Of a stretch of DNA of 64,000 nt, positions 1-64,000 are shown piece by piece (within the stretch, counting starts at the first letter, position 1; each line of letters opens with the position of its first letter). The notes below the pieces were generated by a model. The model saw nothing but the letters and a program-made list of their open reading frames with translations, was not told the origin of the DNA and searched no databases. The DNA lies in NCBI GenBank assembly GCA_947561395.2, contig OX387194.1, positions 11,952,048 to 12,016,047 of the forward strand, given 5' to 3'. The translations under genes and the position numbers were made by a program. Origin of the DNA: Buxus sempervirens. Lineage: Eukaryota; Streptophyta; Magnoliopsida; Buxales; Buxaceae.

Positions 1-793
1 GACCTCATAAAGATCCAAACAATTATTTTATATTTTTAAAACTTTTAGGTCATTTTACATAGGAGTATATATGCATTAGAAACCCTTTAGGGTTAGAATA
101 GTTAAATTAGATTTTGTATAGGAATCAAAATTTTAGAATTAAAGTACTATCTACTATATTTATTGTAAAAATAAACCTATTTAATCGAATTTCAAATTTT
201 TTATAGGATTCAGATATTAATCAGATTCAAATATTGATTTCATAAATATATTCGGATTCAAATTCGGTCACTTTATTATTGGATTCTAATATCGTAAAGC
301 TTAATCAAATTCAAATTTAGAGCATAATAGATCCCATCTATCCAATCGCCCTAATGTCGAGAGAGGTTGCAGTTTTTTTACAGGATAGGCACGGATAGTT
401 TTCTATTGAATAAAGGAGTCTTTTAGAGATTTTTAAAAGATATTTCGTGACAAAATAATGAGGCCAGTGAAAATCTTAGAAAATATTCCCCAATGTTAAG
501 GAATATATTAAATATATAAAGTTCACCCCTTACTATCAACTTGAGCTGTTGGTAGGAAAGGTGTTCTACATGGTATCAAAGTCTTAGGTAAATGCCAAGG
601 TCTTGGGTTCAAACCTCCACTGTCCACTCCATCCGTTGAGAAAAAATTCCACATGTAGAGCCTCCCTAAAAATGGGTTTGAGTCCGACCCACACAGTAGG
701 AACAATGTTCTACACCCAATGTCCGCTTAAATAATCATATAGATAAAATCAAATTCAACAAAGGATACCATTAGGGACATATAGATAAAATCA
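1..793. other. 5' flank of the nested complex, no gene seen
   Basis: AT-rich spacer. No ORF with recognisable similarity is present. It contains a possible tRNA-derived repeat (about 523-720) and runs into the target site of the outer copia element. The stretch before 520 shows nothing I recognise. Confidence 0.6.
523..720. repeat. Possible SINE/tRNA-derived repeat remnant
   Basis: A motif resembling a Pol III B box (GGGTTCAAACCTCC) lies at about 604-617, downstream of a GGTATCAAAG stretch. No target duplication or A-rich tail was found, so the assignment is weak; a fragment of another retroelement is equally possible. Confidence 0.25.
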
Positions 794-798
794 AATTC
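738..798. repeat. Tandem duplication at the target of copia-2
   Basis: The string ATAGATAAAATCAAATTC occurs twice, with AACAAAGGATACCATTAGGG between the copies. The same AACAAAGGATACCATTAGGG string follows the 3' end of copia-2 at about 47862. This indicates a pre-existing duplication of about 42 bp whose second copy was split by the insertion. It independently ties both ends of the 47-kb complex to one original locus. Confidence 0.75.
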
Positions 799-1866
799 TA
801 TTGTGTTTTTTATTTTTAGCGGGCTCAAAATTTTGTCTTTTTGTGTTTGTCTTATGTGGAAACTATAGTCCCACATTGGAAGTTTATCAACAATTGTGTT
901 TATTAATAATGGTGTGCACTAAAAGGGTGTAACCCTAAAGTGAGATACTATATATTGTGATAGTGTCGAGGTGCTTTTAAATCACACGTGCGCGCACCAC
1001 TGCCGACGGTCGGGCGTGGCAAGGTGTGTGTGTGTGATTTAATATTTCCCATTTAATGTTTTATTTTATCTTAATAGGTCGACTCATGGGTTTAATTTTG
1101 GTTTAATGGGCCGACTCATGGGTTATTGTTTTTAATCGTTTTATTAACATTATCAAATGATTTGTTTTATTTTAATCTGTTATTGAAACCTGTTCCGAAA
1201 CCGTGCAAGTGAATAGTCACGAATGTTTCAGAACAATTACATTTTGGATTTCGTTTTTAAAAGGGGATATTGTGGGTTTGGGGCTTCTTATCTTTGCGAA
1301 AACAGAAACCCTCTCATCTCTTTGTCCTCCTCTTCCACTTCTAAAACTTTGTAACACTGCTGTTGTGGTTCGCCTGAGAACAGTATTTTCATGCGGATTA
1401 CTGGGAGAGGTTGCTTAACAAATGCTGAGAGCATTAGCACCAAAACCCAACGCACTGCAAATTTAATCTAAAGGGGGGTTTTAAAGGCTTTAAGCACAAA
1501 GATTCTTCAATCTTGCCTCAGTTCCATATTTGATAAGTCCTAATTTCGGTTCTATTATTCTCTATTCGATTTCTCTGTGTTTGTGATCCTGTTTCAAATC
1601 TGTCGTGTTTTAATTCCTGTATTCATCTTCTTTTGTTATTACTCATCTTCATCTCGTTTAGATTTGTTCACTTTCTATTTCTAATTTCATCTAAATCCAA
1701 TCTGTCGTGTTCGTGATTGTTTTTCTATTCTTTATTCTTTTGTTTGACATCTAGTGTTGCTGTTATTGTGTTTTATTTTATTTAGTTACCTTAAACCTAA
1801 TTATTCTCTTTATTGCAAATCTCGTCTATTTAATATATCCATTGTCTGACATTGCTATACCTTTTT
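799..1866 (+). repeat. copia-2 5' LTR, first part
   Basis: Aligns along its length with 43147-44508, including the shared stretch GGGCTCAAAATTTTGTC and the pyrimidine-rich end near 1800-1860. It stops where a T-rich run (the LINE poly-A tail on the other strand) begins. The terminal TG has become TA. Confidence 0.85.
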
Positions 1867-2227
1867 TTCATTTTTTATTTTTTTATAAGGAGACAACATA
1901 TAAATTATCTAAGAATACTGTCTTACATGACTCACCCCAGAGCATCATCTAAACAATACAATGAAAGGAAGGCAGGGGGAGAGTTCAACCATGTACATGA
2001 ATAATGGTCCAAGGAGAAATTTTCAAGAGTATCTGCTGTCCTGTTACCTTCTCTTAGGACATGAGAAAAAGAAACTGAGTTAAAACGAGAACACCACCAT
2101 TTTATCACCATCATGTATCCTGCTATGCGCCATGGAAAAGTCTTCTCATTCTTCTGTCATAAAGTAATAATTGATCATGAGTCTCCCTCAAAGATAACAA
2201 AGCTCAAACAAACACAACAAAGAAACG
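1867..2227 (-). pseudogene. LINE piece 1: RNase H C-terminal part and 3' end
   Basis: Reading the minus strand, translation gives a LINE RNase H end with EGDS (through a following stop), PWRI, and the typical FSHVLREGNRTADTL near the C terminus. The poly-A tail follows at about 1886-1858. In-frame stops are present after EGDS and before QKNE. About 50 residues expected between the NFDGAY motif (at about 10100) and EGDS are absent from both flanks of the CACTA-like insertion, so DNA was lost at that junction. Confidence 0.8.
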
Positions 2228-2787
2228 CACTTTTAGCGGCGAATTAAGACTGCCGCTAAAGCCCAACCCAAACGACACCTGTCCGCCGTTAATTCATCTG
2301 TCGCTGAATCTTTTAGAGGCGGACGTGACCGCCGCTAAAGCCCTTTTTTTTTTTTTTCAGATTTACATTTTTGATTTGGTTTTTCCAGATTTACGTTTTT
2401 GTTTTCATTTTTACGACCCCAAATTTTTTATTTTTACAAATAAACCCCTCCCACATACCCCACGTGCGCTCATGCATTGGCCCGCCCGCCAGCCCCCCCA
2501 GCCATATACCCGTACCAGACCCCACCCCTCTACCCACACCCAACACACCCCCGGCCCCTCTTTCTCTCTTACCTGCAACCGCCCAAATTCAACCAAATGA
2601 AGCCAAATAAAAAAAATAATAATAATAATTTAAAAATTAATAAAAAACATTAATTTAAAACTTGCACTTTCCATTACAATATTAATTTAAAACCTAATTA
2701 GGAAAAACAAAAAAAACATTTGTTCACAACCTGAACACATGAGACAGATTTGAACAAAGACCCATCCACCAAACACATTGCTATCTA

Positions 2788-3160
2788 AGAGGAGCCTCCT
2801 GAAAATGCGCCTCCTCCTGAAAGTGCACCTCCTTGGATCATCACTGTCTCACATAAAAACAAAAATGATACCAACAATAAAATGGTTTTTCTAAGATAAA
2901 CAAAAAGGACAGAAAAATTATGCAATAAAGAGAGAGTGATAATACCCTGTTACTTGCAAACCATTATCTCTGATCTCTAGGAAGATACCCTTGAAAAGGC
3001 AAATCTAATACACAAGGCTTGATGCCCACACAAAACAGCCAAACAAACAGGCTCACAACAGGATGGCACAAAACAACTACATTTTAACCAACATACTTGA
3101 AAGGGCGCTCAGAATGATGATCTGCCGTCAGTGAGCCGGCAAATAATCTACTTTATGATG
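2788..3160 (-). pseudogene. Unidentified captured exon-like segments
   Basis: Three short minus-strand segments look like exons bounded by consensus splice sites. One at about 3105-3160 encodes GSLTADHHSERPF and ends at GTATGT. One at about 2952-2993 encodes KGIFLEIRDNGLQ and ends at GTAACA. One at about 2786-2845 encodes MIQGGALSGGGAFSGGSS followed by a stop. The reading phase between the last two does not obviously fit. I do not recognise the protein. They resemble the end of a captured gene with its introns, like the neighbouring ORP piece, but could be chance. Confidence 0.3.
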
Positions 3161-4165
3161 CATTTACGAAGCATGCCTTGTAAATATAATAGTATAAGTA
3201 AAAGTAATGACAAAAATTTAAACCTGTGAAAGCCACATAATGATTAGAGCATATTTCAAACTAAGAAATAAATAAATTCCTCCTTCATTTATCAGTCCAT
3301 CTCTTTGTAATGAACAAATAAATCCTGAAGCAAGTACCAGCTCGTGATCCAAAGCTCATAACAATTTTGGCATCACAATACAGACATTGAGCCAGACTGT
3401 AGTTTATGAAGATGTCCTCTTTTTTATTTGATTTCAAATTTAAGATGCTTATTGGTAGATAAGCTCATAACGATTTCAAAGCTCATAACAATTTTTTTTT
3501 ATTTGATTTCAAAGTAACGACAATGGGGAAGCCTTGAACCTAGCAGGGACATGCAAAGCAATATCACAAGAATTCTTCCACTAATGACATTGCATATCTT
3601 AATCATGTTTTTTCCCCTTTCTTGTTATGTGCAATTGATGTTTTACTCAGCAAACAGAAGCAGAATTTTTTTTTACTCAGCAAAAGAAACAGAACCAATG
3701 AAATCCAACTGCTTTAAGCAAGAAAACACAAAACACAATGAATAAAGAAAATATACCACAACACAATGTGTTTCTCTGGAAGTTGCTGATTTCACCTGGA
3801 AGTTGCTGGGTTATGGGTGCTTTCCCTCTAGTAAACAAAGTCACCTGCCAACCCAACTAAAGAGGAAATACAATATATGGAAGCCATGTAAAGAAGGCAA
3901 CCATAGAGCTGTCAAGCAAACCTTAGGATGAAAATTGCTGTAATCTAGAACCATTAGATACATGTATTAAATGAATGTAATGCAGATACAAAGACTTAAC
4001 TTGAGACAAAACAACATTCTCTAATTTTGAAGCCCCACAACTATAAACCTTGACTATAATACCAAGATATAGCAACAAAGAATCCGTGTATCTCTGGAAA
4101 CGAAGGTAAGAGGTCTAATTACCAAACTCTGTCTAGAAGAAATTTATATGTATTTGATCAATTAC

Positions 4166-4548
4166 CTGGTGAGGATTTCGTTCAATGATAGACTGCTCTT
4201 TGAATTTTAGTTTGCATGAGGACCCACGGTTTCCTTGTATCCGCATTGTACCGAAATGATCACAGTAGACTTTTCTCAATATAAGATTGTAAATGGATGT
4301 GGTTACCTGTCAGGAATAAGTCCATCATTCAGATGCTTACAAGGGGCAAAACTTGGTCATTTCAATCATTACATTTATACCTTACTCCATTGAAAAATTT
4401 CTCCATCGTCAAACTCCAGAGTTAGAATACCAACAGGATCTAACTGAATTGATTGACCCCAAAATTTACTTTTCAGATTGTTGTCTGCCCAAAATTTCCA
4501 TCCTCTGCCCTCACAGTGGCATGCAACAATCATGGGGTGATGGCTTAC
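4166..4548 (-). pseudogene. Captured fragment of an oxysterol-binding protein-related (ORP) gene
   Basis: Two adjacent exons of a plant ORP gene with the intron between them. Exon 4548-4381 (56 codons) begins right after a CAG acceptor with [17 protein letters not shown]. This is the core of the family signature EQVSHHPP (the second P is M here), and it continues through [13 protein letters not shown]. Exon 4306-4166 (47 codons) encodes [17 protein letters not shown] and [16 protein letters not shown]. Both exons are open and in phase, with GT/AG borders. ORP proteins bind sterols and phosphoinositides at membrane contacts; these exons cover part of the lipid-binding barrel. No other ORP exons were found, so this cannot encode a working protein. 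Capture by the CACTA-like element is inferred. Confidence 0.85.
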
Positions 4549-5429
4549 CTGTCTTAAATTTATAAAAAAAAAAAAAATTAACCATTTTAATACCCAGAAT
4601 CACTAGATGTTATATGAAAATGAAACAAAAGCATCAAGAAAACAACTACAATGATCATGGAGGTGTAGTAATCATATCTATCAATTGTTAACAAACAATG
4701 AACGACTGAACTAGTAAAAAACAACTGTATAAACAAGGAATAGATCCCCAAGTGCCAATTGCCAAATGGAAAATTTTATGGATCTTTAAATAGACTTCTT
4801 TGATAATCAAGAAGTTTAAAATAATTGCATCAACTGCCATACACAGAAAAGAAAGCAAACCAACTTTTCAAATCTAGAGTTCATGAAGAAAATAGTTCCT
4901 ATATCACCATCATAGCCAAATTGTTATATGTATCTCTCCTTCTCTCCTCCCAACCCGACCCCCCAAAAAAAATAAATATAATAATAAATTTTTTAATTTT
5001 TTTATCATTAAAGGAATATACTGTACATATATGAGGAAGAACTGTTGCCGTCGGCATTGTAACAAAAATAATTGAGTCGTCATAGTTAGTGAGAGGAGTA
5101 CCCGGGCTCCAATTACACAAGAAAGGAGGCATCAATATGTTTTTGGTCATGCTGTTAATACTAAAGCCTCTCATAAGATATAAGAAGCAACTGGAAGGTT
5201 ATGTCTTGACCCACAGAGCTGCTACAGCAAAATGGTGTAGAATTCTTTCTGGTTTGTTTTTTCTTACTGAAGATGCATTAGAGCAAAAGGGGCTGCAAGT
5301 AAAAGGGACTTCATCCCCTATTTTACATTAGTATTTATCTGTTTCATACTGGGTGTTACAGCATCAAAACGGTTCATATCTATAAAGTCATTCATCAAAA
5401 GTGAGGGAATTCTGCGAATTGTAACGTTA

Positions 5430-5640
5430 CTTTTCTTCTTGATGCTTTACGAATCTATTGAGTTTTTGTACATGAATCTTGTACAGAAATTTGAATGTCA
5501 TTGTAATCCATGAGAATTTTGTTCCCAATGTACATTGTTGAGATGATTTTGTTCTGTTATGGTTAGGAACTTTCAGTCTTTGCCGCAAAAGGTAGTTAAC
5601 ACCTTATCGCTTCGTTTGAACAACACTGTTTCAATTCATT
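5430..5640 (+). repeat. Second copy of the RING-gene 3' flank
   Basis: The region resembles 7800-7965 downstream of the RING ORF. Shared strings include AAATTTGAATGTCATTGTAA, TGAGAATTTTGTTCC and TCTGTTATGGTTAGGAAC. No RING coding sequence precedes this copy. It is either the tail of a deleted tandem gene copy or a partial duplication. Confidence 0.7.
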
Positions 5641-5712
5641 AGGTTTATACTTTAGATTGATTTAAATTCTTCAAGTTTTTACCCACTAGAGAATAAATAA
5701 TAACAGTGGTCA

Positions 5713-5909
5713 ATACCTGGGGCTTAGAGGTTTGCTCCTTTTGAGGTCTCACGTTTGAACTCTCTTAGGTAGAATCTCTTGGGCCACCTGTATAAGGTCT
5801 ATAATCTCAACTTCTCAAGGATTAGTCAGTTGAGGTAAACGGGCCCTTATGCCTTAAGCTCCAACAAAAAATAAATAAATAAATAAATGAAATAAAATAT
5901 AATCATAAT
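5713..5909 (+). mobile_element. SINE with 17-bp target-site duplication
   Basis: A roughly 197-bp sequence with a tRNA-like head: A-box-like GGGGCTTAGAGG near 5719 and B-box-like GTTTGAACTC near 5750. It ends in an A-rich tail with AAAT repeats. It is flanked by perfect direct repeats AATAATAACAGTGGTCA at 5696-5712 and 5910-5926, as left by LINE-driven integration. It lies in the spacer upstream of the RING gene. Confidence 0.85.
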
Positions 5910-6394
5910 AATAATAACAGTGGTCATTGGTTTATATCCAACGCTCTAAAAACCCAAACTACTAGAATCCAAAGAGTCGTTTTCTGTGTGTAAAAGCAAT
6001 GGGGAAAGAAAAAAACAGACAGGTAAGTATCATCAAACTCATCTTTTGTTGTGACCACCTGCAACATTGTCCCCAACAAGAGGATGATCTGCAGATCCCA
6101 AATGAAACACTGATTAAGTCAGATCCCACTCTGGGATCTGAATTTACTAGTGATTAACAAATATTTTTGTAAAGAAATTTTTCTTTACGATTAAGGGGAT
6201 GAAGGGTAACCAAAGATAGGAGTACCACCCGGTTCACAAATTAAAACTCCATATATATATTTCAGTTAAACCACTTGTGATAAGCTTAGCTATCAGTATT
6301 AGACCAAATACATTCATTCATAAATATTAAGTTGGAAACATTCACTCACAGAGAGACAGCTGTTATAAAATGAAACTCTCCGAGGCACGCACAG

Positions 6395-6760
6395 ACAAAA
6401 ACATTCGAAAGAAAGTCAAAGATGCACCCCAGCAATTGGAGTTGTAGAGTGACAACAACGTTTGATTCTGCCCAAGTCTGGTAAAGTTTTTTTTTCCTTC
6501 TCACTTTTGGTTTCTAAGAGTTCTTCAATAAATTGAGAGGAGAGGAGGGAGACACCCTTCTCCTTTCTCCGCTTGTATCTGCGATTGAGTTGATTGCATG
6601 TATGATCTGCAAATTAACATCAAATATAGTCTCTGTTGTTTACATTATCTCTTCTCGGTGGATACCCAGTTCGATTTTTCTATTTGAATAAGGACATGCA
6701 AAAACTTTCGAAAGAACGAGTCAAAGATGCACCCCAGCAATTAGAGTTGTAGACTGATAA
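6395..6760 (+). repeat. Duplicated segment upstream of the RING gene
   Basis: A segment of about 55 bp occurs at about 6402-6455 and again at about 6701-6758. Both share TCAAAGATGCACCCCAGCAA and then GAGTTGTAGA. The copies are about 300 bp apart and lie within 700 bp of the start codon, probably in the promoter or 5' UTR. A regulatory role is not shown. Confidence 0.75.
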
Positions 6761-7053
6761 AAATCTCAAAAATGAGAAAGGAGGTCAGTTCTATTTGAAT
6801 AAGGACTCCTACTCTAGCTATGCCGAGCATGAGACTCGTTATAAATTAAGGAGAGGCAACAGTGTGGCAATTATAGTTTGGAGCTAAAGAAAGAGAGTTT
6901 GAGAGAGTGACAGATCGAGCTCGAGAAGATCAAATTGCGAGAGGTTCAAAGGATCCGGAAGAAGAAACTCCTTCCTCTATTATAAAAGCACGAACTCTGA
7001 CTATTTCTATTCACGAGATTCTGTGATTTCTGTTTTTCCTTGGTAGATCCACC

Positions 7054-7752
7054 ATGGCTGACGACGTTAGTGTTCCACAAATCAATCAAGAAGTTGATAT
7101 TCGAAACTTTCAATCACAAGAGAGCAAAGAAACCTCAAACAAGACTGATCAAGTTAGTTTCGTGTTTGTTATTGAATATTACAAGCTCAGACATGTAATT
7201 CTCTCAAGCGCTGAAGAAGAAGGAGAAGAAGCCGTCGTCATCTCCAATATGGAAGATGCTGATTTAAACCGCCGTGAATATGTGATCGGCTTGCCATTAT
7301 TGCTGGACGAGAACAGGACCCAGGCATGTGTTGAAAACATTATTTCATCCCTCATCCTCAATCTTACACCTGAGAATCTTGACTTTCTGAAGACATGGAT
7401 CACTATGAAGGCCACAACTGCAGTGCATGATTCTTTATGGAGAAAAAGTAAACCTGTAAGTTTGTTTGTAGCTGTTCAGGTGAGGACAGTGGAGTCCTAT
7501 GTAATGGCTGCAGATGGAGGATTAGGTGTTGTTCCTGCATCCAGGGCTTCCATTGATGCTCTTAGAACCCTGATTGTGCAGCAAGAACAGACGGAGGAGA
7601 CCTGTTCGATATGCCTGCAGCAGCTATTATTTGGCGAAAAAGTCACAGAGATGCCTTGCTTGCATGTTTTTCATAAGGAGTGCATAGTCTCGTGGTTGGG
7701 GCGGAAGAACACATGCCCTTTATGTCGATTTGAGCTACCAATTGAAACCTGA
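7054..7752 (+). CDS. RING-H2 finger protein, putative E3 ubiquitin ligase
   Basis: Intact single-exon ORF of 232 residues with a complete C-terminal RING-H2 finger: C184-x2-C187-x14-C202-x-H204-x2-H207-x2-C210-x10-C221-x2-C224. RING-H2 proteins recruit a ubiquitin-charged E2 and pass ubiquitin to substrates; substrate and location are unknown here. Residues 1-180 contain an acidic patch near 54-60 and no membrane segment or signal peptide. The start ATG is the first in frame and has a good context (CACCATGG). The gene lies within the CACTA-like element, far from other intact genes, with a duplicated upstream segment and a second copy of its 3' flank at 5430-5640. It may be a captured retrogene-like copy or the only expressed gene in the nest. 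Expression cannot be judged from sequence. Confidence 0.85.
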   Translation: MADDVSVPQINQEVDIRNFQSQESKETSNKTDQVSFVFVIEYYKLRHVILSSAEEEGEEAVVISNMEDADLNRREYVIGLPLLLDENRTQACVENIISSLILNLTPENLDFLKTWITMKATTAVHDSLWRKSKPVSLFVAVQVRTVESYVMAADGGLGVVPASRASIDALRTLIVQQEQTEETCSICLQQLLFGEKVTEMPCLHVFHKECIVSWLGRKNTCPLCRFELPIET

Positions 7753-9380
7753 TGGAAAATAGTTTGAGCTTCCGATCGAAACACGACAATGATTAATTAA
7801 GATGCAATGTAAGAATTTTGTACATAAATTTGAATGTCATTGTAATCAATGAGAATTTTGTTCCTAAAGTACATTGTTGAGGTGATTTTTCTCTGTTATG
7901 GTTAGGAACAATCTCAGTCACGTTAATTTGTCGCAGAAAGCAGTTAATACCTTATCGTTTTGAAACTTAGAACTCAAGCTCACTTTTTTATTTATGAGTT
8001 CTGAATCTTTTGCATATATCTATATTTATCAACAAAAAAAATGTCAATTGAAAGAGAAATTCATTCATGGGCTTTCAAGATACAGAATATTTTTTAGGGG
8101 ATTTTAGGAACCTTGTCAACTAAGTTTGTCTTTACATCACCTGGTTGCCTAAAATGTGAACTGTCATCTTAGGATCCATTATTCTGATCTCATTAAATGG
8201 GTTCAGTTGATTGGTTAGACAAAGAGGGACAGTACACTTGATAGAGGCCCTATAGATTAGATGAAATTTCAACATATAAACAATGTGAATAACAAGAATT
8301 GTTTATTTAGAATAAATAGTAACACAAACAAAAACAGTACAAGAAAGAACACAAACACAAACATTTCATCAAAAAAAAGAAAGGAACACAAACAATTGTT
8401 ACAGGGATATATAACAAAAACAGTATAAGTAAGAACACGTATGTTAAGCTCCATATACTCATGGCAACATGGAAAATCTCATCACAGGAAGCAGTTATCC
8501 AAAGATTCCTTATACATAATCAAAATAGTATTTCAGATTTGGGCTAAAAAGGTATTCAATTCTGGAAAATTACAAAAAAGACAACAGCACACACAACTAA
8601 GCTCCACCCACTTAATACTAAGACACAAAAATAATTTCTTAATTGAGTCGCAGAAAACTTCTCACCAGATTTCAAGTGATTCACATAACCAAAATGAATA
8701 CTTGAGGACAACAATAACTCTAGGATATTAGAAGAAAGATTAGGTCTATCATCACTTTGCCCCCCTTGTAGGACCCTGCATCAGCAGGACCTAAATCAAG
8801 TTATTGTCCTTTGATATCTATATAGTCACCTGGAGTTAGACACAACAATCACCCAAGATTTATAAGATGATCCCTCCATAATTAAGCTGGCAACAAAATA
8901 TAAGTTATAACTACAGATAAGGCCACTCGTGATGGATAAAGCTTTTCTCACATGGAACAAGCATGAAATTCAGAAGTGATCTATGTAAATTCAGAATCTC
9001 TCAAGCCAAACTAATGGAGATATATGCACTACACTTATATAAGCTAATTATGTTAAAGAGAATAACCATTCATCTGTTTCCAACAGTTTCAGACACACAT
9101 TAATCAACGTTCCTTCGATTTAAGAATGGAGGTTCCAACTGTTCATTTCAAAGCTAAATAATTCTCCCTTGAACTGCTTAGGTGCAAATGAGGTGCAAAA
9201 CGATCTGTTTAACATAAATCTATTAGGGTAGAGCTCCATGGAATCCAAAAACCACAATTATTTATTCCCTTGTTTTCTTAAAAACAGTAGAAAACGAAGA
9301 GGACAAAGCAGAGAATAGAATACAAGACCTTGCGATGCATTAATAGCTAATACTGCCCATAACAGGAATTGAAGGAAGTG
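7753..9380. other. Spacer inside the CACTA-like element
   Basis: AT-rich DNA after the RING gene. The first 210 bp are the RING 3' flank (related to 5430-5640). From about 8000 to 9380 I see only short ORFs without recognisable motifs; a spliced captured gene with divergent exons could be missed. Confidence 0.5.
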
Positions 9381-9684
9381 CTACTGCTTCTTCACAAGTA
9401 GAGGGCCAACATTGTCCCCAGTAGCCTTGTTGTGCTTCACATGGCTGCCATCAGATAGAGGAAAAGTCCCCGATCTCCAGCACCTGCACCGCCATACACC
9501 TTCGGGCTTACATAGAGAGGAAAGAGTAAAAAAAAAGAAAAAGAAAAAAGGAGAACTGATGATAGTATACGAACCTGCAGTAGGCAGTGAGTGGTTTAGA
9601 GAGTTCGGAGACGATGACGGAATTGATGACCTTCTCCTCAGTTTTCCTTATCTCTGGATTTATAGCTTCTGCCCTAACCAGCAT
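9381..9684 (-). pseudogene. NEET-type CDGSH iron-sulfur protein gene, captured and damaged
   Basis: Two exons of a plant NEET protein. Exon 9684-9575 encodes [20 protein letters not shown] and ends at YC plus part of an Arg codon. Exon 9483-9381 continues [30 protein letters not shown] and ends VKKQ-stop. Plant NEET binds a 2Fe-2S cluster through a 3Cys-1His set (CxC, CDGSH) in plastids and mitochondria. The first two cysteines and the histidine are present, but the third ligand is Ser (codon TCT instead of TGT), giving SDGSH. The organelle-targeting N terminus is not evident: the frame upstream of MLVRAEA runs on as GGRGKRT without a clear start. Splice borders are intact. Probably a captured, non-functional copy of a gene present elsewhere. 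Confidence 0.85.
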
Positions 9685-9849
9685 CGTACGCTTCCCTCTT
9701 CCTCCAATCAATCGGGCTCTATCAACAGAGAACGGAAAATCATCAAATAAAAATACAAAAAGAGAAATTCTAAGAATAAGAATTAAGAACACATCTACTA
9801 CCAACCAAATCAAACAGAGAAGGAGATGTAGCGTCCCCTGTCGTGAGTG

Positions 9850-10035
9850 AAACACAAAAGGGATTTGAAGAGAGAAAATAGGGCGAGAGAGATGGAGAGA
9901 GGACGGCCTTTAGCAGGGGTATGCGGCAGGGAACAGGTCGGAAGAGAGATTAGGGCGAGAGAGAAGTAGAGAAGATGGTTTCGCGTGACAGGGAACAGGT
10001 CGGGGAAAGAGATAATCGGGAAAAGAGAGAGATTA
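9850..10035. repeat. Purine-rich GA tract near the right end of the CACTA-like element
   Basis: Repeated GAGAGA and GGGAACAGGTCGG motifs (the latter twice, at about 9927 and 9989) lead into the terminal TAGCGGCGG-type motifs. These are probably subterminal repeats of the element. Confidence 0.45.
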
Positions 10036-10082
10036 AAAGACCGCTGCTAAAGGTCTACTCAACCCCCGCCGCTAGAGCCGTG

Positions 10083-11481
10083 TTTTTTTGTAAGCACCAT
10101 CAAAGTTGAGTTTTACGAAAGAAGGATTTGGGCATGACCAGCAAACATCCACCAATCTCCTACCTCTTGGGTTACTCATGGAGAAGGATTTCAGCAACTG
10201 GGAATCTGCTTTCAATCTTTGGAAGAGTGTTGCACTAATGTCCATCAGTGGAGTCCTATTCTCAAATTTGAAGTGGTTGCCCACCATCCAAACAACCCAG
10301 CCAAATAAAGCAATATCAGTGAGGATATCTGAAATATGAAACTCATTAGAAGGTGGATTAAGATGCGCAATAAAGTTAAACCAATCAAACAGAGATTGTT
10401 GGGGTCCCAATGATTGCATAATACCACCAATTAACCGAAGCCATAAGGCCCTTGAGAATGAACAATGAAGCCAAAGATGTTCAACTGATTCTTGGTTATC
10501 CTTGCATAAAACACACAAGTTGTCAATACCAGGAATTCTTGACTGTAGACCGAAGTAGGAAGTGCACCACTTAAACTCTTCCACAGAAAAAGTTTCACTT
10601 GGCTTGGGCAATGTAAGTGCCAGCTTTTTAACCAAAGTGGATGAGACGAGAAATTTTATATACCCAACATTAGTCGATATGCAGAGGCGACTGTGAATTT
10701 CCCAGAAGATGTTAAGGACCATATACAACGATCCTCTCCCAACAAAGGAACAATAGGAGTTGCAAGAATTCTAGAAATATATTGTAGGTTGATGCCAAAA
10801 GGTAGATAACTTACCAACATCCCAGAAACCATTATGAGGATCAATTAATTGATTCACTATTGTAAAAGAAAAGTGATGCAGATTTTTTTCGACTTGCAAA
10901 TTGCCCTCAATACTCTGGACCCACTTGTCGGTAAGGATATCAACACTGCGACCATCTGCGAGGAGCCAGTGACTACCTTTTTCTATCCATTGCTTCAGTT
11001 TGTGAAGTTGCCTCCAACCATATGAATCTGAAGTCCCATAGGAGGATTTAAAAAAGGAATTGTTAGGAAGATAAAAATGCCTCATGAATTTAGTCCATAA
11101 ACCCTCACTATTTGTAGCCAGATGCCAAGCTGATTTGAGAAGTAAGGCATTGTTCATCACGTCCATATGCTTGACATTAAGACCACCATTACGCCATGGT
11201 AAGGTGATGCGCTCCCAATAGATGGAATGAAACAGTTGTTCGTCATTTCCTTTTGTCCAAAAGAAACTACGAATCAGATGGTCAAGTTTAGCCAAAATAC
11301 CTTGAGGTAGCTTGAAACACTGCATTAAATGGATTGGTTGGGCACTTAGAACGGACTTAATGAGTGTCAACCTACCCATCTGGGATAACAAGGAGGCCTT
11401 CCATCCAGCTAGACGTTGAAAGAATTTGGTTAGAATATATTCACAATCTCTAGCAGTAGGCTTCTTGGTGAGAATAAGAAC
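10083..11481 (-). pseudogene. LINE piece 2: RT C-terminal part, zinc-binding domain, start of RNase H
   Basis: Translated on the minus strand from 11481. It opens with TKKPTARDCEYILTKFFQRL and LAGWKASLLSQMGRLTLIKS, typical of the region after the plant L1 RT core. It continues through a zf-RVT-like segment (CTSYFGLQSRIPGIDNLCVLC, with ESVEHLWLHCSFS) to SFVKLNFDGAY, the first RNase H motif, where the CACTA-like element cuts it. The frame is broken near 10750. At the upper end it joins 17088 in frame (GKYLGVLILTKK) when copia-1 and one AGAAC are removed. Confidence 0.9.
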
Positions 11482-11794
11482 TGTTGAAAGCCCAACAACA
11501 CATAAGAGGAGGGGTCTCAACCTTAAAACCTAGGCCTTAAAGTGAGGGAAATCCATCTCTTATATGGTGGGTGAAAGAATGGTGAATTCCCAATGTGGGA
11601 CAAATTCCAACAGCCCCCCTCACGCTGGCAGCACAGCGTGGACATGGGTTAGGCTTTGATACCATGTTGAAAGCCCAACAACACAAAGAGGAGGGGTCTC
11701 AACCTTAAAACCTAGGCATTAAAGTGAGGGAAATCCATCTCTTATATGGTGGGTGAAAGAATGGTGAATTCCCAATGTGGGACAAATTTCAACA
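11482..11794 (-). mobile_element. TRIM (terminal-repeat retrotransposon in miniature)
   Basis: 313 bp in total. Two LTRs of about 131 bp (11482-11612 and 11665-11794) start TGTTGAAAGCCC and end CAACA. The 52-bp core has a tRNA-Met-type primer binding site (minus strand TGGTATCAAAGCC) next to the right LTR and a polypurine tract (minus strand GTGAGGGGGGC) next to the left one. It is therefore oriented minus and encodes nothing. The two LTRs differ at about three positions. The left end abuts the LINE duplication AGAAC, the right end abuts AATAC of the copia integrase gene. Confidence 0.9.
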
Positions 11795-14208
11795 AATACC
11801 TCACCAATGATCTTGTAACTCACTTGTCCAACTTGGGCATTCTACAACAGCTCACCTGTCCTTATACCCCTGAACAAAATGGCGTTGCTGAACGCAAAAA
11901 CCGCCATCTTATGGACGTTACCCGATGTCTCCTTCGGGGAATGTCTGTCCCTAAGTCGTTCTGGCATATGGCTGTGCTTACAACCACTTACCTTATTAAC
12001 AGGGTTCCTAGCAAAGTTCTGGGAGGTTCTTCTCCTCTTAGTGTTCTTCAGCCCGATAAACCCTTGTTTCTCCTTCCTCTTCGAGTTTTTGGATGTGTCT
12101 GCTTTGTTCAAGATCGGCATCCTTCTCGAACAAAGCTTGATGATAAATCCATCCGCTGTGTCTTTATGGGTTATGCCTCCCAATCCAAAGGGTATAGATG
12201 TTTTGACCCTTCCTCTGGGCGTCTCATCTACTCCCTTGATGTCACTTTCTGGGAGTCTACCCCTTTTTTCTCTTCCCTTGATGTTCCGAGCAGCTCGCCT
12301 CCTTCCTGTGGCTCATCCATACCTTGTCCTCTTCCTGTTTTTGCTCCGCCTACTAGTGCTCCTGCTGATACCCCTACTGATACTAGCACTGTTTCTCTGG
12401 ACACCTTACCTTCTGTTGCAGGTCCTCCCCTTCTTCAGTATAGCCGTCGCCCTCGGCCCCCCTTACCGATCTCCTCTACGAATGAAGGTACTCTCTCTCC
12501 CTCCTCCTCTACCTCACCTCGACGAAACCCTCTTCGGGATCGTCGGCCCCCTGATCGTCTTAACTTATCTTGTAGCACTAACCATCCCATTGAGCGGCAT
12601 ATGTCGTATAGTGCTTTATCTACATCTTTTCAGGGTTTTCTTGGGGCCGTTGACTCTATTTCCATTCCACGGTCAGTTGGGGAGGCTCTTTCTAGTCCGG
12701 TTTGGACGTCTGCTATGCAGGAGGAAATGAGGGCATTACAGGCTAATCACACGTGGGACTTGGTTCCTCTTCCTGAGGGGGAGAAACCAGTTGGTTGTCG
12801 ATGGGTGTTTAGTGTCAAGCACCATGCTGATGGGTCTGTTAGTCATTTTAAAGCCCGCCTTGTTGCTAAGGGCTTTACTCAGGTGCCTGGCAAGGACTTT
12901 ACTGCTACATTTGCTCCAGTCGCCAAACTTACCACTGTTCGGCTCTTGATTTCTCTTGCTGCATCTCACTCCTGGCCCCTCCACCAAATGGATGTTAAAA
13001 ATGCCTTTTTAAATGGGGATCTTGATGAAGTCATCTACATGGATCCTCCTCCGGGTTTTCGGGCTGAGGGGGAGTTTGCTGGCATGGTTTGTTGTCTAAA
13101 GAAATCGCTGTATGTGTTGAAGCAATCCCCCCGAGCTTGGTTTGCTCGGTTCAGTGATGTGGTTCTCAACATGGGTTTTTTGAGATGTCATAATGATCAT
13201 ACATGCTTTCTCCGGCGCAATCCTAAAGGAAAGTGTGTATATTTATCTGTCTACGTTGATGATATCATCTTGACTGGAGATGATGATGTTGGGATTACTC
13301 AAGTCAAGAAGGACCTCAGTTCAGTTTTTGACATTAAGGATTTGGGTAATCTGAAGTATTTTCTGGGCATTGAAGTTGCTAGATCAAAGCGTGGTATTTC
13401 CCTCTCTCAACGGAAGTACGTCTTAGATCTCTTGAGTGATACCGGGATGACAGGATGTAGACCGGCATCTGCTCCTATGGATGTTAATATCAAGCTTTCA
13501 TCTGAGTCTGGTGATCATTTACCCGATCCTCGTATCTATCAGAGATTGGTTGGGAGGCTTATCTACTTGACCAATACCAGGCCTGATTTAGCCTTCGCTG
13601 TAAGCTTGGTGAGTCAGTTTATGCATGCACCACAGACTGCTCATATGGATGCAGTTTATCATATTTTGAGGTACCTTAAGTCTTGTCCAGGCCTTGGTCT
13701 TTTTTATGACTCCACCATTTCCTCCGATGTCTCATGTTTCTCTGATGCGGACTATGCTGGGTCTAAAACCGATAGGAGATCCACGTCTGGTATTTGTTCT
13801 TTTTATGGGAATCATCTTATTTCCTGGAAGAGTAAGAAGCGATCTGTGGTTTCCCGGTCTTCTGCAGAAGCTGAGTATAGAGCTATGGCCCAGGGCACTT
13901 GTGAGATTATGTGGCTTCACTCTATCCTTGGAGAGCTTGGCTTTCCTGCTCGGTTACCTTCACTCCTATACTGTGATAACAAGTCAGCAATATTGATCGC
14001 ATCTGATTCTGTTCTACATGAGAGAACTAAACACATTGAGATAGATGTTCACTTTATTCGGGAGAAAGTTCAGTCTGGTACTATAGTTCCTCATTTTGTG
14101 CCATCCTCAGAGCAAACAGCAGATGTTCTTACCAAGCCTGTTGGTCCTTCTCTTCTGAGATCTTCTCTTTGCAAGCTGGGCATGATCGATATCTATGCCT
14201 CAGCTTGA
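11795..14208 (+). pseudogene. copia-1 pol, 3' half: integrase end, RT, RNase H
   Basis: Continuous open frame of about 800 codons; the ATG at 11746 lies in the TRIM and is not the native start. It begins YLTNDLVTHL, reaches the catalytic Glu of the DDE integrase in EQNGVAERKNR, then passes a Ser/Pro-rich linker. The copia RT follows (LHQMDVKNAFLNGDL, SVYVDDIILTGDD), then RNase H (SDADYAGSKTDRRSTSG, SSAEAEYRAM, KHIEIDVHFIREK). It ends with a stop at 14206-14208, followed at once by the polypurine tract and 3' LTR. No frameshift or stop is seen, consistent with recent insertion. It is cut off from its gag and start codon by the inversion and cannot be translated as a normal polyprotein. Confidence 0.92.
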
Positions 14209-14215
14209 GGGGGAG

Positions 14216-14340
14216 TGTTAGATATTAGTAGTGTAAATTGTTGATTACTGATGTAATTAGCTTAATTAGCTTGTGGGTATAAAACCCACTCACTGTTCAC
14301 CCTTTGTAATTAATTTTTTTTATCTTTTCTCCATTCAACT
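14216..14340 (+). repeat. copia-1 3' LTR (inverted relative to the 5' LTR)
   Basis: 125 bp, starts TGTTAGATATTAG after the polypurine tract TTGAGGGGGAG, holds GGTATAAAACCC (TATA box), ends CCATTCAACT. Identical to the reverse complement of 16965-17087 except for two extra T in a T run. It is followed directly by GTATTCC, the start of the inverted integrase N-half. Confidence 0.95.
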
Positions 14341-16182
14341 GTATTCCCCCCCATTGTCAGACCGAATACCCCGAACAATAGTGGAAAACTGAGTTTTAAC
14401 CATAGTGAGAAACTGGCACAGAGTAGCAAAGACATCAGATTTTTTCTTAAGCAAATAAACCCAAGTACATCGAGAAAAATCATCAATAAAGGTAACATAA
14501 TACCGATGACCAGACCTAGCAGTAACGGGGGAGGGCCCCCAAACATCAGAGTGAATTAAATCAAACATAGTGGGAGAGCGATGCATACGAGAAATATAAG
14601 GCTTTCGACAATGTTTCGAAAGTTCACACACATGACATTTAAAAGGAGATTGTTTGCAAGCAACAGACAGGCTAGGAAACATTAAACAAAGATACTGAAA
14701 ATTAACATGACCCAAACGAGCATGCCACAAAGGAATGTCATGGGCAGAAACAGAAAAAGGAAAATCAAACACAGGAGTAGTAGCAGCACGCAGAGCATAG
14801 TCAGGAGGCTGAGAAGGTGGTGGATCGCCAAAGTAGTATAGTCCATCACGCTCATACCCCTTGCCAAAAATCCTCTTCGAAGTCCGGTCCTGCAAGAAGC
14901 AACGATCCGGTAAGAATATAACAGCACAATCAAGGGATTTTGCAAGTTGACTAACAGATAAAAGATTAAAAGCAAATTTTGGGACATGAAAAACAGATGA
15001 AAGAGTGATATCTGATGAAAGTTTGACGGCGCCTTCACTACTAATCGTAGCAACAGACCCATCAGCTAAACGAACAGATCTATGAGTATGAGTCAATGGA
15101 GAAGAAAAAAAGGATAACTCACCCGTCATATGATCATTGGCACCGGAATCAAGAACCCAAGAGGGAGACTCAGAGCGAACGTGGAAGGCAGTGGGGATAC
15201 CTGAGGATAAAGTGGTGGTGGAGCCTGGTAATGACAGCTGGGCGATCTGGGCCTGAAGTGCTGCCACCTGAGCAGAGAGGGAAGGGGCAAGAGGCTCTGT
15301 GGTCTCAGCAACAGCAGCAGCTCTAGGAGGGAGGGCAGTCTTCTTTTGGAATTTAAGCTTCAACTCAGGGTGAAGTTTCCAGCAAGTTTCTTTAAGGTGT
15401 CCAGGGTTCCCACAATAGCGACAGGTCGACCGCCTTTTTCCAGAAGGACGAGTATTAGACGGACCTGCTGAGGTAGCAAAGGCCATCTGATCTGTAACCT
15501 CGCCAGTAGGAGGTATCGCAATAGGAGTGGAAATAAGGCGTCGGCGCTCTTCCTGATCAATCATCGCAAATGCATCCATCAAAGATGGAATTGGAGTAGA
15601 GTTTAGAATCTGGGTGCGAAGATTCTCAAACTCGGGCTTAAGCCCCATAAGAAAAGCATAAGTATGAAGACGATCCAACTTCTGAACCGCCACAGAGGCC
15701 ATCGTCCCAAAGTCACTGACGGGATCATACTGAGCCATCTCGTCCCAACGAGTCTGTAGGTAGCCAAAAAACTGAGAGACAGTCAATCCAAGGCTCTCCT
15801 GAGTGGCACGAGCAACCTCCTGGTACAACTCAAAGTGCCGAGCCTCATTCCGGGAATGAGCATACATCGCAGTCAAAGTAGTCCAAAGGCTAGCAACATT
15901 CTCATGATACATAAACATATTGAAGATATGTGGCTCCATAGAACCATAGATCCAACTCAGAATGAGGCAGTTATCAATATCCCATTGATCTGCCTTAGGA
16001 TCATCATCAGCTGGACGTGGAGCTTTTCCCAAAAGCCAAGCAGACTTACCTCGGCCACCAATAAACAATTTCAAGGACCGAGACCAAGCTACAAAATTAC
16101 GTCCATTCAACAGAACACTGGTAACTCTTCCACCAGTTAGAGGAGGTGCCAAATCCGAACGGGCACTAGATGATTCTGCCAT
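14341..16182 (-). pseudogene. copia-1 gag, protease and integrase N-half
   Basis: Open frame from ATG 16182 with about 613 native codons. Gag carries a CCHC zinc knuckle at about residues 254-267 (CRYCGNPGHLKETC). The aspartic protease motif DSG is near residue 345 (WVLDSGANDHMT). The pre-integrase HHCC region has WHARLGHVNFQYL and CHVCELSKHC. The first two catalytic Asp of the integrase lie in IHSDVWGPSP and RSDNGGEY. The frame leaves the integrase right after EY at 14341 and ends in the inverted 3' LTR. The next integrase residues are found at 11795 on the opposite strand. The 5' half appears intact, so a truncated gag-protease product could still be made from the 5' LTR. Confidence 0.92.
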
Positions 16183-16617
16183 GGAGAATCAAAGGGATAA
16201 CAAGGGAAAAGAAAAACAACCCCTAGGGCATCAACAAGTCACAGAGGACATCATGAAGGGAAGAGCTGCACTTATCGGGTACAAAAGAAATGGGTGAATC
16301 ATAAGCATCCACTTCATACAAAAGTTGCAAGAGGTATTGCAGGCCTACAATTTCAAGCTGGGTGAATACTGTTTCCACTGGATGATGGTAGACTTGCAGA
16401 GCTGCACTGATCGGGCATTGGAGGTGAAGATGCAGGCCCAACTCAACAGCTTAATGTGCGAAGAAAAACATTGCTTAAATATGAATGGTCAGTCATAGAA
16501 GCTCCAGAAACGGAAGGATGGAATGCAGAGTATTGCAGTGAAGAACGGCTCAGGCATCGCAAGGTCAACAAGAAGGCGAAAGGGGAGCCAAACACATCAG
16601 AGTTACATGGGAAGGGA

Positions 16618-16870
16618 GGTCGCTGCGCGCGCGCGAGAAGAGGGAAGGAAGAACCCTGCGCGCGCGCGAGAAGGGGAGAAGAGGGACCTGCGCGCGCGAG
16701 AAGAGGGAAGGAAGAACCCTGCGCGCGCGCGAGAGGAGGGGAAGGGAGGTCCCTGCGCGCGCGAGAAGGGGAAGGACCTGCATGAGCGCGAGGAGTGGAG
16801 AAGAGGGACCTGCGCGCGCGCGAAGAGGAAGAGGAAGAACGAGAATGCACGCGCGAGGAAGAAGAAGCAG
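16618..16870. repeat. CG/purine repeat array in the copia-1 leader
   Basis: Repeated units of the form CTGCGCGCGCGAGAAG plus GGGAAGGAAGAACC lie in the untranslated leader between the primer binding site and gag. Alternating CG runs occur at least seven times. Long ORFs on both strands here are arginine- or serine/arginine-rich by-products of the repeat. Confidence 0.8.
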
Positions 16871-16964
16871 AAGAGGAAGAAGAGGAAGAGGGAAGTCGGG
16901 GACGGTGGTGCTGTGCGGCGGCGGTGGCGACGGAGGTTGGTGTTTTTTGTTTGCTCTGATACCA

Positions 16965-17087
16965 AGTTGAATGGAGAAAAGATAAAAAATTAATTACAAA
17001 GGGTGAACAGTGAGTGGGTTTTATACCCACAAGCTAATTAAGCTAATTACATCAGTAATCAACAATTTACACTACTAATATCTAACA
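16965..17087 (-). repeat. copia-1 5' LTR with primer binding site
   Basis: 123 bp. Read on the minus strand it starts TGTTAGATATTAG, has TATAAAACCC and ends CCATTCAACT. It is followed at 16964 by the tRNA-Met-type primer binding site TGGTATCAGAGC. The TSD AGAAC lies just outside (17088-17092). Confidence 0.95.
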
Positions 17088-18528
17088 AGAACACCCAAAT
17101 ATTTACCTGATTTTGTTGTTCCCTCAACATTGAAAATCCTACGAAGTTCAAATTTTCGATAACTAGGAGTATCTTCAGTAAACCACAGAGATGACTTTTG
17201 CCTATTAATTTCTTGACCGGATTCAATGCAGTATCTATAGAGAAGTCTTGAAAGCGCATGGGCTTCAATAACTGAGGAGTGACCATATAGAGTTAGTCAT
17301 CAGCATACATTAAATGAGATATACTAATGCCCCCACGTTTAATAGAGACACCCCGAATTCTTCCCCTCTGTTTAGCCTTAGTGATTGCCAACGATAAAAC
17401 CTTCTAGCAAAGTAGAAAGAGGTACGGGGAGAATGGATCCCCCTATCGAAGTCCTCTACTTGCATAAAATTTGTCCACCGGAGATCCATTCACCAAAATG
17501 CTGTAAGACACAAAAGATACACATGTCATAATCAAGGAAATCATAGATTGGCTAAAACCATAAGCTTGAAGAGAGAGTTTCAAGAATTCCCAATTTATTT
17601 TATCATAGGCTTTTGAAAAGTCTATCTTTAGAGCATACAGCCCTTTCCCGTCTTTACTTTTGCAACTCTTAGAAGCACGCTTCTTCTTCTTTTTCCTCTT
17701 TCCATAATAATGGCAAAGTTCATGGTGGATCAGGATCTTATCATGTATAGCACGACCGGGCACAAAAGCTTATTGAACAGGGGATACCAAGGCGCTCAAT
17801 AATGGGCGAATCCGATTGACGATGATCTTGGCAATTATTTTGTAGGCAAAATTACAAAGACTAATTGGGCGGAAGTCCGAAATTCTGCGAGGGTGGGAAA
17901 CTTTTGGCAGCAAGGAGATGAAAGTATGATTTATGCCCTATGGAAGACTTTTATTGAGAAAGGAATTTTGGACTGTATTTATGACTTGAGGGCTGACAAT
18001 TTCCCAAAACTTTTGATCAAATATTCCCTAGAACCCGTCGGGACCAGGACATTTGAAAGGAGCCATAATTTTAACTATCTGCCAAATTTTTAAAGGAGAA
18101 GGAACTTGCTCAATTACAAAGTTTTGAGCTGCAGTGATGGTGGAAGGAACCAACCTAGGAAGTTCAATTTGAGTCCAAAGAGGATTCGCCTGATACATCT
18201 ATTGAAAATAAGAGAGAATAGAAGCTTGAATCTCCTTCTAATCAACAATTTCTCTGTTGTCATCGGTCTTCAAGGAGTAAATGTAATTCCTTTGGCGACG
18301 AATCAAAGTGGCCTTATGGAAAAAACTTGTGTTTTGATCTCCATATAGAAGCCAATTAATCCGAGATATATGAAACCAGAGTTGTTCGTCTTGCCTTAGA
18401 ACTTGATCGTATTCTTCTTTAACAGCTTGTTCTTCTTTAGCAAGATGGGTTTTAGAATAGATCAAGAGTTGAGATTGGATACGTTCAAGTTTACACAGCA
18501 ACTCTGACTTCTTCGCAAAGATGCTTCC
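17088..18528 (-). pseudogene. LINE piece 3: reverse transcriptase N-terminal part
   Basis: Minus-strand translation shows the segment before the RT (LWFHISRINWLLYGDQNTSF, FHKATLIRRQRN) and the RT core (LYALKIDFSKAYDKINWEFL, GSPVDKFYASRGLR). A stop replaces Gln in the RQGDP motif (CGATAGGGGGATCC), and the YADD box appears at about 17300. Several stops and frameshifts show an inactive copy. At 18528 it joins 21411 in frame (QVVGSIFAKKSELLCK) once LTR A and one CTTCC are removed. Confidence 0.9.
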
Positions 18529-19769
18529 TGTGCGCACCATATTTCGGTCGCACGACGAGGCGCACGCAAAACGATGCGTGCCTCGGGATTTTGTTTGGAG
18601 TCGCCACTGCCTGATGGGGTGCAGGCAGACACCTGGGTGCCTAAGTTCTTCTACTAAGGCTTTTGGTCTGCGGCTTTGAGATTCTAAGTAGGTTCTCGGT
18701 TGCGGTCTGGGGAAGTCCGTAGACACCCCAGTCCGCCTCGTCAAGTGACGGGTCCCATAAGCTTCCCTAGTTTGAGTCAACTCAGTTGGTCTCTCACTCG
18801 CCTGATTCCTATTCCAGCATGAAATTTTATTAAGTCTGGCGGGACTGCCAAAGTGGTGTGGGTCCCTTTACTTGATTTTATCTTTTCAATTAAAGTGATG
18901 TGAGTCTGATTGGGCGGGCCCCATTGGAAGGCCCGCGGATTCCTTGGTGGGCTTGGTTAAGCCCACATATCCCCTGGTGGGCCTCAGTCTAAACCTGAGA
19001 GGCCCTTTGGGCTTTGGTTTAAGTAAATTGATTTTAAATTCCAAGTTTGATTAAATTTGATTTCTATGCACAAGTGGGCCGGGATTGTTCGTGGGCCCTT
19101 GAGTGGGCCACATAATTGGTTGCCAAGTGGTTTCAGATTATCTTGATTAGCCTTTGCAAAGATGGGCCAAGCATTGGGCTTGGGGCCCTTTACCTGGGCT
19201 TGGGCTTGAAAGCCCAAGACTTCCCGAGTTAGGGTTTTGGAACCCTAACCTTGGTTGGTTAATGGGCTTGGTGGGCCCGATAGGCCCTGCCCGTGGTCTC
19301 GGCCAAACCACAATCTACTTTAAGCATGCATGGCCCAATTAGGGCTTGGGTGGGCCTCAAGTGGTCTGGCCCACTCAAATCTTTTATTATCTTAGTTAAG
19401 CAAAATGAATTGGTCGGGCTTGGTGGGCCCCGTTGGAAGGCCCACTGGAAACCAAGTTGGACCGAGGGTCCAAGCCCCATGTTGGGTTTCCGGGTGACCT
19501 GGAAACCCTATTGGTTCATCCGGTTCGGTTTGGAAATAAAACCCACATTCAGCAATAATCACCTAAGAAAATACACAAGATTGACACTCTATCAAAAAAA
19601 ATTTGGCTCATTGTGCTGGGTCCAAGCCCGTACCAAGGTACGAGTTGGATGCGCAACGAACAAAGGGGGTGGGGGGTGCGGGGGGGGGGGCAAAGCCCCC
19701 CGCGGTACAGTAAAGGGCATTTTTTGGAATTTTTCAAAAATATACCAATTTGGCATTTTTTAGGGGTAT

Positions 19770-19868
19770 GCGCCGACCTCGGGCATTAGGCGTGAGGTCG
19801 GCGCGGGCCGGGCGGACCGAAAACAGCGAAAAACACAAAAAAAAGGTGGGCGCGAGGTTCGCGCGAGC
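19770..19868. repeat. Palindrome cassette 2 of LTR A
   Basis: A 35-bp imperfect palindrome with arms GCGCCGACCTC / GAGGTCGGCGC at 19770-19804, followed by GTTCGCGCGAGC at 19857-19868. The 12-mer GTTCGCGCGAGC recurs in cassette 1 upstream of the TATA box (20648-20659). Confidence 0.75.
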
Positions 19869-20570
19869 TTCGCGGATACTCGACGCTCTCGGTTTTCTTT
19901 CAAACTCCATTTCTGAGCTGATTTTGAGCTCTGTAACTCATTTTTTTAGGCTCTGTAAGCCCTCCCAGGGCTTCGGCCACTCCCCAAAACATACTTAAAC
20001 TTTTATTGGAATTGATCTAACCTAAGTTGTGAGGGTCAACCCTCTCTGCAAACCTACAAATCCGAACACCCAAACACCCAAACACTAACAGAACATACAA
20101 GGAAGGGAACTGGGGGCTTTATCGGGATACAACAGAGAGGGAGAACTCATGGGGGGAACATGCTCCCCCTTCGAATCAATCAAAACAGAGCATAAATAGC
20201 ATGCTGAGATGGAAAACTTGCTCACTTTCTACATGTTAAAACAATAACTGAGAGGGAATCACCTTGGTTCCAAACCTTTGCAAAGCAGGCCGGAGGTTCC
20301 CTGGAGCTCACGAGCTGCTGCGGAAGACTCCTTCTTCTCACACCAAGAGCACGGCCTCCTTCGGGTTTGACGAGGAAGAAGAGGAAGGGAGGGGACCTGT
20401 GTGTATGTTCTTTTTTCTTCAAAATCCCGAGCCCAGAAAAACCATCCGAACCCTCGAATCCTAATCCCAAAACAAAAAACAAAAAAAAAAATGTCCAGCA
20501 CCCCCAAAATCGCGGAACCCCAAAACTCTCCAACGAAAATTTTTCCAACCCCTGGAAATGAAACCCTGCG

Positions 20571-20582
20571 CGGCTTTTATAG
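20571..20582 (-). promoter_or_regulatory. TATA box of LTR A
   Basis: CTATAAAAGCCG on the minus strand, followed downstream by a C/T-rich leader, as in the sister LTRs. Confidence 0.6.
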
Positions 20583-20610
20583 AAGAGTACAGAGGGTATC
20601 TGCCGAGTTT

Positions 20611-20659
20611 GGCGCCCACCTCAAGGTGAGCGCATACCCCCTGCCACGTTCGCGCGAGC
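20611..20659. repeat. Palindrome cassette 1 of LTR A, upstream of the TATA box
   Basis: GCGCCCACCT with inverted AGGTGAGCGC at 20611-20633, and the 12-mer GTTCGCGCGAGC at 20648-20659 shared with cassette 2. Confidence 0.7.
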
Positions 20660-20923
20660 GACCGAATGATTAAAAAACCATTAATGCGGCCGCTCGTTTG
20701 GTCGGAAAATCCGAATTTTCGGATTTAGTCCCTGGTTATTTTTAATTTAATCCGATATTCTTGGATTTTTACAGATTTAGTCCCTGGGATATTTTGAATG
20801 TTTGGATATTTATGGATTTGATCCCCGAGATATTTTTCTGCGCAACTCGCCACGTATGCAGTTTTTTGCCACGTGCGCAGTTCGCCGGTTTTGCTGCTCG
20901 GAAATTTCATCAGCTCATATTTT

Positions 20924-21310
20924 CTTCATCCGGACTCCGATCTGGGCAAACTCAGTGGCGTTAGAATCATATCGGAGCCCCCTATCCCATGACCTAGAGG
21001 TAAGCACCTGGATCGGATTTTGGCAGAAAGTCAACTTTTGGCTTCGCCCAAGTTTGACCGCCCGCAGAACCTTCATCCGGACTCCGATTCCTGCAAACTC
21101 AGTTGCGTTGGGATCGTGTCGAGATTCTCTATCCAATGATATAAAGCAAGGCCTCTGGATCGGATTTTGGCAGAAAGTCAACTTTTGGCTTCGCCCAAGT
21201 TTGACCGCCCGCAGAACCTTCATCCGAACTCCGATTCTTGCGAACTCAGTTGCGCTGGAATCGTGTCGAGATTCTCTATCCAATGATATAAATCAAGGTG
21301 GCCAAATATC
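20924..21310. repeat. 147-bp tandem repeats in the U3 of LTR A
   Basis: The string CTTCATCCG(G/A)ACTCCGA begins at 20924, 21071 and 21218, giving an exact 147-bp period for about 2.6 copies. Each unit has GATTCC...GCAAACTCAGTTGCG, whose relatives (CGATTCCAACGCAACTGAG / TTTGCTGGAATCG) recur in the U3 of LTRs B, C, D and E. Confidence 0.85.
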
Positions 21311-21410
21311 ACTTAATCAAAAGGTCAACTTTTTGTCCCTTCGGGGTTTGACTTTCTGCTAGGGTTTTCATTTTCAGCAATTTCAGGGGTGCAAAAATAA
21401 GGTGCTTACA

Positions 21411-22085
21411 CTTCCCACTACCTGTTTATTCCAACGCTTGAGATTAGCAGCTGACCTTGAAAGACACAAAATGAGCGAGTGGGAATCTGATTGTTGAGAA
21501 TGAGAAGACCAAGAATTAAAGACAAGTCTCTCTGCAGGTTGACTCCTCCAACCAAAATAGCTCAAAGAGAAACGGCTGAGAATTTCTCTTCTGTTTATAT
21601 GCCATATTAATAATTAGGGGTCAATGATCAGAAGAAACAATCGGTTGAGAGAATACAACAGGATGAGGAAAAATATCAACCAAATTTACTATTCCAAAAG
21701 CCCTGTCTATCTTCTCAGAAATTCTTCCAAAAACCTTGCTGGTTGTTACACAAGGAGAATTGAGGTCCGTGTAATGGAAGTTCCCATAGGTGACAACGAT
21801 TAATCATTTGTTGGAAAGCTTCTCTCTGTCATCTGGGAATAGGAGAACCACCTCTCTTTTCAGAGTCATGAAGCATAGCATTAAAGTCTCTTGCGAGAAG
21901 ACAAGGCAAGTCGTATTGTGAGATTAGTGATAATTAACATAATTCCACTTGTCTTGCTGAATTTCAAACTTAGAGTTTGCATGAAGAAAAAATATAATCC
22001 AAGCCTTCCCTTGATGAGAAACAAGTAAAATAATTGACCAACTAGTCTAAGATAGCACTGTAACATCCACATCATTGAGCCATAG
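21411..22085 (-). pseudogene. LINE piece 4: endonuclease C-terminal part
   Basis: Minus-strand frames show the later part of the AP-endonuclease-like domain and the linker to RT (MSYFGWRSQPAERLVFNSWS, LKRWNKQVVG). Stops and frameshifts are present. It joins 26297 across LTR B (CATAG) and 18528 across LTR A (CTTCC). Confidence 0.8.
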
Positions 22086-22344
22086 TGTAAGCACCTCATT
22101 TTTGTGCACCAAAAGTGCCGGAAATGAAAACCCTAACTGAAAAGTCAAACCCTAAGGGGGTAAAAGTTGACTTTTTGATCTGGTGCAAATCAACCACCAT
22201 GTTTCTTGCAATTGAATAGGAAATTCCGATACGATTCAATTGCAACTAAGTTTGCTAGAATCGGGGCTTGGATGAAGAAGTTATGGACCGGTCAAACATG
22301 AGGGAAGCAAAAATCGACTTTCTGCTAAATCTCAGACCAACTGC

Positions 22345-23231
22345 TAGGGGTGGCAATCGGTCAAATACGGATCAAATCTGCCTTGATTCGTATTTGAACC
22401 AATAAACAAGCAGTCGAATTTGAATTCAGATGGATATCCAACGGATCATCAGCCGATTGAATCCGTATTCGAATTCGAAATTTTGAATTCGGATATTCAA
22501 TAAGGATTAAAAGAAAAACACAAACTCTTAACAATTCAACAACGAAGATCCACAAGATTGGATCTGATATGCATCAAACCTTTTATAGAACCTGACAACA
22601 ACAAAAAAGAATATAACCAACATTTGCAGCCCATACAATCAGATATTAAACCATAATCCCTATCCGATCAAAATTACCAAAGCAAAATGCAACCAAATCA
22701 AAAATTTCCTGTAATAAGAGAGCATCTCATCTCTAATAAGTTCCAGATTCCTCCTACCTTACATTTTGATCTCGAAGAAACTATCTGGCAATCGCAATGC
22801 AGACTGGCAGAAGACTTTTGTAAGGCAAACAACACAGTCGTAGAAAACGAAGGTCGTTGTTGACGAACGGAGAAGATCAGCAAGGCAGTCGCCGGAGGGA
22901 GGCAGTGGCAAAGAGGAGAGAAAGTTTAGATTTAGGGCAAATCGTTCTCTAAAGGTGTTTGGTATTAGTTATGATGGTTCAACCGTGGTTTATAAATGTT
23001 CTACGGTCTAACCAATGTTCAATCTAGGTTTATGTATAGGATATATATGATTTCGGTCGGATCCTATTAGGATAAGATATATGTATATTCGTATTTGAAT
23101 CTGAACTTTTTGGGATCTTAGATTTTTGATCCGTATTCGATCCACAGATCTAAATCCTATATCTGAATTCGCCAATTTCAGATTGGATTGAGGTCAAATT
23201 CGGATATATATCAGACCCATTGCCAGCCCTA
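22345..23231. mobile_element. hAT-type non-autonomous element (MITE) inside LTR B
   Basis: Terminal inverted repeats TAGGGGTGGCAAT (22345) and ATTGCCAGCCCTA (ending 23231) match at 12 of 13 positions. LTR E at 35101-35160 shows the uninterrupted sequence (AGCTGCTCAATTGG). An 8-bp duplication is not visible. No transposase. Confidence 0.75.
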
Positions 23232-24049
23232 ATTTTGTCCTAGCAGAAAGAGCATCTCGACACGATACTAACGCAATTGAGTTTGTTGGAATCAGAGTCC
23301 CAGAAAGAGAATTATGAGCAGAACCAACTCCCGGGGAGCAGTTTTGCCTTTCAACTAAAAACTGAATCAACTGCTCAATTTTATCCCAGTAGATAGAGAT
23401 TTCCGACACGATTCCAACACAAATGAGTTTGCTGGAATCGGAGTCCAGATGAAGGATTTATGGGCATAGCAAGCCCCGAGGGAGCAGAAATTGACCTTCT
23501 ACTCAAACCCAGATTGTCTGCTATTTATGTCCCAAAGGAAAGGAAATGCCGATACGATTCCGACGCAACAGAATTTGCTGGAATCGGGACCCAGATCAAG
23601 GAGATATGAACAGATTAAGATTCCGAATGCGACTTCGGCCTTCTTCTAAAAACATAAATTTGCTACTAAACTTTAGCTCAATGGATAGAGGATCTCAACC
23701 TGATTCCAACGTCACCAAGTTTGCTAAAATCGGATATTAGATGAGAAAGTTATGAGCAGTCAAAATCCCGGAAAAACTACTCACATGGCGAAGAATAAAG
23801 AAAGGACAAAAAATAAAAAATCTAACAATAAAATAATAATATATCCTAAATATCTAAAATTTAAATTAAATAAAATAAAAATCAATTTACGCATGTGTAG
23901 AATGCATTGAGCAATAGCTGTATGGATAAGGATAAAGAAGGACACGTGTCATTCAATGAATCATTATTTTGTAACCAAAATTAAATTTCGGTTACAAGTA
24001 AGTTAAAAATTTTGTGCATGAAATTTCGGTTACAAGTAAGTTAAAAATT

Positions 24050-24074
24050 CGGTCACACTATTTCAGTGTGACCG
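24050..24074. repeat. Palindrome cassette 1 of LTR B
   Basis: 25-bp palindrome with arms CGGTCACACT / AGTGTGACCG just upstream of the TATA-like element, preceded by two copies of AAATTTCGGTTACAAGTAAG (about 23983 and 24021). Cassette 2, at about 25411-25516, contains several ACCGCATA / TATGCGGT-type palindromes. Confidence 0.65.
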
Positions 24075-26291
24075 AAATACATTTTAGGTTCACTTTTTTT
24101 TCTCTAAATAGGGGGTCCAGCCCCCATTCTCAAAAAAATAAAAAAAAGGCTGGCCCCTCATCGTCCCCACTTTCTTCTCCTACGACCAGTGAATGTCCCC
24201 ATCCTTCTCCAACCCTTAAACTTTTTTTATCCCTATTTTACCCTCCAAGAACATCCCTTTTCTCTTTTACACCCTTGGAAACAAAACAAAAGGTCATATT
24301 TGGGAGTCAAGGGAGGTCTCTAGGCTGCTATCCTTCTTCATTAAGGATCATCACTTGTCTGCAAAGAAGGTAATAAAAGGGGTGAGCATATTTGTTGCGT
24401 TTTCCTTCATATATGTCGAAATAAAATTTTAAGGATACATTGTTTATTTGCTTTAGAACTATTTCTTATTGTTTTGTTCTCACCATTTATTCTCTTTTTG
24501 CATGCTAAGAGATCCCCTTGGTAAGAGGGAGATTATCATACGAAGAAGGGAGGAGGGTCTTAACACATAGCTAAAGTCTTGATTAAATTATTTTGGAGTT
24601 TTCTCATATTATAGATTCATTTTTTAAGATGGGTTTGTCCTCTTCACTTGATCTCATGTATCCCTAACTCCTCTTCCCTCTCTCCCTTCAACTATAATGA
24701 GTTGTTTGATATTTTAGGTGTTTGCTTGCTCATGCTTTTCTCATCTAATCATGCATATTCATGTATAGTTTAGCATACTTTTTATGAACATCGAAGCACA
24801 CACATAAATATTCTTTAGGTAGAATTAGATTCTCCTTTTGTTATTTTTCTTTTATCTAATATAAATAACAGCATATACTCTTACACCAAATCTGTTTTCA
24901 CAAGGGATTTGTGCATAAGAGTTTTTTCCACTTACCTATTGTTTAAAAAAAAAACTTCTTTAGAAAATGAATATCACATATGCACGTTCACTTGAAGTGT
25001 TTTAGATCCGTTCTTACTGGCTCTTCCCCATTGTAAGCACATGTATGGGATTTCATCTTTACTTGGTTCACTATCACATACTTTTTGGATTATTTTTAGC
25101 GTTTTTAACTCACTTTCTAAAGCATGTTTTGATGCTTTAAATGATCCATTTCATTTATTGGTTTTAGGTGTCTCATGTCATCATTCTTACACATGATTAT
25201 ATGTGTATATTTAGTTCTTGTATTGATTCACTGATTGAGCTAAGGCATGTATGAATGGTTTGGTAAAAAGGGATCATTTGAGCTAAAAATGGGAGATTAA
25301 TACCACTATGGTTCTGCTCAGAGACCCACAGTAGTTTTCAGACGTCCCAAGGAAGTCGACGAACTGAACCCTGATGAGATTTCGACCATTTTTTTTCTGA
25401 TCCTGATTGAACCGCATACTCAGAGTGGTTCAAGCCCAACTGCACAACATGTGCGGTCAGGCCTGGACCGCACCAAGTATGCGATTATGTCTGATCCGCA
25501 AGACATATGCGGTCAGTCCAAGATAATCCATAGAACCTTATTTTGTGGATCCGATCCGGCCTGACCCCACCCGATATTACTTAATTTGACCCAGATGGGC
25601 TTTTGGGTTAACCCAGGCCCTTAATTGTGAGAATTAGGCCCATCAAGACATTGCGGGCCTTCCAACGGGGCCCACATTCAGTCCAACCCAAACCAAGGCC
25701 CATTTCAATAAATGGGCTCCATGCCACTCAGTTAATTACCCATGGGCCAAGTCCAAGCCCAATGGGCCCTAAAAGCCTTAACCCACTTAATTAATGTATA
25801 TAATCAATTAACCCAAAACCGAATAACTTAATCCAATAATAGGGTTACCCAATAACCCTAATGGGCCTTGGGCTTAACTAAAAAGCCCAAATTGGCAACC
25901 AATGGGCCTTCCAACAGGGCCCATGTTCGACCCACTTCATTAAAGGACTAAAAAAGATAAAATAAATTAAAATAAAGGGGACCTAAACCTTCAGTGGTCC
26001 CCACTCAAACCAAATAAAGGTACATGCTGGCTTAGGAATAGGGTGAGACTGAGTTGACTTGAACCAGGGAGACTCGAGGGACTTGTCAGACTGACGGAGC
26101 GGGCCGGGGTGACTTCGTACTTCCCCGGATGTAACCGAGAACTTACCCAAATCTCTAAAAAGCAGTAGACCAGCAAAATTCGACCCAGTTAGGCATCATT
26201 GTGTCTGCTTGCACCTCTCAGCCAGTGACGACTCCTAGTCCCGAGGCACGCATCATGCATGCGCCTCACCCGTGCGATTTCACCGCGCACA

Positions 26292-26506
26292 CATAGAATA
26301 AAAAATCCTTCTTTTCTATTAAAGGCAGACTAATAAAAAAAATTCTGAAAGCCCAATCTTCGAGCAACTCGTTGAGCTAAGAAGTGGGGAGCAAAGGTCT
26401 CCAATAGGAGAATTATATCAGGAGAATGTGTCAAAATCTGGCCTTTAAGGTGTTGCTGTGTCATGGTTTGGCCAAGACCATGACAATTCCAGCACAATAG
26501 TTTCAT
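26292..26506 (-). pseudogene. LINE piece 5a: start of ORF2 (endonuclease N-terminus)
   Basis: Minus-strand ATG at 26506 opens MKLLCWNCHGLGQTM and continues HSPDIILLLETFAPHFLAQR. This is the N-terminal Asn and the catalytic Glu (LLET) region of a plant L1 endonuclease. A stop follows NFFY just before LTR B. Confidence 0.88.
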
Positions 26507-27915
26507 GAGATGGGGTTTTCAGAGGAACCACAGGATGATGATCCTGGTTCACCCACTTTTGATTCAACAAATAACTTTCTTTTTTTGCTTGTGAGAGAAG
26601 GAGTTTCCTTAGCCTTTGACTCTTCCCTGAGACTACAGTTGACCTCTGAGATTTCCTGAATTGAAACGGATCTTGTGGAGCTAGGTTTCCAAAGGTGTCG
26701 ACTTTTCTTTCCAGCAACGGGAGAAGAAGATGTGTTGATTTCAGTTAGTCTGAGATGTGGAGAAGCCTGAAAATGAAGTCTCTTTGCAATATCTCCGTCT
26801 TGCCAAGATTTAGGAAAGAAATCCATTAGGAATAAATTAAAACCCATAGATTTTGATGGGCTTTGAACAATCTAAGCAGTATTCTTGGCTGAAAAAATGA
26901 AGGATGCATTTTGTGAGCCCAACTTGTGGGCCCTTGGTGCAGGTACATGATGATCTAAGGGGCCCAAAGCCTCCTGACAAAGAGATATTTGCATGGGAAT
27001 GAAAGCAGGATTCGTAGAGAGGTTAATACCATCCAACTCGGACTGATATCCATCACCATATTCTTCAGACCCAGATCGCTCTTGCTGAGTCAATTTTGAA
27101 ATCGTTTGGACTCCAAGATTACTAGACTCATGGTTCGACTCATCTCGCTCAGTCATCTTCTTCATAGATTTCATAGTTAACCCACTTTGTCGACGTCTTC
27201 AGATTGGAGGGTGGTTCATTTGAGAATACATGGGAGAGAAATCGGAAGAAGGGGGACTGAAACAACTTCCAGAAGAAATGTTAGGGAAGATATTTAAAGT
27301 GTGACCTAGAAAACCACAAGCAAATTTTACCCAGACTTTTTTTGCATCAAGATCATGGACATAGACTCTGACAGGAATAGGTTTGTGTAGAGAAATCTCC
27401 CACCTAATACAAGCAATAGGAAATTTGGAAGATTGAGGAAGTTCCACATCTAAAGGCCTGCCAAATTCATTACTGAGATGTTCCAAAAATTGGGTATCCA
27501 TAAACTCTCTTGGGAGGGATAACAATTGAGTCCGGATAATAACATCTGAGAAGACTTGAGATTCTGTTTCAGAAGGAGACTTAAGTTGGTTTACTAGTGT
27601 TAAGGTACTGTTGATAAACCATGGTCTCCCAAGAAGAATAAACTCCATATCTGCCTCATCAGATAGAGACATAATGAACCAACAGTCAGAAACGGAAGTA
27701 ATATTCACATAACGGATTTGCTTCCATGCCCGATCAGCAAAACTACGAACAACGGTAGTGGATACATTTCTGACGAGAACTTTTAAGAGAAGAGAAAACT
27801 TCCAACGAGACTGAATTTGGTTCCGCTCTTGCTCAGTAAGCGACAAAACCCTAGTTGGACGAGGAGGTAGAATCATATTCTTGAACCTAGCTTCAATTTC
27901 ATCCATTTTCTTCAA
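26507..27915 (-). pseudogene. LINE piece 5b: ORF1 with DUF4283-like domain
   Basis: ATG at 27915 opens 238 codons: MKKMDEIEARFKNM, ...RSFADRAWKQIRYVNITSVSD, ...EFILLGRPWFINSTLTLV, ...FACGFLGHTLNIF. This resembles the DUF4283 RNA-binding-like domain that starts many plant L1 ORF1 and gag-like proteins. A stop at 27199 is followed by further frames (to 26445) with serine-rich sequence but no clear zinc knuckle. ORF1 is probably frame-broken. Confidence 0.75.
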
Positions 27916-27933
27916 GAATCTCAGGGCTGTAGA

Positions 27934-28671
27934 TAGAGCTGTAAGTAGGGCGGGTTGGGCTGGGTTTTGATGAGTTCGGGCTCAACCCAATCTAAAATCA
28001 ATTGGCCCAAACTCACCTTGGCCCGCCCTAAACCCAAACTACTTGAACCCAAACCCAACCCTAAAATTATTTCTCGAGTTCGGGCTGGGTTCGGGTTGGC
28101 CCAAATTAATGAGATCTATCAAGGATCTAATGAAATATAATAGCAAAGGCAACAAGTCTGTAATATTTTTAGTATAGGAAAGCAAAAAATTGAGTTTTTA
28201 AATTATAACATTTCTAAGATTTATTGACCAAATTATAAGACAACACATTCAACATTATGAAAGAAATACTTACTAAAAATGTGGTCCTTTGTAAATCTCA
28301 AGTCATTATCCATACAAAGGTCAACATTATCAACTTTCATAAATCTTGAAAAGGTTCTAGGTTTGAAGCTTTATACTCAATTCTATAGAACCTTACATAT
28401 TGGGGAATTGATTGGAAAAATAGAGAGGAAGGGCCTGGAGTTTGAAAGAACTTAGGAAGAAGATGAGGTTTGCGGTAAGTCATTTAACCTTGGCTTTATA
28501 TAGTTCGGGGTTTTTGGGTTTTTCGGGCTATGAGGTGCAAACCCAAACCCAACCCAAACTCAAGTTCGGGCCTAAAATCAAGCCCACCCCAAACCCAAAC
28601 CCAAAATAAAATCTTAGATCGGGCTATTATTCGGGTTGGGTTGGGCGGGCTGGGCAAAACTTACAGCTCTA
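27934..28671. mobile_element. hAT-type MITE, 738 bp
   Basis: Terminal inverted repeats TAGAGCTGTAAGT and (A)CTTACAGCTCTA, perfect over 12 bp, with a perfect 8-bp duplication GCTGTAGA at 27926-27933 and 28672-28679. Subterminal regions are rich in GGGTTGGGC / AACCCAAACCCA repeats, typical of hAT MITEs. No coding capacity. It sits in the LINE just upstream of ORF1. Confidence 0.92.
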
Positions 28672-28772
28672 GCTGTAGATCAGGGAAGCGAGGAAGTTAG
28701 AACATAGCAATAACTTGAGATGGAAGTAGTGAAAACCACTGGTCTGTAGGCAGAAAAAGAAACGATGAATAC
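28672..28772 (-). other. LINE piece 6: 5' untranslated region
   Basis: About 100 bp of LINE leader between the hAT MITE and solo LTR D. It ends with AATAC, the duplication of LTR D. Its continuation upstream is at 38229. Confidence 0.65.
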
Positions 28773-29363
28773 TGTGTGTTAGCACCTGATTTTTGCACCC
28801 CCAAAATAAAGAAAAATAACAAGTCAAAAAAGTCAAACCCTGAGGGGGTCAAAAATTGACTTTTTGATTCAAGTAAATTTGGCCATCAAGCTTCATCTCA
28901 TTGAAAAGAACATTTTGACACGATTCCAACGCAACTGGATTTGCTGGAATCGGAGTCCAGATGAAAAAGATATGAGCTAGTCAAACTTTTGGGGAGCGAA
29001 AAGTTGACTTTTTGCTCGACCCCAATTCAACTGCCAAACTTGATCCCAATGGATAGGTGGTTCCGAGCCGGTTCCAACGACACTAAGTTTGATGAAATCG
29101 GACACCAGACGAAGAAGTTATGAGCAGTTGAAGTTTCAGAAAAACTGCCCATGTGGCCAAAAAGGCAGCAAAAATGGACTAAACCAATAAAATAAATAAG
29201 ATAAAGGTGTTTAATAATATTTTAATAAAGAGAATCTCCCTTTTTAATAAAATAATCGAAAAAATCGAATAAAAATCTTGCAAAAAAACCAAATTGAATA
29301 AAGGTTTGAAATCCAAATATTTTTAAAACGTGCTGGACCGTATTTCAATTATGGGCAAGGCAT

Positions 29364-29549
29364 GCCCGTATTTCAAATACGGGCAAGCTTCTGGAAGAAG
29401 ACACGCGTCGTTGTATGGCGGGACACGCGTCCCGTACGGCCGATTAGCGAGATTTGCAAATGTGCGTTTTTCGCCCGTATTTGAAGTACGGGCAAGGCAC
29501 GCCCGTACTTCAAGTACGGGCAAGGCACGCCCGTACTTTAAATACGGGC
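29364..29549. repeat. Palindrome cassette 1 of LTR C, upstream of the TATA box
   Basis: Four 21-bp palindromes at 29364-29384, 29473-29493, 29501-29521 and 29529-29549, all with arms GCCCGTA / TACGGGC, spaced by GCAAGGCAC-type linkers. The last ends 15 bp before the TATA box. Confidence 0.92.
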
Positions 29550-29564
29550 ACGCCCCTTTTTGCC

Positions 29565-29573
29565 TATAAATAG
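29565..29573 (+). promoter_or_regulatory. TATA box of LTR C
   Basis: TATAAATAG followed by a C-rich run, in the same context as in LTR E (35770-35778). It defines the transcription direction of the family. Confidence 0.7.
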
Positions 29574-30356
29574 AGAGGCCTCCCCCCCCATTTCAACAAG
29601 CCTTCCCCTTAGGCCGAACCCCTCCCCCTCTTTGCAATTAGCCACGCCTAAGCCCTGCCCAATCACCATCACCCCAACACCTAACCCTATTTAATGTCCA
29701 AAATACCCCTGTCCCACCAAAATCATGTCTAAACTTCTCTTTTTCATCCTTTGAATATCAAGAACCCACCAAATCTCTGCCAAAACCATTCCAAGAAATC
29801 CCATAGGACGCGGAAGCGCTGCTCAAATTTTCGGAGGACCATAACACCAATCAAACAATTAATTACATTGTACGTATGTTCTCCTTCTAAATTAAAGTGA
29901 ATTTTGATTTCATTTTTCTCTTACTCACTACTTCTTGTCATTATATGTTATATCTAACATGTTTTGAGTGTTGTATGTAATGAGGAATTGCATACAAAAG
30001 TAATCCTTCTCATACAAAAAGGGGAGGTGATAACAAGGGGTTATCAAAAATGTCTCAAAGAGGGAAAACTTGACCCCATTTCATCACCATTATGTGAAGA
30101 AGATTGAAGTCCCTTTTGAATTTCTAATGTCCCTTGTAAATTACCCCTTTCCCATTCCTAAAAGTTGATGGTGGACAAACAAGAAGGACTTTGCTTACTC
30201 AAAGAACAAAAGAAGGAAAAAGGTGATCATTTGGACCAAGAGAAGAAAATGCAATGCATTGAAGGAGCTAGAACCATCGCAGTTATTACAGAAAGCTCCC
30301 AAAAGGTCACGGAACAGATCCCAAGCAGAATCGGCAGCAAACATGCAAAATAAGCC

Positions 30357-30461
30357 GCGCCCGTAAACTCAGAGCGGTCCGGTCAGGACCGTGTTTGCTT
30401 CACGGGCAGCCCAAACCGTATTCTATTCACGGGCAAAGGCAACCCGTATAACAAATACGGG
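30357..30461. repeat. Palindrome cassette 2 of LTR C
   Basis: Palindromic CCCGTATAACAAATACGGG at 30443-30461, preceded by looser CCGTATT...CACGG and CCCGTAA...CACGGG pairs. The arm CCCGTA / TACGGG is the same as in cassette 1 about 800 bp upstream. Confidence 0.85.
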
Positions 30462-32226
30462 CCAGTGTAACTATAACTTAAAAAATTAATTTTTGGCCCG
30501 GTTGGACTTGAACCGGCCTGAACCAACCCTTTAGACTTCTTGGGCTATTTTTTTAGCCCATTAAGGACTTTGGGCCTAGATGGGCCCACCAAGATCACCT
30601 TTGGCCCGCATGAGTGGTCCACTTTTGACCGGCCCAAACCGGGCCCGTTTTCAATTAACAGGTCCAGACCCTTGGCTAATGGGTCAAATCCAAGCCCACT
30701 AAGCCCCTTGCATGTGTAAATGATTTAATAAATAACCAAATGGGTTACCCAATAACCCAACTGGGCCCAAGGCCCAACCATGGCAACCCACGGGTCTTCC
30801 AACGGGACCCAGGTCCGACCCACTTCACTTAAATAAATAAAAAGATAAAATCAAATAAAAAGGGACCCACACCTCCGAAGGGCCCCGCCAGACCTAACAA
30901 GGTAGCATGCTGGTCTAGGAAAAGGGTGAAATTGACTCAAAAACCAGGGAGACCCGAGGGACCTGTCAAACCGACGGGGCGGGGCGGGGTGTCTTAGGGC
31001 TTCCCCGGACGTAACCGAGGACTTAGCTAGAACTCTGAAAAAGCCACAGACCAGACTTAGATCTGATTAGGGCAAAACCGTGTCTGCCTGCACCTCTCAG
31101 GCAGTGGTGACTCCGTAAAGTCCCGTGGCACGCACTGAAGGTGCGCCCGGTGTGCGATCTAGGATCCAGGTTTTAGGTGCGCACACTGTGCGCGCGTCGA
31201 AAACGCGGCACGGGAAAAATTCGGAGTCGCCACCGCCTGCTGGGGTGCAGGCGGACACCTGGGTGCCTAATCTTGTCTATTGGTCTGGTCTGCGGCTTGA
31301 GATCCTAAGTAGGGTCTCGGTTATGGTCTGGGGAAGTCCGTAGACACCCCAGTCCACCCCGTAGGATGACAGGTCCCTGTGGGTTCCCTGGTTTGAGTCA
31401 GCTTGCTTTGGTTCTCACCCAATTCCTAATCCGATATGCAACTTGATTAAGTCTGGCGGGACCGTCTGAGTGGTGTGGGTCCCTTTAATTGCTTTTATCT
31501 TTCTTAATTAGGTGATCTGAGTCTGGCTGGGTGGGCCCCGTTGGAAGGCCCATGGTTTCCTTGGTGGACTTGGGTAAGCCCACATATCCCCTGTGGGCCT
31601 TTGTCTAAGCCTAAGAGGCCCTTTGGGCTAGATTTAGTGAATTAATTTTATTTTAAGGTTTAATTCAAGACTTTAAGTGGCTTTCATGAAAAGTGGGTCG
31701 GCCGCGGTTTGCGGGCCCTTAGGTGGGCCCCCATGATGGTTGCCAAAGTGTCTTCGAATTTAGCTTATTTAAATTTGCCAAGGCGAGTTGGACATTAGGC
31801 TTGGGGCTTGTAGTCCTAATTTAGGCTTGAAAGCCCATGTTCTTGAAGTTTAGGGTTTTGAACCCTCACTTGGTTGGATTAGCGGGCTTTGGCGGGCCCG
31901 ATAGGCCCTAACCCTGGGTCTCGGCCAAACCATACAATTCAAAGATCATTCCACAAAACAAGGTTCGGGTGGGCCGCATTGGGTCTGGTCCCCCCGGTTT
32001 GATTGGTTAATTTTACTTAACTTGCTTATTTGCATGCTTTAGCATTCGTCGAGCTTGGTGGGCCCCGTTGGAAGGCCCACTAATGTACCAAATTGGACCG
32101 GCGGTCCAGGTCCCATGTGGGGTTTCCGGGTGACCCGGAAACCCTATTGGTTTACTTGGTTTGGTGGAAATATCATTCAAATTCGACAAAAATCATGAAA
32201 ATACCAAAATTGGCATTTTTGCCACG

Positions 32227-32329
32227 TAGCCGACCCTTATGGTCGGCTATACACACAGCCTAATGTAGCTGACCATAAAGGTCGGCTAACCAAAAAACCC
32301 AAGTGATCCGACCTAAGTTGTCGGATCAC
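32227..32329. repeat. Palindrome cassette 2 of LTR D
   Basis: Palindromes at 32227-32249 (TAGCCGACC / GGTCGGCTA), 32266-32288 (TAGCTGACC / GGTCGGCTA) and 32303-32329 (GTGATCCGAC / GTCGGATCAC). The core CCGAC / GTCGG matches cassette 1 of the same LTR at 37403-37648. Confidence 0.88.
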
Positions 32330-34872
32330 TATGGAATGGCCTTTTCCGGGGTTTTGCTATGGGGGTTGCTTCTGTGGGCTTCTTAGGGACTTCTTACAAC
32401 TCATGTGGGCCCCTGAGAGGGCCCACATTGGTTCAGGTTTGGGGTTCACACCCTTTTGGCTTCCTTGGGGTCTCACAACAAAGGCAAGTAGATGGGCAAT
32501 GGTGCATGGAGGTGCTACCCTCCTTCTTCTCTTTAGTACCACAACAGCAGCAAGGGGGTGGGGGTCTTGGCATCCCTGCCCGGGTGCATCTATGCTTCTA
32601 ACCAAATGAATAAAACGTGGCAACACCAAGACTTTGTGCCCCACTACTTTAACATACACACATGCTTTGAATACATAGGGCTCCATGGGTTGAGGCTTGG
32701 GATGGTCATGGGCTTCCAAGCCTGCTGGGACAGCAGCAGGTGGCAAGTGTTTTGCTACTGTTCCCAGTGGCAACTGACTTGGATTTTGGGGAGCTCAATC
32801 AGCAAAGATGAGGTAGGAAAGGGTGCATGCTTTGACACTTAAAAACAGTAGATTACCAAGGGGGAAAGGGAGCCTGCCAATGCACATATCACCAGAAATT
32901 TAATGGGAAAGGAGGGGCTATTGGTGAACTTAAAACAGTGAGGTTGAAGGGGCTGGGTGGGTGTGTTAATGCATGACCAGGGGCCGCATGTAAATGGGTC
33001 AAGTAACACCTAAACAAAAGATGAGGATTCATGACAGTGGCTCGGTGGGCAGCAAGTTGTCACACAACAAAAAAAAGCAACTACTAAGCATCAAGAAAAT
33101 CTCTCACCCAAGGCTCAATAGGCCAGCCTATGCTCAAATATGCACTTGGAGGCATCTTGGGATTGGTGGATAAGCACCTGGTCATGCCCTTGGCTCCAAC
33201 AAGTACCATGCATGAGGCTATCATGCATGGAGGTAGTATGCCAGCAATGGGAGTGCTGCTGCTGTTTCCAGTAGTAGCTAAGGCGGGTCATGGCGTATAA
33301 AAAACAACAAGTTACTAAAAGGCAGAAGAGCATGCACTTCTATCTTGAGATACAAACAAAAAAAGTAAACAAGACATGTTGTAAGCTCATAATAGACAAA
33401 CAAAGGCATGCTGTGAACAGGGGGACAGAAATTGTGATGAGAGCTTTTAGATGTGAGTAATGGTGCTAAACAAGGGGCATGGACAGGGTGCTGCTATTGC
33501 TTCCAACAGCATGTTCATGTGGGTCACCATGGGTAGCCTTAGAGATAGGGATTACATCTGTACATAGTGCCTGGGGGGATCAAATATGCAAGCAAGTGGA
33601 CAAACCCCCTGGAACAACTGCTGTCCTGGGGTTTTGGTCATACTAAATCCAACAAGTGTAAAGGGGAGAATGAGCGTGGTTGTAGGGTGGCCTTAGGGTG
33701 TATGGGTACTAGAAAATGGGGGTAAGACAGCCATCAAGGTGGGTTGTAGTGCATGAATGCAGCTGGTAGCGATGCACTTGGATTCACCAAAAGAAATAAG
33801 ACAGCAAATAAAGAAGGTAGGGGGTGGGGGAGCATGTTAATCATTCAACACAGTGGCATAACAGCAAGGGGGAATGGGGAACATACATGTATGCATAGAA
33901 AAACCAAGGAATGAGGGGTTAGGGAGACATGCTGCAATTTCCGTAGATGATAGCATGTTAAACGAAGTTACTAAAGGGGAAATGGGGTGCTGCTGCTGCC
34001 GCCAACAGCAACCCCGGGAGTAACCCACAAGCTCACTAATTTAATAGAAAAGTAACACAAAAAGAAAGGTGAAGGAGGGGGATTTACAGGGAGTACATTG
34101 GATGAAACAAGAGAGGAACAGGCTCCTCTTAGAAATACTTAGAATAAGACCAAGAATAGCAACTTGTGAGTGCTAAATATGTGTAAAAGAAAGAACTCTC
34201 GTGCTCCCACGAACACAGACGTGGACACCTTACCTTGGTAGGTCTTTGTGACATGAAAAATAGAGCAAATGCATGCTTGAACTATCATGGAAATGAGTTC
34301 ATGCAAAGGAGGAAGACAAGCTTCGAAAAGACTCTAGAAAACTCTCATTTCAAGATATGTGCAACACAATGTTGTGAGGAAACTCACCTGGTAGTTCTTG
34401 CACTCCTAAGCAAGGTGGAGACCCCTCTTTGATGATGGACAGCAGCTGGAAAGTCCCTTGGTGCACACACTTTTCCCCAACAGCAACTAGGCACCCCTTT
34501 GTGTTAGTAGGAAGGTGGAGAAGAAGAAGAATGGAAGAGGTTTAATGATCTTGGGATGGAGTGGCGTTGGAAAGCTTCCTTGGGGGTTGTAGACACCTCC
34601 TTGGAGCTTGTACAAGAGCTGGAGTCTTCTTCTCCAGCAACCACAGCAACCAATCACCTTGGGTTAGGATAGATGAGTGAAGAAGAAGGAGAGAAGAGGA
34701 AATGAGAAGATAAAGTGGGGTGTTTGGGGGGCTAGGGAAGCAAAGGCAGCAGCAAGAGAGAAGGTTGGGGTGAGGGAGGGAAGTGGAAAAAGGAGCCAAT
34801 GGGAGCAAAGGGGGAGAGCTTTCACGCCAAGGGGGATGGGGAAGAAGAAGTGGGAAAAAGACAAAATGAAGC
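32330..34872. other. Long leader part of LTR D, no gene seen
   Basis: Transcribed (minus-strand) region between cassette 2 and the LTR E insertion. It has many poly-pyrimidine runs on the minus strand, short ORFs on both strands, and repeats of GCTGCTGCTG-type words with TGGCATGCATGA-like words. None of the ORFs has a recognisable domain. Confidence 0.5.
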
Positions 34873-35769
34873 TGTCAGCACCTCATTTTTGCACCTCGAA
34901 AAATGAAGAATAAAATAATAATTGAAAAAGTCAAAATCCAAGGGGTCAAAAAGTTGACTTTTTGATCAGGTGCAAATTGGCAACCAAACTTCATACCATT
35001 GGAAAGTGGACTTCGATACGATTCTAACGCAACTGAGTTTGCTCAAATCGGAGTCCGAATAAAGAAGTTATGGGCTGGTCAAATCTGGAAATAGCAGAAA
35101 TCGGCTTTCTGCAAAACTCCAAATTAGCTGCTCAATTGGATATCAGCAGAAAGAGCACATCGACACGATTCCAACGCAACTGAGTTTGCTGGAATCGGAG
35201 TCCCAGATAGAGAGATATGAGCAAAATTGGCTTCGGGACGCGACTTTGCGCTTATGCTAAAAAAGCCGAGTTTGCTGCTAAATTCTAGTTCAATGGATAG
35301 AGTATCTCAAGCTGATTCCAATGACACTAATTTTGCTGAAATCGGATATCAGATGGCAAAAATATGAGTAGTCAAAATTTCGGAAAAATCTACACACGTG
35401 GCAAGGTTGAAGAAAGGACATCAAATAAAAAATCTAATAATAAAATAATATTATATGATAAATATCTATTGACCAAATTAAATAAATAAATAATTTGAAG
35501 ACACATGTGTGTCTTCAACAAAAATCAAGGGAATAAAATATTATTAAATCAAGCAATTTAAATAAATATAAAATAAAACAAAATGAAAAAACTAATAAAA
35601 AATTTTGAATTTTGGCTCATGGGAATACGTGTCCCCATGAGCTCATGGATGACCTCAAGGGGAGGGGGGGGGGGACATGTGTCATCCAATGAGCCAAATT
35701 TTTGTAACCGAAAATTTGATTTAAAATTTAGTGACCAAAATTTAAATTAAATTTCAGTTCATTTTTTTG

Positions 35770-35778
35770 TATAAATAG
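35770..35778 (+). promoter_or_regulatory. TATA box of LTR E
   Basis: TATAAATAG followed by GGGGGTCCATCCCCATTCTC, closely matching LTR B after its weaker TATA element. Confidence 0.7.
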
Positions 35779-36639
35779 GGGGTCCATCCCCATTCTCACC
35801 ACGGGTGGACCCCCTCTCCTCCCTCTCTCCTCTCTCCCTTTCCAAACCACTCTCTTCTCTCCCTTTCTAGGTCTTTGACCCCTCTTAAACCCTGCTACAA
35901 CCAACTCTTGTCAAACCCAAACCTCTTATTTTCTTGCAAACCCAAAGTAGGCTTAGATACCCCCCTCTTGTGCTCAAGAAAGAGCCGTTACGCTGGCCGA
36001 AATCCCATTTTAAATCCTTCCAAAAGCCCCCAGACTCTGTCCAAGTGTATCAAAATTCTCTCCAACTTCTTCCTTTCAATCACAAACCCGAAGGAGGTTT
36101 TTTTGAGATCTTTCTCTTGAGCTTGGAGAGAAGCCGTTACGCTGCCGGAAAAATCTCCAAGGGATTCCACACCTTCAAGCATTCCCTAGGTAAGCTTTCT
36201 GGTAAGTTGTACTATATATAAGTGAATAAAGTTGTGATTCAAGAATATTACTTATTTCTATTCCACGTTGTCTTTTTATACTAACACTTGATCTTGATTA
36301 TCTTTCATCTTCCCTTCACATGAGAAACACCTCATGGTAAGGAGGTGCTGTCCGCTTAATTACAAAAGCAAATTGAAGCATACTTGAAGGGTTGCCTTTA
36401 TCATGTCCGAATTATTAAAAAGGGAGCTTGTTCCCCTCCTCCTTTAAGTTCTAATGTACCCCATTAAATCCCCCAAATCCCTTCTTTATTTCGTTTTTTT
36501 TATGCTTCTTGATGATGATTTGATAAGCAGGTGGTCAAATAAGGTCTTTCTTCAAAGTTGCTCACCACTATGGGCCCATACAGGGGCCCACACAAAACCT
36601 AAAAACTACCAAAAAATCAGTTTTCTGTAAAAAATAAGT

Positions 36640-36788
36640 TTTTGACCCTTAACCGAAAACACAGGTCGGTTAAACTCATTTTTAAGTTTTACCAAAATTA
36701 AATCTCGGTTAAGGCTGATTATAGCTTAACCGAAATTTAATTTCGGTTAAACTAAAAAATTGGTATAACCGAAATTAAATTTCGGTTA
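36640..36788. repeat. Palindrome cassette 2 of LTR E
   Basis: Palindromes at 36726-36750 (TTAACCGAAAT / ATTTCGGTTAA) and 36766-36788 (TAACCGAAAT / ATTTCGGTTA), plus a looser CGGTTAA pair before them. Cassette 1 upstream of the TATA box (about 35703-35760) holds GTAACCGAAAATTT with decayed partners. Confidence 0.85.
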
Positions 36789-37382
36789 CACCCTGTAAAT
36801 TCCAAAAACCCCCTTTTCAACTCTTTTTGTGAATTCTAATCTCTTATGTTTCAAACCAAATGAATTTTAGACAATTAAATAACCAAATCCAAAAAGGGTT
36901 ATCCAACGTAACTCTAAATGGGAATTGGGCTTGCCTTAAGCCCAACTTGGTATCCAATGGACCTTCCAACGAGGCCCACACCCAACTCATTTTACTGAAA
37001 GGCTAAAAAAGATAAAATCAATTAAAATAAAGGGAACTATACCTCCAATGGTCCCCACTCAGACCAAACAAACAAGCATGCTGGATTAGGAACAGGGTGA
37101 GACTGAGTTGACTTAGAACCAGGGAAACCCATGGGACCCGTCAGATCGATGGGGCGGACTGGGGTGTCTTCGGACTTCCCTGGACCGTAACCGAGAACTT
37201 ACCCAGAAAACTCTAATAAAGCCGTAGACCAGTCATAATAGACCCGGATAGGAACCCTGTGTCTGCCTGCACCTCTCAGGCAGTGGCGACTCCCGAAACC
37301 TCCCGAGGCACGCACTCTCACGTGCGCCTCCGTGCGGCGACATGCGCACAGAATCCAACCCCCTTAAAGAGCTTGCTACTGG

Positions 37383-37394
37383 CTTTTTATATAG
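37383..37394 (-). promoter_or_regulatory. TATA box of LTR D
   Basis: Minus strand CTATATAAAAAG. LTR E is inserted about 30 bp downstream, at the expected transcription start. Confidence 0.65.
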
Positions 37395-37402
37395 AAAAAA
37401 TT

Positions 37403-37648
37403 GTATCCGACCATATAGGTCGGATACACTACCTCCTTAGTGTATCCGACCTATATGGTCGAATACACTAGGTTCCATTTGTATCCGATATTAAATATCG
37501 GATACAAAACATAATAAGTTGAAAATTTAATGCCGCCGTGAATTTGTCGGGGAATCGGCGCGAATCTCGATGGCGGATCTCTTTGTATCCGATGAATAGT
37601 GTCGGATACACACAAAAGTATGTGTATCTGACATATTTAGTCGTATAC
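37403..37648. repeat. Palindrome cassette 1 of LTR D, upstream of the TATA box
   Basis: Five 25-bp palindromes at 37403-37427, 37442-37466, 37481-37505, 37585-37609 and 37624-37648. All begin GTATC(C/T)GA and end with the near-complement (TCGGATAC or a one-base variant); centres differ. Constant length with variable centres suggests selection on the fold or on ongoing copying. Confidence 0.93.
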
Positions 37649-38228
37649 AAATCAAAAAATTACAGATTTGCCCTCAACTTGACTGATTTGACCGATTTGA
37701 CACTTTTGGATATCTGTAGATTGCCCCCTGCGAATTTTGGTTTAGTCCCTGAGATTTTTAGCAACTTTTGATATTTGAGATTTAGTCCCTGAGATATTTT
37801 CCTGCGTTTCTTGCCATGTGCGCAGTTTCTGCGCCACGTGTGCAGTTCTGGGTTTTGCTATCTTGAAACTTTGACAGCTCATATCTCCTTCATCTGGACT
37901 CCGATTTGAGCAACTTAGTTGCATTAGAACCGTATCGGAGCCCTCTATCCAATGACATAGGGCTAAGCACCTAGCTCGGGGCTCGGCAAAAAGTCAACTT
38001 TCGGCTCATCCTCAAGTTTGACTGGCCCATAGATCCTTCATCCGAATTCCGATTCCAGTAAACTCAGTTGCGTTGGAACCGTGTTGAGATTCTCTATCCA
38101 TTGAGATAAAGCAAGGTGGCCAATTTTCATTTGATCAAAAGGTCAATTTTTGACCCCTCAGGGTTTGACTTTTTAGCTGGATTTTGCATTTCCGGCTCCT
38201 CCGAGAGCGCAAAAATGAGGTGCTTACA

Positions 38229-38570
38229 AATACGATTTGCAAGTGTTGTAGAAGAAACGGGTCTAGTCGTAAAACCAAAGACTCAAGGGGCAGAAAAGGA
38301 AATCCGGACTTGAAACCACGTCAATTGCACTGCTCAATGGAAAAAATGATGGAAAGCAATACCGGAAACCACTTCTGACACCTTGAACGGGGTAAAATGA
38401 AAAGACGGCTCAATCTTCCAAAAATCGCCTCCAAATCGCGTTAATCAACTCAAATCACCTCGATCCCCCCAATATACCATGCATAACAACTTTTTGCCAA
38501 GTAATTTATTTTGAATATGTGGAGTTCAAACTTTGCTTCTATCGTGACTTCAGAATTTATGTTCTCTCTC
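38229..38570 (-). other. LINE piece 7: 5' end of the element
   Basis: Non-coding LINE leader following LTR D. The boundary with the resumed copia-2 5' LTR is not sharp; LTR similarity is clear from about 38590 (TTTCTTGTATGCCTTTG). Confidence 0.55.
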
Positions 38571-38574
38571 TCCA

Positions 38575-38660
38575 ATTGTCTTTGTTAGTTACTTTCTTGT
38601 ATGCCTTTGTAACTGGTTGTTGCTGAAAATCAGTCCTTTAAGAAATATTAATTATTAACA
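38575..38660 (+). repeat. copia-2 5' LTR, last part
   Basis: Matches the end of the 3' LTR at 47775-47856, including AATATCAGTCCTTTAAGAAA (here AAAATCAGTCC...). It ends TTAACA, where the 3' copy ends TTAAAA. The left limit is approximate. Confidence 0.8.
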
Positions 38661-38785
38661 ATCTTAAAGCCTTTTAGATTCTACTATTCTGTTAGTGTAT
38701 ACTTTGTTGTAGGTTCTATTCTCTGATTTGTTTCTACGTATTCTGTCAGCATACAAAATTCTGTTTGGTTTGTCTAGCTTAATTT

Positions 38786-41700
38786 GTGATGTATTCCTCT
38801 AAGTCAATTATCCCATTTGTTCCCTCCACTATTGATCTCACAAAGGTTGAACCCTTGACTGGGGACAACTTTAAGAGATGGAAACAAAAATTTTCATATA
38901 TGTTTGAGACCTTGGAAATCTTCTTTGTGCTTTCAACTCCTAAACCCGAGGCCACTTCTGATGGATCTGAATCCACAACTCTGAACTCTTGGCTAAATGT
39001 AGACCAGATGTGCAAGCATTACTTGCTAAATGTATTATCCAATGACCTTTATGACCTATATTATGGTTATGAGTTTGCCAAGGATGCGTGGGAAGCTCTG
39101 CACAAGAAGTATGTAACCGAGGATGCCGAGGTCAAAAAGGTTGGCATAGGGAAATTCCTAGAATTTGTTATGGTTGATGGGAAGTCTATATCAGACCAAA
39201 TTAATGAGTTTCAGAAGACCGTTAGGGACCTTACCAATGAGGGAATTATTTTTCCAGAACCCTTTGTGACAGGAGCTCTTATTGAGAAACTGCCTCCCTC
39301 TTAGAAGGTCTACAAGACCAACCAGAAACACAAGAGAAAAGATATGTCCCTGGAAGAACTAATTGTGCATATCAGGATAGAGGAACAAGCCTAGATCAGA
39401 AAGAAGACCCAAAAACCCAATTCCTTAATTCTAGTCAGCAAAGCCAACATGGTTGAGGATGGTTCTAGGAAAAAGAGAAGACGGTATTCTCGAAAACCTA
39501 CAAAACCAGAATTTAAGAGAGACTCAAGGAAAAAAGGGAATTGCTTTGTCTGTGGCAAGCCAGGCCACCATGTTGCTCAGTGCAAACACAAGAAGGGCAA
39601 AGACAAAACCCAAGTTAATCTTACTAAGACTGATGTAATTGTGGTTATTATTTCAAAAGTTAATCTGATTAGCAACCCCAAGGAGTGGGTAGTGGACACG
39701 GGTGCCACCAAGAATATTTGTGGAGATCGTGCTATTTTCACGTCCTACCAGCCCATGGAAGAGGGTGAGTAGGTGTACCTGGCAAATTCTCGTACTTCTT
39801 CAGTTTCTGGAAAGGGAAATGTGCAGATAAAGCTCACTTCTGGGAAGTAGTTGGCTTTGAATGATGTGTTGCATGTACTAGGCATAAGAAAGAATCTAGT
39901 GTCAGGGTACTTGTTGAACAAGGCTGGAATTAGATTAGTGTTTGAAGGGGATAAGCTAATTCTGTCTAGGAATAGGGTTTTCTTAGGAAAAGGTTATTGT
40001 AACCATGATCTTTTTGTTCTGAACATCTCTGATGAAATAAATGAAGTCTCTAGTTCTGCTTATATTGAATATCTTTCTTTGTGGCATTCTAGATTAGGAC
40101 ATGCAAATATTTCTTATATCAAAAGAATGTATAGTGTAGGCTTAATTAAAAATATATCAAATAATAATTTTGAAAAATGTAAATGCTGTTCTGATGCAAA
40201 ATTTACTAATAAATCACATAAATCAGTAACTAGAGAAATAGAACTCTTAAGTCTTATTCATAGTGATCTAGGTGATATGAAAGTACCATGTCTAGAGGAG
40301 GTAATAAATATTTTATTACTTTCATAGATGATTTTAATAGGTATACAAAAATTTATTTACTAAAAAGCAAAGATGAAGCTAAACAAGCATTTATAAAATA
40401 TAAAATGAAATAGAAAATCAGCTTGATAGGAAAATTAAAAGACGTAGGACTGATAGGGGTGGAGAGTATGCCTCAAACCCCTTTCAGAAATTTTGTGAAG
40501 AAAATGGCATAATCCATGAGGTCACTGCTCCATACTCCCTAGAGTCAAATGGAGTGGTTGAGAGGAAGAACATAACCCTTAAGGAGATGATGAACTCCAT
40601 GTTGATTGGTTATGGTTCACCCTCAAACTTGTGGGGGAGGCAATCTTATCTGCCTGTTTTATTACAATAGGATACCCCACAAGAAGAATGGAAAGACCCT
40701 TTATGAACTTTGGAAATGGCACATTCCCAACCTTAGTTGGGGTTGCTTGGCTAAGGTAGGTCTTCCAGAAATTAAAAGAAAGAGGATTGGTTCTAAGACC
40801 ATAGATTGTGTATTTATAGGATATGCTGAACACAGTGCTGCCTATAGATTTCTTGTTTTAAGAACTGTTGATGATAATATAGTGTCTGCTAATTCTATAA
40901 TAGAGTCTAGAGATGCGGACTTTTTTTAGCCTATTTTCCCTCTTGGACCAAAGTCTGTGAGAGGTTCAGATGTGGCTTCTTCAAGCCAACCTAGAGAAGA
41001 AAATCCTGAACTTGTTCCTCAACCTGAAATAGAACCAAGAAGTAAAAGACCTAGAAAAGCCACTAACCTAGGTGATGACTTTTATACCTTCTTGATTGAT
41101 GGTGACCTTGTAACCTATGATGAGGCTATGTCTTCTCCAAATACAGTATTCTAGAGAGAAGCCATTAATAGTGAGTTGGATTCCATTATGGCTAATCATA
41201 CCTGGGAATTGGTTGATTTGCCACCTAGAAACAAACCCATAGGTTGCAAATGGTTTTTTAAAAAGAAACTTAAAACTAATGGTTCAATAGATAAATATAA
41301 AGCTAGATTGGTGGCTAAGGGATTTAGTCAAAAGAAAGAAGTTGATTATTTTGATACATATGCACCAGTAGCTAGAATTACAACAATCAGAATTTTAATA
41401 GCCTTAGCTTCTGTTAATAATTTAGTAATTCACCAAATGGATGTAAAAACTGCATTTTTAAATGGTGAATTAAAAGAAGAAATTTATATGAAACAACTTG
41501 AAGGATTTATAGCACCAGGTAAAGAAAATAAAGTATGTAGGCTAGTTAAATCCTTATATGGTCTAAAACAAGCACCTAAACAGTGGCATGAGAGATTTGA
41601 CAATGTGCTTGTTGAAAATGGATTTCATATAAATGATTTTAATAGGTGTGTATATTCTAAATTTAATAATAATATTGGTGTGATTATATGTTTCTTCTAA

Positions 41701-42589
41701 ATTTGATATGAAGGATTTAGGAGAAGCTGATGTCATTTTAGGCATCAAAATCATTAGGGAGTCGGGTAGTATTACATTATCCCAATCACACTATGTAGAG
41801 AAAATCTTATGGAAGTTTTGATACTTTGATTCTGATCCTTTGTCCTTACCTTATGATGCTAGCATACATCTAAAGAAGCACACTGGTGAGAGTGTCTCAC
41901 AAATACAGTTTACTAGAGTGATTGGCTCCTTAATGTATTTGATGAACTGCACCAGACCTAATATTGCATATGCTGTAGGAAAACTGAGTAGATACACCCA
42001 TTGTCCCAACTATGAGTACTGGAGTGCATTAGTTAGAGTGTTGAGGTACCTAAAGGGTACAATCCATTATGGAATATACTACTCACAATACCCTACAGTC
42101 TTGGAGGGCTATTGTGATGTCAACTGGGTGGCTGAGCATGATGAGTCTAACTCTACAAGTAGCTTTGTTTTTACCTTATAAGGTGGGGCTGTTTCATGGA
42201 AATCATGTAAACAGTCTTGTAATGCTAAATCCACCATGGAATCTGAGTTTGTAGCTTTAGAGCTAGCTGGCGAAGAGGCAAAGTGGTTAAGAAACCTTCT
42301 GCATGATATCCCTTTATGGACGAGACCTACACCTCCTATTACCATTCTGTGTGATAGCCAGGCAACAATAGCAAAAACCCAAAATAAAATTTACAATGGT
42401 AAAAAGAGACATATAAGATTGAGGCATAATATTATTAGACAATTACTCAGTGATGGAATAATTGCATTGACATATGTGAGGTCGGGTGGAAATTTAGTAG
42501 ATCCCTTGATAAAGCCTCTGAGCAAGAAGTTCGTAATTAGTACATCCAAGGGGATGGATCTAAAGCCTATGGAAATGAACAACCCGTGA
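38786..42589 (+). pseudogene. copia-2 gag-pol polyprotein remnant
   Basis: Domains in order. Gag (VEPLTGDNFKRWKQKFSYMF, 38786-39304), CCHC knuckle (CFVCGKPGHHVAQC, about 39543), protease (WVVDTGATKNICGD). Pre-integrase (LWHSRLGHANISYIKRMYSV) and integrase (LIHSDLGDMK; SNGVVERKN at about 40550). RT (IHQMDVKTAFLNGELKEEIY) and RNase H (EGYCDVNWVAEHDESNS; TMESEFVALELAGEEAKWL). Many in-frame stops, such as TAG at 39302-39304, at about 39770, 39849, 40927 and 41152, plus frameshifts near 40330 and 41690, disable it. The 5' LTR promoter is split by the LINE. Confidence 0.9.
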
Positions 42590-43146
42590 TGGAAACCCAA
42601 CCTACATGAATGGCGATCCCAGGAAGTAGGTTCAATGGGAAGAACAAGTTACCTAAGTTGTTTGTAAAGCACTACACATTATTTATTTTGTGAGAAACCT
42701 ATCCCTATGATGTAAGTAGTGCAAATTGCAACGTATGTGAGGTTGAGTTATTAAACTCTTAATAATTTTCATATCCTTTCTAGGTGGTGTGTTTTAGTTG
42801 TGGTTTGCACACTTGATGAAAATTACCTATGTGAGTGTAGAGGTGGAGCCGCCTTTGTTGAGAATTGGGCTAATTCTCTAGAGTGCTTACGAGACTAACA
42901 GGAGCATGGCTGTATAGGCACCAACCCGATTAGAACCCAAAGGCGTATCCTAGTATGTGGACTACAAAAATAGTTGGTTCACATTAAAGAGATCAGGTTT
43001 AAGAATTTTTTCCATCGGGTCTCTGTGAAACCTATTCTGTAAGTTCTAAGTATCAGTTCAAGTTCAAAAGACACCGGCATTAATACAACATTAGAATTTT
43101 AGTCACTCTATCTATTCTCATAAATTTTGAGCCCTGTGGAGGGAAT
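42590..43146 (+). other. copia-2 3' untranslated part and polypurine tract
   Basis: Non-coding sequence between the RNase H end and the 3' LTR. It finishes with the purine-rich GTGGAGGGAAT directly before TGTTGTG at 43147. Confidence 0.7.
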
Positions 43147-44508
43147 TGTTGTGTTTTTCATTTTTAGAGGGCTCAAAATTTTGTCTTTTTGTGTTTGTCT
43201 TATGTGGGAATAATAGTCCCACATTAGAAGTTTATCAACACTTCCTTATGTTTATTAATAATGGTGTACACTAACGAGGTACAACCCCTAAAGTGAGATA
43301 CTATATATTGTGGTTGTGCTGATGTGCTTTTAAATCAACTGCGTGCGCACCGTCGCCTCCGCCTGTCCTGTCGGGCGGTGTGTGTGTGTGTGATTTAATA
43401 TTTCCCATTTAATATTTTATTTTATCTTAATGGGTCGACTCATGGGTTTAATTTTGGTTTAATGGGCCAACTCATGGGTTATTGTTTTTAACCGTTTTAA
43501 TAACATTATCAAACGATTTCTTTTATTTTAATCTGTTATTGAAACCTGTTTCGAAACCGTGCAAATGAATAGTCACACATGTTTCAGAACACGTACATTT
43601 TGGATTTCGTTTTTAAAAGGGAATATTGTGGGTTTGGGGTTTCTTATCTCTGTGAAAACAGAAACCCTCTCTTCACCCTCTCATCTCTTCTACTGCTAAA
43701 ACTTTGTGACACTACTGTTGTAGGTCGACTCATGGGTTTAATTTTGGTTTAATGGGCTGACTCATGGGTTATTATTTTTAACCGTTTTATTAACATTATC
43801 AAACGATTTGTTTTATTTTAATCCGTTATTGAAACCTGTTCCGAAACTGTACGAGTGAATAGTCACGCATGTTTCGAAACAAGTACATTTTGGATTTTGT
43901 TTTTAGAAGGGATATCATGGGTTTGGCTGCGAAAACAGAAACCTCTCTTCACCCTCTCATCTCTTCGTCCTCCTCTTCCACTACTAAAACTTTTGTGACA
44001 CTGCTGTTGTGGTTCGCCTGAGACCAGTATTTTCGTGCGGATTACTGGGAGAGGTTACTTACTGTTGAATTCTGGGAGCATTAGCTCCAAAACCCAACGC
44101 ACTGCAAATTCAATCTAAAAGGGGGTGCTAAAAGGCTTCAAGCACAAAGACTCTTCAATCTTGCCTCGGTTTTATATTTGGTAAGTCCTACTTTCGGTTC
44201 TATTATTCTCTATTCAATTTCTCTGTGTTTGTGATCTTGTTTCAAATCTGTCGTGTTTTAATTTCTGTATTCATCTTCTTTTGTTACCACTTGTCTTCAT
44301 CTCGTTTATATTTGTTCGCTTTCTATTTCTAATTTCATCTAAATCCAATCTGTCGTGTTTGTGATTGTGTTTCTATTCTTTATTCTTTGTTTGACATCTC
44401 ATGTTGCTGTTATTGTGTTTTATTTTATTGAGTTACCTTAAACCTAATTATTCTCTTTATTTCAAATCTCGTCAATTTAATATATCCATTGTCTAACATT
44501 GCTGTACC
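43147..44508 (+). repeat. copia-2 3' LTR, first part
   Basis: Starts TGTTGTGTTTTTC. Runs to the 8-bp GCTGTACC hit by the hAT element; the remainder is 47759-47856. Differs from the 5' LTR by an internal tandem duplication and many substitutions. Confidence 0.88.
43433..44012 (+). repeat. 290-bp tandem duplication within the copia-2 3' LTR
   Basis: The block starting GGTCGACTCATGGG at 43433 recurs from 43723, through GAAACCTGTT(T/C)CGAAAC and ACATTTTGGATTT. The 5' LTR has a single copy (from about 1077). The duplication therefore arose after insertion. Confidence 0.85.
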
Positions 44509-47500
44509 TAGGGATGAGCGGTGGGCCGGCCCAGCACGCCTGAGGCGTGCTCGAGCGGGTCGCGGGCCTGGCGGGCCACCAGGCCCGTTTTGCAGGGCCG
44601 AGCCCGCCGGGTCGGTGGGCCATACCCCTTTAATTTAAAAAAAATTCAAAAAAACTCAAAACAATCCCAAAAAATCACAGAAAATTTCTAAAAAATACTT
44701 TTATTATTCACAAAATTGTTTTACATATATTGGGATAGATTTTGCTCAAAAAAATATAAATTCATTAATTATCACAAGTACAATTACAACTTTGCAAAAA
44801 TTACATAATTACTTGAACAAATAATACTGCATCACTATAGTATAAGCACATACCAGCTAGGTTGGCACCCACTCATCTATATTTCATTTGCAATTTAAAA
44901 GAAACAAAAAAAAGAGAAAGTACAATTCCTATACTTTGATTACAAAAATTATAACAAAACTTAGACTACTCTGGTTGACTAAAATCAATATTCAAATCAT
45001 CAAAGTCTCCAGCAAGTTGATCATCTTCATATTCTTGATCTCTTAGTTCTGCTCTTAACCAATCTGTAAGACTGACACATACTTGCATCCTCTCCGGTGT
45101 TAATCTGCTCCTGTAGTCGTCTACGGTTCGTCCACCTGCGCTAAAAGCTGATTCCGATGCAACTGTGGACACCGGAACCGTTAGTAGATCACATGCCATG
45201 GCGGAAAGCACAGGATAATTAACCTGATTTTGCTTCCACCATGTCAAAATGTTAAAAGCATTATACTCTTCTATAGTATTGAAACTCATTGGGGGGCTTT
45301 CTAAATAAATCATTAATTCAGATGATCCCCCACTACTAGATGCTGGTTGTTTTCCCTTTCTTCTCCCACTTAAAAAATTCCAAAGGGAATTATCTGGTAG
45401 TGTTTGTTGGGTTCGCGTATGACGTTGTATGCTACTACTAGTATCGTATTCACAAAAAAGTTTTTCTAATAGGGTTCTTATTTTACGTATATCTATTTGA
45501 AAAGTATAATTCATATTCTCATTTATTCCATCTATTAAGTCTTCAACTCCTAATTTAATCCTAGGGTCCATTGTAGTAGCTAAACAATATAAATTAGGCA
45601 TCTCTTGCCAATATTTTAAAATTTTAGCTTCCATTGCAGGGATAATTTCCTTAGAAATGGGTACATTTCTATATTGTTTAAAACAAATACTTATTTGATA
45701 TAAACAAGCTACAATACTTGGGGATGTTGGGTAATAAACCGTTGATAAATATCTTGTTGCATCATAAAAAACTTTTAAAAAATCTCTTAAAATTTCGGCT
45801 ATTTGCCAATCAAGATCCTCTAATTCACTTTCAGGCATTTTAGTTTTATAAAATATTGCAAGTTCTTATTTTAATTCTAGTGCAACTTCTAGCATTAAAT
45901 ATGTTGAGTTTCACCTATGTTCAACATCTAGGGTAATTTTTTTATATTGCTTTCCTAAAGTTTCACAACAATATTTAAATTCTCTAGCGGTTGTGCTAGA
46001 TTGTTTTATATATCTTACTGCATCTCTAATATTTATTAAATGATGTTGAACAATTTTTAATCCATCTTGCACAACTAAATTAAGGATGTGACAAGCACAC
46101 TTAACATGAAATAAACTTCCATCTATATTTAAGTTTAATTGTTGTCTTAATATTCCTACTGCAACATTATTAGCACTTGCATTATCAAGTGCTAGAGCCA
46201 TTATTTTATTGTGTATTTTATAATTTCTTAGATTTCTACTTATAGCATTTGATATATTTAGTCCAGTATGGCTAGAATCTAGTGGTTCAAAAGTTATTAT
46301 TCCTTTTTCCATATTCCAATTTTCATCAATATAATGTGCAGTTATAGCTAAATAACTTATTTGTTGTCTACTTGTCCAAATATCTGAGGTTAAAGCTATC
46401 TTAAAGGTATTGTTTAAAAAAGTTTCTATTAATACAGTTTTCATTTTTCCATATAATTTTATAGCATCCTTTCTTAAAGTGTGGCGTGAAAAAGGTTTAA
46501 ATTGTGGTGCTAAATATTTAGTTATTAAACGGTTAAATCTTTTAGAATCTATTAATCTAAAGGGTAATTCTTCTTGAATTACCCACTTTACTATTTCAAG
46601 CCTAGTTTCTTCTTGATTAAAAACAAAATTACTCATAGTAACACTACTAATAGAAATTTGGGTTTCCCTAGGGTCAATTTGGCCATGTTTTGGAAGGCAT
46701 TTCTGCAAATTCCGTTGCAAGTGGCCTGTACCACCTTTTCCTTTACAACTAAATTTTTTTTTGCAATGGTTACACACTGCCTTCTCTTCACTCCCTACAT
46801 TTTGAATTGTAAAATTGAGCCAAACACCGGAGGTTCTACTCCTCTTGGTGCTCCTAGGTGATAGGGAAGACGATCCCATATCTTGCGAAGGCAATTCAGT
46901 TTCAAGATCTTGGATGGGAGGGTCATTATATTGGGGTTTGGTTATATCATCAGAAAATGTTGAGTCAGAAAGGGGTCTAAGATATTCCCTTTCTTCAGTG
47001 TCAAAAAACATAGGATACCTAGGGTCCATTATCAAATTTTTGGAAAAAAAATTCTTAATAAATAATATTATAATAAATATTTGGTGATACTAATTTATAA
47101 GAAAGGTAGAAGGAGAGACTTACTTATAATAATAATATTTATACTAATTTTAAAATCGAAAAATTAAATAGAAGAATACCTCTTTAGAATAAATCTTGAA
47201 CTTTGCAATTGAAGCCTTCAACCTCCAGAGTCCAATTTCCCACTTCTGATGCTTGAACAATTAGAAGAGATCGAGTATCACCAATTTCCAATTACAACAA
47301 TTAAAGCAAAGAAACTATTTGATAATCAATTAGAAGAGAGTAGGAGATTGTAGAAGAGGTGTGGTTTGGAGTGGGAAAATGAGTGGCTATTTATAGAAAA
47401 TTAAAAGTGGCTTTTTACCACCTCTACCCTTCAATATGACTGTTATTTTGCAGTTGGAATGGTAGAAAAGGTCTTTTAATCATCAATTACAACTATAGCC

Positions 47501-47750
47501 CCCCAATATAGTTGTTATATGGCTGTTGGGGGGTAAAATGGGCATAAAAGTGGCTAAAACCCACTTTTATGGAGGGAAAAAAGAGCGGCTAGCTCTCTGG
47601 TGGGCCGGCCCGCGTGCCTGCCGTTGGGGCGTGCCCAGCAGGCCGGCGCGTGGGCCAGCCCACCTGGGCACACGCACGCCCGCGCCGCGCACGGGCCCGC
47701 TTGCCCTGGCGTGCTGTGCTTGGGCCGGCACGACCCAATACTCATCCCTA
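44509..47750 (-). mobile_element. hAT transposon (Ac-like)
   Basis: 3242 bp with perfect 10-bp terminal inverted repeats TAGGGATGAG / CTCATCCCTA and a perfect 8-bp duplication GCTGTACC (44501-44508, 47751-47758). Subterminal regions are rich in GGGCCGGCC / GGCCCG motifs. It encodes one transposase gene on the minus strand. Confidence 0.95.
44966..47035 (-). pseudogene. hAT transposase with two in-frame stop codons
   Basis: A single 690-codon frame from ATG 47035 to the stop at 44966, interrupted only by TGA at 45911-45913 and TAA at 45866-45868. The TGA replaces the expected Trp in the (R)WNSTY motif; the rest is collinear with the family. The N-terminal BED zinc finger is at about residues 70-115 (VWLNFTIQN, CNHCKKKFSCKGKGGTGHLQ). 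The RNase H-like core includes LTSDIWTS and ALDNASANN. The C-terminal dimerisation region has PVSTVASESAFSAGGRTVDD and RLTPERMQVCVSLTDWL. A full-length protein is not expected, but the decay is slight. A spliced form avoiding the stops is possible but not supported by obvious sites. Confidence 0.92.
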
Positions 47751-47861
47751 GCTGTACCAAACCATTTTCTCTTTTCCTTTTGTAAATTTTTTTTTCTTGC
47801 ATGCCTTTGAAATTGGTTGTTGGTGAATATCAGTCCTTTAAGAAATATTATTAAAAAATTC

Positions 47862-48245
47862 AACAAAGGATACCATTAGGGTTGGTGGTAATTACAGCCC
47901 TTGAAGCATTAGCTCAAAGACTTGGATTTTGAACCTCTCCTAATGAATCAAAAAGAGTTGCACCATATAGTATACATGGCTAATCCATATGATTTTTCTT
48001 AAATGGACGGCTTAGATTGATCAAATCATAATCTACTTGACAAAAATGATAATGTCTCAAGAACAAATTGAAAAGCTTCTCGCCAAAAGATATATATTTT
48101 TTTTTATATTAATTTTTGTATCGTACAAAATGTCAAAAAGAACTAAAAAGCAAAAAGTAATGGATTCTTGCAAAAGATATTGTACAGCGCCGGTACATGA
48201 TGGCCTATGATTCCCAGATCCCTTCTTCACCCGACCTTCTTATCT
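47862..48245. other. Spacer between the nest and the reticulon gene
   Basis: Downstream region (probable 3' UTR and terminator) of the reticulon gene. No other gene is seen. A stretch at about 47880-47935 with TTTTGAACCTCTCC could be a tRNA-derived repeat remnant. Confidence 0.5.
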
Positions 48246-51200
48246 TTATCTCCCTTCTACTCTATCCTCTACTGCCACATCATCTTTTTCCCAATCTTCC
48301 TTTATCAACGGTGGTTGCTGATAATATCGGACGGCCACGATTAAAACGGGTACTGCAAATGATAGTTATGTGAGGCACATTAACAAAAATAAACTTAATT
48401 TCTCAAACAGCTCCCGCTTCATTCTCCCAAATGACAAATATGTCCTACCTGCCCACACGCGAGCTCCCATCGAACACAAACTCCACACGAGGGTAAAAAT
48501 GGTAGCCCCAACGGCTTCCTTTTGCAAGCATGTCTCCCATGCATCACCAACCCGTCCAACACAATGTTTACCTGCATGTAGCGGGCCCACATTTTAATAA
48601 CAAAGTCAATCCAACAACGGATATGATTACAGAATAAGATCTTCGCATTTCACTTGGGATGCTCTTATAATAGGATCCAGTATTATTAAGCAATCAATCA
48701 CTAATTCATCATTACTACAAGAATCAGACCACATAATTAGATGGGTCCTACTCCAAATATCCTAATTTCACTTTTGACCAACCTTTTCTTTTCCTTTCTT
48801 CCTGTACTATGACTCATTTGACCAAGGGCACAATTGTCAATTCACCTTAAGTTAGTAAGAGGAAAATGCTAGGCTATATATATATATATATCACCTACAG
48901 CAAAAACAAAATAAACCCAAAAAAAAAAAAAATCATGCAGCACCATCCAACAAAGCTTGTCATTGACCCACAAAACCAAAAAAAAAAAATTCAATAATTA
49001 ATGGGTGTACAAGCTCTCCATTGACAAGCTCAAATGGGGTTTGTATCATCTACAGCACATATCTCATTTACAGCCCTACACTAAGATACACAGGTGTGAT
49101 GTCCACAGAATATTTACTTGGTTGGACAATATTGTCTGCAGCAAATAAATAAATAAATTATGCAACAGTAAACATATGATTGCCCCTGAAGCTTAAAGAG
49201 AAAAATCAAGGGCCACTGAGGTCCACATGTCTTGATAATTTTTTTAAATTTTGAAGAGCCAAGCACATGTTTGCTGCAGCCTCTTTGGACATTAGGTAAG
49301 TGAAATTGTTTTCACCAGCAAATCTGTTTAGGGTCCCACACCATTTATAATGTGTTCATCTTTGGATATGGTGAAGGCAAAAGTGACAAAAGAAAGCACA
49401 TCATCAATAAATGCTACAAGATTCCAATCATTTTTACCTTTGAAAATTAACTGGGTGCAGTAAGAAGAGCAGAGTCTTGGTACTGTAAAAACTCCAAAAA
49501 AACCTGAAAGGTAAGGATGGCAAAATGTTAGTAACAAATAACAATCAAAAGGTTCTTAGTGTTAAAATAGTACTAAGGGTGCTTCCTTTCTCATCCATCC
49601 TTGTTTCTAAGCAAAATTTGGGTATGAACTTCTTATTCACCCCTTTTTCTTGAAAAGGGAATTGCTAGAAACAAGTAATTTCATCTTCTGCAATTATAAT
49701 TTTTTTCTTTTAGAATTTCAAAAAATATATAATGACGAGATTTAGCTTTCATGTTAACTAGTTTAACTTACCAAGTTTAGCCATCTTCCAAATGGTTATG
49801 GAGCTTCCGCACCGGGCCAAAACAAACATCAAAATGGCTAACTGTCATTTTTCACAGGTTCATAATGTTAGCCAAGTCATTAATGGCATAAAATAACAAT
49901 GAAATTCCAGAACCTAAGAAGCAAAGCATTTGGTGCACCTGCTATCATGTCTGTTCACAGAAGAATTTTGTAGTCTAATTAATTCTTCATTTATGTCATT
50001 ATCACTGATGTAGTTTCATGCTAACTTCACATGCAAACCCTTTAAAACATTTGAATTCATTTTTCTTATTATTTAGTCATGTTCTAGCTTTAAAGATTTT
50101 ATGGAATTCAAAGTTATTTCCTCCATTTTTTTTTCTGAGTTTTTTGGTAAGTTCTGTTTGATGGTGATCATATGCTGTTTATTTGAAAATCAATTATAAA
50201 CAAGAACAAAAAATAATTGTTAATGTAAATATTTAGTAAATGATTATAATTAGGAACAAAAAACAAAATATTGAAGAAAAAGGACCAAAGGGGGAAGGGG
50301 AGTGGGGGTTGAGGAAAATTACCTTCATTGTAGTTGTGGGGTCACCAGATAGTATACCCCTGAGTTTCAAGAGGACCTCATTGAACCAAGGAAGAATCAA
50401 CTTCAGTAACCTAATTGCTTCTTCTTCTCCCACCAAGTTTATGTGATTTGATTCATCTATATCTGTGTCTCCACTGATGTGGTTTTGCAGAAAATAAGAA
50501 GGAAATGATAAGAAATATAAATGTAGCAAAATTTTGTCTTTCTTTTTCCTTTTAAAAAAAAAATTTGATGATGGAATATGGAAAGTTACCTGCAGATAAT
50601 GGATCTGTAGAGAGACATTGCAGACAGATATAGAAGGCCCATATAGGAAATTGCAGAAATTAAGCTGTAAAAAAAAAGGAAAGATCAATAGTGTTTTTGT
50701 TTTAAAACAGTAAGCCAGTGAAGAGAAGTCAGTTCTTTTGGTAGTTTTTTATTACCTTAAGTTGAAATCTTCAATGAAGGAAGAAAAGAGCAGGATAAAT
50801 GATCCAAGTCCAAACACAAATGCTGTTTTGGGTATATCTCTCCACATTACCAAGTCCACTGAATAGATATGCAGAGATCAAAGGCCAAATATAAAATTAG
50901 GAACTTTAACCTCAAAAGGTTAAGAATTGAAACTATAGAATCTGATTCATAAATCAAAACTCACCAGTGCTTTGTAGTCTGTTTTGGATTGCTTGGATTT
51001 TCTTGTGTTCCTCTTCAACTGCAACTGCAACTGAAAGTAGACGATTGAGGTAAAAATATTGTAATAATACAAAAGCAAAAACCAAAACATTGTGTTCTAT
51101 TCTAAAAACTCTTACCAGGAGATGGTTCTGTGAGACTTGGATTAGCTACGGGATGATCTATAACAGGAGGAGGCTGCTTTTGCACATTTGATGAGATTGG

Positions 51201-53207
51201 CACTGGTTTTTCATGGGTATGAACTTTCTTCTCCTCCAACACAACCTGTTTGGGCTTCTGCTCTGTTATGTTGATTTCTTTCACATCGAAGCTTTTCTTC
51301 TCCACCTCCATTTCAAAGCTTCCTTTCTTCTTATCTTCTCCATTATCACCATTTTCATTCTGGACTACTTTCCGGGGTGATGAGATCTGACCCACATTTG
51401 TCAAACTGCTCAACATTCTCTTCTCCTTACAGTCACCAAATTCTTTGCAACCATCATCAGTCCTCTTTATCTGAATTAGTTTCCTTTCATATCCTTCCAG
51501 TGGCATTTCAATATCCTCACATGTTTCATCAGAAAATCTAGTCCATCTTGTCTTCCTCCTATGAATTCGAGTTCTTTCACTGTCAGAATTTTTTTTCAAC
51601 TCAGATCTTGCTCTCCTTATCTGAATTGGTTTTGTTTCAATTCTATCAACAGACACTCCAAGATCCTTCAATGTCTCCTTGGATGGTCCGTTCGACTCTG
51701 AACTCTTCTTCAATGCTTGGGTTGATTTTCTTTCCATACCATCCGGAGACACCCCAGGATCCTTCATTGTCTCATCAGAAAACCCATTCAAGTCAGAGCT
51801 CTTCTTCAATACTTGAATTGGGTTTCTTTCAGTTCCATTCTCAGACACCTCAAGATCCTTAAAGGGCTCATCAGAAAATCTATTCCACTTTGATCTATCC
51901 TTCCTTACCTGAATTGGATTCTTCTCTATTTCATCAACAGACTCACTAAACACATGTTCTTCAGAACCTTCATTCCTTTTCTGAACTGTGTTTCTTTCAT
52001 TTCCATCAAGACAGGCTTCAAATTCCTTTGAGGACTGATCATAAAATCTATTCGAATTCGATCTCGCCTCTCTGCTCTGAATTGGGCTTTTCACAGTTTC
52101 ATCAACACACACACTAAGCTCCTCACAAGGCTCTGCACAAACTTCACGCGCTTCAGAGCTTGAATTCTTCATCTGAATTGTTCTTTCAGCTCCTTCAATA
52201 GACACTTCGAGATCCTTCAAGGAATCAATAGAAAATCTATTCCACTTTGATCTCGGCTTCCTTATTCGAATTGGGATTTTCTCATTTTCATCAACAGAAA
52301 CTCTAGCAAGCTCTCTAGCAAGCTCCTCAAAAACATCGTGTTCTTCAGAGCATGTCTTCCCAGATTGAATTGGGTTTTTTTCAGTTCCATCAACAGACAC
52401 TTCAAAATCCTTAAATGAATCATAAGAACATCTATTCCATTTCAATCTCGTCTTCCTTTTCTGAATTGGGCTTTCCTCAACTTCATCAACAGACACATTC
52501 CGCACCTCACAAGACTGATCACCACAAGCCTCATGTGCTTCAGAGCTTGTTTCCCTCATTTCAGTTCCATCGACAGCCACTTCGAGATTCTTAAGGGACT
52601 CAACGGAAAATCTATTCCACCTCGATCTCGGCTTCCCTTTTTGAATTGGGGTTTTCTCGATTCCATCAACAGCCACACTAAGCTCCTCACGAGATTCACC
52701 ACAAGCTTCAGTTGCTTCAGAGCTTGTCATCCTCATCTGAATTGGGTTTTCCCCAATTCCATCATCGGACTCACTCAGTTCCTCACAGGACTCATCAGAA
52801 ACTCCATCAGCCTCAGATCTTTCCCTCCTCATTCGAATGGGGTTTGTGCAAATTCCCTCAAAAGACTCAGTTCTCCACGTCTTCCTCCTCCCACTCACCC
52901 AAACACCACCCTCAGTTCGTTTCAACCCCCTGGAAGCAGAAAATTCACCATTCCCACCCTCTTCAGAATTCTCTAAACCATTAAACACCTTGATCCCACC
53001 GCTCACTTCGTCAACCTTCATTCTACTCTCCCAAACAGAACCTGCAACGACACCATTTCTTCTCCCTGACCCCATCCTTAGCACTTCCATCCCCTCCTTT
53101 TTTTCTCCCTCTCCCCGCCTCACGACAATGACTGCACAGCGCAATTGCAAGAAAACAAGCTCTGGGATGAGAAACCTTGGATTCCTTGTCGAAGAGTGAG
53201 CGCTCAA
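48246..53207 (-). CDS. RTNLB: Reticulon-like protein (plant RTNLB family) with a long repetitive N-terminal extension
   Basis: Nine exons with GT/AG borders: 53207-51116, 51030-50965, 50858-50756, 50664-50590, 50473-50323, 49841-49772, 49503-49438, 48571-48449 and 48352-48246. Together they encode 950 residues (911 if translation starts at the second Met, 53090, whose context MEVLRMGSGRRN looks more native). Exons 3-9 form the reticulon domain: VDLVMWRDIPKTAFVFGLG, LISAISYMGLLYLSAM, GEEEAIRLLKLILPWFNEVL, LRGILSGDPTTTMK, ARCGSSITIWKMAKLGFFGV, AVGATIFTLVWSLCSM and the terminal VAVRYYQQ. Such proteins insert hairpins in ER membranes and shape tubules. Exon 1 encodes about 15 charged units of roughly 32 residues, with no known domain. 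The large extension fits the RTNLB17/18/21 type. The gene lies just upstream (in its own direction) of the transposon nest. Confidence 0.9.
48875..48892. repeat. TA microsatellite in the last long intron of the reticulon gene
   Basis: Run of alternating TA within the intron between exons 7 and 8 (48572-49437), followed by A-rich stretches. Nothing else is recognised in that intron. Confidence 0.8.
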
Positions 53208-53935
53208 GATAATTTCCTTCTGTTCCTGCAGGATTAAGAGAGAAGAAGAGGATAGATTTGGTGGGGTTGAGTGTTTACGTTGGGTTGCCGATTCCTTCTT
53301 TCTGAATCAGAGAATCTCTGCGACTAGCCCTGTTCTTGATGGAAAATTGGACTGTTCTGGATCACCAGGCGACTGATTTGGACAATTTGTTAATATGGTA
53401 CGGGGACACAGTATGTGGATTCGTGAATGACAGCCATGCCAAAGGGATATTTGCTGCTGTAATGCCGTGTATGTACAGTTCAGCTCACTTTCTTTACATA
53501 GCTGTTAAAGATGTTAAATTATTAGTAAAAGAATAATAATTTTTATTACAGGGGCATTTATTTATTTATTTGCTTTTTGACAAAATTATAGTTGCCTCCC
53601 TCATGTTTTTCAAATAACATTGGCCTCTTGGGATTCTGTCGGTTGTAACATTTACCTCCCCTGTCAAATGAGAAATGACAACAAAATGGTTAATTGGATT
53701 TGTTGATTTTTATTAGGTGGGATTGTTTTAAAATGCCCCAGCTAAACATATCTAATTACATTAATTCAAATATCGATAAGAAAACAGGTAACTACCTTAA
53801 ACATGTTTCGCTGTAACAACACAAATTTGAACATAAAAAACTATCCGTCCAATAAGAAAGGCATGCGATCTATTTAAAGTGAGTTGTTTATCTAAGTGGG
53901 CCCCACAAATTAGTTACGCACGTAATGCGTACAGT
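53208..53935. other. Upstream region of the reticulon gene
   Basis: Probable 5' UTR and promoter. A short plus-strand ORF at 53336-53536 has no recognisable domain. No canonical TATA box could be assigned with confidence. Confidence 0.45.
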
Positions 53936-54143
53936 TCTCTAGTTATATATAACCAGAATAGGTCATTTGGGAATCATTCCAACAACTATAAATGACTTTC
54001 CCAAAAAGCCCTTACAGTTCATTGTACAGGCATCCAAAATAGAGGGTTAAAATAGTCAAAACTCTGCCTATTCACTTAAAATCTGAGCAGTTCCAAAATT
54101 GTTCCCTCCCACTATGTGTATTATTGCACGTGCACTCCGCTAG
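53936..54143 (+). mobile_element. Short non-autonomous Helitron (tandem pair 1, first)
   Basis: Starts TCTCTAGTTATATATAACC and ends GCACGTGCACTCCGCTAG followed by T, the CTRR-type 3' end of Helitrons with a short hairpin region before it. Inner words (AGCCCTTACA, GGGTTAAAATAGTCAAAA) match the other copies here. No Rep/helicase. Confidence 0.7.
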
Positions 54144-54363
54144 TCTCTACTATATATAAAGCGAGGTGCTCCCTTGGGAAGTGTGCTAAGCAAAATATTC
54201 ATATTTCCACAATAGCCCTTATACATTCACAACCAATATTTATCAATAAAAGGGTACAATGGTCAAAAGCGTCCCAAATTTCCTAAAACTTAACGATCCG
54301 TTTTAAAACCGCTCCCTTCCTTTTTTATAATGTGCGTGCAGTACTGCACGTGGGCCCTGCTAG
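54144..54363 (+). mobile_element. Short non-autonomous Helitron (tandem pair 1, second)
   Basis: Begins TCTCTACTATATATAAAGCG directly after the CTAG of the preceding copy. It ends with the 14-bp palindrome GTGCAGTACTGCAC, then GTGGGCCCTGCTAG and T. This is a textbook Helitron 3' end. Confidence 0.85.
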
Positions 54364-57300
54364 TATAAATAATGGTAAGTTAGAAATTTGATTAGACTTT
54401 AAATTTGTTTGTAAGTTATTATTGTATTCTAAAAACAAGAAAGGAAGTACTTAATTTTATTAAATTTCAAGGATGCTCAATGTAATTTTAAAAAACAATA
54501 AGGGTGGTATGCCTAATTTTACGAATTCTAAAACTTGCTCTATGTAATTTATGATTTTTCTAATTATGACGTACTAAAATCGTTTTACCACAACGGTACC
54601 CATCGATGATTGGTCCTGATCTGCTGATTCGCTCCCTAATTTGTTAGATCAAAAGGTTTAAAGGACCCAGTTATGTTCTTTGGTCTTGGATTCTAGAAAT
54701 TTTCTTTTCTATTATTTCTCACTTAGCTTTAACGGACATAAGCTGCTTTTTTTTTTTTTTTTTTTTTATAATTTTCACAAAAGGAAACAGAATCTTCACC
54801 GACATAATTTTTCAAAATAATAAACAAAAGAAAAAAAAAGAAAAAGAAAAAGACAATTCACCGACATTATTGTACGGCTACAGTGTCTGCAAGTTACAAA
54901 AAACGAAAAGAATATTTTGACCCAAAAAAAAATTTAAAAGAAAATTACCATTTTTAGAAAATAAAATTACAAATGACAACCATATGCATTTAGGAAATCC
55001 GCTGGAACCTTTAGCTTTAGCTGGAAGATTTGTTAGTCGAACTGTAAATTGTGTGTACACGTTTGCGAATGAAGCTGACATGTAAACATCTTTCATGATT
55101 AAACCAGCAATTCCATATGGTCTCTAGGATTGAGATAGGTTTTGAAAAACTGCCGCTATAAATGTTCAGAACATACAAAGCCTGCTATTAAACCCATCAA
55201 GTTGGTATCGAGGTGGGTTGACTCAAATATGGTATAAATACTAAATTTATTTTTTAATGTAAAATATATAATAAATGTAATATGTTTATTTTAAAAATAT
55301 AATATAATTTATATGTTTTTTTAGCATGAGATATATAGAAAAAAATAAATTATTTGAATGAAATAAGGCTAGTATAACTATTGTTTTAATCCTATCATAT
55401 CTATCTATATCTATTTTTATTATAAAGCAAACACCCTTTTTTCTTGCTGACATTTGATGCCAAAAACACCTTCCACCTTTTATCAAATCAACTCCTACAA
55501 CCATTTGTTAATGTCATGCACATGCATCAATAACTAAACTGCTTAACATTTAATACCCAAAACACTTTCAATTCTCTTTCAAATTTGCTACACGCATACC
55601 GAGTGCATTCCTTCATAATATATAAAACAAAAAACCATTTTGGAAAGCATAGAAATTTTTTTTTTCTAATGTTATCTTGTTTTATCTATTTGAATGGATA
55701 ACTTTGTTTTTTTCATTTTCCATTTTCTAACAATATCATTTAACAATTTCTTATCTCTTACATGTCCTAACCTTTTTATCTTCAAACGTGCACCATTGGA
55801 CGTGTACTTGGCTAGTTTCACACTTTCACCTAACATTAAGTACTGCTTTAATCCCTTACGAACACGCCTCCAAAGTGAGGACTCAAAGCATTTAAGAACC
55901 AATTTGTTTAGGTTTTTGAGACTTGCGGAGGAAATTCCTTTTGTACGTTTGCTCTTCTGAGCTTTCAAGGACATGAGTCAGCTGCTTCCTTCGATAGACA
56001 CCCAGGGAAGTTGAATTTTCACCGACAAAATTTTTCGTAATAGAAAAAGGAATAAAATCTTGAACAAATTCACCGACACAAACGTCCAGGTACCTTGTTC
56101 GCAACAATGTAACAAATATTATAATTATTACTTAAAAATTGCTACAGTTTATGACTCCTATACATCTGGTCTGAGAATATGGTTCACAAAAGTATAGATT
56201 GGGTCACCGAAAATGTAGTTTTTTTTTTGAAAAGGTAACTTGTCTATGAAGTTTGGCCAAAATGGTACAAAGCTTGTATTTGATTTGTTTATTTATTTTG
56301 TTTGTACATTTGTTTCACGCATTGCTCACCCGATGTATAGTCTGTATATGTACATACCTATCATACTTACTTTCTCAGGAAGTGCAGTCTCAGTAAGCAC
56401 CCGTAAGCCTGTATATAGTAACTCGAACAACTCGAAATACCTCAACTGAAAGAAATGTAGAACACTTTTTTTTTTATTTGACTAGGAGACTGCACCCGCG
56501 TAGAGCATAGGGCCCACTTAAATAAAACGTAGGAAGAAGAATAGTGGTATATTGAGGGATTGTTTTGTTTATGGAGGACAATTTTGTGAAAAAACAAAGG
56601 AGCCAGAATCTGGGGGAATATTCACTCCTCTTCTCTTTAATAACAATATAGATAAGGATAGGCTTTGAGAAAGAGAGAGAGAGATATGGGAATTTGATAA
56701 AGATTTGCTTCAACGTGAAATCAAACTAACATCAGAAATTGGCTTCAAGCAAAAATCAAACTAAAACTCATTGTTAATGAATAAAACTTATAGAAACTCA
56801 TTGTTAATGACTTATTCCAAGCTATAAAATGAATTACACAAATGAAGTGTTCAAGGTTAGGTGCAGTAATTCCACCATGCTTATATAGTTGAAATCCACA
56901 GCAGCCCTTAATTGAGGCTATAAGTCACTCCCCCATGACTTGAATCCAGGATGTTGTACTGCTCTTTATGCCAACTGTTTGGGCCTCACTATTGTTAAAA
57001 AAATCCCAAAATTCCTGGAAACTCATTTAGTTAAGCCCTATATCTTTAGGATCATAACATGTAATCATGAAATTTCAGTAACTCAAAAAAAAAGACCCAA
57101 AAGTCAGAGCACCACACTGACCAATAAAGTCTTTTTGTTCCAAATGCCAGCCTATGGATTCTTGGGCCAGCTGACCCAAAAATCAGAGCACCACAGTGAC
57201 CAAAAATCAAAGCCCAGAAAGGAAAAAAACCATCTACTTCCTTACAAACATACAGAATTGCTCTGTGGTCCATACTGACCCTGTTTCAAGTTCTACCATT

Positions 57301-57450
57301 TCATTTCTTAACAAAACTTTTAGATTACAATACATAACCTGTCAATACATTAATGCTTTTATGATGTGGTTTTATTGTTGGGCTAGCAGGTTAGCAACTT
57401 ATACCAAGACTTTTCACACTTTTTGGGGTCTTTCTGTTCCAAATGCCAGC
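54364..57450. other. Intergenic region
   Basis: AT-rich with long T and A runs (54749-54770, 54828-54852). A basic 100-residue minus-strand ORF at 55672-55974 has no recognised domain and is not supported as a gene. Between about 57073 and 57210 the words TCAGAGCACCACA(C/G)TGACC and CCAAATGCCAGCCTATG occur. The latter recurs at 57438 next to the kinase stop codon, so the kinase 3' end is partly duplicated. Confidence 0.45.
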
Positions 57451-59911
57451 CTATGTGTCTTGGAGCTTTTGCAGGATCTCCACCATGTTTGGTCTCTCTC
57501 TTTGAGAAGGACTTGTACAAAGAACAGCTATGAACAAAACAGACTGAAATGCAATTGGATCATATGCCACGTTCAAACGAGGATCAGCAATAGCACATGC
57601 ATTTCCTTCTTTCATCACCACATCTCTTGCCTGCAAAACCAACAAACAAAGATGAACATATTTCAAACAGATTCCCCAATTCTTCTAGTAATGGATAGAT
57701 CCCATGAACCCATCAAGAACAAACCTCATTGATCAGACATCGCGGTCTAGACGAACTGAGATCGACCACACTTCTTCCCGTCAACAATTGAAGCAATACA
57801 ACCCCAAAATTGAACACATCAGTTGCTATGGCAACCAAAAATTTCATCTCTTTAGTGTTGCAATTTGATAGAATGGAGTCTGAAATCTTGGCTTCTAATC
57901 TTTCATTCAGTAGAATGTTTGATAGCTGAATCATACTAGAGTATCAGAACTGAATTCAAGTCAAAAGTGAATTAACTGGTTGTAGATGAGGTCAGGAATT
58001 AAAGGTCTCACCTTTATGTCTCCATGAGCCATCTTCTCTATAGGGTTGTTTTGCATAAACCACAGACCCCTCGCGACACCGATAGCTATCTTTAGCCGTT
58101 GCTCCCATGTGAAGACCGGCATCTTCTGCCCACCTGCGATTCACATTCGGCTCGTTAACTTCGATTGTTTAGGATCACATTCTGAGTAGAATGTGTACAA
58201 TTAGGCCTTCAATGAAGCTCACCTAGAAGCCAACTTTCCAAATTGCCATTCGCGCAGAACTCGTAAACCAAGCATTGATAACCTCTATCACAGTACCCCA
58301 AAGTACTAACCAAATTGGGATGCCTTATCTTTGCCATTTTGCCTATCTCACCAACCAAATCATGAAGCTTCAAGCCTTCATTGAGTTTCTTAATTGCCAC
58401 CTTCATTCCACTTGGCATTACTCCTAAATACATCTTCCCTAAACAATATCAAACAAATGGATTTCATAGTAACAACTGAATATGAAAGTTGTAACAAAAA
58501 CATCACATCAGGACTAACCAATTCTTTAATTTTTCTTACCTAAGTTCCCTTCACCAATCAAATTTGAAGTACTGAAGCAATTAGTGGCTTTGGCAATTTC
58601 ATCCTTGGAGAAAGCAAATAGTCCAAAGCAGCCAGAAGTGTGTATAGAGTGCTCTTCCATGGCCTTGTTGAGTACTACAGCTGCAATATCAAAACATAGA
58701 CAAAAAAATTAATTGAACAAGGCAAGTGCCCAACAGAAAATAAGTTTAATTTCCCTTTCCTCACCTGATAAATTTTCAATTTCTTTGTTGCTCACTTTCT
58801 GTAGCCGCTTCTGTGTTATCTTAAAGAGAACAGGTGCAAGAATTACCAGTGAAAGTGCAACGATGATTGCCGCAAGAAGTTTCTTGGAGCTCAGCAAAGA
58901 TCCTTGATACACTTAACCTGTCACTGTTAGAACTACACTGTTTTTCCCTTTATTAAGAACTAAAAAAAAGTGTCTTCTTATACCTTTTTTGTGCTCCTGT
59001 GTGGTCCATGGAAACTCTGAAACATTAAAGCAAGATTATATTAGTTGAATCAAATAATATTTTGCAAAATTTTGAATTTCATTAACCTTTAAAACCTTGA
59101 ATATAACCATTTGATTTATATTTTGATGGGAACTAGTTGGGTTATAATGTAAGAAATTCAAAAGGCAGAAAGTATGTCCAAGAATCCTAACCTATCTCAT
59201 CCCCCAAGCAAGAAAAAGTGCCATGAACCCAATTCATAGATCCCACATCAGAGCTTGCAAGACTAACAAGGAGGGCTTCATCACACAACCTTCCATCTCT
59301 ACCATCTCCATTACCTTCTTTCAAAACTGTCAAGGATCTCCGATACGATTCAACACAATTTCGACATGCACTATCACTATATTCACTTATCGATAAGTCT
59401 TTACAATCCAAATGGAGGGCATTGTATCTGTCAATCCCGAGTGATTCAATGATCGAATTTACGTCTCTCGAACATGGATTCCCAGCTGCAGAAGTAATGA
59501 AATCTTGGAGCTTACAATTAGAGAGGTTAGTTCCGTTGTGAAGAGCCTGGAACATGGCACTGCAGTCCTGACCTTGAGCTGGGTCAAGGAAGATGGATTG
59601 AGATTGATTGGCTCTTACTGCCATTGCCTTGAATATAGATTGGAGAGCTAAATGGCAGCATGATGAATCAGATTGAGTGGAATTCGAATCGCCGGCTGCA
59701 TCAAAGCACTTGCTGTGAGCTTCATAGGGGAATTGCTTCAAATCTAAGGTGCAAGTACCTGAAAGAGAAACATGAATATTAATAAAGATCTGGCTAGACA
59801 AATGGGGCTTCTTTTTTCATAACTGTGTGTTGGATACTTACTTGAACTGATTCTGTGAGGATTACAGAAGAAAATGAAGATGAAGAACAAGAAGAGATGA
59901 GCATCTGCCAT
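57451..59911 (-). CDS. SPARK-domain receptor-like kinase with degenerate kinase domain
   Basis: Nine exons: 59911-59842, 59758-59192, 59016-58984, 58911-58765, 58680-58540, 58438-58223, 58133-58012, 57925-57725 and 57630-57451; 558 residues. Residues 1-22 are a signal peptide (MADAHLFLFFIFIFFC). A Cys-rich extracellular region with SPARK-type features follows (CTLDLKQFP, SSCCHLALQSIFKAMAVRA, CKDLSI, SACRNCVESYRRS). A transmembrane helix (LAAIIVALSLVILAPVLF) is near residue 240. In the kinase domain the Gly loop (GEGNLGKMYLG), VAIK lysine, and HGDIKLSN (D, K, N kept; R replaced by G) are present. DFG reads DSI, and the activation segment up to DVFNFGVVLLQLLTGR lacks 15-20 residues including APE. 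It is probably a pseudokinase or non-RD regulatory receptor at the plasma membrane. The ligand is unknown. All splice junctions keep frame. Confidence 0.85.
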
Positions 59912-61087
59912 TGAAGCTGGTTCTTGAAGCTCTACTAACCTTTATGTTGTTTGCAGATGGCCTTGTATATGTGTGATTTATTGTGAAGACTGCCTCTGGG
60001 TGTCTTGTGATGAGATAATGACAAATACTGGGTCTCCTAACATGTCGGCCAAATTTGTATGTGAGAATGATCACATGGTGCACCATACCACCATAATTGG
60101 TGGGTCACCTACCAAATGGCTCATCAATTGAAATTTTATTCGCATGATTTCATCTATCTTTTGATGATCAGATCACCGCAATATCAGAGTTCCATACCTT
60201 GACTGATCAGACGGTCCACATTACCTGGTCTTGCTATTCGTAAAAACAGTGGGTCGGCCCGGCAACCGGAAAATATTACCGGTTTGTTTGGGGGTCCAAG
60301 GCTAATAAGATCCAAAACATTTATTTAGTCATATAAATTTTTGTCTGTGATAGCTGGTTGAATCAGTCAGAGCTCTTGATCCCTTATCCGGTTTGATGAC
60401 CGGTCTGCTTTTAAGTTGCTGAACTAGGGATGGAAACCGCCCCTAATGGTTAGATCGGGTTAGGGTTTAGCCCAATCTGCCCCCAACCCAACTTTAGCCT
60501 ATTAAAAATATTATATTTATAATTATAATTTTTAAAATATTATTTTGATATATATCATATATACAAAAATACATATTCAATGAATAAATATATCATTAAT
60601 TGATATATAATATTTAAAAACATATTTTTTTTGCATTTTTGTAATACAACCGGGTCAACGCCAAACCCTCCCTTGGTTTGGTATTTAATAAAACCCTTAT
60701 AGCAGTGCCATCCAATTGAACCATATAAACCACTGAATCAAGAAAAATACTGCCCCACTTGAGATTCCAAGTGGGGCCACAAACAAGAAATTCCAAACAC
60801 TAGATCTTGACGGGTAAAAGACACGTTAAAGAAAAGAAATCTCGGACCCATGGGTCAATTTGTCTTATTTAAGCCGGCCGAGTTCAACGAGATCATCGGA
60901 CACAAACAGAGACTCCACTGATCATTGACTCAGTCTGGACATCATAAAGTTAGAATTGTAAACGGGTCGGGTTAGATTTTATGACCCATCCTTATCCTAG
61001 CCCGATCGGTTCAAACAATCTAAATGTGATTTTTATTTTATAAAACCTATGGTTGGTTTTACATTGCAAACAACTTATATGTATTTA
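59912..61087. other. Upstream region of the kinase gene, no gene seen
   Basis: Probable promoter and spacer. TAGGGATGG at 60427 followed by GGGTTAGGGTTTAGCCC resembles a hAT MITE end, but no matching partner or duplication was found. Confidence 0.4.
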
Positions 61088-61304
61088 TCTATACTATATA
61101 TAATGAGAATATGCCCCTTGGAAAGCGTGCCAAACAAAATGTGCAACTTTCCAAAGTAGCCCTTACACATCTGTTGAGAAGATTTATTAATTAAGGATAC
61201 AATGGTAAAAACTAGCAATCTGTTTTAAAAACTATCCTCACCCACGTTTTTTCTCTCTCCCTTCCTTCTTACACACAGGCAGTACTGCACGTGCATCTTG
61301 CTAG
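61088..61304 (+). mobile_element. Short non-autonomous Helitron (tandem pair 2, first)
   Basis: A, then TCTATACTATATATAATGAG; ends GCAGTACTGCACGTGCATCTTG plus CTAG, then T, fitting insertion between A and T. Inner words AGCCCTTACACATC and GATACAATGGTAAAA match pair 1. Confidence 0.85.
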
Positions 61305-61520
61305 TACTATATATAACACGAGATGCCTCTTGAAAATTGCACCAATTAATGTGCAAGTTTCTAAAACAATCCTTACACGTCATTGTGAAGATTCATTAAT
61401 AAAAGGACACAATAATTAGAACTGCCTCAATTTTTTTAAAACTTAATAATAAGTTGCAAAACTGTTTCTCCCTATCTTCCTCTTTCTTCATATGTGAAAT
61501 ACTATATGTGCATCCAATTA
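61305..61520 (+). mobile_element. Short Helitron remnant (tandem pair 2, second)
   Basis: Starts TACTATATATAACACGAG directly after the CTAG of the first copy (the initial TCTA is missing). Continues with family words (AATCCTTACACGTCATTGTG, AAAAGGACACAATAATTAG) and ends in a decayed tail near ATACTATATGTGCATCC. The 3' CTRR end is lost. Confidence 0.65.
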
Positions 61521-63215
61521 ACATAGTTGAATGGAAATGGCCCGGCTGTTAGATGTGGGTTTGGTTGGAACGAAACGGTTTGAAGCAAACCTATTATTAT
61601 TGCTTAAATGGTTGGAAATAAGCGGGTACGGGTTTAACCCGCCCCATTTCAAAGCATTCAAAGTTGTGGCTTTTACGTTGGGGAATCGGAAGTCTTCGTT
61701 AACGGGTCCCACTGGAACCGCGTTGTTTGTGATGCCATTTGAACTTTGGCGAGTGCGATCAAACGGCTTATAAAAAAAAAAGGTGCGATCAAACGGATCT
61801 TACAATTGGAAAAAAAACAAACAAAAGGAGGTGACCCGATGGTTGACTCGTTCTTTCGATATTTATGCGTTGCCGACCCAGGAAATCCGAACCCCGGAGT
61901 TCTGGGTGGCACTGTAGTTTGAAACGGGTCGGATCCTGAAGTTGTACGTGGTATTTACAATTGAGATCTTATGGAGCCTCTATTTGCACTTTTATATAGA
62001 GCAGGATCATGCCATATGTATTAAAAAATGGCCTGAATGATATAACTGTAAACTTTCAATTACACTTGGCACAATCCTATGAAAAGTGTAGATAGAGGCT
62101 CTATAGGATGTTAACCAGGGTATTTATAGTTATGAGGGTACTCAATTCTAAATGGAGCATTTTATTAGTAGCCCAAGATAAAATTATCTGAATTGTATCT
62201 GATTCGACCCGAATGACCCTTTTTTATTTTTTTGTTTTTACATAGAAAAATATATATATACACAAAACAATTTAAGTATTAAAAACATACAATTTCCATA
62301 CTATTATATAAAGAAGGTCTAGAAATTCTAATCGAACATTTGATTTCTCATTATACCCATTTCAAAGTTGAAAATAGTTCATCACTTAATTTCCCACTAT
62401 AAAAAGACTTGGATAATTGAATGGTGCTAACAATTAGAATATATAAAACAATAATAAAAATGTAAGGAATGCAAATTCTATTCCTCCATAGGTCCTTGTC
62501 AACTCCATAAATGTTGTTAAATATCCCTCTCACCTTCTTATGTATACCCTTCCATGAATAACATTTGCTATTCTCCAACTACCTTTGCTGGAATTCTAGC
62601 TTTACAAACTTAGATGAGCTTAAGATACTTCCTGTTGTTTTATCTCTTATTGGAACAACAGATAAATGTTCTCAAATATGTTTATTTCTTATTTTACCAT
62701 TTTTAGTCTTTTCACACAGACTGCACAGCTTCATTTTATCAATGCTTTACTTATGCATGTGTTAATTTTTTATTGCCTACATTCTCATCCATGTATTATA
62801 ATGTCCATATCTTTTTAAGGCTTTTTTTTTTTTTTTGTTAATTTTGTTTCATTAGATTCATTTTCTAGTGTTACTATTTTACAGCCTGTTTTGTTTAATG
62901 AAATTTGTATATTTGCTTCATAAGAAAATATAGACCTATGAAAAAGTAAATTTCAAACCTTATTTTTCAACTAAAAATGTCGTAAATGTTTTCCCCTCAA
63001 GATAAAAAGTGCTATTTCACTTCCTTTCCACTGTTTCCACAAAATAAACACAGCCTTATGATTGTATAATTGCTAGGTACTTCATTACTTCTCTACCACT
63101 CTATTCGATTATTGACAATTTGTTCTTGATTCTCTTTATTAAATTCCTTTTCTGGTGCTAATATTTTGTCTGTGCAATGTTTGACAGAAATCTCCATCAA
63201 TTTGGTTGTGTACAC
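61521..63215. other. Intergenic region, no gene seen
   Basis: Only short ORFs on both strands (for example 61531-61773) without recognisable domains. AT-rich, with T runs near 62822. Confidence 0.45.
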
Positions 63216-63372
63216 TCTTGTGTCTCTAAGGTGGCATGGTTCTTCATTTCATCTCTTTTACTATTTCATGTGAAACTGATAGAGTCTTAGCAAATTTTTT
63301 TCCTAATTCTTCCTTCTAGATTCCTTTTATAATACAAATTGTCTCTAAGGTGGCATGGTTCTTCATTTGAAT
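63216..63372. repeat. Short tandem duplication of about 120 bp
   Basis: TGTCTCTAAGGTGGCATGGT followed by TCTTCATTT occurs at about 63221 and again at about 63341. Confidence 0.75.
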
Positions 63373-63716
63373 TTTGTTTTTGTTGGTGGCATGGTTTGCT
63401 AATTATCTACTTCACCAACCAAAAATATCAAGTGGATTTTGGGGTTTTTCTTCTGCTTAAGGCTTGAAATGGAACCATAGAAGAAGACTGCCAACAACTA
63501 CCAGTTGCAGCTCTCACGCCTACCCAACCCCACCCCAAAAAACGCACACCCAAGCAATGTGGAATGAGGAAAAAGAATCTGTCACACTTACAAGTATCAA
63601 ACAATTTTCCTCAGCCAAAATTAGGAGCCTCTGTAACCAACAATACACAACTTCTAAAGATGGATCTGAACAGTTTCCAAACATAATTCAAGGCTACAAT
63701 AGTAAAGTCTTTAGGA

Positions 63717-64000
63717 TTCATTCATTTCTCATTAGAAAAAAAAATAGCAGCAAACACTATTCAAAGTCACAGCTATTTAAGTGTTTCTTCAGGATGCCAA
63801 ACCTATCAGCCTTGTGTGATCTGCATCACTTTTCACAATCCATGTAAGAATACCCATGTAGCTTACATTAGCTTCCATTCATTTCTCATTAAAATCACCA
63901 CCAATCACCATACAAGCTCAGATGTCAAACCTATCAACCTTGTCTGATCTGCATCATTTTTCAGAATCCATGTAATAAATACCCATGTATCTCACATTAG
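63717..64000. repeat. Tandem duplication at the right edge of the window
   Basis: A unit of 130-158 bp is repeated. ATTCATTTCTCATTA occurs at 63719 and 63877, and AAACCTATCA(G/A)CCTTGT with CTGCATCA(C/T)TTTTCA occurs at about 63798 and 63928. The array runs off the window end. Confidence 0.8.

Follow-up and report, generated by a model that had tools for sequence, protein, structure and literature searches.

A copia–TRIM composite joined at element termini in Buxus sempervirens, probably the product of two mixed end-pair integration events

Within a 64,000-nt stretch of DNA from Buxus sempervirens (the window, to whose full length all window coordinates below refer), a copia retrotransposon and a TRIM are fused in a composite of 5,606 bp (11482-17087), which is inserted in a LINE between two copies of AGAAC. 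We consider it likely, with a probability of roughly 0.85, that this composite arose from two integration events, in either order, each of which used one copia end paired with one TRIM end. As the initial annotation had read from the letters, the copia polyprotein is split in the integrase and its halves lie in opposite orientation, a reading with which the coordinates and the Pfam matches of each half agree (Table 1). Its further statements, that the four junctions fall exactly at element termini and that both staggered-cut duplications (AGAAC and AATAC, the latter inverted) are present, hold to the base: the outer LTR ends are all four intact, and each of the two inner junctions carries one copy of the integrase word AATAC, the second inverted relative to the first. 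Because the copia family runs TGTTAG...CAACT and the TRIM family TGTTGG...TTCAACA, all four joins are at true termini. The two duplications are also 5 bp long, as are those produced by normal insertions of either family. As in autointegration products, a terminus of the element is joined to an internal site of the same element, a segment is inverted and the target word is duplicated in inverted orientation; a classical inverted circle does not describe the composite, as its second end is that of the TRIM and the product is linear and chromosomal.

Table 1. Parts of the copia–TRIM composite and its flanking duplications, in window positions.
Feature	Position	Strand	Remark
Outer target-site duplication AGAAC, left copy	11477-11481	.	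LINE aligns unbroken over the joined flanks elsewhere
TRIM, 313 bp	11482-11794	-	sense on minus strand
TRIM 3' LTR	11482-11612	-	
TRIM interior, 52 bp	between the LTRs 11482-11612 and 11665-11794	-	
TRIM primer-binding site	11652-11664	-	some other TRIM copies = TGGTATCAGAGCC
TRIM 5' LTR	11665-11794	-	
Inner target-site duplication AATAC, TRIM side	11795-11799	+	opening bases of integrase 3' part
Copia segment B: integrase 3' part, reverse transcriptase, RNase H region	11795-14215	+	SH3_retrovirus, RVT_2; RNase H by position
Segment B open frame	runs to 14208	+	
Segment B G-rich tract	14207-14215	+	
Copia 3' LTR (TGTTAG...CAACT)	14216-14340	+	outer end fused to integrase
Inner target-site duplication, inverted copy	14341-14345	-	GTATT on +, AATAC on -
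Copia segment A: leader, gag, integrase 5' part	14341-16964	-	Retrotran_gag_3, Pol_BBD, gag_pre-integrs; rve below cut-off
Segment A open frame	16188-14335	-	
Copia primer-binding site	16953-16964	-	
Copia 5' LTR	16965-17087	-	outer end fused to chromosome
Outer target-site duplication AGAAC, right copy	17088-17092	.	

The autonomous part of the composite belongs to the Ty1/copia LTR retrotransposons, with domains in copia order (an order checked in upright relatives), LTRs, a primer-binding site and 5-bp duplications. Pfam was run separately on each copia half, the halves never being joined; gag, Pol_BBD and gag_pre-integrs on segment A and RVT_2 on segment B scored above the cut-off, SH3_retrovirus was also matched on segment B, and rve, covering model positions 7-78 of 102 (the integrase core), reached 27.9 bits on segment A vs a cut-off of 32.6. 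Neither half matched an RNase H model in Pfam, and the RNase H region is assigned from its position only. When the frames were scanned, both coding stretches proved open throughout, over 617 and 803 residues. The LTR ended in CAACT, with a 5-bp duplication, in all 16 non-chimeric two-LTR copies examined (for example GAGAG at L039, GTGGC at L040 and ATCGG at L041), and because the family LTR really ends in these letters the inner copia junction is exact; a TG..CT ending is unusual. L039, on C14, is the nearest of the 20 fetched related copies for both copia halves, and 26 sites of the B half are common to it and the window alone among the 13 copies compared (the window and 12 of the 20), which speaks for the two mixed events. 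Two repeats were noted beside this family: a GC-rich tandem repeat with units of ~30 and 63 bp lies in the copia leader (window 16609-16840) and aligns poorly in most other copies, and a diverged repeat family (~68-87% alike, on both strands), present many times in window 18549-38228, recurs inside the 3.4-kb insert of the copia copy L055.

The smaller partner is a TRIM of less than 1 kb, with two LTRs, a primer-binding site that we take to be of the tRNA-Met type, a G-rich tract, no coding capacity and 5-bp duplications, the last of which were seen in all five distinct other insertions examined. The sixth base of its 5' LTR, near the LTR's end, is substituted. The genome search with the TRIM gave 322 first-look candidates, a figure that is not the true copy number, and 40 of them were scored. 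At one locus three units stand in tandem with shared LTRs, and TCATC flanks the array as a whole (L003, L004 and L006; G000 C1:2223625-2224307).

The order and orientation of these parts can be reproduced by a mixed attack of the two elements. In a symbolic model in which one copia end and one TRIM end attack AATAC in the same copia, one of the eight products matches the observed arrangement, namely that in which the gag side receives the copia 3' end and the RT side the end of the TRIM 5' LTR. This product leaves the copia 5' end and the TRIM 3' end free, the very pair that faces the LINE. All four ends take part, each a single time, and both events bring a U3 end together with a U5 end, just as normal integration does. 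We propose that a copia cDNA and a TRIM cDNA came together in one particle or pre-integration complex, where their ends would have swapped partners, copia U5 (3') with TRIM U3 (5') and copia U3 (5') with TRIM U5 (3'). One mixed pair would then have made a concerted, 5-bp staggered attack at AATAC within that copia molecule's own integrase gene, inverting the RT side and hanging the TRIM on its far end, and the other mixed pair would have joined the molecule to the LINE at AGAAC. The integrase 3' part must have come from the attacked molecule itself, because the opposite side of that staggered cut lies on it, and that copia would not yet have been integrated, since an integrated copia could not offer a free 3' end. 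From the equal 5-bp duplications we infer that copia's own integrase may have made both events; we put this no more strongly because the likeness of TRIM and copia is limited to short LTR ends, the type of primer site and the G-rich tract. Mixed autointegration had been offered by the initial annotation as one model, and it is supported both by the predicted order and orientation and by a chimeric copy elsewhere in the genome (L043, described below). Against two mixed events it can be said that they must be rare, the composite being met once among 31 copia copies.

As to the order of the two events, the attack on the copia's own integrase gene probably came first. In the reverse order, copia U3 and TRIM U5 would have entered the chromosome, and the two ends left free would then have attacked the integrase gene and closed the chromosome again; the final sequence is identical and the four ends are again used once, but a broken chromosome would have to be held until the second attack, and nothing in the sequence favours this course. 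We therefore regard the reverse order as unlikely, giving it a minor share of the probability placed on two mixed events as a whole.

Considerably less probable, in our estimate, is a nested insertion followed by an inversion, in which a TRIM inserted in the integrase of a copia, before or after its move to the LINE, and the segment bounded by the outer end of the TRIM and the end of the copia 3' LTR was later inverted. Such a history would yield the same order of parts, and it would suit the slightly greater divergence between the TRIM LTRs than between the copia LTRs; however, both breakpoints would have to coincide exactly with element termini. The copia and TRIM termini do share GTTGAA in inverted orientation, and a microhomology crossover at this word was considered and rejected, as it would leave a T at each junction, one beside AATAC and one beside GTTCT, whereas the letters at both places are read as A. 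The integrase halves are upright in all 30 other copia copies placed by search (strands compared by eye), and a TRIM at the integrase site is absent from every one, which argues against the nested insertion and equally against the earlier suggestion of a TRIM resident in a mobilised copia that was afterwards inverted. No sibling composite or intermediate was found among these 30, which counts against the two mixed events.

Where the integrase site itself could be read, in 26 of the 30 copies, comprising the 20 fetched ones and six more loci, no TRIM was present; AATAC occurred once in 24 of these, and an altered word was found in L036 and L058. Because the word is single in relatives, the two AATAC copies of the window are a target-site duplication. 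In 20/20 fetched related copies the halves are consecutive, point the same way and are not separated by a TRIM. Matches to IN5' and IN3' overlap by 5-6 bp in 25 of the 30 copies, leave a gap of 5-21 bp in four and are parted by a 1,455-bp insert in one. Three of the four small gaps (L051, L052 and L036) represent G-run or similar changes and the fourth lies in the copy at C9:35960204; the G run beside the AATAC site varies in length among copia copies. The large insert (in the copy at C9:37943144-37945240; L059 and L060) sits in this same integrase G run beside AATAC. A hot spot for insertion shared with the window was considered for it and rejected, as the two insert ends that were read lie in the G run and match neither TRIM nor copia.

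The ages of the two parts bear on the same choice. The initial annotation had counted about three differences between the TRIM LTRs, and a T run alone between the copia LTRs, and had set this against a single event. Its counts are correct: two substitutions and one single-base gap separate the TRIM LTRs, and the copia LTRs differ only by two bases in a T run. The argument drawn from them fares less well. Each of the three TRIM LTR differences is private to one window LTR in comparison with 12 LTRs of other TRIM copies, and the numbers fit the rate of private change in the copia body, where the B half carries 8 private substitutions in 2,421 bp vs 12 of the 20 fetched copies. At that rate 0.86 private changes would be expected in the 261 bp of TRIM LTR and ~0.8 in the copia LTRs, vs 2 and 0 observed; the probability of at least two substitutions in 261 bp is ~0.2 (Poisson, by hand). 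LTR pairs elsewhere differ by 0-1 substitutions in four other TRIMs and by 0-5 in eleven other copia copies. That the TRIM LTRs are more diverged than the copia LTRs and than those of the four other TRIMs is a point against two mixed events, though two substitutions are within chance. The TRIM and copia counts are ordinary draws, so that a single common age of both parts would be allowed, not proved, by the sequence. With three private changes and a probability of this size, we rejected the idea that the divergence of its LTRs proves the TRIM to be older.

Two of the 20 fetched copia copies are chimeras with the same TRIM family. L043 (1824-7143, corresponding to G000 C8:5638823-5644142) runs from a copia 5' LTR through the body to a copia 3' LTR, where it switches at CTGT to TRIM interior and TRIM 3' LTR; its ends are a copia 5' LTR and a TRIM 3' LTR, and CTATT flanks both sides. 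Given these matching 5-bp flanks, a molecule with one copia end and one TRIM end has integrated elsewhere in the genome. L058 (3032-6084, on G000 C8), flanked on both sides by CATCC, consists of a TRIM with part of a second LTR, 2.6 kb of the same copia family in sense orientation, and TRIM interior and LTR again. By hand arithmetic, 322 TRIM candidates would be expected to hit fewer than 0.1 of 31 copies of ~5.2 kb in 676.5 Mb by chance. Both chimeras have an internal junction, a single orientation and one outer duplication, as is the case for complex elements made by template switching, and they look like the products of switching between RNAs in one particle. They support co-packaging of the TRIM with copia, and a copia cDNA and a TRIM cDNA may likewise have shared one particle when the window composite was formed. 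An amplification of L043 was considered and rejected, its junction being found once among 40 of 336 candidates scored.

The presence of such chimeras in the genome raises the question of whether template switching between copia and TRIM RNAs could have made the whole composite. We hold this to be very improbable: L043 and L058 keep copia in the TRIM sense and join internally, whereas the window composite contains an inversion and joins at exact LTR termini, and neither its inverted half nor the inverted duplication of a 5-bp word is explained by RNA copying.

A search of the genome for further composites, proposed with the initial annotation, met neither inner junction again in the candidates scored. 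The TRIM–integrase junction is found in the window alone (32/32 candidates scored); the 30 other copies in this search, of 90-100% identity, match from the start of AATAC in 29 cases and from its second base in one, and the last of the 32 candidates is a 47-base match. The copia LTR–integrase junction is likewise confined to the window among 40 of 105 candidates scored. Two copia LTR matches, at C1:65602291-65602417 and C1:58939681-58939809, extend five bases into GTATT and then stop, an extension that we ascribe to chance or to the DNA flanking those LTRs. For the flanking LINE, with 11/11 candidates scored, one other copy, at C12:37850-38233 (77%, query 1-381), continues without a break where the composite is inserted, and six weaker matches span that point as well. 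Repeats commonly cause misassembly, but two matching 5-bp duplications, a LINE aligning over the joined flanks and unique junctions would not be expected from a misjoin, and an assembly artefact that joined separate loci is accordingly a very slight prospect.

Autointegration is reportedly the subject of older papers by Shoemaker in 1980 and Garfinkel in 2006. According to the accessible portions of two later articles (PMC4751563, PMC2644782), it gives inverted or deleted circles. The window composite resembles the retroviral and Ty1 products described in those portions in that an LTR end is joined to an internal site of its own DNA and one side is inverted; those products are circles, whereas the window holds a linear, chromosomal one in which one of the attacking ends is the TRIM's. 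Complex LTR elements of the Triticeae, as presented in the accessible text of Sabot and Schulman 2007 (PMC1950507), are template-switch fusions with a single 5-bp duplication, in which two elements were fused before one integration. L043 and L058 broadly belong with them, while the window composite, unlike these elements as that text describes them, is partly inverted, is joined exactly at termini and carries a further duplication inside. Autointegration is known, and a chromosomal, linear product of two families was not met in titles and abstract openings of the literature, where no integrated autointegrant with ends from two families was announced; this is weak evidence of absence, subscription papers lying mostly outside that sample.

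In the accessible portions of PMC4751563 and PMC2644782, autointegration is described as a dead end with extrachromosomal circles, and the window would preserve in a chromosome, legible base by base, an autointegrant that used ends of two families and was nevertheless integrated. Together with L043 and L058, the composite ties the TRIM to a specific copia family. A survey of plant TRIMs (PMC4717578), in its accessible portion, connects just 11 of 289 subfamilies with larger LTR elements related to them, most movers being unknown. The TRIM studied here is like those in that portion of the survey, being non-coding and 313 bp long, with LTRs of 130-131 bp, 5-bp duplications and one tandem array; candidate movers were found there by similarity of LTRs and internal regions, whereas the link here would be a fossil of co-packaging. 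We lean towards a wider interpretation, although with distinctly less assurance than for the two mixed events themselves: the TRIM family may ride in the particles of this copia family, whose integrase may pair TRIM and copia ends freely, and intasomes with swapped partners may give rise to linear, integration-competent autointegrants that become fixed in chromosomes, such fossils offering a general way to the movers of TRIMs even where LTR likeness is lacking. As the fossil test needs no LTR similarity, it makes the question of TRIM movers testable in assembled genomes.

Several other features of the window were recorded. Its further Pfam domains SPARK, DUF4283 and zf-RVT, which are associated with plants, point together with the element types to a plant host. 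A direct repeat of ~1 kb, with copies 87-89% alike and 42 kb apart, occupies window 801-1862 and 43149-44509, and a hAT transposase remnant (44966-45865, minus strand) lies just past its second copy. On the minus strand at 51102-53306, an open frame of 734 residues spans 96- and 195-bp tandem repeats and has no Pfam match.
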